Assembly: GCA_016778895.1 (NCBI GenBank)
Contig: JADHOR010000017.1
Location: forward strand, 1 to 35,860
Reading direction: 5' to 3'
DNA from: Candidatus Puniceispirillum sp.
GTDB taxonomy: Bacteria; Pseudomonadota; Alphaproteobacteria; Puniceispirillales; Puniceispirillaceae
Length of the DNA: 35,860 bases
Positions 1 to 35,860 of this stretch are shown piece after piece. The position numbers and the translations under genes are program-made. Position 1 is the stretch's first letter. Each line of letters opens with the position of its first letter. A model generated the notes under the pieces. That model worked only from the letters and a program-made list of their open reading frames with translations, did no database searches and had not been told where the DNA came from.

Positions 1-29
1 ACCCCCGCGCATTTGTCTTCCTATGCCTC

Positions 30-56
30 GGCCAGCCTTTGCGCTGGCCTTTTTTT
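30..56 (+). terminator. Rho-independent terminator at the left edge
   Basis: A perfect 7-bp stem (GGCCAGC at 30-36, GCTGGCC at 43-49) encloses the 6-nt loop CTTTGC and is followed by seven T residues. It should end transcription of a plus-strand gene lying to the left of the window. The hairpin is also part of a repeat found again near 1.0 and 2.1 kb. Confidence 0.8.
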
Positions 57-63
57 GTGGCAA
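32..63 (+). repeat. Dispersed repeat copy R1
   Basis: These 32 nt run from CCAGCC to GTGGCAA and match 2137-2168 (copy R3) at all but one position, by hand alignment. The hairpin core CCAGCCTTTGCGCTGG is also in copy R2 (1011-1026). R1 precedes the first of three single-gene modules. R1 lacks the CTATAAC-containing upstream part shared by R2 and R3, so its left boundary may reflect a junction or simple divergence. Confidence 0.7.
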
Positions 64-117
64 CCTACCGGAACACAAAGCAATAAAAGTAACGTTGACT
101 GAGTAGTAAAATAACCG

Positions 118-897
118 ATGTATAAGATTATCCAAATCACTGACCCACATTTGTCGCGACCGGGGCAGAACCTTTGGAGCCTCAACCCTTTCGAACGACT
201 GGAAACTGCGTTCAAGGATATATCGACGTTTCATAGTGATGCAGAAGCCTGCATTATATCTGGAGACCTCACAGATTCTGCCTCACCTGAAGCATTGCGG
301 TGGTTAAAGGACTCTTTGGCGGGCTTTCCCATTCCTACCCATTTGATGATTGGAAACCATGACGTTAGGTCAGTGTTCTTTGATGTTTTCCAAACATACC
401 CAAAAGATGAAAATGGATTTCTGCAATATGCATTCGAATTGGCGGGGGACCGGTTTCTTTGCTTAGACACAAAGAAGGACGAACCTGTCTCAGCGGGCCA
501 ATATTGTGGAAAGCGTATGTCTTGGCTCGAAAATGAATTAAGCAAGACCCATCAGGATGTATATCTCTTTATGCATCATCCCCCTTTTGAAGTTGGTGTC
601 CCTTACATGGACCGCATCAAGCTTGATGAAGCTGAAGCCTTCGGAAGATTAGTGTCCAATTATAAGAATGTCCGGCACATTTTTTTCGGGCATGTACATC
701 GACCAGTTTTTTTGAGCTGGCAAGGGATAACTTGCTCGGCATGCCCTGGAATCAATCATCAGATTCCATTGGTAGCTGAGGCTGTGTCCACCAAGTGTTC
801 TGTTGAGCCTCCAATGTACGCCGTAATCGAAATTGGACATGGCAATATCCGAGTAAACCAAGACGCATTTTTGGACCGGTACCCTACAGCTCGATAG
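118..897 (+). CDS. CpdA/Icc-like metallophosphoesterase
   Basis: Calcineurin-like metallophosphoesterase of 259 aa, closest by motif layout to class III cyclic-nucleotide phosphodiesterases (CpdA/Icc), which hydrolyse cAMP with a dinuclear metal centre. The metal-binding blocks are present in order: D9-x-H11 (ITDPHL), G49-D50 (GDLTD), G79-N-H-D82, H153-H154-P-P and G191-H-V-H194. There is no signal peptide, so the protein should be cytoplasmic. The ATG at 118 starts the first beta strand exactly as in the family, but no Shine-Dalgarno sequence precedes it. A TAAAAT element at 107-112 would put a transcript start near the ATG, so a leaderless mRNA is possible. The gene stands alone between repeats R1 and R2, which suggests acquired cargo. 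The true substrate could be another phosphodiester. Confidence 0.85.
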   Translation: MYKIIQITDPHLSRPGQNLWSLNPFERLETAFKDISTFHSDAEACIISGDLTDSASPEALRWLKDSLAGFPIPTHLMIGNHDVRSVFFDVFQTYPKDENGFLQYAFELAGDRFLCLDTKKDEPVSAGQYCGKRMSWLENELSKTHQDVYLFMHHPPFEVGVPYMDRIKLDEAEAFGRLVSNYKNVRHIFFGHVHRPVFLSWQGITCSACPGINHQIPLVAEAVSTKCSVEPPMYAVIEIGHGNIRVNQDAFLDRYPTAR

Positions 898-983
898 ACT
901 GCACTAATTTCAATTTGAACGTCAGTGGCTAGCAACCCATCGGTTGCAAGCCCACCTTAAACGTAGTGACGGGGCAGCTAATC

Positions 984-1026
984 CTATAACAGTGTGGGCG
1001 TCACTGACGGCCAGCCTTTGCGCTGG
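984..1026 (+). repeat. Dispersed repeat copy R2
   Basis: The copy starts with CTATAACAGTG, continues through GGCGTCAC and ends in the hairpin CCAGCCTTTGCGCTGG (1011-1026). It aligns along its whole length with 2109-2152 (copy R3) with a one-base length difference and a few substitutions. It lies between the metallophosphoesterase and the 3' end of the amidohydrolase gene. A T-run is absent here, so terminator function is doubtful for this copy. Confidence 0.7.
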
Positions 1027-1035
1027 TCTCAGGTA

Positions 1036-1989
1036 TTATTGCAAATTGAAAACCTTTACGGCGTTTTCATAAGCTAACTTTTTAGCAATATCTGAACTGA
1101 AGTTAGGCAAAAAATCCCGTTTAATTTCCTCAATCAGTTCAGGATATTTGGGTTTAAGCCCGCAACAGGTATCTGAGCCAACCATAACTCTATCTGGGAA
1201 CCGCTCAATCAGTTTACGCCAGCCCTCTTTGACACCGGATTTCCCAAACATGCGGTAATTGCCTTCGCCATATATTTTTGCTTTACGAGGCACCATTGCC
1301 GCGTGAGTTGGGCCATTCTCACCAGAGGTTTCGCAAAACACATTATCAGTTTGCGAGAATATTTTGTGAAGCTGAGGCAAAACATTGGGAGTTTTGCCCG
1401 GCACGCAATGTGCCAAGATGGTTTTGGTTGAAGGAAAGCGCCTGCTCAAGGCAATTACGCCATTGGCCAAGTTCTCAGAGTATTCGACATGCAGTTGAAC
1501 AAACCCCTTATACTTGTCTGCTATTTTATAGATTTCTATTATAACTGGGCTGTTTATAGGTATCTGGCGCCGCATTGGCATCGGCCCGCTTGAATGATTG
1601 TCTGTATGTATCTCTCCAAAACCTGTTATTTTTCCTGCCTCAAATAAGGTCACTGACTTTGAGAGCATGAATTTTATAAACTTATTATTTGGGTCTTGCA
1701 GCGCCGCCTCACCTCCGTTCTTGAACGCAGCCATAAACTGCGACTGGCCAAACGCAGGTATATAACGGCTTCCTAGCTTTGCTATCATCTCATCGGAATA
1801 GCTGCCTACACCACCACCCCATTTCACGCCAAGGCTGTCCATTTTTCCCGCATACCAATCAGCCTCTGAGGCAGTCCTTTCATAAGCATGCATATGGACG
1901 TCAGCTATCGGTAGGTCGGCTGCTAAACTTGAAGACAGAGGCCCCAGGACAATACCGAATAAAAAAATTGATTGAAGCAAATGATACAT
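1036..1989 (-). CDS. Exported amidohydrolase (amidohydrolase_2 type TIM barrel)
   Basis: A 317-aa metal-dependent hydrolase of the amidohydrolase superfamily. Residues 1-24 form a signal peptide ending SSSLAA before D25, so the mature enzyme should be periplasmic or lipid-free exported. Candidate metal and catalytic residues follow the superfamily pattern: D30-x-H32-x-H34 at the first strand, E126, H167, H194 (ILAHC) and D273 (VGSDTC). The start ATG at 1989 has an AGGAG box 7 nt upstream. The gene is AT-rich (a hand count of 1621-1680 gives 20 G/C in 60), in contrast to the pur genes further on, which is consistent with transfer. It lies alone, opposite in strand to its neighbours, between repeats R2 and R3. 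Substrate is not evident; related families include carboxylate decarboxylases and amide or lactone hydrolases. Confidence 0.75.
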   Translation of the reverse strand: MYHLLQSIFLFGIVLGPLSSSLAADLPIADVHMHAYERTASEADWYAGKMDSLGVKWGGGVGSYSDEMIAKLGSRYIPAFGQSQFMAAFKNGGEAALQDPNNKFIKFMLSKSVTLFEAGKITGFGEIHTDNHSSGPMPMRRQIPINSPVIIEIYKIADKYKGFVQLHVEYSENLANGVIALSRRFPSTKTILAHCVPGKTPNVLPQLHKIFSQTDNVFCETSGENGPTHAAMVPRKAKIYGEGNYRMFGKSGVKEGWRKLIERFPDRVMVGSDTCCGLKPKYPELIEEIKRDFLPNFSSDIAKKLAYENAVKVFNLQ

Positions 1990-2292
1990 CAGACAACTCC
2001 TAATCTAAAAGAGAACTTTCCAAAAAATATCAACCAGAAAATCATCACGCTTTTTTTACAAGTTTGGCAAGTGGCAGTGGTGAATTGCCTATATGTTGCA
2101 CCCCACTACTATAACAGTGACGGCGTCACCATACGTCCAGCCTTTGCGCTGGCCTTATTTTGTGGCAAGTTGTAAGTGTTCCCGGTCGTTGACTCAAACG
2201 CCCTCACCTCAATGAGATACCTGCCTCGCAAAGGCACTCTTTTAAGATCCTGAAATGCAGCTAGCACTTCAAAAATCAGATAGAGAAAAACA
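1990..2292. other. Gene-free stretch containing repeat R3
   Basis: About 300 bases separate the divergently transcribed amidohydrolase and homocysteine methyltransferase genes. The AGGAG of the amidohydrolase and repeat R3 are the only structures I can support. I looked for a SAM or SAH riboswitch ahead of the methyltransferase and saw no convincing fold. Confidence 0.5.
2109..2168 (+). repeat. Dispersed repeat copy R3, longest copy
   Basis: This copy contains both parts of the repeat. The left part, with CTATAACAGTG and GGCGTCAC, is shared with R2. The right part, a CCAGC/GCTGG hairpin followed by CCTTATTTTGTGGCAA, is shared with R1 with one mismatch in 32 nt. The hairpin plus TTATTTT can serve as a weak terminator on the plus strand. 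It lies between the amidohydrolase and methyltransferase modules. Confidence 0.7.
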
Positions 2293-3237
2293 ATGACAGA
2301 CTACTATGCAGAGTTGATTGAAAAGCGAGAACAGCTGTTACCAATAATCCTAGACAGCGGTGTATCAACCGAGCTTGAGCGCAGAGGGGCCAAAATGCGC
2401 AACGGGCAATGGTCTGGGTGTGTCGCTATAGATGATTATGAAAAACTAGTTGAGACCCACATTGCCTATATCGAGGCTGGAGCTGACATCATCACTGTGA
2501 ATAGCTATGCAAGTTCTCGCCTTATGCTTGGGCCAGCAGGGCTTGATAATGAAGTTCAACAGATAAATCGTTTAAATATTTCCGCTGCAATTGAAGCAAG
2601 GCAAAAAACCAGAGCGACTGTGTCTGTTGCTGGCTCCATATCTCACGCGCTTCCATTTACTGATGGGGTCGAGGGTGCGAAGCAACAACCTGATATTTCA
2701 CCTGAAGAACTATCAGATTGTTACAGCGAAATGATATCAATTTTTGAGAACGAAGGGGTTGACCTAATTCTGCTTGAAATGATGTCAATTCCAGCGCGAA
2801 TGACTCCCCTCTTTAGGTGTGCAAACAAATCAAGTTTACCAATCTGGTGTGGGTTGTCAGCGAAAAGAGAAACCCCGACGGCTCCATTGACCTCGTGGCA
2901 CGATACGTCTGTCTTGTTTGAGGATATTGTGATTAAAGCTTGCCATTATGATTTCGATGCAATCGGTATAATGCACACTTCAGTTGACGCAATTGAGGCC
3001 GCATTAATTGCAATAAAGAGTCATTTTTCAGGTATGTTGATGGCTTACCCTGACAGTGGATATTTTGTGGCGCCGAATTGGCAATTCGAAGACATAATTG
3101 AACCGCAGGTGCTGCTGGAATACGCTAGAGGCTGGCAGAAAAATGGATGCTCCATATTTGGTGGATGCTGTGGTCTTGGACCAGAACACACCACTGCTCT
3201 TAGTGAACTCAAATCGGGGTATCCGCCATCGCTATAA
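2293..3237 (+). CDS. Homocysteine S-methyltransferase family protein (MmuM/BHMT-like)
   Basis: A 314-aa protein covering the whole homocysteine-binding domain family, whose members move a methyl group from S-methylmethionine, betaine or similar donors to homocysteine using a zinc-bound thiol. The N-terminal block ILDSGVSTELERRG (19-32), the conserved VNSY segment (69-72), AYPDSG (251-256) and the C-terminal zinc motif GGCCG (290-294, C292 and C293) are present. At the place where relatives carry the first zinc cysteine (usually GxNC) this protein reads GIMH, with H228. The metal may therefore be held by Cys2His, or the activity may differ. The RBS is weak (AGAGA about 7 nt upstream of the ATG). 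The stop codon lies inside the degenerate repeat R4, next to an integrase remnant, so the gene is probably cargo of a decayed element. Confidence 0.82.
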   Translation: MTDYYAELIEKREQLLPIILDSGVSTELERRGAKMRNGQWSGCVAIDDYEKLVETHIAYIEAGADIITVNSYASSRLMLGPAGLDNEVQQINRLNISAAIEARQKTRATVSVAGSISHALPFTDGVEGAKQQPDISPEELSDCYSEMISIFENEGVDLILLEMMSIPARMTPLFRCANKSSLPIWCGLSAKRETPTAPLTSWHDTSVLFEDIVIKACHYDFDAIGIMHTSVDAIEAALIAIKSHFSGMLMAYPDSGYFVAPNWQFEDIIEPQVLLEYARGWQKNGCSIFGGCCGLGPEHTTALSELKSGYPPSL

Positions 3238-3265
3238 CATTGGCTCAGTGCAGCCAGCCTTTGGC
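3232..3265 (+). repeat. Degenerate repeat copy R4
   Basis: CTATAAC (3232-3238) and CCAGCCTTT (3254-3262) occur in the same order as in R2 and R3, but the spacing is 5-6 nt shorter and the hairpin is lost (TTGGCC follows). It overlaps the stop codon of the methyltransferase gene and begins where similarity to the integrase stops. With so few matching bases, common ancestry is only likely, not certain. Confidence 0.4.
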
Positions 3266-3411
3266 CGCTTCCCAAAAACAAAGGACTTGATGCGCTTTTT
3301 GGTGATTCACACTGAAAAACCAGACACCTCTGTATCCCGAACCCAGGCCTGCTCTTTTTCAGCCGAACATAGAAGCTTGGCAACCACAGATGCTGTTATT
3401 TTCTGTTTCAT
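3265..3411 (-). pseudogene. Remnant of a phage-type tyrosine integrase (N-terminal arm-binding domain)
   Basis: Reading from ATG at 3411 on the minus strand gives MKQKITASVVAKL, then AWVRDTEVSGFSV, a TGA stop at 3309-3307, and in the same frame ITKKRIKSFVFGKRPKAG. This is the layout of the N-terminal domain of P4-like integrases (DUF4102 type), in which a D-T-E-x-x-G-F-x-V-R-V-T-x-x-G-x-K-S-F pattern is usual. The stop falls where relatives normally have Arg, so a CGA-to-TGA change is a simple explanation. Only about 50 codons remain. The catalytic domain is absent and the frame ends at 3232, next to the methyltransferase gene. The reading frame is open upstream to 3528, but the ATG at 3411 fits the family start. 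Confidence 0.65.
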
Positions 3412-3463
3412 CACACCACGTCGATTCTTAACGAAGTTCAAAAAAATCAAAAACATATATTTG

Positions 3464-3491
3464 AAAAGGGCTCCCAAAAGGAGCCCTTTTT
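3464..3491. terminator. Bidirectional terminator hairpin
   Basis: GGGCTCC (3468-3474) pairs with GGAGCCC (3480-3486) around the loop CAAAA. The flanking AAAA and TTTTT extend the stem and provide U-tracts in both directions. It sits just upstream of the integrase remnant and ahead of the small lipoprotein gene. It would isolate that gene from the left-hand region. Confidence 0.75.
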
Positions 3492-3592
3492 CATAAGCAA
3501 AGTCTTTGAATAATCTTTTGCTTGCCACATTCAGAACAAATAAAAGCCAAGCTGCCCACCTAAGATCAATACTCTATTGGAGGATATAATTC

Positions 3593-3793
3593 ATGACCAA
3601 AATTTTTCTGACATTGTTTGCCATGACGCTTGGTGGTTGCAATGCAGCATATATTGAAACAGTTAATAAACAGCTCGCTGAAGGCTACAGATGGGTAGAA
3701 ATACCATGTCGGCCTGCAAAATCGGATGTGCCGTCAATTACAATAAATACGCCAGACAACAAAAAACTGGTCTGTAATGAACTGCAAAAGTAG
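3593..3793 (+). CDS. Small predicted lipoprotein
   Basis: A 66-aa protein with a type II signal peptide: MTK, a hydrophobic stretch, then the lipobox LGGC with the lipidated cysteine at C16. The mature part is about 50 aa and contains two further cysteines (C39 and C61) that could form a disulfide in the periplasm. A strong GGAGG box lies upstream of the ATG at the usual spacing, which supports real translation. I do not recognise the family. It is flanked by a bidirectional terminator on the left and a long inverted repeat on the right, so it is probably transcribed alone. Confidence 0.6.
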   Translation: MTKIFLTLFAMTLGGCNAAYIETVNKQLAEGYRWVEIPCRPAKSDVPSITINTPDNKKLVCNELQK

Positions 3794-4210
3794 TTTTCGC
3801 TGATTGGCTTTCATATTTAAGAAGTGAGCAGTCATTTTTTTTGCGTAGACCTCCGAGTGAACTCCACATTTAGGCACCATTACCAATGGAACTGCACGAA
3901 CACAGGCAGTTCCATTGGTAATGGTGCATCAAAGTAGTGCAGACCTACTCCCCGCCCGCACCATCTTTAAAGCTAAACCAGAGCTTACAAATTGATCTTC
4001 AAGGATTCTTTTGTATTGCCGTAAGGGTGGGTAGCTGTGTTGATATTGTGATGTTTTGTTTAGCGAGGTTAGTTACACTAATGGGGGCGCTTTAGAGATT
4101 GTGTGGAGCTCTTTGGGTCAACTTTAGACCTGAATCACAAATTGTTGATCCCAGATGGGCAATAGGCGATTAACATTTTTTTATAAATCCAGAATAAGAA
4201 CGAGCTGGCA
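3794..4210. other. Gene-free stretch with a long inverted repeat
   Basis: About 417 bases between the lipoprotein gene and the convergent alpha/beta hydrolase gene. The perfect inverted repeat at 3874-3927 is the only clear structure. Reading frames here are short and none resembles a known protein. Confidence 0.5.
3874..3927. repeat. Perfect 22-bp inverted repeat with 10-nt loop
   Basis: The left arm 3874-3895 (starting GCACCATTACC) is the exact reverse complement of the right arm 3906-3927 (ending GGTAATGGTGC). The loop is 3896-3905. No T-run follows on either strand, so it is not a normal intrinsic terminator. Such a long perfect stem could form a cruciform, be a recombination or element end, or be a protein-binding palindrome. 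Confidence 0.85.
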
Positions 4211-5059
4211 TTACCCATCGACGATATCTTTAAGAACTGGCATTAGATATTGTTTGAACAGGGTTGGGTTTTCACTCATTGGGAAATGCCCCATACCCTC
4301 CATCAAAATGGATTTTGATCCCCTGATTCTCTGGGCTGTGGCGAACATGCGTTCAGGTGTGCAAGAACAATCATATTCGCCTGACATCAAATAGATGGGG
4401 CATAAGCTGGTATCAATATTACCTGAGACTTTGTCAAAGTTACCGTCGAGCCAATAGAAATGCAGATCACCCTTGAAAATACCCGGCCCACCTTGCATGT
4501 AGTGCCACAGTGTTTCATGGCGAAAATGGCTTGGGCTTTGAGGTGCAACCTGAGACGAGACGAACGCCGCCTGAATTTCGCCACCATGCACATCCGGTCG
4601 GTGTAGCCAGTCCAAATCATAATATGGCGATAAATTATCAGCACCTTCCAGCGCGATCATGGCGCGATATTGCAACGGGTTGTCAAGGGCTAGATGGCAA
4701 ACGATGCGTCCCCCCATCGAACATCCCATTACTACCGGCTTATTAAGGCCTAGCGCGGCAATGACGGAGTTCACTACGCTCTTATATCCATCGACGGTAA
4801 GTTTATATTCAGTCGTTTGGAAATTTTCTGGTGGGTTCGATTTACCATGCCACGGCATATCAAAGGCAATTACCCTAAACTGGCTCGTAATGTCCTTGTC
4901 ACAGAGAATGTGGCGAAACTGGCGGGCGTCGGAACCGGCTGTGTGCAGGCATAGAAGAGGGATGCCGGCACCACTTTCTTCCATGTAAATTCTATACGAC
5001 GTGCCCGCCACCTCTAATGTAAAATACCTACCTTTGATGGGTTCAAACTCGATATCCAT
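4211..5059 (-). CDS. Alpha/beta hydrolase
   Basis: A 282-aa alpha/beta-fold hydrolase with a complete apparent triad. The nucleophile elbow is GCSMGG (S114), the acid is D230 in GEYD, and the histidine is H258 in GMGHFP. The oxyanion region is LHTAGSD (38-44), and FDMPWHGKS (66-74) is the usual loop after strand 4. There is no signal peptide, so it is cytoplasmic. The start is ATG at 5059, with AGGGAA overlapping the end of the upstream gene 8 nt away, so the two are co-transcribed. The partner is an SCP2-like lipid-binding protein, which suggests a lipid, steroid or hydrophobic ester substrate; that is inference from context only. Confidence 0.8.
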   Translation of the reverse strand: MDIEFEPIKGRYFTLEVAGTSYRIYMEESGAGIPLLCLHTAGSDARQFRHILCDKDITSQFRVIAFDMPWHGKSNPPENFQTTEYKLTVDGYKSVVNSVIAALGLNKPVVMGCSMGGRIVCHLALDNPLQYRAMIALEGADNLSPYYDLDWLHRPDVHGGEIQAAFVSSQVAPQSPSHFRHETLWHYMQGGPGIFKGDLHFYWLDGNFDKVSGNIDTSLCPIYLMSGEYDCSCTPERMFATAQRIRGSKSILMEGMGHFPMSENPTLFKQYLMPVLKDIVDG

Positions 5060-5067
5060 CCGCTGAC

Positions 5068-5436
5068 TTAACTTTCCCTATTCTTTGATATTAGGTCCTT
5101 AAAATATTGAAGGTTTTGCATAAGTGGCAACAAGTCACCATCGATTTTGACGAGACCTTTTGCCAGCATCGCAAATATATCGTGGTAATCTCTTTGAGGA
5201 ATTTTCTGCCAATGTTTGCGCCAGCTGGACGCTTCAGCGCGAATGGAGAAACTACCCGTTGTGGTTTGCAGTTTCCGCTGGGAGATTTTGATTATTTTTC
5301 CCTGTTTAATGGTGATCAAATAATCAACTTCTCCAACTCCAATTGTAAAAGTTAAATCTACCCAGCGCCCCCTGTGTACCAGTGCCGGGTCAGCATTCAC
5401 GAGGCTGCTCAATCCAGTTAGATCCAAATAATACAA
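5068..5436 (-). CDS. SCP2-like (sterol carrier protein 2 fold) protein
   Basis: A protein of about 122 aa. Its central strand region (RGRWVDLTFTIGVG), the tryptophan segment SSWRKHWQKIP and the ending KIDGDLLPLMQNLQYFKDL fit bacterial SCP2-like proteins, which usually end with a GD-x-x-x-LM-x-N-L-x-YFK pattern. These proteins bind hydrophobic ligands in a tunnel. No ATG is available: the frame is open up to a stop at 5478-5476, and the first plausible starts are TTG codons (5436 or 5427), so the start is uncertain. It is the first gene of a two-gene unit with the alpha/beta hydrolase. Confidence 0.65.
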   Translation of the reverse strand: MYYLDLTGLSSLVNADPALVHRGRWVDLTFTIGVGEVDYLITIKQGKIIKISQRKLQTTTGSFSIRAEASSWRKHWQKIPQRDYHDIFAMLAKGLVKIDGDLLPLMQNLQYFKDLISKNRES

Positions 5437-5768
5437 AGCTGGCCATTTCCTGTATTTGCGGTCTTCGTATTTATGCTAGCGACAAGATAGCACCAGTCAA
5501 TGGCACAATTTCAGCATTTTCGAACATTAAAGCCGCATCCCAAGATTAACCTGGCTGGCAACCATGTGAATGGCTTATTACCTCAAACGATCAAGGGTCT
5601 TTTTACTCTGCCACTAATTCACCCATGGAAGATTTATAACCAGTAACAATAACGTTTTGTTAAGCCTTCCAAAAACCTACAGTCGCGTCAATCGACGATC
5701 AACCAGTGCAACCGGTGGGCGAATAATCAAGACCGGTTGCTGACTAATTATTGAGGGTTTTTGGTAGG
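5437..5768. other. Gene-free stretch between divergent history blocks
   Basis: About 330 bases between the 5' end of the SCP2-like gene and the 3' end of the nucleosidase gene. It holds the hairpin at 5708-5740 and a pair of inverted 9-mers, CCAAAAACC (5669-5677) and GGTTTTTGG (5756-5764), that could fold the region together. A 48-codon plus-strand frame at 5500-5646 has no RBS and no recognisable similarity. The promoter of the SCP2-like/hydrolase pair must lie in the left part. Confidence 0.45.
5708..5740. terminator. Hairpin downstream of the nucleosidase gene
   Basis: GCAACCGGT (5708-5716) is the exact reverse complement of ACCGGTTGC (5732-5740), giving a 9-bp stem with a 15-nt loop. It lies about 30 bases past the stop of the minus-strand nucleosidase gene. 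There is no strong U-tract, so it may stabilise the mRNA end rather than terminate transcription by itself. Confidence 0.4.
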
Positions 5769-6323
5769 TTATTTATTGAGGATTTCAGCTGAAAAAAGCC
5801 TAGCACCAATGGCTACTTGCTGGCTCCAGTCCTTAGGAGCGTCACCATCAGCATTATCCGAAATAAACTTGAAGCAATGAAAATCAATGGCTTTTTGCCG
5901 ACAAATCTTGGCAAGCGCATAGGCTTCCATATCAACAAGGTCGGTGACAATTTCGGGCGGCGCGCTGACAAATTGATCGCCAGTGCTACAGCTTAATCCC
6001 TCTCCGTCGGTGGTGATCTCGATATCCTTTTCAAATGGCGTTTGGCCAAGCGCAAACCCCAACGCCCGCACATCCATATCACGCTGCAGGAAACGGGTTA
6101 CGACATGCAGCCCGCTGAGGTCGGGGCGGAGCGCGCCGGCACTGCCGTAATTTACTACCTGTCGCGGTTGATATTTCGCAATTGCATCGCACAATGTCAC
6201 GCTGGCATTTATTTTGCCAACGCCGGTATAAACGATGTCCCACCCTGCCGCCATTGCCCGCGGTAGTTCATTTTCCAGCGCCACCACAAGCAGCGTTGTT
6301 TGCGGATTAAATCTAGTCATCAT
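5769..6323 (-). CDS. mtnN: 5'-methylthioadenosine/S-adenosylhomocysteine nucleosidase
   Basis: A nucleosidase of the PNP/UDP phosphorylase family, which cleaves methylthioadenosine and S-adenosylhomocysteine to adenine plus the thioribose derivative. Visible family blocks are ALENELPRA (E17/E19, the water-activating glutamate region), YTGVGKINA (32-40), VNYGSAGAL (57-65), VDMEAYALAK (130-139, ribose-binding Met-Glu) and FISDNADG (153-160, general acid D156). At 184 aa it is shorter than the roughly 230-aa enterobacterial enzyme; the loss is in the middle of the protein. Two adjacent ATG codons (6323 and 6320) are possible starts. Both overlap the end of apt, so translation is coupled to it. 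The adenine made here is the substrate of Apt. Confidence 0.82.
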   Translation of the reverse strand: MMTRFNPQTTLLVVALENELPRAMAAGWDIVYTGVGKINASVTLCDAIAKYQPRQVVNYGSAGALRPDLSGLHVVTRFLQRDMDVRALGFALGQTPFEKDIEITTDGEGLSCSTGDQFVSAPPEIVTDLVDMEAYALAKICRQKAIDFHCFKFISDNADGDAPKDWSQQVAIGARLFSAEILNK

Positions 6324-6843
6324 AGGTCTTTAGCGCGATTAAAGAGGCATCCAAACCCGCCCGTCCACCAAGTGCAGCCAGCTCAATCACAACCGCGCAG
6401 GCCGGCACAATCGCGCCGCAGGTTTCAAGTAATGATTTCGCCGCAATCATGGTTCCTCCAGTGGCAAGCAAATCATCAATTAACAATACCCTACGCCCCA
6501 TTACTGGCGCATCCTGCTGGATAATTAATTCGGCCGTGCCATATTCCAAATCATAACTGGCACGTACCAGCTTGCCTGGTAATTTTCCCGGTTTGCGCAT
6601 CATCATCGAGCCAATGTTCAGCCGCGATGCCAATAATGTTGAAAATAAAAACCCGCGGGATTCAATGCCCGCAATAAGATCGATATCAAACGCCGATAAC
6701 TGTGCGGCAAACTGGTCGATAGCGTGTCGCATGCCCGCAGCCGATGCTAGTAGCGGGCTGATATCACGAAACAGGATTCCGGGCTTTGGAAAATCTGGAT
6801 AGCTGGCGATATATTCGCCAAAATCAATCAACTCGCTCGACAC
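6313..6843 (-). CDS. apt: Adenine phosphoribosyltransferase
   Basis: A type I phosphoribosyltransferase of 176 aa that converts adenine and PRPP to AMP and pyrophosphate in the cytoplasm. The family opening YPDFPKPGILFRDISPLL (15-32), AGIESRGF (58-65) and the PRPP-binding loop VLLIDDLLATGG (119-130) are all present. The start is the GTG at 6843, chosen because it gives the normal N-terminus and is preceded by GGGAGG 5-6 nt upstream. The longer frame reaching 6990 adds non-conserved sequence. It overlaps mtnN by 8-11 nt, forming an adenine salvage unit. Confidence 0.92.
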   Translation of the reverse strand: MSSELIDFGEYIASYPDFPKPGILFRDISPLLASAAGMRHAIDQFAAQLSAFDIDLIAGIESRGFLFSTLLASRLNIGSMMMRKPGKLPGKLVRASYDLEYGTAELIIQQDAPVMGRRVLLIDDLLATGGTMIAAKSLLETCGAIVPACAVVIELAALGGRAGLDASLIALKTYDD

Positions 6844-7078
6844 CCAAAACCTCCCTAACACAGAACCTAGTCGCTTTGGCGAGATCACCCCCGCAGCTTT
6901 ACCTCTCGCCGACTTATATCGCGTATTGGCGCAACCCAAACTGGATTTACCACACGACCTACTCGAGCCGCGCAGTGGTGATATTGGCACCCTTGACTAA
7001 AAGATCAGGGGCAATAAGAAAACCTCCAAGGCTGATCAGCGGCAAAGGCTGATGCGGCGCCATTGCAATACGCAATTT

Positions 7079-7267
7079 TCAACCTTGGCGCAAGAAATTA
7101 TCAATTCCAACGGCACGTCTTGCACCCTCGTTTGGCAGTGCACCACACACTGCCTGATCTAGCATCGCACGGATATTAGCGCGCGCCGCCAGCGACCGCA
7201 AAATCGTTCGCCTGATCATCGGCTGTCCGTGCGAAACCTCGCTGCAACAGTTTGACTGAGTATTCAT
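7079..7267 (-). CDS. Small hypothetical protein upstream of apt
   Basis: A 62-codon frame starting at ATG 7267 with a good GTGAGGA ribosome site about 6 nt upstream. The product is basic, with RRTILRSLAARANIRAML in the middle, and has no signal peptide or membrane segment. I do not recognise it. It is separated from apt by about 235 bases without other content. It could be a real small gene or the decayed 3' part of an older gene; the ribosome site is the main argument for translation. Confidence 0.35.
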   Translation of the reverse strand: MNTQSNCCSEVSHGQPMIRRTILRSLAARANIRAMLDQAVCGALPNEGARRAVGIDNFLRQG

Positions 7268-7443
7268 TTGATCCTCACCTTACGCTGCTGTCAGATTTCA
7301 CCTATTTTCTCGCAAAATTGTGACATCAAGACCTGTTTTGACAAACAATAATGCTTTTTAAACCTTTTCTTCAAAGTTATTTGCCGATCCGCTTAGGGCG
7401 CGGTAGATTGCTGGCAATCATCACCCACGGACACATATATTTA

Positions 7444-8289
7444 ATGTTTTTCCTGCCACTTTTTGATGAAAATGCCACTGGCCGACGACCCATTATCGTG
7501 TGGCTGTTCATCGCTGTCTGTGTTGCCGTTTTTTTGTGGCAGCAGTCGCTTGACGAGGTGGCCGCACGGCTGGCGGTCTATCAGCTGGGCTTTGTCCCCA
7601 CAATCGTTTTAAAGGGCGACACACTTCCGGCCGAGATAATTATTGTTCCGGGCTGGGCGACAATATTCACCTCGATGTTTTTACATGGCGGCTGGCTGCA
7701 CCTTGGCGGTAATATGCTGTATTTATGGATTTTCGGCGATAATGTTGAAGATGCGATGGGCCGCGGGCGCTTCATCGTCTTTTATTGTCTATGCGGCTTG
7801 ACCGCTGCCTTGTCACAAGGCCTGATCGACCCGTCCTCACCCATTCCAATGGTTGGCGCATCAGGTGCGATTGCCGGCGTGCTTGGCGCCTATCTGGTTC
7901 TACACCCAAAGGCAGCGGTACGCTGTCTGTTGATTATCATCGTATTTTTCCGCTTTATAAATCTGCCAGCATGGCTGGTGCTTGGTGGGTGGATCGGCCT
8001 GCAATTTGCCGCGGCGCCGCAGGCCTTTAGCGGTGATGGCGGCGGGGTTGCATATTTGGCACATATTGGGGGTTTTATCGCTGGTCTTGTACTGGTTCCA
8101 CTTTTCAAAAAGAGTCACATATCCCTGTTTGATCGCGGCAAGCCGCCAAAAACATGGTCAGGTCAGCCAATTAGTTTTGACGAGATGAAGCGAGAGGCTC
8201 GCAAGAGATTCCAGCGCAATGCCGGTCAGACAGCACGCACGTCAATTCCGTCCTCAAAGCCAAGACGGCAAAAGGGGCCATGGGGTTAG
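7444..8289 (+). CDS. Rhomboid family intramembrane serine protease
   Basis: A 281-aa polytopic membrane protein of the rhomboid family, which cleaves transmembrane segments of other proteins inside the membrane. The catalytic serine is S140 in GASG and the histidine is H207 in AHIGG. The HLGGN motif (86-90) supplies the oxyanion asparagine N90. Hydrophobic segments fall near 17-32, 75-97, 110-125, 138-155, 160-187 and 203-220. A basic, probably cytoplasmic tail of about 60 aa follows. ATG 7444 is chosen because MFFLPLFDEN is the usual beginning in alphaproteobacterial homologues; the frame extends upstream to 7351. The RBS is weak. It is convergent with the cinA-like gene, with 27 nt between the stops. 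Confidence 0.87.
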   Translation: MFFLPLFDENATGRRPIIVWLFIAVCVAVFLWQQSLDEVAARLAVYQLGFVPTIVLKGDTLPAEIIIVPGWATIFTSMFLHGGWLHLGGNMLYLWIFGDNVEDAMGRGRFIVFYCLCGLTAALSQGLIDPSSPIPMVGASGAIAGVLGAYLVLHPKAAVRCLLIIIVFFRFINLPAWLVLGGWIGLQFAAAPQAFSGDGGGVAYLAHIGGFIAGLVLVPLFKKSHISLFDRGKPPKTWSGQPISFDEMKREARKRFQRNAGQTARTSIPSSKPRRQKGPWG

Positions 8290-8316
8290 AGCTCTCTGGG
8301 GGTTAAGCACCTCGGT

Positions 8317-9096
8317 TCAGCCTTGCAACGTGCCATCGGCATTGACAATATTTGCCTCGGCGCCAAACGCCCGAACGCCTGCCTCAACCGCCTTTGCCGC
8401 AGCTGTTGTAACCGCGACATCGAGCCCGCTGACAACAACTGCGGTACCAAAGTTGCCCGGCTTCATCCATGGGTAGCTACCAACACTTACCCCTTTATAG
8501 CCTGTCTCAACGTCCAACAATATCGTGGCGATATTACCCTCGCCGGTCGCGCATTGAACCGTAATCCGCGTCATCACAACACCGCCCGGCAAGCGCGATT
8601 TCAGCCCTTCAAACATGGCTTGCAAGATCGTTGGCACGCCGGGAAGGACGTGAACATTACCGATGATATAGCCAGGTGCAGCCGATAGCGGATTATCAAT
8701 CAATGCAGCAGTATCTGGAATATCCGCCATTTTCTGGCGCGCTGCATTAAATTCAAGGTCAGTATTGGCATAATGCAGGATGAGCCGGCGTTCAGCCTCG
8801 GGATGACGAATAACTGGCACGTCAAAGGCGACAGCCACCGCATCAGTTGTGATATCATCATGCGTCGGTCCAATACCGCCGCTGGTAAACACCAGATCAT
8901 AAGTTTTTGACAATGTTTGCACAGTGTCGATGATCATTTGCTTTTTATCGGCAATCACCCGTGCCTCGCCTAGCTGGATACCCAGCGCGCCAAGCTGTTC
9001 AGCCAGCCAGCCAATATTTTTATCCTTGGTGCGACCCGACAGGATTTCATCGCCAATAACAATTATGGCGGCGGTAGGATTCGGCGAAGATGTCAT
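8317..9096 (-). CDS. CinA-type molybdopterin-binding (MoCF) domain protein
   Basis: A 259-aa protein built on the MoCF/MoaB-Mog fold found at the N-terminus of CinA. Motifs include IVIGDEILSGRTKDKN (12-27), VFTSGGIGPTHDD (near 69-81) and VHVLPGVP (near 153). The C-terminal PncC nicotinamide-nucleotide amidase domain of full-length CinA is absent. Such short proteins are common in alphaproteobacteria and their role is unclear; pyrophosphatase activity on ADP-ribose or FAD-like molecules is known for relatives. ATG 9096 is preferred over 9123 because conserved sequence begins right after it. It is divergent from map, with about 235 bases between. Confidence 0.82.
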   Translation of the reverse strand: MTSSPNPTAAIIVIGDEILSGRTKDKNIGWLAEQLGALGIQLGEARVIADKKQMIIDTVQTLSKTYDLVFTSGGIGPTHDDITTDAVAVAFDVPVIRHPEAERRLILHYANTDLEFNAARQKMADIPDTAALIDNPLSAAPGYIIGNVHVLPGVPTILQAMFEGLKSRLPGGVVMTRITVQCATGEGNIATILLDVETGYKGVSVGSYPWMKPGNFGTAVVVSGLDVAVTTAAAKAVEAGVRAFGAEANIVNADGTLQG

Positions 9097-9331
9097 GATC
9101 GGAAACCTTGAATTTAGCGACAAAAATCAAAGATGGGACTTTGGTCAAATATGCGCGATGTGTCAAATAACTTGATGCGGCCAAGACCGCTCATGCGGCG
9201 TTTATTGCAGTTTATAGGTTTCGCGCCAGACAAAATATGCTATTCCAGCGGCATCACACTAGTGGAAAATAACGTTGGCGCCTGTCCGCACGACGAAGAC
9301 GACCACCCGTAGGGGTTTTCATAGGGGTAAA

Positions 9332-10123
9332 ATGCGAAGCGATACAGTGATCCGACATGGTGCCGAAGGCTTTGCTGGCATGTATAAAGCAGGCCGCCTT
9401 GCCGCCGAGGTATTGGACATGATTACCCCGCACGTGATCGCCGGCGCTAGCACCGAACATCTGGACAAGCTCTGCCATGATTATATTCTGGCACATGGTG
9501 CCTTGCCTGCCCCGCTGAATTACAAGGGCTTTCCGAAATCGACCTGCATCTCGCTTAATCATGTTGTTTGCCACGGAATTCCCGGGCCAAAAACATTGCG
9601 TGACGGCGATATTCTGAACATCGACATCACCGTGATATTGGACAGCTGGTACGGCGATACCTCACGCATGTTTTATGTTGGCGAGCCATCAATCAAAGCC
9701 CAACGCCTTACCGAGGTAACTTATGAATGCCTGATGCGCGGCATTGCCGTGGCCAAAGCCGGAAACACGCTTGGCGATATTGGTCATGCCATTCAATCCT
9801 ACGCCGAATCATGCCGCTATTCGGTGGTTCGTGACTTTACCGGACATGGCCTTGGACAGGTGTTTCACTCAGCCCCGACCGTGTTGCATTATGGCGAGGC
9901 TGGCAGCGGCATGGTGCTTGAACCGGGGATGATCTTTACCATCGAACCGATGATCAATGCTGGCCGCGCCGAGACCAAAATTCTAAATGATGGGTGGACA
10001 GCGGTTACACGAGACAAAAGCCTGTCGGCACAGTTTGAACATTCGATCGGCATTACCGAAGGCGACGCCGAAATATTCACAAGATCACCTGCTGGGCTGA
10101 CTTTGCCACCCTATGCTAGTTAA
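9332..10123 (+). CDS. map: Methionine aminopeptidase type I
   Basis: A 263-aa enzyme removing the N-terminal methionine from nascent proteins in the cytoplasm. All five metal ligands are visible: D98 and D109 (NIDITVILDSWYGDTSRMF), H172 (GHGLG), E205 (FTIEPMI) and E236 (FEHSIG). H81 in CHGIPG is the substrate-binding histidine. ATG 9332 is chosen because the protein then begins at the usual distance from GMYKAGRLAA; the frame also has an ATG at 9275. A GGGG ribosome-site element lies just before 9332. The next gene downstream on the same strand is the broken radC, 75 nt away. Confidence 0.93.
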   Translation: MRSDTVIRHGAEGFAGMYKAGRLAAEVLDMITPHVIAGASTEHLDKLCHDYILAHGALPAPLNYKGFPKSTCISLNHVVCHGIPGPKTLRDGDILNIDITVILDSWYGDTSRMFYVGEPSIKAQRLTEVTYECLMRGIAVAKAGNTLGDIGHAIQSYAESCRYSVVRDFTGHGLGQVFHSAPTVLHYGEAGSGMVLEPGMIFTIEPMINAGRAETKILNDGWTAVTRDKSLSAQFEHSIGITEGDAEIFTRSPAGLTLPPYAS

Positions 10124-10198
10124 GAAAATCGGCAAGCTGCACCCCCCTTTAACGGGCAATTAACCCAATTTTAACCCTAATGGGTTATATGTTTGGCT

Positions 10199-10912
10199 AT
10201 GTCCAAACCTTCAGACCCGCCCAAGCCAGCCGCGCTAGCATCACATGATACTAAGGGGCACCGTGCCCGTATGCGGCAAAAGCTTTTGGAAAAGGGCGGC
10301 ACTACCCTGACCGATTTGGAAATTCTAGAAATGCTGCTTTATGTGGGCGCTCCACGCGGCGACACCAAGCCTTTGGCAAAGCGGCTCGTCAAGATATTCA
10401 AAAGCCTGCCAGCGGTACTTAGGGCGAAGCCGACCGAGTTGCGGGCAGTAAAGGATATGGGCGATGCGGCAATTGCCGCGCTTAAGGTTGCCGAGACAAC
10501 CGGCCTTCACATCAGCCACTCACGGATCAAAGGGAAACCGGTTTTAACGCATTGGATGGATGTGCAGGATTACTGTATCAATAAATTGGCGCATTAGCCG
10601 ATCGAATATGTGATGCTGTTACTGCTTGATAGCCAGAACCGGCTGATTGCCGATGAAACCATTTCACGCGGCACGGTGAACCAGACGTCGGTTTACCCGC
10701 GCGAAATTGTCAATCTTGCCCTTCAGCACTTTGCCCATGCTGTGATCATTGTTCACAATCATCCGGGCGGCGAAACCTCACCGTCACGCGCCGACATCTC
10801 GGTAACAAAGGATATCGACAAGGCGTTGGCGGTGATTGGGATTACATTGCATGATCATTTGATCGTTGCCGGTACAAATTGTGTTAGCCTGAAAAGCCTC
10901 GGCCATCTCTAG
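10199..10912 (+). pseudogene. radC: radC interrupted by a single in-frame amber codon
   Basis: A RadC/UPF0758 family gene of 237 codons in one frame, broken by TAG at 10595-10597 (codon 133). Before the stop is the helix-hairpin-helix half (LLEKGGTTLTDLEILEMLLY to DYCINKLAH). After it, in the same frame with no shift, is the complete JAMM/MPN half: PIEYVMLLLLDSQNRLIADE, then the metal motif HNHPGGETSPSRAD, to the normal C-terminus. Homologues usually have an ordinary residue at the stop, and GAG-to-TAG is a one-base explanation. The JAMM half begins with GTG-ATG codons at 10607-10612 that could allow restart, but I see no RBS. The start ATG is 10199. Because the rest is undamaged, the mutation is recent, a sequencing error, or tolerated by readthrough. 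Confidence 0.85.
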
Positions 10913-10973
10913 GAATTTTCCACAGATGCACCAATATGCGCCAGAAATGCACCAAAGATATAAAGAACTGGCG

Positions 10974-11165
10974 TTATCGCTCGGCGTCGTCACGCAGCTT
11001 GGCAGCGGCCTTGCGGGTAAGCTCGCCGGCTTTGCGGCTGGCGCGCAATAACGATGGACGGGCCGCATCAAGGGCTTTTCCTGCCATTTCGCCGGCCTTT
11101 TTTTGCACGTCTGGATTGCGCGCGGCGCGCATCAATGCAGCAACAACAAAACGGCGAATCAGCAT
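10974..11165 (-). CDS. Small alanine- and arginine-rich hypothetical protein
   Basis: A 63-aa protein beginning MLIRRFVVAALMRAARNP and continuing as one long, probably helical, Ala/Arg/Lys-rich stretch (KAGEMAGKALDAARP, then RKAGELTRKAAAKL). ATG 11165 is chosen because AAGGGG lies 7 nt upstream; the frame extends to 11192. An amphipathic N-terminal helix could touch the membrane. Similar short proteins occur in alphaproteobacteria as conserved hypotheticals, from memory, but no function is known to me. It is divergent from purB. Confidence 0.5.
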   Translation of the reverse strand: MLIRRFVVAALMRAARNPDVQKKAGEMAGKALDAARPSLLRASRKAGELTRKAAAKLRDDAER

Positions 11166-11271
11166 ATAGATACCCCTTACCAAAATAGCCACAATGTCTA
11201 GTTATGCGCTGGCTTTTTACCCACCCCAATGCTATACCCAAGTTCCATTTAACGCAAAAGGTATTAGAAGT

Positions 11272-12564
11272 ATGATCCCGCGATATTCCCGGCCAGAAAT
11301 GAGCGCAATCTGGTCTGAGGAAAGCAAATTCCAGATTTGGTTTGAAATCGAAGCACATGCCTGTGACGCGCAGGCAAATTTGGGCGTAATTCCCGCATCG
11401 GCTGCGGCTGTCGTCTGGGAAAAAGGCGCTTTTGACATTGATCGAATCAACGAGATTGAGCGCGAAACCAAACATGATGTGATCGCATTTCTGACCAATC
11501 TGGCAGAATATATCGGCGAAGATGCCCGCTTTGTGCATCAGGGCATGACCTCATCGGATGTTCTCGACACCACATTATCGGTACAGATGGCGCGCGCCGC
11601 CGACCTGTTAATCGGTGGCATTGACCGTTTGCTTGCCGGGCTGAAAACACGCGCCTTTGAGCATAAACGCACACCAACCATTGGCCGCAGTCACGGCATT
11701 CATGCCGAACCGGTAACCTTTGGTCTAAAGCTGGCTGGCTTTTATGCCGAATTTAAGCGTTGCCGTGACCGTATGGTGGCCGCGCGGCAGGAAATTGCCA
11801 CCTGCGCGATATCCGGTGCGGTCGGAACTTTTGCACATATCGATCCGGCGGTAGAGGCACATGTTGCCGAAAAAATGGGGCTGACGATTGAGCCGGTCTC
11901 AACGCAAGTAATCCCGCGCGATCGTCATGCGATGTTTTTTGCGACCTTGGGTGTGGTGGCAAGCTCGGTTGAACGGCTGGCAACAGAAATTCGGCATTTG
12001 CAGCGCACTGAAGTGCGTGAAGCCGAGGAGTTTTTCTCGGCTGGGCAAAAGGGCTCATCTGCCATGCCGCACAAGCGTAACCCGGTTTTAACCGAGAATT
12101 TGACCGGCATTGCCCGCATTGTTCGCGCCGCCGTGGTGCCAGCTTTGGAAAATGTCGCGCTGTGGCATGAGCGCGATATCTCGCATTCATCAGTGGAGCG
12201 GGTGTTTGGCCCCGATGCCACAATCGGGCTTGATTTTGCCCTGCACCGTCTTGCCGGCGTTATCGAGAATCTGTTGATCTATCCTGAGGCAATGCAGGCC
12301 AATCTTGATAAACTGGGCGGTCTTGTGCACTCGCAGCAGGTTTTGCTGGCACTGACCCAAAAAGGGGTCAGCCGTGAAGATGCCTATGTATATGTTCAGC
12401 GCAATGCGATGAAAATCTGGGCAGAAGGGGGCAGCTATCTCGATAAATTGAAAGCCGACACGGATGTTGCAGCGAATTTGAGCAGTAGCGAGCTAGATGC
12501 GCTTTTCGACCTTGACCAGCATTTCCGCCATGTTGATACGATCTTTGAACGGGTATTCGGCTAG
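11272..12564 (+). CDS. purB: Adenylosuccinate lyase
   Basis: A 430-aa fumarase/aspartase superfamily enzyme acting twice in purine synthesis: SAICAR to AICAR plus fumarate, and adenylosuccinate to AMP plus fumarate. The N-terminus MIPRYSRPEMSAIWSEE, the block GMTSSDVLDTTL and the signature GSSAMPHKRNP (mobile loop with the catalytic serine) are diagnostic. ATG 11272 matches the family start and follows an AAGG element; the frame is open to 11194 but upstream residues are not family-like. It is the first gene of the pur cluster, 46 nt ahead of purC. Confidence 0.95.
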   Translation: MIPRYSRPEMSAIWSEESKFQIWFEIEAHACDAQANLGVIPASAAAVVWEKGAFDIDRINEIERETKHDVIAFLTNLAEYIGEDARFVHQGMTSSDVLDTTLSVQMARAADLLIGGIDRLLAGLKTRAFEHKRTPTIGRSHGIHAEPVTFGLKLAGFYAEFKRCRDRMVAARQEIATCAISGAVGTFAHIDPAVEAHVAEKMGLTIEPVSTQVIPRDRHAMFFATLGVVASSVERLATEIRHLQRTEVREAEEFFSAGQKGSSAMPHKRNPVLTENLTGIARIVRAAVVPALENVALWHERDISHSSVERVFGPDATIGLDFALHRLAGVIENLLIYPEAMQANLDKLGGLVHSQQVLLALTQKGVSREDAYVYVQRNAMKIWAEGGSYLDKLKADTDVAANLSSSELDALFDLDQHFRHVDTIFERVFG

Positions 12565-12575
12565 TTTTCAAAATC

Positions 12576-12592
12576 TGGCCGTAAACCGGCCA
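12576..12592 (+). other. Short intergenic hairpin between purB and purC
   Basis: TGGCCG (12576-12581) pairs with CGGCCA (12587-12592) around TAAAC. No T-run follows. It may modulate mRNA stability or translation between the two genes; by sequence alone it is only a possible structure. Confidence 0.3.
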
Positions 12593-12610
12593 CCACTGGG
12601 ATTTTAAACC

Positions 12611-13345
12611 ATGACAAGTAAAAAACCGCTTTATGAAGGCAAGGCCAAGGTTATTTTTGACGGGCCGGAGGCTCGCACCTTAATCCAGCGTTTTAAAGAT
12701 GATGCCACCGCATTTAATGCACAGAAGAAAGACGTCATCACCGGCAAGGGGATACTGAATAACTATATCAGCGAGCATATTATGCTGGCGGTTGCTGAAC
12801 TGGGTATTCCTAACCATTTCATCAGCCGGATTAGCGACCGTGAACAGCTTATCCGCAAACTGGAAATCATTCCAGTTGAGGTGGTTGTACGAAATGTAGC
12901 AGCCGGTTCAATCTGCCCGCGGCTTGGGCTTGAAGAAGGCTCAATGCTGAATAACACGCTTGTTGAGTTCTGTTTGAAGGATGACAAGCTGGGTGACCCA
13001 ATTATCGCGCCCGAACATATCTTTACCTTTGGCTGGGCAACGCCGGAAGAGTTGGAAATCATCGTCGAAGACACATTGCGAATTAATGATTTTCTAACCG
13101 GATTATTCCTCGGCATCGGCGTTCGGCTGATTGATTTCAAGCTAGAATTTGGTCGCTACGAGACCGATGATGGTATTGAGATCATGCTTGCTGATGAAAT
13201 CAGCCCCGATAATTGTCGCCTCTGGGATGCAGAGACCAACGAAAAAATGGATAAGGACAGGTTTCGCCGTGATCTTGGCGGGCTGGTCGAAGCCTATCAG
13301 GAAATTGCGCGGCGCCTCGGTGTGAAGGTGCCACAAATCGATTAA
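12611..13345 (+). CDS. purC: Phosphoribosylaminoimidazole-succinocarboxamide synthase
   Basis: SAICAR synthetase of 244 aa, joining CAIR and aspartate with ATP use. The opening [13 protein letters not shown] (4-16), [14 protein letters not shown] (29-42), [12 protein letters not shown] (about 92-103) and the late block [12 protein letters not shown] (about 197-208) are classical. Length is normal for the bacterial enzyme. The ATG at 12611 is preceded by a weak GGGA. It is followed after 50 nt by purS. Confidence 0.96.
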
Positions 13346-13395
13346 TTAAATGGTGATAGCACCATCCAGACGACACAACAATAAAGGGCATAAAG

Positions 13396-13644
13396 ATGCA
13401 AGCCATTGTAAATATATCACTAAAAGAGGGCGTTCTTGATCCGCAAGGACGGGCAATCTCGCATTCGCTTAATGATCTTGGCTTTAACGAGGTGAGTGAC
13501 GTGCGGGTTGGCAAACAGATTTTGCTGGAGATTGACGAGACTGATCCGGCGCGGCTTCGCCAGCGTGTTGCCCGTATGTGCGAGACATTACTATCGAACA
13601 CAGTGATTGAGGATTATTCAATCGATATTCCCGACGAAGAATAG
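13396..13644 (+). CDS. purS: Phosphoribosylformylglycinamidine synthase subunit PurS
   Basis: An 82-aa small subunit of the three-part FGAM synthase; PurS dimers bridge PurQ and PurL. The pattern [17 protein letters not shown], followed by [15 protein letters not shown], is typical. A AAAGGG element lies about 8 nt before ATG 13396. The stop is 49 nt ahead of the purQ start. Confidence 0.95.
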
Positions 13645-13693
13645 ACGCCAATCGCGTCAATCGTCACCCCTAAACAATAATGCGAAACAGACC

Positions 13694-14398
13694 ATGACCC
13701 TCTCAGCCTTGCGCGTTGCCATCATCGTTTTCCCGGGATCGAATTGCGATCGGGATATGATGGTTGCCATTGAACATTTGACCTCTCGCCGCCCTGCCCT
13801 TGTCTGGCACAAAGAAGCCTCGCTGGATCCGGCCGATCTGGTGATTATCCCCGGCGGCTTTTCTTTTGGCGATTATTTGCGCTGCGGTGCGCTTGCTGGG
13901 CGCTCGCCCATTATGAATGCGGTGCTTGACCATGCGGCGCGCGGCGGGGCTGTGATGGGGATTTGCAACGGCTTTCAGGTCCTAACCGAAACCGGCATGG
14001 TTCCCGGGGTTCTAATTCGCAATGCGGGATTAAAGTTTACCTGCCGCAATGTACGGTTGCAGCTATGTGAAACGCTGTCGTCCCCCTTTACCGCTGGCCT
14101 TACCATGGGCGAGGATTTGACCATCCCTGTGGCGCATAATGAGGGCAATTATTTTGCTGATGATGACGAGCTTGACCGGCTTGAGGGCAATGGTCAGGTT
14201 GCGTTCCGCTATGTAAACAGCGACGCGGTTGGTCCGGCAAACCCGAATGGTGCGTCGCGCGATATCGCCGGCGTTCTATCAAACAATGGCCGCGTTCTTG
14301 GCATGATGCCACACCCCGAACGCGCCATGTCAAAATTGCATGGCGGCACTGACGGCGCCACATTCCTGTTAAAATCACTTGAGGCGCTGGTATCATGA
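13694..14398 (+). CDS. purQ: Phosphoribosylformylglycinamidine synthase subunit PurQ (glutaminase)
   Basis: A class I glutamine amidotransferase of 234 aa that supplies ammonia to Pur[28 protein letters not shown], the nucleophile elbow GICNGFQ (catalytic Cys) and MMPHPERA (catalytic His, Glu nearby) are all visible. ATG 13694 gives the normal N-terminus; the frame is open from 13607, overlapping purS, but that part is not conserved. The stop overlaps the purL start as ATGA (14395-14398), indicating translational coupling and matched subunit production. Confidence 0.96.
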
Positions 14399-16605
14399 AC
14401 GCAGCATCCGATGTAATGACTTTTGAAAATGCCGCCGCAATGGGGCTTTCGCGTGATGAGTGGGCGTTGATTAATCAGCGCCTTGGCCGGACGCCAAATC
14501 TTTGTGAGCTTGGAATATTCTCGGCCATGTGGTCTGAACATTGCTCGTATAAATCGTCGAAGAAATGGTTAAAGACCCTGCCGATTGACGGCCCGCAAGT
14601 GATCGAGGGGCCGGGCGAGAATGCGGGGGCGGTTGATATCGGTGACGGGCTGGCCGCTATTTTCAAAATTGAAAGCCATAATCACCCATCCTTTATCGAG
14701 CCTTATCAGGGTGCGGCAACGGGCGTTGGCGGGATTTTACGCGATGTGTTCACGATGGGCGCACGTCCGGTTGCATTGCTGAATGCGTTACGTTTTGGCG
14801 AGGCCAGCCACGAGAAGACCCGACATCTTGTTGGCGGTGTTGTGTCTGGCATCGGCGGCTATGGCAATTGCATTGGCATTCCCACTGTTGGCGGCGAGGT
14901 CAATTTCGACAAATCCTATAATGGTAATATTCTGGTCAATGCGATGGCGGTTGGCCTCGCCAATAGCGACCGTATTTTCCGTTCGGCAGCGACCGGCCCG
15001 GGCAATCCGGTGATTTATGTTGGCGCCAAGACTGGCCGTGATGGCATTCATGGCGCGACAATGGCATCAGCCGAATTTTCTGACGAAACCGAAAGCAAGC
15101 GCCCGACCGTTCAAGTTGGTGATCCGTTCACCGGCAAATTGCTGATGGAGGCCTGTCTTGAGCTGATGGCATCGGACTCGGTATTATCCATTCAAGATAT
15201 GGGCGCTGCTGGTCTGACATCATCATCGGTTGAGATGGCGTCAAAGGGCGGCCTTGGCATGGAGATTGATCTTGATCTTGTGCCCGCACGCGAAGAAAAC
15301 ATGTCGGCTTATGAGCTGATGCTGTCAGAATCGCAAGAACGGATGCTGATGGTGCTAAAGCCTGATGCCACCGAGACGGCACGGGCGATTTTCAAAAAAT
15401 GGGATCTCGATTTCATGCCGATTGGGCGGGTTACCGAAACGGGCCGCCTGATCCTTTTAAAAGATGGCGGTACTGCTTGTGATATTCCGATTGGCCCGCT
15501 GGTTGATGACGCGCCTGAATATGATCGCCCCCATGGCGATGCCCCGGTGCGCGTGCAGCTGTCGAGCGCAGATATTGCCAGTGATGCGCCAATTTCCACG
15601 GTGCTGAAATCACTGCTTGGCGATGTTAATCTTGCAAGTCGCCGCTGGATCTATGAGCAGTATGACAGTCAGGTGATGGCCGATACAGTTGCGGGCCCGG
15701 GCGGCGATGCGGCTTTAATCAGGGTGCATGGCAGCAAGCGCGGCCTTGCAATGAGTACCGACTGTACCCCACGCTATGTTGAAGCTGATCCGAAAACCGG
15801 CGGCGCACAGGCGGTAGCCGAAGCCTATCGTAACCTTTCAGCGATTGGTGTAACCCCGCTTGCGATCACTAATAATCTGAACTTTGGCAATCCTGAAAAG
15901 CCGGAAATCATGACCCAGCTTGTCGAGTCGGTGCTTGGCATGGGTGAAGCTGCGCGCCATCTGGATACCCCTGTGGTTTCGGGCAATGTGTCGCTTTATA
16001 ACGAAACCGATGGCAAGGCAATTCAGCCCTGTCCGGTGATTGGCATGGTTGGTGTGATCGAAGATGTTGACCATGCAGCCGGTAACAGGTTTGTTGCCGA
16101 TGGTGAGGATATTTTCGTTGTTGGTCAAAGCGACATTGTGAATGACGGCTGGCTCGGTGCCTCGGTTTATCAGCAACTGCACGGCGACCAAGCGATTTAC
16201 GCACCGCCGCCGGTTAATCTAGATGCTGAGTTAAAAAATGGCAGCTTTGTCCGTGAACAGATTTTGGGCGGCAGCATCAGCGCGGCGCATGACATCAGTG
16301 ATGGCGGCCTTGCCGTTGCCATTGCCGAAATGGCAATCCGGTCCGGTTTTGGGGCTGATATCACGGTGCCGCAGGCAGGCCAGCTGCATGGTTGGGCCTT
16401 TGGTGAAGATCAGGCGCGGTTTGTCGTGACCACGGCCAATCATTCAGCATTAATTGCAGCCGCAAAAGATGCTGGCGTTGAAATCACAAAGATTGGTAAG
16501 GTTTCGGCTAGCGGTGAATTGAAATTCGGTGCCAGCGATGCCATATCAGTTAGTGAGTTGGGTGTTGTCTTTGAAGCGACTATCCCTGCATTGATGGCGG
16601 GCTAG
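14395..16605 (+). CDS. purL: Phosphoribosylformylglycinamidine synthase subunit PurL
   Basis: The small-type PurL of 736 aa, the ATP-dependent synthetase subunit making FGAM from FGAR. Two AIR-synthase-like halves are visible. The first contains [35 protein letters not shown] and [14 protein letters not shown]; the second contains [27 protein letters not shown] and [13 protein letters not shown]. Length matches the PurS/PurQ-dependent form rather than the 1300-aa fused enzyme. It overlaps purQ by 4 nt and is followed by bolA after 76 nt. Confidence 0.97.
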
Positions 16606-16681
16606 GCAGAATTAGGCAACAGCCAGAATATAAGTAACCAAACGGCGATAAGCCAAATGGCGGAAATAAGGAGCAGCGATT

Positions 16682-16918
16682 ATGGCAATGGCAGCAAGCG
16701 AAATAGAAGCTTTGATCAGTGCCGCCTTCCCTGATGCCACCATAACTATTGAAGATTTACGCGGTGATGGCGACCATTACGCCTGTAATGTGATCTCGGC
16801 TGCCTTTGCTGGCAAAAACCGCGTTCAGCAGCACCAAATGGTTTATAAGGCACTTGGTGGGCGCATGGGCGGCGAGCTACACGCACTGGCCCTGCAAACA
16901 TCGGCACCACAAGAATAA
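16682..16918 (+). CDS. bolA: BolA family protein
   Basis: A 78-aa BolA-like protein. Family members pair with CGFS monothiol glutaredoxins to carry or sense [2Fe-2S] clusters. The helix-turn region DGDHYACNVISAAFAGKNRVQQHQ and the conserved RVQQHQMVYKAL C-terminal helix are visible. The start ATG 16682 has AAGGAG 8 nt upstream; the ATG at 16688 is less well spaced. The gene is directly upstream of the CGFS glutaredoxin (47 nt), which supports partnership. Confidence 0.92.
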   Translation: MAMAASEIEALISAAFPDATITIEDLRGDGDHYACNVISAAFAGKNRVQQHQMVYKALGGRMGGELHALALQTSAPQE

Positions 16919-16965
16919 CCCCCGAAGGCCAACAGGGAATAACACCCAGTTTTAGGAGCAGAATT

Positions 16966-17304
16966 ATGTTGGATGATGCACTCAAGACCCGCATTGATAA
17001 TGAAATTGCCAGCGAGCAGGTCGTGCTTTTCATGAAAGGCACTCCGGTTTTTCCACAATGCGGATTTTCTGCCGCTGTTGTTGGTGTGCTGTCACATCTT
17101 GGCGTGAAATTTCGCGGTATCAACGTCCTTGAAGATGATAATATTCGCGAAGGTATCAAGGCCTATTCAGACTGGCCAACGATTCCCCAGCTTTATGTAA
17201 AAGGTGAGTTTGTTGGCGGCTGCGACATCATTCGTGAGATGTATGAAACTGGCGAACTGATCGAAATGTTCCAGACACATGGCATTGACGCCCGCCCAAG
17301 CTAA
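16966..17304 (+). CDS. grxD: Monothiol glutaredoxin, Grx4 type
   Basis: A 112-aa CGFS glutaredoxin that ligates a [2Fe-2S] cluster with glutathione and works in iron-sulfur cluster transfer. CGFS is at 32-35, preceded by MKGTPVFPQ. The glutathione-binding segments WPTIPQLYVKGEFVGGCDI follow. AGGAG lies 7 nt before the ATG. It is the last gene of the purine-bolA run; after it the strand changes. Confidence 0.96.
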   Translation: MLDDALKTRIDNEIASEQVVLFMKGTPVFPQCGFSAAVVGVLSHLGVKFRGINVLEDDNIREGIKAYSDWPTIPQLYVKGEFVGGCDIIREMYETGELIEMFQTHGIDARPS

Positions 17305-17337
17305 GTGCCGAACCAAATATCCACTCCGCTGGCAGAT

Positions 17338-17355
17338 TTAGGCATCGCTGCCTAA
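17338..17355. other. Hairpin at the convergent grxD / ABM gene junction
   Basis: TTAGGCA (17338-17344) pairs with TGCCTAA (17349-17355) around TCGC. The stem covers the stop codon of the minus-strand gene (17352-17354). No U-tract follows, so it could be a weak bidirectional 3'-end structure. Confidence 0.4.
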
Positions 17356-17729
17356 TCGCTGGCGGGCTGGCCTTGAACAATATTATCGGACAAAAACGCC
17401 CGTTCGGAAACGACCTCGGCAATGCGTATCCGGTACCAATCATAAAATTCCTGACGCCCCATCGCTTGGGTTGCCATATGTTCGGCATTATGGCGCCATT
17501 GGCTAATCGCATTGCGATCCGTCCAATAAGATACGGTAATCCCGATCCCGTCATCGGCACGAACCGACTCAACCCCAAGAAACCCCGGCTGTTGCTGCGC
17601 CAAAGTCACCATCATGTTGGCCGCAATTTCATAGATATCATCGCCACTGAGGCTGCGCTGACTCGTAAAAATCACCGCAAAATAGCGTTCCGGCCAGTCG
17701 CTATCTGCATTGCCACCGCCATCACTCAT
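17352..17729 (-). CDS. Antibiotic biosynthesis monooxygenase (ABM) domain protein
   Basis: A 125-aa protein with a single ferredoxin-like ABM domain: RYFAVIFTSQRS, then MMVTLAQQQPGFLGVESVRADDGIGITVSYW, then ISQWRHNAEHMATQAMGRQEFYDWYRIRIAEV. The conserved W-R-x-x-x-E-H/A segment before the last strand fits the family. Members include small heme-degrading or quinol monooxygenases, but many are of unknown role. The ATG at 17729 is chosen because GGAGG sits 5 nt upstream; the ATG at 17741 lies upstream of that site. It stands alone between convergent grxD and the rpsD terminator. Confidence 0.7.
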   Translation of the reverse strand: MSDGGGNADSDWPERYFAVIFTSQRSLSGDDIYEIAANMMVTLAQQQPGFLGVESVRADDGIGITVSYWTDRNAISQWRHNAEHMATQAMGRQEFYDWYRIRIAEVVSERAFLSDNIVQGQPASD

Positions 17730-17817
17730 CAAGACCTCCATACCACTCGTGAATATTGGGTTATGATAAACGCACTTAAATAGATTTTAATAGGGGTGAT
17801 AAGCGGTTGCCGAATTT

Positions 17818-17845
17818 GGCATCAAAAAGGACGGCATCAAAAAGG
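17818..17845. repeat. Short tandem direct repeat
   Basis: GGCATCAAAAAGG occurs at 17818-17830 and 17833-17845 with a 15-nt period. It lies between the ABM gene start and the rpsD terminator and looks like a small slippage duplication. Confidence 0.6.
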
Positions 17846-17852
17846 GGGGCAC

Positions 17853-17879
17853 AAAAAAAAGCGGCACCTTGCGTACCGC
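17853..17879 (-). terminator. Terminator of rpsD
   Basis: On the minus strand GCGGTAC, loop GCAAG and GTGCCGC form a 7-bp stem with one G-U pair, followed by eight U residues (A-run at 17853-17860 on the plus strand). It starts about 50 nt after the rpsD stop. T residues at 17881-17885 also allow weaker plus-strand termination. Confidence 0.82.
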
Positions 17880-17927
17880 CTTTTTGAATTTGATCTGGCT
17901 CGAACGGCTGTTTGCCGCCCTCAGTGA

Positions 17928-18554
17928 TTAACGTGAGTAATATTCGACTACCAGATTTGGTTCAATCTGAACTGGGTATGGCACCTCATCCAGCGCTGGC
18001 ACCCGCACGAAAGTTGCCAAGAATTTTCCATGGTCAGCATCGACATATTCAGGAACATCACGCTCGACTGACGCAATCGCATCAAGAACCGCTGGGATGT
18101 TCTTTGCCTTGTCTTTCAGGCTGATCACATCGCCCGGCTTCAACATGACTGACGCAATGTTACAACGCTTGCCATTTACCAAAACATGGCCGTGGTTGAT
18201 GGTTTGGCGCGCGGCAAAAACGGTTGGAACCATTTTCGAGCGATACAGAACAGCGTCGAGACGGCATTCAAGAATACCGATCAGGTTCTGGCCTGTATCA
18301 CCGCGGCGGCGCACAGCCTCGGCATAATATTTTTTGAACTGCTTTTCACCGATATTGCCGTAATACCCTTTAAGCTTTTGCTTGGCCATCAACTGAACAC
18401 CAAAGTCAGTTGGCTTTTTGCGGCGTTGACCATGCTGGCCCGGGCCATATTCGCGTGAATTTACAGGAGATTTTGGACGACCCCATAGGTTTACACCAAG
18501 ACGCCGGTCAATTTTATGTTTCGCGGAATGCCGCTTATGATCGGATTTTGCCAT
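17928..18554 (-). CDS. rpsD: 30S ribosomal protein S4
   Basis: A 208-aa primary 16S rRNA-binding protein of the small subunit, which in many bacteria also regulates its own operon. [20 protein letters not shown] (11-30) and [13 protein letters not shown] are the family opening. The S4 RNA-binding domain follows ([19 protein letters not shown], then [16 protein letters not shown]). No zinc cysteines are present in the N-terminus, so it is the C-minus form. The ATG at 18554 has AGGAG 6 nt upstream. It is transcribed alone, with its own terminator, away from the alpha operon. Confidence 0.97.
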
Positions 18555-18714
18555 TTTTGGCTCCTTTTATTCCTTTGTTGTCCCGGTAGGGCCGCAATAG
18601 CGCAATTATTTGCTATCTTGACCGGCATCACACCCCGCTGGTGAAATCCACGTTCCCGAGAATTCGCGGCAAAATATGGGGTTTTCCGCGGTTTGTCAAC
18701 GAATTTCGCTGTGG

Positions 18715-19524
18715 TTATCGCCGCTTTCGCGTCAACGCTTGAATCACCCCATGAAGCGTGCTGATTTCCTGCGCCGAAAGGCCGGCACGGGTAAATAAAG
18801 CCCGCAGGTTCCGCTTTACCACATTGCTCATATCAGGGGCGGTAAAGAACCCGCCATCATCCAGCGCATTTTCAAGCCGCTGAAAGAAAAAATCGCGCTC
18901 TTTAACCGATGCCTGCCGCGCGTCGGGTAATTCCTGAGCGGGGCGCGGCATATGTCCGGCTTGCCCGACCGTATTTTCGGCTCCCGCCATCGCCTCTAGA
19001 TGCGCTGCCATCCGCCATTCCCAGGCCATTAGCAAAACTGCCTGCGCAAGATTAAGCGACGGATATGACGGGTTTAGCGGCGCTGTCACCAGAACATCCG
19101 CCAGAACCACCTCATCATTGTCCAGCCCAGATGCCTCTGGCCCAAATAGCATGGCCGTCCGGCCGGTTGGTGATTGATCAAGATGTGTGGTGTTATTCCG
19201 TTCATGCGCCAGCATCATCGCCGCCGCAGCGCGTGGATCAGCACTTTTAATCGGAAGGTCACGCCGCCTCGCGCTTGCTGCCAGCATCAAAGACACGTCA
19301 TGCGCCGCCGCGGCCAGACTGTCAAAAACACGCGCATTTTCAATAATCTGGCTACCACCTGCGGCCATCGGTAACGCCGCCGGATTCGGCCAGCCATCAC
19401 GCGGCGCAACAAGCCGCAGCTCAGAGAAGCCACAATTCATCATGGCACGCGCCGCAGCGCCGATATTTTCGCCCATTTGAGGACGCGCCAAAATGACGAT
19501 TGGCGCCAGTGGTAACGTCATCAT
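18715..19524 (-). CDS. TrmJ-like tRNA/rRNA methyltransferase (SPOUT family)
   Basis: A 269-aa SpoU-type RNA 2'-O-ribose methyltransferase. Motif 1 is ARPQMGENIGAAARAMMNCG. The SAM-binding trefoil-knot motifs are LFGPEASGLDNDEV and LNPSYPSLNLAQAVLLMAWEW. A C-terminal helical part of about 100 aa is as in TrmJ, which modifies tRNA position 32. The start ATG 19524 overlaps the stop of the citramalate synthase gene as ATGA; a second ATG (19521) follows directly. The target nucleoside cannot be fixed from sequence alone. Confidence 0.85.
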   Translation of the reverse strand: MMTLPLAPIVILARPQMGENIGAAARAMMNCGFSELRLVAPRDGWPNPAALPMAAGGSQIIENARVFDSLAAAAHDVSLMLAASARRRDLPIKSADPRAAAAMMLAHERNNTTHLDQSPTGRTAMLFGPEASGLDNDEVVLADVLVTAPLNPSYPSLNLAQAVLLMAWEWRMAAHLEAMAGAENTVGQAGHMPRPAQELPDARQASVKERDFFFQRLENALDDGGFFTAPDMSNVVKRNLRALFTRAGLSAQEISTLHGVIQALTRKRR

Positions 19525-21137
19525 TTTATTTTTGGCTTTGGGCCAGCGATCTGATCATGCTGCAATTTCCAAATCATGCCATCGCCAAGCGCGGCAACCG
19601 ACGCATCAATGATATTCGTCGACAATCCAACAGTGCGCCACACGGTACCATCAGGGACGCAAAATTCGATCATCACCCGGGTAATCGCACCCGTTCCAGA
19701 GCCTTCGGCCGCATCGAGAATACGCACCTTATAATCGACCAGCTCAACATCGGCCAAGGATGGATAAGCTGCCACCAGCGCTTTGCGCATCGCTGTATCA
19801 ACTGCATTCACCGGGCCATTACCAACGGCGGCCTCATGGAAACATTCATCACCAACAAAAATTGTTGTTGTCGCCTCGGACTCAACGACCAATTCACCGC
19901 GCGCATTGAACCTGCGTTCATCCATCACGCGAAACCGGCCAATGCGGAAATATTCCGGAACCTCGCCCAGCATCTGGCGCGCCAACAACTCAAAGCTGGC
20001 TTCGGCAGAATCAAACGACCAGCCCTCAAACTCCTTGGCTTTCACCACGCTAATCAGCGAATCCAGCCGTTCATCCTTGGGGTCAATTTCAATATTGAAC
20101 TGGGCAAACCGCGCCAGCATATTTGAACGACCAGCCTGATCGGACACAAGATAATGCCTCTCATTACCGACTTTTTCCGGCGGCACATGCTCATAGGTAC
20201 GCGGATCCTTTTGCGCTGCTGACGCGTGCAGACCGCCCTTATGGGCAAATGCCGCCGCCCCGACATAAGGCGCGTGCGCATCAGGCGTACGGTTCAACCG
20301 GTCATCAAGAAACCGTGACAGCCCCATCAGCTTTGGCAAGCTGGCCTCGGAGAGGCTGGTTTCATAGTCAGTCTTTAGCACCAATGTCGGGATCAGGGTG
20401 ATCAGGTTGGCGTTGCCGCAACGCTCGCCAAGGCCATTGATCGTGCCCTGCACTTGACGCGCACCAGCCGCGATTGCCGCCAGTGAATTTGCCACCGCAA
20501 CACCGGCATCATTATGGCAATGAATACCAAGCCGAACGTCTGGCATTTTTTTGTGGACTGCACTGACAATTTCAAACACTTCATCGGGAAGCGTGCCGCC
20601 GTTCGTATCGCACAAGACCACCCATGTTGCGCCACCTTCCTGTGCCGCGCGGATGCAATCAAGCGCAAAATCCGGGTTATTTTTATAGCCGTCGAAAAAA
20701 TGCTCGCAATCAAACATTGGCTCACGGCCACGATCAGCGGCAGCGATTAATGATTGCCGGATCATTTCCAAATTTTCATCCAGCGTCGTATTTAACGCGG
20801 TTTTGACATGAAAATCCCACGTTTTTCCAACAAGGCACGTGGCATCAACCTCGGCATCAATCACCGCGCTTAGCCCGGGATCATTGGCGGTACTGCGCCC
20901 GCCGCGCCGCGTCATGCCAAAGGCAACAAGCTTGGCCTTTTTCAGCGATGGGGGCTTGGCGAAAAAGACATCATCGGTTGGGTTTGCCCCCGGCCAGCCA
21001 GCCTCGATATAATCAATCCCGATGTCATCCAGAGCCTGCGCGATAGCAACCTTGTCCGCACGTGAAAAATCAACGCCGCGGGTTTGACCACCATCACGTA
21101 ATGTGGTGTCAAACAGCCATATCTTATCGCTACCCAT
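19521..21137 (-). CDS. cimA: Citramalate synthase
   Basis: A 538-aa LeuA-type acyltransferase that condenses pyruvate and acetyl-CoA to citramalate, the entry to isoleucine without threonine. The HMGL-like TIM barrel carries LFDTTLRDGGQTRGVDFS near the start, GIHCHNDAGVAVANSLAA, and GTINGLGERCGNANL. The C-terminal regulatory domain, expected to bind isoleucine, follows. Length and motif spelling match the citramalate rather than the isopropylmalate branch. The ATG at 21137 is selected because GGAAG lies 7 nt upstream; the frame extends 10 codons further. The gene is coupled to the trmJ-like gene by a 4-nt overlap and lies 95 nt after cysS. Confidence 0.9.
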   Translation of the reverse strand: MGSDKIWLFDTTLRDGGQTRGVDFSRADKVAIAQALDDIGIDYIEAGWPGANPTDDVFFAKPPSLKKAKLVAFGMTRRGGRSTANDPGLSAVIDAEVDATCLVGKTWDFHVKTALNTTLDENLEMIRQSLIAAADRGREPMFDCEHFFDGYKNNPDFALDCIRAAQEGGATWVVLCDTNGGTLPDEVFEIVSAVHKKMPDVRLGIHCHNDAGVAVANSLAAIAAGARQVQGTINGLGERCGNANLITLIPTLVLKTDYETSLSEASLPKLMGLSRFLDDRLNRTPDAHAPYVGAAAFAHKGGLHASAAQKDPRTYEHVPPEKVGNERHYLVSDQAGRSNMLARFAQFNIEIDPKDERLDSLISVVKAKEFEGWSFDSAEASFELLARQMLGEVPEYFRIGRFRVMDERRFNARGELVVESEATTTIFVGDECFHEAAVGNGPVNAVDTAMRKALVAAYPSLADVELVDYKVRILDAAEGSGTGAITRVMIEFCVPDGTVWRTVGLSTNIIDASVAALGDGMIWKLQHDQIAGPKPKIK

Positions 21138-21232
21138 TGATATTCTTCCACCGCCTGTGCCAAACAATGCCGCGATTACCGCATATTTGTTTGGTTTTGT
21201 GACTTCGGTTTAACAAAATTGCTTAATCATTA

Positions 21233-22606
21233 CTAGCGTCGCCGCCAAACCGTTCCATCGGCACTATCTTCAAGAATTATGCCAGCGTCGGTCAGTTGAT
21301 CGCGAATTTCATCTGCCTTGGCAAAATCACGATTTGCGCGCGCCTGTTTCCGCGCCTCAATCAACGCATCAATCGCCGCATCATCCATCCCGTCAGCAGT
21401 TGCCACATCAGTTGCTGCATCGCCCGCCTTTGCCCAGCTTTCAGCGTCTTGTTGCAAAAGCCCGAGCACCGATGCGCTGGCCTTCAATGCGATCGCGGCT
21501 GACGTATCACCCTTATTTGCGAGACGCGCAAGTTCATGCAGACGGGCAATTGCCGCAGGCGTGTTTAAATCATCAAGCAAACAATCGGTAAATCCGGCGT
21601 CAATCTTGTCAGCGTCAAAAACAATATCGCCAACCGCACGATATAGACGGTCAAGGCCGTTGCGTGCATCACGCATCGCACTATCCGACAAATCCAGCGG
21701 GGCGCGATAATGCGCCGACAACAAAGCCGCACGCAATGTTTCACCGCGATACTGGTCGGCAGCGTCGGTGACTGAAATGATATTCCCCAACGATTTTGAC
21801 ATTTTTTCGTCATTCATCGTCACAAAACCGTTATGCAGCCAGTAATGCGCCATTTTAAGCTGATCATGCGCACAACAGCTTTGCGCGATTTCATTTTCAT
21901 GATGCGGAAAAATCAGATCAAGTCCACCAGCGTGAATATCAAAGACCTCACCAAGGTAGGTCTTTGCCATCGCCGAACATTCGATATGCCAGCCGGGACG
22001 GCCACGCCCCCACGGGCTGTCCCATCCGGGTTGATCATCACTGCTTGGCTTCCACAGAATAAAATCCGCAGGTTCACGCTTATAGGGGGCAACCTCAACC
22101 CTTGCACCGGCAATCATATCATCCATCGACCGCTTGGACAGCGCTCCATAATGATCCATAGTCGAAACCTGAAACAGCACGTGACCATCGGCCTCATAGG
22201 CATGACCCTTTTCGATCAGGGTCGTGATCATCGCCTGCATCTCAGCAATATGATGCGTTGCGCGCGGTTCAATGTCAGGTGCCAGCGCACCAAGGCGGGC
22301 AGTATCTTGATGAAAAGTCTCAATCGTTTCGGCGCATAGCTCGTCAATCTGAATGCCGCGTTCACTAGCCCTGACATTAATCTTGTCGTCAACATCGGTG
22401 ATATTGCGAACATAGGTTACTTTTGAGTGACGCAGGCGTAACAGCCGGACCAAAACATCAAACACCACGATCGGACGTGCATTGCCGACATGGATACGGC
22501 CATAAACCGTTGGGCCGCAAGCATAGACCCGCACATGATCAGGATCAATCGGAACAAAATCTTCCTTTTTGCGTGTCAGCGTATTATGCAGTCTCAGCAC
22601 CGTCAT
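21233..22606 (-). CDS. cysS: Cysteinyl-tRNA synthetase
   Basis: A 457-aa class I aminoacyl-tRNA synthetase. VYACGPTVYGRIHVGNAR contains the first zinc cysteine and the HIGH-type motif (HVGN). WHIECSAM and HHENEIAQSC supply further zinc ligands. EKMSKSLGN is the KMSKS loop. The start ATG overlaps the gltX stop as ATGA (22606-22603), so CysS is translated from the gltX message. The C-terminal segment (ANRDFAKADEIRDQLTDAGI) is the usual end. Confidence 0.96.
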   Translation of the reverse strand: MTVLRLHNTLTRKKEDFVPIDPDHVRVYACGPTVYGRIHVGNARPIVVFDVLVRLLRLRHSKVTYVRNITDVDDKINVRASERGIQIDELCAETIETFHQDTARLGALAPDIEPRATHHIAEMQAMITTLIEKGHAYEADGHVLFQVSTMDHYGALSKRSMDDMIAGARVEVAPYKREPADFILWKPSSDDQPGWDSPWGRGRPGWHIECSAMAKTYLGEVFDIHAGGLDLIFPHHENEIAQSCCAHDQLKMAHYWLHNGFVTMNDEKMSKSLGNIISVTDAADQYRGETLRAALLSAHYRAPLDLSDSAMRDARNGLDRLYRAVGDIVFDADKIDAGFTDCLLDDLNTPAAIARLHELARLANKGDTSAAIALKASASVLGLLQQDAESWAKAGDAATDVATADGMDDAAIDALIEARKQARANRDFAKADEIRDQLTDAGIILEDSADGTVWRRR

Positions 22607-23943
22607 GCGGCCACCCCTTGCAGGCGCTTTAACACGCGCTCACGGCCTATTAGACCCAGCAAAGGCGCCAGCTCAGGGCCAGCCTCAACCCCGGTTAGCG
22701 CTAGCCGCAACGGCATGAAAAGCCCCTTGCCCTTTACCCCGGTTTCGGCCGCGATGGCAGTTGTCCACCCTTTCCATATCGAGGCATCAAGATCACCTTG
22801 CGGCAACAGCGCAGCAGCTGCATTGGTAACGTTGTTCGCATCAATGATCGGCGTTATTTCACTAGTACAGATATCCCACCAGATTTTTGCCTCGCCAAGT
22901 TTCATGATATTGCCACGCACTGTTTCCCAGAATAGTGCATCGCCCTTTACGCCGATTTCTTCGAGGCGCGCAGCGACCAATTCAAACGGCATTTCCTGAA
23001 TAATCTGCGCATTGATTTTCTGTAATTCGGCCGGATCGAATTTGGCTGTAGCACGGCCAAACCGGGTGATATCAAAACCGGCAATGATCTGTGCCATGTG
23101 GAGCTTTGCCTCGACCGGATCTGCGGTGCCGATACGGGCAAGAACGCTAGCAATCGCCGATGGCTCAATCTCGCTCTGCCGCAATTCACCAATCGACAGG
23201 CTGCCAAGGCGTTTTGACAATCCCTCGCCGTCAGCACCAGCCAGTAGCGCAAGATGACCCATCGTTGGGGCGTTCGCACCCAGCGCTTCGAAAAGCTGAA
23301 TCTGTGCCGCTGAATTCGTCACATGATCCTCGCCGCGCAGAATATGCGTAATGCCATGATCAATATCATCAACCACCGAGGCCATCGTATAGATCACCCG
23401 CCCATCTTCACGCATTAAAACCGGATCGGACAGGCTAGACATATGATAGGCGACATCACCCCGCACCATATCGTGCCAGCTGACCTCGGCATCATTCAGC
23501 AAAAACCGCCAATGCGGACGCCGGCCTTGTGCCTCAAATTTGGCTTTTTCATCATCGCTTAGCTTCAGGCCTGTGCGGTCATAAACCGGCGGCTTGCCAG
23601 CCGATAGCTGTGCTTTACGCTTTAGCGACAATTCCTCAGGCGTCTCATAACAGGCATAGGCCCGCCCAGCCGCAATCAGCGTGGCTAGCGCCGCATCATA
23701 ACGCTCAAGGCGAAGCGATTGGCGGTCCTCACAGTCCCAGCCCATGCCCATCCATTCAAGATCGGCTCTGATATCATCCTCAAACGCCGCACTCGACCTC
23801 TCGGTATCAGTGTCGTCAATTCGCAGCATAAACTGACCACCAGTTTTGCGCGCAAACAGGTAATTCACCAACGCTGTCCGTAAATTACCAACATGCAGCC
23901 GCCCAGTGGGGCTAGGGGCAAAGCGGACTTTAATTGCAGTCAT
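22603..23943 (-). CDS. gltX: Glutamyl-tRNA synthetase
   Basis: A 446-aa class I synthetase charging tRNA with glutamate. VRFAPSPTGRLHVGNLRTAL holds the HIGH-type motif, LRIDDTDTERS follows, HILRGEDHVTN is mid-protein, and GLSKRLGSLSI is a KMSKS-loop variant. Alphaproteobacteria often carry two GltX copies, one sometimes linked to tRNA-Gln mischarging; which this is cannot be told here. ATG 23943 is chosen because AAGGAG is 8 nt upstream (a TTG codon precedes it). It is followed by cysS with a 4-nt overlap. Confidence 0.94.
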   Translation of the reverse strand: MTAIKVRFAPSPTGRLHVGNLRTALVNYLFARKTGGQFMLRIDDTDTERSSAAFEDDIRADLEWMGMGWDCEDRQSLRLERYDAALATLIAAGRAYACYETPEELSLKRKAQLSAGKPPVYDRTGLKLSDDEKAKFEAQGRRPHWRFLLNDAEVSWHDMVRGDVAYHMSSLSDPVLMREDGRVIYTMASVVDDIDHGITHILRGEDHVTNSAAQIQLFEALGANAPTMGHLALLAGADGEGLSKRLGSLSIGELRQSEIEPSAIASVLARIGTADPVEAKLHMAQIIAGFDITRFGRATAKFDPAELQKINAQIIQEMPFELVAARLEEIGVKGDALFWETVRGNIMKLGEAKIWWDICTSEITPIIDANNVTNAAAALLPQGDLDASIWKGWTTAIAAETGVKGKGLFMPLRLALTGVEAGPELAPLLGLIGRERVLKRLQGVAA

Positions 23944-24021
23944 CAAACGACTCCTTTTTGGCTCAAGGCCGGTATCTTTCAGCGTTGGTTTCGCCCGCGG
24001 CCAAAATCATATCCGCGCGCC

Positions 24022-25683
24022 TTAGCGTTTTATCGGGTTAAAGCCAGAGGTCAAGGGCAGTCGGCGATCACGGCCAAAAGCAACCGGCGTCATCTTTGGC
24101 CCGGGAGCCGCCTGAAACCGCTTATATTCAGCACGGAATAATAGCTGGCTTGCTTGGGTAACATCATCACGGTTATATCCGCGTGCAACGATTGTTTCGA
24201 TATCAGCCATTTCCTCGCACAACGCGGCCATGATCGCGTCTAGCTGGTCGTAAGGTGGCAGCGAGTCCGTATCCTTTTGATCGGGGCGCAGTTCTGCTGA
24301 TGGCGGCTTATCAATGATCGCTTGGGGGATGACCACACCTTCTGGGCCCGCCGCACCGCGCGGCAAATGCCGGTTACGCCATTCACACAAACGGAAAACA
24401 TCGACCTTCCAAACATCCTTCAGCGGCGCATAACCGCCACACATATCGCCATATAGCGTTGAATAGCCTGCGGCATATTCAGATTTATTACCCGTCGCCA
24501 GCACCATCGCACCATGTTTGTTGGAAATGCCCATCAAAATCAAACCGCGCAGCCGCGACTGGATATTTTCCTCGGCAACATCAGGCGCGGTGCCGGCGAA
24601 CTGGTCAGACAACATCGTGCCAAGCGCATCTACCGCCGGTGTAATCGCAATGGTATCTAGCCGTATACCAAGCGCCGCCGCCATTTCAGCAGCATCATCA
24701 AGGCTTTCCTGACTGGTAAAGGCCGACGGCATCATCACCGCATGAACTGCCTCTGCACCAAGCGCATCAACCGAAAGTGCCGCCACCAAAGCCGAGTCAA
24801 TGCCGCCTGACAATCCCAGCAAAACGCCGGGAAAGCCGTTTTTATGAACGTAATCGCGCAGCCCAAGGCACAAACCGCGGTAAAGCGCGGTCAGATCGCT
24901 ATCAGGCGGGGTAATCTGGCCAGTCAATGTCACCATTCCGGCGGTTTTCTGCGCCGAAATCACCACGACAGACCCGGAAAAACTGGGCAAATGACACGCG
25001 AGCTTGCCGCCAGCATTAATGGCAAAAGAGCTGCCGTCATAGACCAGCTCATCCTGCCCACCAACCATATTTACATAAGCGACTGGCAGGCCAGTTTCGA
25101 CCGTGCGCGCAACAATCGTCGACATCCGGCGCTCTGGTTTACTGATATCAAACGGCGAGGCATTAATCGCGATAATCAGATCAGCCCCGGACTCCTCGAG
25201 ACATTCAGCTACATTCGGCTCCCAGATATCCTCACAGATCGGAAACCCGATTTTCAACCCGCGCAGCATCACCGGGCCGGGCATCTGACCTGCGGTAAAG
25301 TTGCGCTTATCATCGAACACGCCGTAGTTGGGCAGATTCACCTTGTCGAATCTGGCAAGCTGTTTGCCGCCATCAAGCACAAAGACCGAATTGTAAATGG
25401 CACCATCAATGGCAGCAGGCGCCCCAACCACAATCGCCGGCCCGCCATCCGACGTCAGCTCTGTCAACTGATCAATGCCAGCGGCGACATCAGCCATAAA
25501 ATCATTGCGCAGCACGAGGTCATCGCAAGGATAGCCCGACAAAAACATTTCAGGCGTCACAATGATTTCAGCGCCTTGTAGCGCTGATTTGGCGCGGGCC
25601 TCGGCAAGGCGGCTAACATTAGCATTTACCTTGCCAAGATGCGCATTCATCTGCGCCAGCGCGATAAGAACCGGCTTTGTCAT
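24022..25683 (-). CDS. nadE: Glutamine-dependent NAD+ synthetase
   Basis: A 553-aa two-domain enzyme. Residues 1-255 are a nitrilase-like glutaminase with the Glu-Lys-Cys triad E45 (VTPEMFLSGYP), K114 (RFDKVNLPNYG) and C150 (GFPICEDIWEP). Residues after 285 are the NAD synthetase, with the ATP-binding loop LSGGIDSA at 291-298. It amidates nicotinic acid adenine dinucleotide to NAD+, with ammonia from glutamine. ATG 25683 is preceded by AAGGG about 11 nt away. It lies 15 nt after the nicotinate phosphoribosyltransferase gene, so the two form a salvage pair. Confidence 0.95.
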   Translation of the reverse strand: MTKPVLIALAQMNAHLGKVNANVSRLAEARAKSALQGAEIIVTPEMFLSGYPCDDLVLRNDFMADVAAGIDQLTELTSDGGPAIVVGAPAAIDGAIYNSVFVLDGGKQLARFDKVNLPNYGVFDDKRNFTAGQMPGPVMLRGLKIGFPICEDIWEPNVAECLEESGADLIIAINASPFDISKPERRMSTIVARTVETGLPVAYVNMVGGQDELVYDGSSFAINAGGKLACHLPSFSGSVVVISAQKTAGMVTLTGQITPPDSDLTALYRGLCLGLRDYVHKNGFPGVLLGLSGGIDSALVAALSVDALGAEAVHAVMMPSAFTSQESLDDAAEMAAALGIRLDTIAITPAVDALGTMLSDQFAGTAPDVAEENIQSRLRGLILMGISNKHGAMVLATGNKSEYAAGYSTLYGDMCGGYAPLKDVWKVDVFRLCEWRNRHLPRGAAGPEGVVIPQAIIDKPPSAELRPDQKDTDSLPPYDQLDAIMAALCEEMADIETIVARGYNRDDVTQASQLLFRAEYKRFQAAPGPKMTPVAFGRDRRLPLTSGFNPIKR

Positions 25684-25698
25684 TGGATAATAGACCCT

Positions 25699-26835
25699 TT
25701 ACTTACGAAGAAGAAACTCACGACCCGCCTTTACCCGTGGCACGCCATCATAGGCGACAATATCCGCTGTCGCATATGTCTGCGACCAAATTTGCGGCAG
25801 AAATGATCCGGTGCCAATTTTATCAACCGGCGCATTTGCAAGGCCAAAAACGCGACATTTATCTGGGCCAAATCCACTGGACGCAACAATTCTCACCTTG
25901 TTGAACCCGTGCTCGTCAAGCTGTTCACGCATATGCCAAACGGCTGCCGCGCTAACGCCCGTGCCAAGCAATAGCCGAAGCTCATCATCGGTACGATAAC
26001 CACGCAAGGCCTGCGGTACATTACGCTCAAGAACCGCATAGGATGACTGGGTATCAAGTCCTTCGACATAACGGCCACCATGCGTATCAATGCGCAGCGA
26101 GAGGGTGCCGGCATCGCTCAATTCACGAAAATGCTCAGCAACCGCCAATCCGTCGGTGATCTCCTGACCAAAATAATCAACCAGCACAGTCAAAGGCGCG
26201 TCAGGAATTGTTTGATGGAACATTTCGGCTGCACGAACTGTTGAACCGGCATATCCGATCAGCGCGTGCGGCATCGTACCAACGCCCTTTTCCTGACCAA
26301 AAAAATGCGCGGTTGCGTCGGTCGCACAACCAACAAATCCGACTGCATTTGCCTTGGCGCGCGCCTTGGCTGCTCCCACCGACGCACCATAGGCCATCAG
26401 CTCCGCCATCTCGCTGCCAGCGCAATGCCGCGCATCCATCGCCAAAAACGCAACCTTTGGCAATTCCATGCACATATTATAGGCGTTATAGGCCGCGACA
26501 CAGGCCGGCCCCAAGCGTTGCAGGAAAATCGTTTCAAGATCAACAAGCACCGAAAACGGCCCGGTGATATAGCACATTGGCTCACCCGCACCGATCCATG
26601 CACCTTCAACATACAGCTGTTCGATGTTCAAACTGGCACCGCGTGCCGCCGCCATTGCCGTAATCCATTCAATTGCCAGTCGGCCTGCAAAGGTCACTGG
26701 CCGGCGCATAAATACCGCATAGGTGACCTCACAATCGCCGTTCGCCCGAACGATATTGCGGGTATGTTTGAAATAGGCATCGGTTAGGCTCGGCTGGGTT
26801 TCCGGCGTCGGCCCGCTGCTCGCAAATTTTGCCAT
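25699..26835 (-). CDS. pncB: Nicotinate phosphoribosyltransferase family protein
   Basis: A 378-aa protein of the NAPRT family, which makes nicotinate mononucleotide from nicotinate and PRPP. SLTDAYFKHT (16-25) is the family opening. The middle contains FLAMDARHCAGSEM and GFVGCATDATAHFFGQ. SLRIDTHGGRYVEGLD and RIVASSGFGPDKC follow, and the ending AYDGVPRVKAGREFLLRK is usual. The catalytic histidine expected in the H-x-x segment after KGVGTMPHALIG is visible. AAGG lies 7 nt before ATG 26835. Immediate linkage to nadE supports the assignment; a related quinolinate enzyme is less likely. Confidence 0.85.
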   Translation of the reverse strand: MAKFASSGPTPETQPSLTDAYFKHTRNIVRANGDCEVTYAVFMRRPVTFAGRLAIEWITAMAAARGASLNIEQLYVEGAWIGAGEPMCYITGPFSVLVDLETIFLQRLGPACVAAYNAYNMCMELPKVAFLAMDARHCAGSEMAELMAYGASVGAAKARAKANAVGFVGCATDATAHFFGQEKGVGTMPHALIGYAGSTVRAAEMFHQTIPDAPLTVLVDYFGQEITDGLAVAEHFRELSDAGTLSLRIDTHGGRYVEGLDTQSSYAVLERNVPQALRGYRTDDELRLLLGTGVSAAAVWHMREQLDEHGFNKVRIVASSGFGPDKCRVFGLANAPVDKIGTGSFLPQIWSQTYATADIVAYDGVPRVKAGREFLLRK

Positions 26836-26910
26836 CAGTCTACCTTGTGTAAAAAAAGATCAATGCCCCCCAACGCGCATCGCGGCGCATCTTTTGCGGA
26901 ACTTTTGACC

Positions 26911-28290
26911 CTAAACCGCCTTTGACATATATGAGGGGACGCCGCGCCTACGCTTTAGCAAATCAGCAAGAAGAAACGCAAGCTCAAGCGCCTGTGCCCC
27001 GTTAAGACGCGGATCACAATGCGTATGATAGCGGTCACCGAGGTTGGCCTCGGTTACATCAATAACGCCGCCAACACATTCGGTCACATTCTGTCCGGTC
27101 ATTTCAAAATGCACACCACCCGGATAGGTGCCAATCTCGTCATGCGCATCAAAAAAGCCGGTGACCTCAGCCATTACATCATCAACGCGGCGGGTTTTGT
27201 AGCCGCTGCTGGCCTTGATGGTGTTGCCATGCATCGGATCACAGCACCACACGACATTGGCGCCGTGCGCCCTTACCGCGCGCAATAATGGCGGCAAGCC
27301 TGAACGCACCTTCTCTGCGCCCATCCGCACGATCAGAGTCAACCTGCCCGCTTGATTGTTCGGGTTCAGGATATCAATAAGGCGCAGTAACTCGTCCGGG
27401 TCGAGACTTGGCCCACATTTCAGGCCAATCGGGTTGGCAATACCGCGCATATATTCGACATGCGCCCCATCGGGCTGGCGTGTACGATCGCCAATCCACA
27501 GCATATGCGCCGATGTATCATACCAGCCCTGCTCGTCGGTGATTGTATCACGGCGGGTCATCGCCTCTTCAAACCCAAGCAGCAACGCTTCATGGCTGGT
27601 GTAAAGCTCGGTTTCGGCAAGCGGCCGCGCCGTCTGCGCGGTGACGCCGCACGCCTTCATGAAATTCAGGCTTTCCTCGATACGTTCGGCAAGTGCCTCA
27701 AAACGCTGCGTTTGTGGCGTGTCTTTCAGGAAATCAGCAACCCAGCTATGCACCTTGGTCAGATCAGCAAGCCCGCCTTGCGCAAAGGCACGAAGCAGGT
27801 TCAACGTTGCGGCTGATTGTTCATAAACGCGTAACAACCGACGTGGATCGGGCGCGCGTTCATCTTCGGTAAAGGCAGGCCCATTGATCATATCGCCGCG
27901 ATAGCTTGGCAGCTCAACCCCATCAATCACTTCGGTTGGCGCCGAGCGCGGCTTGGCAAACTGGCCTGCCATCCGGCCGATCTTGATAACCGGCATTGAG
28001 GCGCCATAGGTCAGCACAACCGCCATTTGCAACATGACCTTAAAGCTGTCACGGATATTATTCGCTGAAAATTCAGCAAAGCTCTCGGCGCAATCACCGC
28101 CCTGCAGCAAGAACGCCTCACCGCGCGATACGGCACCCAGGCGATCACGCAGGCTTTGCGCTTCACCGGCAAACACCAGTGGCGGACGACCTGAAATGAT
28201 CTTCTCGACAGCATTCAGCCGGTCAAGATCAGGATAGTCCGGCACCTGCTTTATTGGAAGGCCGCGCCAGCTATTTGGTTGCCAAGTCAT
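26911..28290 (-). CDS. aroG: 3-deoxy-7-phosphoheptulonate (DAHP) synthase, class II
   Basis: A 459-aa class II (plant/mycobacterial-type) DAHP synthase, the first enzyme of the shikimate route, condensing PEP with erythrose 4-phosphate. [19 protein letters not shown] near the start, [15 protein letters not shown] (metal-binding Cys), [19 protein letters not shown] and [12 protein letters not shown] are typical. It ends with the tail [15 protein letters not shown] 28290 begins exactly at the conserved TWQP segment; the frame is open to 28359. GAGGAT and AGGG elements lie just upstream. It lies 75 nt ahead of pncB on the same strand. Confidence 0.93.
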
Positions 28291-28438
28291 TTCCCTATCA
28301 TCCTCGTTAAGAGTGAAGCCACCGGCATCGCGGCAATGCCGCCCTACGCCTGCAATCAAAATTATAGGCCAATATCACAGATTTTCGTTGTTTTTTCAAG
28401 TTTTATTGCGGTGTCAACATAGGCGATAAATTGTCTGG

Positions 28439-29827
28439 CTACCCATCTGGCGATCCATCTTGCCGTGCGATACGCATCGTCACAAATTCCTCGGCCGCGG
28501 TCGGATGGATGCCAATGGTTGCATCAAAGTCCGCTTTGGTTGCGCCCATCTTTACCGCAATACCAATCCCTTGCATGATTTCACCGCAATCCGGCCCCAT
28601 CATATGCACCCCGACAACCCGGTCACTCGCCGCGTCGACAATCAGTTTCATATAGGTTTTTTCGCCGCGGCCAGAAAGGGTGTTTTTCATCGCCCTGAAC
28701 TGACTTTCAAACACCCGTAGCTTGCCAAAGCGCTGTTCTGCGTCGGCTTCTGACAGCCCAACAGACGCGATTGGCGGCTGGCTGAACACTGCTGATGCCA
28801 CATTTGTGTGATCAGCCTTGCGGGTAAGATTACCAAATTCACTGTCAGCAAAAGCGTGGCCTTCGGCAATCGCAACTGGTGTCAGATTAATCCGGTTAGT
28901 GACATCACCGATCGCATAAAGGCTTGGCACATTAGTTTGCGACATATCATTAACAATGATTTCACCCTGCCTGCCCAGCGCCACACCAACATCCGCCAAC
29001 CCAAGGCCGGCCGTGTTTGGTCTGCGGCCAGTCGCCGCCATAACCGCGTCAACCTCCAGCCTGCTGCCATCCTTTAGACAGGCTTGCTTGCGGCCATCCT
29101 CGGCGGTAACGCGTTCGATGGTGTTTTGTGGATGGAGGATAACCCCTCGATCATGTAACGCGGCAGCAATATGCGCACGAACATCATCGTCAAATCCACG
29201 AAGCGGCAAATCACTGCGGTAAATCAGATGAGTACGCGCCCCAAGACCGTTAAAAATACCGGCAAATTCCAGCGCGATATAGCCACTGCCATAAATCGCA
29301 ATCTCTTTTGGAAGGACTGGTAAATCCAGCGCTTCATTAGAGCTTATTGCGTGCGCCTCCATACCCGGCACATCAATGAATTGCGGCGTGCCACCGACGG
29401 CAATCAAAATTTTACCCGCCCGCAAAACCTTATCACCAACCGTCACCTCATTGGGGCCCGTAACGCGCCCCCATTCCTCGATCAGGGTCGCACCAGCATT
29501 CTTCAGCAACGAACGGTATATGCCCTCCAAACGGGCAATTTCAGCGTTCTTTGCGGCAATCAATGCCGCCCAATCATGCGACAGACCATCAATTTTCCAG
29601 CCAAATCCACGCGCATCCTCAGCATCGGCGGAAAAGCTGGATCCATACATCAAAAGTTTTTTCGGAACACAACCGCGAATGACACAAGTGCCACCCGGCC
29701 GATCCCCCTCGATTACCGCAACATTAGCGCCATGCCCAGCCGCAATCCGGCCAGCGCGCACACCACCCGATCCAGCGCCGATAACGATCAGATCATAATC
29801 AAAATTTGCTGGTGAAGCTGCCATCAT
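28439..29827 (-). CDS. gor: Glutathione-disulfide reductase
   Basis: A 462-aa FAD/NADPH disulfide reductase. The FAD-binding GAGSGG is at 17-22 and the redox disulfide GGTCVIRGCVPKK (C48 and C53) is the alphaproteobacterial/cyanobacterial GR type. The NADPH-binding IYGSGYIALEFAGIFNGLG is in the middle, and the C-terminal GIHPTAAEE carries the active-site His-Glu pair. No signal peptide is present. ATG 29827 is chosen because AAAGG is 6 nt upstream; a second ATG follows directly and another lies at 29842. It supplies reduced glutathione, also needed by the CGFS glutaredoxin in this window. It is 148 nt from the DAHP synthase start. Confidence 0.92.
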   Translation of the reverse strand: MMAASPANFDYDLIVIGAGSGGVRAGRIAAGHGANVAVIEGDRPGGTCVIRGCVPKKLLMYGSSFSADAEDARGFGWKIDGLSHDWAALIAAKNAEIARLEGIYRSLLKNAGATLIEEWGRVTGPNEVTVGDKVLRAGKILIAVGGTPQFIDVPGMEAHAISSNEALDLPVLPKEIAIYGSGYIALEFAGIFNGLGARTHLIYRSDLPLRGFDDDVRAHIAAALHDRGVILHPQNTIERVTAEDGRKQACLKDGSRLEVDAVMAATGRRPNTAGLGLADVGVALGRQGEIIVNDMSQTNVPSLYAIGDVTNRINLTPVAIAEGHAFADSEFGNLTRKADHTNVASAVFSQPPIASVGLSEADAEQRFGKLRVFESQFRAMKNTLSGRGEKTYMKLIVDAASDRVVGVHMMGPDCGEIMQGIGIAVKMGATKADFDATIGIHPTAAEEFVTMRIARQDGSPDG

Positions 29828-29998
29828 CCATCGCCTTTGCACATCGCTTGCCGTGGGCTATCGCTCGCATTTCGGTGCGGTATAGTGCCCCCACCCCTTG
29901 TCGCGCATTCAACAACCAAGTTCAAGATGATTCCCGACATCGCCGCACAACTATTGCAGGCGTGACATTATCCAGTGGGTTGGCACGTCAGCAAGCCG

Positions 29999-30454
29999 TT
30001 ATATGCTATAGCGTTCGCCATCTCGCGGTTCAGCCGTTGGCAATGCCACATAATCGGCAAAGACGACATCATTCAGGCTGGCGAAATTCGATATGGCAAC
30101 GGCCATCTGATCATCGTTGATCGCCGCAATATCAAGAAACCGGTGCAACGTTATTGTTGCCGCACCGGAACAGATGCCAAAAGGGCGCTGCGCATGCGCA
30201 ATCGTATCCTCAAGCAGCAACATCGTCAGGAACGACGCTTTTAACGGGCCACTGCCATCACGCGCAACAGTGCTGGATAACAGCGCCTGATCTCGGTGAT
30301 GCAACAATTCGATCTGGATAATTGAACGTTGATTAACCGGCATCATCCAGCGGCTTGCGGCAAGCTCGACGATGTAAGTATCCAGCAAATGATGTTTGGT
30401 TTTCATAAGGCCCGACATGATCTGGCGAATATGTGATTTCGTGTAGGGACGCAT
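29999..30454 (-). CDS. Hypothetical protein, unrecognised
   Basis: A 151-aa soluble protein with no signal peptide or membrane segment: MRPYTKSHIRQIMSGLMKTK, then VNQRSIIQIELLHHRDQALL, then SFLTMLLLEDTIAHAQRPF, with a mixed helix/strand appearance. I do not recognise a family. The GGAG ribosome-site candidate is about 11 nt from ATG 30454, weaker than usual. No paired gene overlaps it; upstream is a long gene-free stretch and downstream is the gor region. Codon use looks like its neighbours, so it is probably real. Confidence 0.5.
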   Translation of the reverse strand: MRPYTKSHIRQIMSGLMKTKHHLLDTYIVELAASRWMMPVNQRSIIQIELLHHRDQALLSSTVARDGSGPLKASFLTMLLLEDTIAHAQRPFGICSGAATITLHRFLDIAAINDDQMAVAISNFASLNDVVFADYVALPTAEPRDGERYSI

Positions 30455-31138
30455 TTTGAGTCAAACTCCGGGACAAAATAATGTGCAAGCTGGTACCAAC
30501 GGTAACGGCAATGCGCCGCGGAAAATCCAATTTTCAAACGCAATCACAAACAGCAGAAATAATACCTAACACATCGTGAATGTTATCATATCTTAACTAA
30601 TTATTAACTATTATCAGCATCCTGAAGTTTTTTCTATTATACGGAGAAACAATCCATTTGGATCAGCACCAGAACTGGACGCGCACCGATAACGGCGATA
30701 TCACAACAGGCATATGGCAGCCCCGACAGGCTCATATCGCTGGACTCCGTTTGCGAAAGCCCCGTCCATTTGATGATAATTTAGGGGCCTTGATGCGGGT
30801 CAAAACCGTCGCCCCCTATGCCCGCCGGCTTGCCCGGCCGAAATTACACAAAAACAATCATAGATTGCTAGGTTGTTTCGTTAGACACGTGAATTTCAGC
30901 GGCGCGCGCCATGATAACTGCTGGCAAAACAACAATAGATTTACGGTATTCGCAGCTCTATGACGTCTCCACCTCCCAATCACCCCACAATCACCTCACA
31001 GCCATTTGCACTCATTGCACCATCCAACGAACCACTATAAGCTTGAACCGCCCGCGAGGTCGGGCCTGTGAAAAATTAAATCAGGTTAAAGATAAGATTA
31101 ACCCTCGCAACAGCACGCTTTTCATTTGGGCCATATTC
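30455..31138. other. Long gene-free stretch before acetoacetyl-CoA synthetase
   Basis: About 680 bases. The middle (30560-30650) is strongly A+T-rich and contains TATTAT-like elements suited to promoters. A 101-codon frame at 30658-30963 would need a TTG start, has a GGAGA element 13 nt upstream, and resembles nothing I know. A small GCCCG/CGGGC hairpin lies at 31050-31065. I can support no gene here. Confidence 0.4.
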
Positions 31139-33175
31139 ATGTCAGATCCATCGCCACCAGCATCACATTCCAAAACCCTCGAAACTGGCCGTGCCGCCGG
31201 GCTGGATGCTAATCCTGACAAGCTTGCAGGTACCTGCCTATGGCAGCCGACAGCAGCAGATGTTGACGCCGCACAATTGCAGGATTTTGGGCGGTTTATC
31301 GCGGCCAATTATGGCTTTGACTGGAACGGCGATTTTCAAGCGATGTGGCAGTGGTCAGTCGATAAAATGCCAAATTTCTGGCAAGGAATTTGGCAATGGC
31401 ACGGCATTATCGGCGAGATGGGATCCCACCAGCTGATCAATGAGACAGCCATGCCCGGTGCGCAGTTCTTTCCTGATGCCAAAATCAATTTTGCTGAAAA
31501 TCTATTGGCTGAGGCTGATGATCGGCCTGCCATTAGTGCGCATGGCGAGGATGGTCGCCACGCGATATTAAGCCGCGCCGAATTGAAACAGCAGGTGATG
31601 GCATTGGCTGGCTGGATGCAATCAAACGGCATTGGGCAGGGTGACCGTGTTGCCGCCTACACGCCAAATACGGCAGAAGCGGTGATTACCATGCTGGCCG
31701 CGGCGACCCTTGGTGCGGTCTATTCAAGCTGTTCACCCGATTTTGGGTTGACCGGTGCCGTTGATCGCTTTGGTCAGATTGAGCCGAAATTACTGATGGC
31801 TTGTGATGGCTATCTCTATACTGGCAAGCCGATTGATCGGATGGCGTTGATTGCCGACCTTGCCGCCAGACTGCCAACGCTTGAGGCCGTTTTGATCCTG
31901 CCCTATCTCGATAAAGCACGCGATTGCAGCCATATCCCAAATGCGGTTTGTTTCCCCGACGCCATACGCACCGCAACGCCGGTGACAAAATTTCACCGTA
32001 TCGGCTTTAATGACCCTCTCTATATTCTCTATTCAAGCGGCACAACCGGCGCGCCAAAATGTATTGTTCATGGGGTTGGCGGCACCCTTATCCAACATAT
32101 CAAGGAACATCGCCTGCATGGCAATCTCGGCGCTGGTGATGCGATGTTCTACTTCACCACCTGTGGCTGGATGATGTGGAACTGGCTGGTATCGGCATTG
32201 GCCATAAAGGCTAAAATCATTCTGTTTGAGGGCAACCCTTTTCACCCCGGGCCACAGCGTCTGTGGGAATTGGCCGAGGCTGAAAATATCGCAGTCTTTG
32301 GAACATCAGCAAAATATATCGATGCCGTGCGAAAGGCTGGCTATTCCCCCCGTGACGCCGTACGCCTTGATACATTGCGAACATTATTATCGACCGGATC
32401 GCCGCTATCATCAGACGGCTTTGCCTTCGTCTATCAAAAGATCAAGCCAGAGATTCAGCTATGTTCAATTTCAGGTGGCACCGATATTGTGTCGTGCTTT
32501 GTCCTTGGCTGTCCGGTTTTGCCAGTTTTTGCCGGTGAAATACAGACCCGTGGCCTTGGCATGAAAACCGACGTTCTGGATGATAATGGCGACAGTATCA
32601 CCGGACAGCAGGGCGAGCTATGCTGCACCGCGCCGTTTCCATCAATGCCGGTAAAATTCTGGAATGATCCAGATGGCAGCAAATATAAATCAGCCTATTT
32701 TGAGCATTTTACCGGGGTTTGGCGACATGGCGATTGGGCAACCATGACACCGCGTGGCGGGATGATCATTCATGGCCGCTCGGACGCGACGTTAAATCCG
32801 GGCGGCGTGCGGATTGGCACTGCCGAGATTTACCGGCAAGTCGAGGCGTTTGATGAGATTGTCGAGGCCTTGGTTATCGGACAGAACTGGGATAATGATG
32901 TTCGTGTTATTCTGTTCGTGCGGATGGCCGATAACGCCCGGCTTGATGATCATTTAAAACAGCGGATTTCAGCTGCTGTCCGCGCCGGCGCAACCCCACG
33001 TCATGTTCCAGCAGTAATCATCGCTGTTCCCGATATTCCGCGCACAAGGTCCGGCAAAATAACCGAGCTGGCGGTCCGTGATATAATCCATGGGCGTGCG
33101 GTCAAAAACACCGAAGCCTTGGCCAATGCCGAAGCCCTTGCATTTTTTAAAGATTTAGCTGAACTCAAGGGCTGA
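31139..33175 (+). CDS. Acetoacetyl-CoA synthetase
   Basis: A 678-aa acyl-adenylate-forming enzyme that activates acetoacetate to acetoacetyl-CoA, used in ketone-body or polyhydroxybutyrate reuse. The N-terminal block with LWQPTAADVDAAQLQDF and the aromatic-rich FWQGIWQWHG is specific to this subfamily. The AMP-binding loop YILYSSGTTGAPKCIVHG is near residue 297, and TTCGWMMWNWLVSALA follows. The catalytic lysine is in the GKITEL segment near residue 639. ATG 31139 is used because upstream codons in the open frame (to 30911) are not family-like. No strong RBS is visible. Convergent with the next gene. Confidence 0.92.
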   Translation: MSDPSPPASHSKTLETGRAAGLDANPDKLAGTCLWQPTAADVDAAQLQDFGRFIAANYGFDWNGDFQAMWQWSVDKMPNFWQGIWQWHGIIGEMGSHQLINETAMPGAQFFPDAKINFAENLLAEADDRPAISAHGEDGRHAILSRAELKQQVMALAGWMQSNGIGQGDRVAAYTPNTAEAVITMLAAATLGAVYSSCSPDFGLTGAVDRFGQIEPKLLMACDGYLYTGKPIDRMALIADLAARLPTLEAVLILPYLDKARDCSHIPNAVCFPDAIRTATPVTKFHRIGFNDPLYILYSSGTTGAPKCIVHGVGGTLIQHIKEHRLHGNLGAGDAMFYFTTCGWMMWNWLVSALAIKAKIILFEGNPFHPGPQRLWELAEAENIAVFGTSAKYIDAVRKAGYSPRDAVRLDTLRTLLSTGSPLSSDGFAFVYQKIKPEIQLCSISGGTDIVSCFVLGCPVLPVFAGEIQTRGLGMKTDVLDDNGDSITGQQGELCCTAPFPSMPVKFWNDPDGSKYKSAYFEHFTGVWRHGDWATMTPRGGMIIHGRSDATLNPGGVRIGTAEIYRQVEAFDEIVEALVIGQNWDNDVRVILFVRMADNARLDDHLKQRISAAVRAGATPRHVPAVIIAVPDIPRTRSGKITELAVRDIIHGRAVKNTEALANAEALAFFKDLAELKG

Positions 33176-33203
33176 TCCGGGCAGCCCCTCACCGCCCATA
33201 TCT

Positions 33204-33722
33204 CTAGCCTTTGATAAGGCCTTGAACTGCACTGCTATTGGCAAAACGCCGGCGGTTCGCCTTGTAAAACGCAAGTGACATCGACAATTGGCGGGTTTCT
33301 TCTTGCTTTACTGCGTCGAGGTCGGTCAGATCATCCAGCTTTACTGCCGCACAAGGATGCGCCAAATAGGTATGATCAGCCTTGACGCGATCAGCAATAA
33401 TTTTGAATTTGGCTTTTGATCCGACCGGCCATTTTTCCCGAAGCAGGGTCAATAACACGAAATTAGCGCCGGCCTTCAGCTGGGCGCCAAGGGGGCTTTC
33501 CGCCAAAATACCGCTGGCAATCTCTGTCATCGCATCGAGATGATTTTGATCCTCAGCCAGCGCCGCGCCGCGATCCTGATCCATCCAGTGACCTAACAAA
33601 TTGATCCGGTCAGCCGCGTCCAGCCCCATCAGCAATGCGTGACTTGCAGTGGCTTTACGCATGGTAACGTCAACAATATCGCTTTCGCCCATGATACGGA
33701 TCAGTACGGTTTGCTCGGCCAT
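33204..33722 (-). CDS. Hypothetical protein, unrecognised
   Basis: A 172-aa protein starting MAEQTVLIRIMGESDIVDVT with a helix-rich body (SHALLMGLDAADRINLLGHWMD, then HLDAMTEIASGILAE) and a C-terminal KANRRRFANSSAVQGLIKG. No signal peptide, membrane segment or known motif is seen. ATG 33722 is preferred; a GGAA element lies about 10 nt upstream, and the open frame continues to 33827. It ends 28 nt from the convergent synthetase gene with no clear terminator between. The next gene on the same strand is an EamA transporter about 160 nt upstream. Confidence 0.55.
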   Translation of the reverse strand: MAEQTVLIRIMGESDIVDVTMRKATASHALLMGLDAADRINLLGHWMDQDRGAALAEDQNHLDAMTEIASGILAESPLGAQLKAGANFVLLTLLREKWPVGSKAKFKIIADRVKADHTYLAHPCAAVKLDDLTDLDAVKQEETRQLSMSLAFYKANRRRFANSSAVQGLIKG

Positions 33723-33880
33723 CGGTTCAGTTCCACAAATAATCATCAAAAAATAGCAGATTGGCAGATGCCAAATTCCACTCGGCGGGTTTACTGGGAT
33801 TTGGCGAAAAGAACAAGTCCCCCGCATAAAACCCCGGCTGTATAAAAGCCCCTCCTGACAACATAGCGCTCGTTTGCAAC

Positions 33881-34780
33881 CTAAATACCCGGCTGGTTCA
33901 CCTCGCGTGAGCGCACGAGTTCACGCCACGCAATCACAAGACAGCTGCCAATAATAACCAAGGCACCAATAATTTCAGTTGCCGACATCACTTCGGCAAA
34001 TAGAAAATAGCCAACAACACCTGATATTGGCATCTGCAGATACCGCATCGATGCCACCACCACCGCATCAGAATGTCGATAGGCGGTTGTCATCACAATC
34101 TGCAAGGCAGACCCAATTACCCCAAGAAACACCAGATCAATCAAAACCGTTTGGCTGATGGCTTGCAATTGATCGGGCAGGATTGTGACAATACTGGCCA
34201 ACACGCCAAATCCAGCCAGATTATACCAAGCCGCAACCGATGCCGGCGCATCACCCTTGCCGAGTTGGCGCAGCAGCAATGAAAGACAGGCACCGGTTAA
34301 TGCCGCCCCGATGCCATAAAGCGCATACCATGACATATTCCCCGACAAAGGGTCGGTAATAATAACAACACCAGTCAAACCTGCAACAACCGCCGTCCAG
34401 CGGTAAATGCCGACTTTCTCGCCGAGCAAGAGAGGCGATAGCAATGTGATAAAGATCACCGAGCTTTGAAACAGCGCCGTTGCCATGCCAAGCGGCATCG
34501 AGCGCACTGACAAAAACCAGAAAGCAATACCGCAACAGCCAAGGATGCTCCGGAAAAAAAGGGTTTTGCGTTGGTTTATCTGCAAAAACTGCCATCCTCG
34601 CAGATAGATCGCAAACAAGAATAAGATCGGCAATGAGAACAAAAACCGATAAAACAGCATCGTTAAGATATTGATATCGGGCCCTAGCTGTTTGACCAAA
34701 ACCCCTGTCAGCACACCAAAAATCACGGAACAAAGGCTTAAAAGAACGCCGACTAAAGATCGAGGAATCAAACCTGACAC
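33881..34780 (-). CDS. EamA/DMT superfamily transporter
   Basis: A 299-aa inner-membrane protein with ten hydrophobic segments arranged as two EamA repeats of five. The pattern FYRFLFSLPILFLFAIYL (second segment), then SVIFITLLSPLLLGEKVGIYRW in repeat one, and YLQMPISGVVGYFLFAEVMSATEIIGALVIIGS in repeat two are family hallmarks. It should export a small metabolite, perhaps an amino acid or nucleoside; substrate unknown. The start is GTG 34780, supported by a GAGGGGGG ribosome site 7 nt upstream. Upstream lies a pair of 16-bp direct repeats that could be operators. Confidence 0.85.
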   Translation of the reverse strand: MSGLIPRSLVGVLLSLCSVIFGVLTGVLVKQLGPDINILTMLFYRFLFSLPILFLFAIYLRGWQFLQINQRKTLFFRSILGCCGIAFWFLSVRSMPLGMATALFQSSVIFITLLSPLLLGEKVGIYRWTAVVAGLTGVVIITDPLSGNMSWYALYGIGAALTGACLSLLLRQLGKGDAPASVAAWYNLAGFGVLASIVTILPDQLQAISQTVLIDLVFLGVIGSALQIVMTTAYRHSDAVVVASMRYLQMPISGVVGYFLFAEVMSATEIIGALVIIGSCLVIAWRELVRSREVNQPGI

Positions 34781-34849
34781 TCTGTTGCCCCCCTCATCTT
34801 TAGAATTCTGATCATGCGACCTTTGGATAATTCGGCCTTTGGGTGCTCC

Positions 34850-34890
34850 AGACTAGGGATTATGCGGGTCACCTAGACTAGGGATTATGC
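34850..34890. repeat. Two 16-bp direct repeats (AGACTAGGGATTATGC)
   Basis: The same 16-mer occurs at 34850-34865 and 34875-34890, with a 25-nt period, in the region between the divergent EamA transporter and cytochrome c' genes. The period is about two and a half helix turns. It could be a tandem binding site for a regulator of either gene, or a small duplication. Confidence 0.75.
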
Positions 34891-35044
34891 AAATTGCGGA
34901 TCATTGCACAAATCACCGCAAATTCACCTGAGGGAAGATCCGATGCTATCGCAATTTGTTCACATGCACATCTTTTCTTTTCGGCATCTCTAATTATTTT
35001 GAGGTATGATACATCTTTACCGCACCGTTTTAGGAGCCAATCTC

Positions 35045-35536
35045 ATGATTACGCTGTCAATCAATAGACGATTGAATACAGGAATATTTGCCATACCGCG
35101 TGCCGTATCTCGCGGCGGTGCTCTATTGCTCTTTTGCATGATGACCACGGGTTTTGGCACCATTATTACCGCCAAGGCCGACATCATCGAAGACCGCAAG
35201 GCGGGATTTAAAGCCAATGCCCAATCGATGAAGACCATTGCCGCCGCCATCGGTGCCGGTGACAGGGAAACGGTGGGCAAACTTGCTGGTGGCATTGCCA
35301 GTTGGGCGGCAAAAATTCCCAGCCATTTCCCCGAAGGCAGCGACGGGGGCGATAGCAAAGCTCGCGCCGAAATTTGGTTTAACTTTGACACATTCAAGGC
35401 GCGGGCCAAGGCGAATGAAACTGCCGCGACAGCGCTGGTAAACGCGGCGCAAACAGGTGATCCCGCAGCAATGATGGCTGGTCTAAAAACGCTGGGGGCA
35501 AGCTGCAAAGCCTGTCATTCAGATTTCAAAGATTAA
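35045..35536 (+). CDS. Cytochrome c' family protein
   Basis: A 163-aa periplasmic c-type cytochrome. A signal peptide ends ITAKA before D46. The single haem site C154-K-A-C157-H158 lies near the C-terminus, which together with the four-helix layout (KANAQSMKTIAAAI, then FKARAKANETAATALV) marks the cytochrome c' / c-556 type. ATG 35045 has AGGAG 8 nt upstream; the frame extends to 35006. Relatives bind NO or act in electron transfer. It is convergent with a b-type cytochrome gene, with 88 nt between stops, and such pairs are common. Confidence 0.87.
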   Translation: MITLSINRRLNTGIFAIPRAVSRGGALLLFCMMTTGFGTIITAKADIIEDRKAGFKANAQSMKTIAAAIGAGDRETVGKLAGGIASWAAKIPSHFPEGSDGGDSKARAEIWFNFDTFKARAKANETAATALVNAAQTGDPAAMMAGLKTLGASCKACHSDFKD

Positions 35537-35623
35537 ACCCAAACGCTTGATCCTGCTAGATATTGTGCAACAGATCACCACTGAAATGCTGTGGAGAAAG
35601 CACACCCCATACCCGCGGTGCGC

Positions 35624-35860
35624 TTAGAATAACGACGGCCGCAACAGGCTAATCGCTTGTGCCGCGACAACAAAGGCCAGCATCAACAAAATGCCAAAGG
35701 CAGTGTGCTGGCCTGAAATCCGCCCATCAATTGCCGGTTGATCGCCTTTCAGGCTGGTCGTTCCTTTAACCATCGCCATCGTCAAATTACGCTTTTTCTT
35801 AAACTTATAAATCAAGATCGCGGCGAGATGTAGAAATATAATGATAAACAGAAATTTCTC
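35624..35860 (-). CDS. B-type cytochrome, C-terminal part (cut by the window end)
   Basis: The minus-strand frame is open from the window edge to TAA at 35624 and encodes at least 78 aa. FIIIFLHLAAILIYKFKKK is a transmembrane helix containing a histidine suited to haem binding. MVKG is the typical inter-helix segment of the cytochrome b561/Ni-Fe hydrogenase b-subunit superfamily. A final hydrophobic helix (FGILLMLAFVVAAQAI) ends near LRPSLF. The start lies beyond the window. The TTG at 35815 is internal, not the true start. It probably exchanges electrons with the neighbouring cytochrome c'. Confidence 0.68.
   Translation of the reverse strand, partial: EKFLFIIIFLHLAAILIYKFKKKRNLTMAMVKGTTSLKGDQPAIDGRISGQHTAFGILLMLAFVVAAQAISLLRPSLF

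Follow-up and report, generated by a model that had tools for sequence, protein, structure and literature searches.

The window, the whole stretch of 35,860 nucleotides that was analysed, starts at a contig end (C50:1) and opens with three gene modules divided by copies of a hairpin repeat:

29..63, + strand: R1, a terminator-type joint with stem GGCCAGC/GCTGGCC, loop CTTTGC, a T-run and GTGGCA; the contig end cuts its upstream part
118..897, + strand: module 1, metallophosphoesterase (PF00149); the same module lies between hairpins in genome G007 (locus L084) and in locus L091
927..1028, + strand: R2 with an upstream C-type element, including the GGCTAGCAACC..GGTTGCAAGCC hairpin and CTATAACAGTG, without T-run or GTGGCA
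1036..1989, - strand: module 2, amidohydrolase (PF04909), reversed
2109..2168, + strand: R3, the end of a C-type element and the full joint (hairpin at 2137-2152, T-run, GTGGCA)
2293..3237, + strand: module 3, homocysteine S-methyltransferase (PF02574)
about 3231..3266, + strand: R4, the degenerate end of module 3, GCTATAACATTGG...CAGCCAGCCTTTGGCC

The repeat is built of a 7-bp stem around a loop, CTTTGC in most copies, followed by a T-run and in many copies by GTGGCA. R1, R2 and R3 are present as the initial annotation described them: R1 (32-63) and R3 (2137-2168) differ at one of 32 bases, and R2 (984-1042) matches R3 over the stretch CTATAACAGTG...CCAGCCTTTGCGCTGG apart from a single indel. 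Three exact occurrences of the 16-mer CCAGCCTTTGCGCTGG lie in the window, against an expectation of 0.50 at up to 3 mismatches, and none of 100 shuffles reached three occurrences. The claim that the other 32 kb contain no copy holds apart from one weak match at 7507-7542 (E 0.035), which is probably due to chance. R4 is indeed degenerate and is missed by the covariance model; the module end at this position is real, since the methyltransferase module is homologous to sequence in G005 and G014 up to window position 3243 and no further in either genome, and the G014 copy of the module has a recognizable hairpin at its end. The reversed amidohydrolase lies directly behind R2. A search of window positions 1-12000 against Rfam, at E values up to 1, produced no match at the repeats. 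Window 1-3600 contains 6 promoter-like matches, about as many as shuffled sequence gives (5.9), and these were rejected as candidates for a promoter near the modules.

From its sequence, the hairpin is predicted to be of the intrinsic terminator type, with a GC stem and a T-run (R2 lacks the latter). The changes in the stem comprise 41 G-T cells versus 11 A-C cells, so that pairing is favoured in the sense RNA. Terminator-like predictions in window 1-3600, R1 and R3 among them, number 6, which is near the shuffled level of 4.2. GTGGCA sits beyond the terminator.

In the window's genome (2.17 Mb), which probably belongs to SAR116 (Puniceispirillum-like), the repeat pattern has 14 matches at up to two mismatches, two of which (the end of C33 and the start of C37) are one stretch in overlapping contigs, and the reversed control pattern has 0. 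We collected 69 copies from 35 sources after dropping two of 71 matches, one weak and the other the opposite strand of another match; because the genus search scored no more than 150 candidates per genome, copies may be missing from this set. The loop is CTTTGC in 54 of 68 copies, GTGGCA is exact in only 38 of 68, and the stem arms vary in paired fashion (CCAG/CTGG, CCGG/CCGG, GCCGC/GCGGT). Near-identical copies of the repeat were seen within a single genome, G002. In the related genomes, the repeat divides modules in one orientation: the first ORF after the repeat is on the same strand in 59 of 67 copies, and within 160 nt in 54, with an opposite-strand ORF coming first in the other 8, window R2 among them. 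The closed module intervals span 0.3-3.3 kb, and 18 of 32 contain exactly one ORF of at least 80 aa (14 do not). The joint pattern was not found in viral contigs.

The metallophosphoesterase and methyltransferase modules of the window recur in other genomes, next to different modules. Window 2103-3243 shows 89.2% identity to contig C78 of G005, and window 2253-3243 shows 88.6% identity to contig C35 of G014. For the amidohydrolase, the sole relative at E <=1e-20 among 60 other genomes is that in G009, where it sits between an integrase and tRNA-Arg(ccg).

We compared the flanks of the 68 copies with enough flanking sequence. Flanks are shared by 122 copy pairs, on both sides in 5, in the downstream module only in 38 and in the upstream part only in 79; 2065 pairs share neither side. 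More than one upstream context was found for 11 of 13 downstream families, and more than one downstream context for 9 of 11 upstream families. The control consisted of 310 gene borders with no hairpin closer than 400 nt, in repeat-bearing and adjoining loci, and yielded, under distance limits looser than those for the hairpins, 23 pairs sharing both sides, 26 downstream only and 6 upstream only. Both sides are kept far more often at such repeat-free gene borders than at repeats (Fisher p 0.00025 and 6e-15, with the pairs non-independent); the upstream side is also lost in 26 of 49 downstream-sharing control pairs, that is, the islands shuffle anyway. Within the repeat itself, ancestry switches near the stem foot. 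Positions 17-18, at the stem foot, track the upstream side (0.82 versus 0.54; 66 copies), and positions 26-31 track the downstream module (0.86 versus 0.56; 66 copies), the bootstrap 95% intervals of the two differences, 0.06-0.50 and 0.01-0.51, having bounds close to zero. Position 21, behind the stem, argues against a clean switch, with a likeness of 0.62 in upstream-sharing versus 0.50 in downstream-sharing pairs.

Several orthologous loci can be compared directly. G004 and G012 have a common leader and hairpin followed by different modules, G005 and G010 carry different modules between similar flanks at tRNA-Pro, and different modules are also found in G000 (C61), G004 and G005 (C8), with tRNA-Ser(tga) detected in G004 only. 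Judged by eye, G002 and G004 diverge inside the C-type element rather than at the hairpin. No exact empty site with a single fused repeat, as predicted for strains without a given module, was found; the nearest cases are the G004/G012 pair and one tRNA-Ser locus that carries 2, 1 and 0 repeat copies. The comparison of G000 and G004 at tRNA-Arg(tcg), tried as an empty site, was dropped, there being no right-flank match past the tRNA.

Some of the arrays lie within tRNA-bound islands. In G004, the array is enclosed by a 25-bp repeat (L076, 1624-1648 and 14114-14138), which is a duplication of the 3' end of tRNA-Glu, with an integrase at 12654-13928, and G010 has two copies of tRNA-Pro, the second one shorter. 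Membership of the window itself in a tRNA island is assigned by synteny only: comparison with G004 suggests that tRNA-Leu(taa) should lie to the left. ARAGORN found no tRNA in the window, and no tRNA or tmRNA that ends in the repeat was found there; the initial annotation had proposed looking for one to the left of position 1. Its suggestion of successive integrations duplicating the 3' end of a target fails in the literal form: the array-adjoining tRNAs showed no match to the repeat at their 3' ends. Tyrosine recombinases are statistically linked to the repeat: in 7 of 32 clusters, versus 0.94 expected (p 0.0002), such a gene precedes the repeats on their strand by no more than 5 kb; the other 25 clusters have none in this position. 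Linked recombinases lie at 5639-6805 of L077 and at 12654-13928 of L076.

It seems probable that the repeat forms the joints between exchangeable cassette-like modules with their own terminators, located in SAR116 genomic islands, several of these at tRNA genes. The cross-species exchange pattern supports the early suggestion of a cassette-like system whose joints each carry a repeat, and the copies do not look like ordinary terminators scattered without regard to the genes beside them. A module would start at the T-run and the GTGGCA tag, carry its gene (often one, several in some modules) a short distance behind this start and close with its own intrinsic terminator hairpin. Recombination between repeat copies would swap, add and remove modules, making the repeats portable joints, and island integrases may carry whole arrays into tRNA genes. 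As for the recombining agent, RecA-type recombination via the short common core could well be responsible, with nearly an even chance; a site-specific recombinase acting at the joint is a tentative candidate, and something else would be a moderately unlikely one.

Under the site-specific reading, a tyrosine recombinase, perhaps one of the island integrases, acts on the joint (stem-loop and TTTTTTTGTGGCA) and inserts or excises modules in trans, comparable to the action of IntI on attC. We consider this possible but rather doubtful. The common 6-nt centre, retained while the arms change in a paired way, the switch near the stem foot, the location of GTGGCA outside the terminator, the same-strand recombinase genes ahead of some clusters and the integron-like layout all fit such an enzyme. 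However, the loop is not near-invariant, which weakens the case; the stem goes with the upstream side, which does not suit a crossover at the centre of the palindrome; most clusters have no nearby recombinase; the window's genome has only 5 PF00589 matches versus 14 repeat matches; and the two array-adjoining recombinases that were typed differ, one being of the DUF6538 type and the other of the Arm-DNA-bind_3 type. Just as doubtful is the broader proposition that SAR116 has its own gene-cassette system, unrelated to IntI/attC, in which the joint is an intrinsic terminator with a TTTTTTTGTGGCA tag, cut at the stem foot, and island tyrosine recombinases or an unrecognised enzyme move small metabolic modules from species to species and among arrays that sit at many tRNA sites.

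The repeats could also be ordinary terminators, multiplied through homologous recombination or gene conversion, the modules being accessory genes with similar terminators. This is unlikely: the sense-strand G-T excess, the T-run and the many copies that closely follow a stop codon are as expected of plain terminators, but the repeat family makes up 17 of the 41 perfect terminator-like hairpins in 41 loci (mostly chosen for the repeat) and no other loop among these occurs more than twice, GTGGCA lies beyond the terminator, and homology ends more frequently at the repeat than at borders without it.

That the array is a true integron or a CALIN whose attC sites are unusual is very improbable, even if the modules and joints are arranged as integron cassettes are, that is, as tandem modules, generally of one gene, with the joint in direct orientation. 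The best match to IntI (TIGR02249) in the window's genome scores 71.6 bits versus a cut-off of 265. The R''/R' boxes of attC are RYYYAAC ... GTTRRRY; GTTRRRY is present in 5 of 65 copies versus 14 for the control motif, RYYYAAC in 18 versus 8 for its control, and both boxes in 1 of 65. The stem is biased towards pairing in the top-strand RNA, unlike attC, which is recognised as a folded bottom strand (PMC8618304). Fold z-scores, for three elements only, are -0.44, -2.06 and -0.75 for the bottom strand and -0.95, -2.55 and -1.06 for the top strand. REP/RAYT elements are short repeated palindromes between genes, and movement by a Y1 (RAYT) transposase would suit the near-identical copies in G002, but this origin is hardly credible, with Y1_Tnp in none of 16 genus genomes and in 5 of 14 control genomes.

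Integrons are the textbook case of bacteria gathering single genes as interchangeable cassettes. The SAR116 arrays resemble integrons and CALINs in the direct-orientation hairpin joints, often one gene per module, the short leader and the cross-species module pool, and the species hold blocks in differing orders and combinations, like integron arrays, without integron machinery as far as tested. They differ in that the window's genome has no IntI, attC boxes do not exceed the control, the hairpin is biased to sense-RNA pairing and the junction is near the stem foot. Unlike REP/RAYT elements, for which no Y1 transposase was found in the genus, the SAR116 copies bound modules in one orientation. 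As in tRNA-targeted islands with tyrosine integrases (PMC4383910), there are tRNA 3'-end duplications, integrase genes and cargo; unlike in those islands, the SAR116 cargo is cut into hairpin-jointed modules recurring at different tRNAs. The tycheposons of Prochlorococcus and Methylophilaceae, of 4-200 kb (PMC10872708), are likewise found in marine or pelagic bacteria and have a tRNA border, a tyrosine recombinase and metabolic cargo; no joint repeat is mentioned in the passages describing them, and the SAR116 closed intervals are only 0.3-3.3 kb. No description of a hairpin-jointed module system was found in the one open paper library searched. As a short, defined motif, the joint lends itself to scans of assemblies and long-read metagenomes. 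Exchangeable modules with their own transcription stop would amount to a second solution, next to integrons, in abundant ocean bacteria, with a flexible metabolic gene pool that could be shared almost gene by gene.

Three of the hairpin repeats described in the initial annotation, R1 to R3, are present in the window, which constitutes contig C50 in full in a genome of 2.17 Mb and 61 contigs; the fourth, R4, is correctly placed at the end of a module but is degenerate in sequence.

29-63: repeat copy R1
984-1042: repeat copy R2
2109-2168: repeat copy R3
End of the third module, + strand: degenerate copy R4
Genes that these copies surround: metallophosphoesterase, amidohydrolase (reversed), homocysteine S-methyltransferase

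The perfect CCAGCCTTTGCGCTGG common to R1, R2 and R3 occurs in three exact copies in the window, where chance would give 0.50 even with 3 mismatches allowed. About 60 nt upstream of some joints lies a C-type element with a second hairpin (GGCTAGCAACC..GGTTGCAAGCC), for example, at 927-952; this stretch is common to all four copies of one upstream family. Further right, an inverted repeat at 3866-3935 (30-nt arms, 90% complementary, 10-nt gap) adjoins a segment, 3464-3876, that is 95% identical to positions 341036-341447 of genome G004, far from the orthologous locus. Given this distant match, a further mobile piece may sit between R4 and the chromosome backbone.

In the GTDB collection, from which records of the window's own genome were possibly excluded, the joint pattern matched 8 stretches. 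For 7 of them, the record bears the label Candidatus Puniceispirillum or SAR116; the remaining one is a contig, matched three times, from a MAG with the label Planktomarina. No match was obtained in viral contigs. Locus L091 (JAFMEA010000099.1), listed as part of a Planktomarina MAG, has modules 99.8-100% identical to those of G007 and is probably misbinned SAR116; its start resembles, by eye, the 3' part of a tRNA, and ARAGORN calls none there. The 16-mer with at most one mismatch is present in 28 of the 101 genomes compared (own genome included), with same-strand arrays in G004 (on one contig) and G005. A covariance model (E ≤0.05) yielded matches in 13 of the 16 genus genomes, strong in 11 (best E below 1e-9) and weak in G001 and G003 (0.0099 and 0.032); counts from this model are lower bounds, with at most 150 candidates scored per genome.

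The own genome (G000) contains 14 matches at up to 2 mismatches (none for the reversed control pattern). Ten of these are no further than about 7 kb from a contig end; those on C4, C28 and C49 and one of those on C21 are more distant. The start of C37 is identical to the final 136 bases or more of C33, and the exact overlap runs up to the hairpin, so that these two matches represent one place, where the assembly was interrupted at the hairpin, as if the sequenced population contained two different continuations behind it.

Judged from base composition and pairing, the hairpin looks like an intrinsic terminator. G-T cells can pair in the sense RNA, and A-C cells in the complementary strand alone; the 64 distinct cores, with 448 stem cells in total, contain 41 G-T against 11 A-C (p 2e-5 if independent, a value made too optimistic by common ancestry), and the seven positions after the stem contain 5.9 T on average. 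Of the 41 perfect terminator-like hairpins in 41 scanned loci, mostly picked for the repeat, 17 belong to the joint family, and any other loop occurs twice at most.

For 67 copies, a mechanical procedure called an ORF behind the joint. The first such ORF has the orientation of the joint in 59 of them, in 54 at a distance of no more than 160 nt from the stem. The last same-strand stop codon often precedes the next stem by 4-143 nt. The 32 closed intervals under 4 kb span 306-3328 nt and contain exactly one ORF of at least 80 aa in 18 cases, two to six in 12, and none in 2. Across 68 copies, the loop is CTTTGC in 54 and an exact GTGGCA is found in 38. Recurring modules encode, among others, GYD, DUF1330, DUF3764, cNMP-binding, TauD and BKACE family proteins, and include the metallophosphoesterase (also in G007 and L091) and the methyltransferase (also in G005 and G014) of the window. 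In three genomes, a conserved 61-aa protein (MTxHHTSLYDDKTNPAP...) ends right before a hairpin:

L077, 7539-7724: 61-aa small protein
L083, 11299-11484: 61-aa small protein
L091, 5117-5302: 61-aa small protein

Several loci carry different modules in the same place. G004 and G012 have two chromosome stretches in common (2.2 and 2.4 kb, 73-78%), followed by 360 bp through the hairpin at 83%, after which the modules differ; in G004, an additional integrase lies in between. At a tRNA-Pro locus, the G005 and G010 flanks are 93.7% alike over 3.4 kb, with seven and two joint copies found by the model, respectively, and homology of their TauD module begins inside the hairpin and runs onward. At tRNA-Ser(gct), with flanks 74-93% alike, there are two joint copies in G000, one in G005 and none in G010. 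Differing modules also precede one conserved right flank (78-94%) in G000 C61, G004 and G005 C8, where tRNA-Ser(tga) was found in G004 only. Modules can be more alike than the chromosome: the DUF1330 module of G000 and G002 is 92.7% alike, compared to 68% for 900 bases near tRNA-Ser(gct). Downstream of the latter tRNA, L177 and L178 (G006, G013) contain an extended stretch with internal repeats; across 7.3 kb, the two genomes agree there at 87%, with numerous shifted matches.

For the 68 copies with sufficient flanking sequence, we compared each side on its own, the upstream part ending 2 nt short of the stem and the downstream part starting after GTGGCA. Pairs were alike on the upstream side only in 79 cases, downstream only in 38, and on both sides in 5 (90, 38 and 5 with contig-edge copies added). 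More than one upstream context occurs in 11 of the 13 downstream families, and more than one downstream context in 9 of the 11 upstream families. For 310 control gene starts with no hairpin closer than 400 nt, in the same and adjoining loci and under looser distance limits, the respective numbers were 6, 26 and 23. Downstream-sharing pairs kept the upstream side in 5/43 cases at hairpins vs 23/49 in the control (p 0.00025), and upstream-sharing pairs kept the downstream side in 5/95 vs 23/29 (p 6e-15), the pairs in both tests being non-independent. Because, as the control shows, the islands also shuffle where there is no hairpin, the hairpin effect is a matter of degree.

In G004, a copy of the 25-bp 3' end of tRNA-Glu stands on either side of the array, one end of which has an integrase, and in G010 a shorter second tRNA-Pro lies at the far end of the array region. 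The G004 backbone orthologous to the window from 5478 onward follows tRNA-Leu(taa) and a broken integrase; the window itself starts at a contig end. Under strict thresholds, 7 of 32 clusters have a same-strand tyrosine recombinase no more than 5 kb upstream (0.94 expected, p 0.0002), and 4 no more than 2 kb upstream (0.39 expected, p 0.0002); when both sides and both strands are counted, 9 clusters have one at up to 5 kb (3.75 expected, p 0.0014). The combination of exchange at the joint, a terminator-like hairpin and an island setting is well supported.

The simplest account is homologous recombination, which would swap modules through the ~35 shared bases, together with island integrases that would move whole arrays. 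The common centre, the GTGGCA tag and a switch of ancestry at the stem foot would be easier to explain with a site-specific enzyme acting on the joint. This switch emerges from 66 copies (two near-duplicates removed; bootstrap over copies): upstream-sharing, downstream-sharing and unrelated pairs have identities of 0.82, 0.54 and 0.65 at positions 17-18, the stem foot, and of 0.56, 0.86 and 0.63 at GTGGCA (differences 0.28, 0.06-0.50, and 0.30, 0.01-0.51, respectively). By these contrasts, the stem tends to accompany the module upstream of it, and the T-run and GTGGCA the module that follows. Two observations speak against a clean cut: position 21 is more alike in upstream-sharing than in downstream-sharing pairs (0.62 vs 0.50), and the family of L023_12308 and L076_8583 has rare bases at 17 and 19 in common with the downstream module. 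If selection keeps the stem intact, this could make the switch sharper. Against a site-specific enzyme, the two array-associated recombinases that were typed are of different subfamilies, and most clusters lack a close recombinase.

Integron membership is unlikely: the own genome has no IntI above the cut-off, and the copies show no attC boxes above the control level. Folding of three elements gave z-scores of -0.44, -2.06 and -0.75 for the bottom strand and of -0.95, -2.55 and -1.06 for the top strand. In the portions covered of the open-access PMC literature, which includes few subscription papers, we found no description of SAR116 repeats or cassettes of this type (PMC12421898, PMC8547437, PMC10872708 and PMC8618304 among them). 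Metagenomic islands that are hypervariable are reported for two SAR116 genomospecies, both of the LGC subclade, in PMC8547437, the parts covered of which do not mention such repeats.
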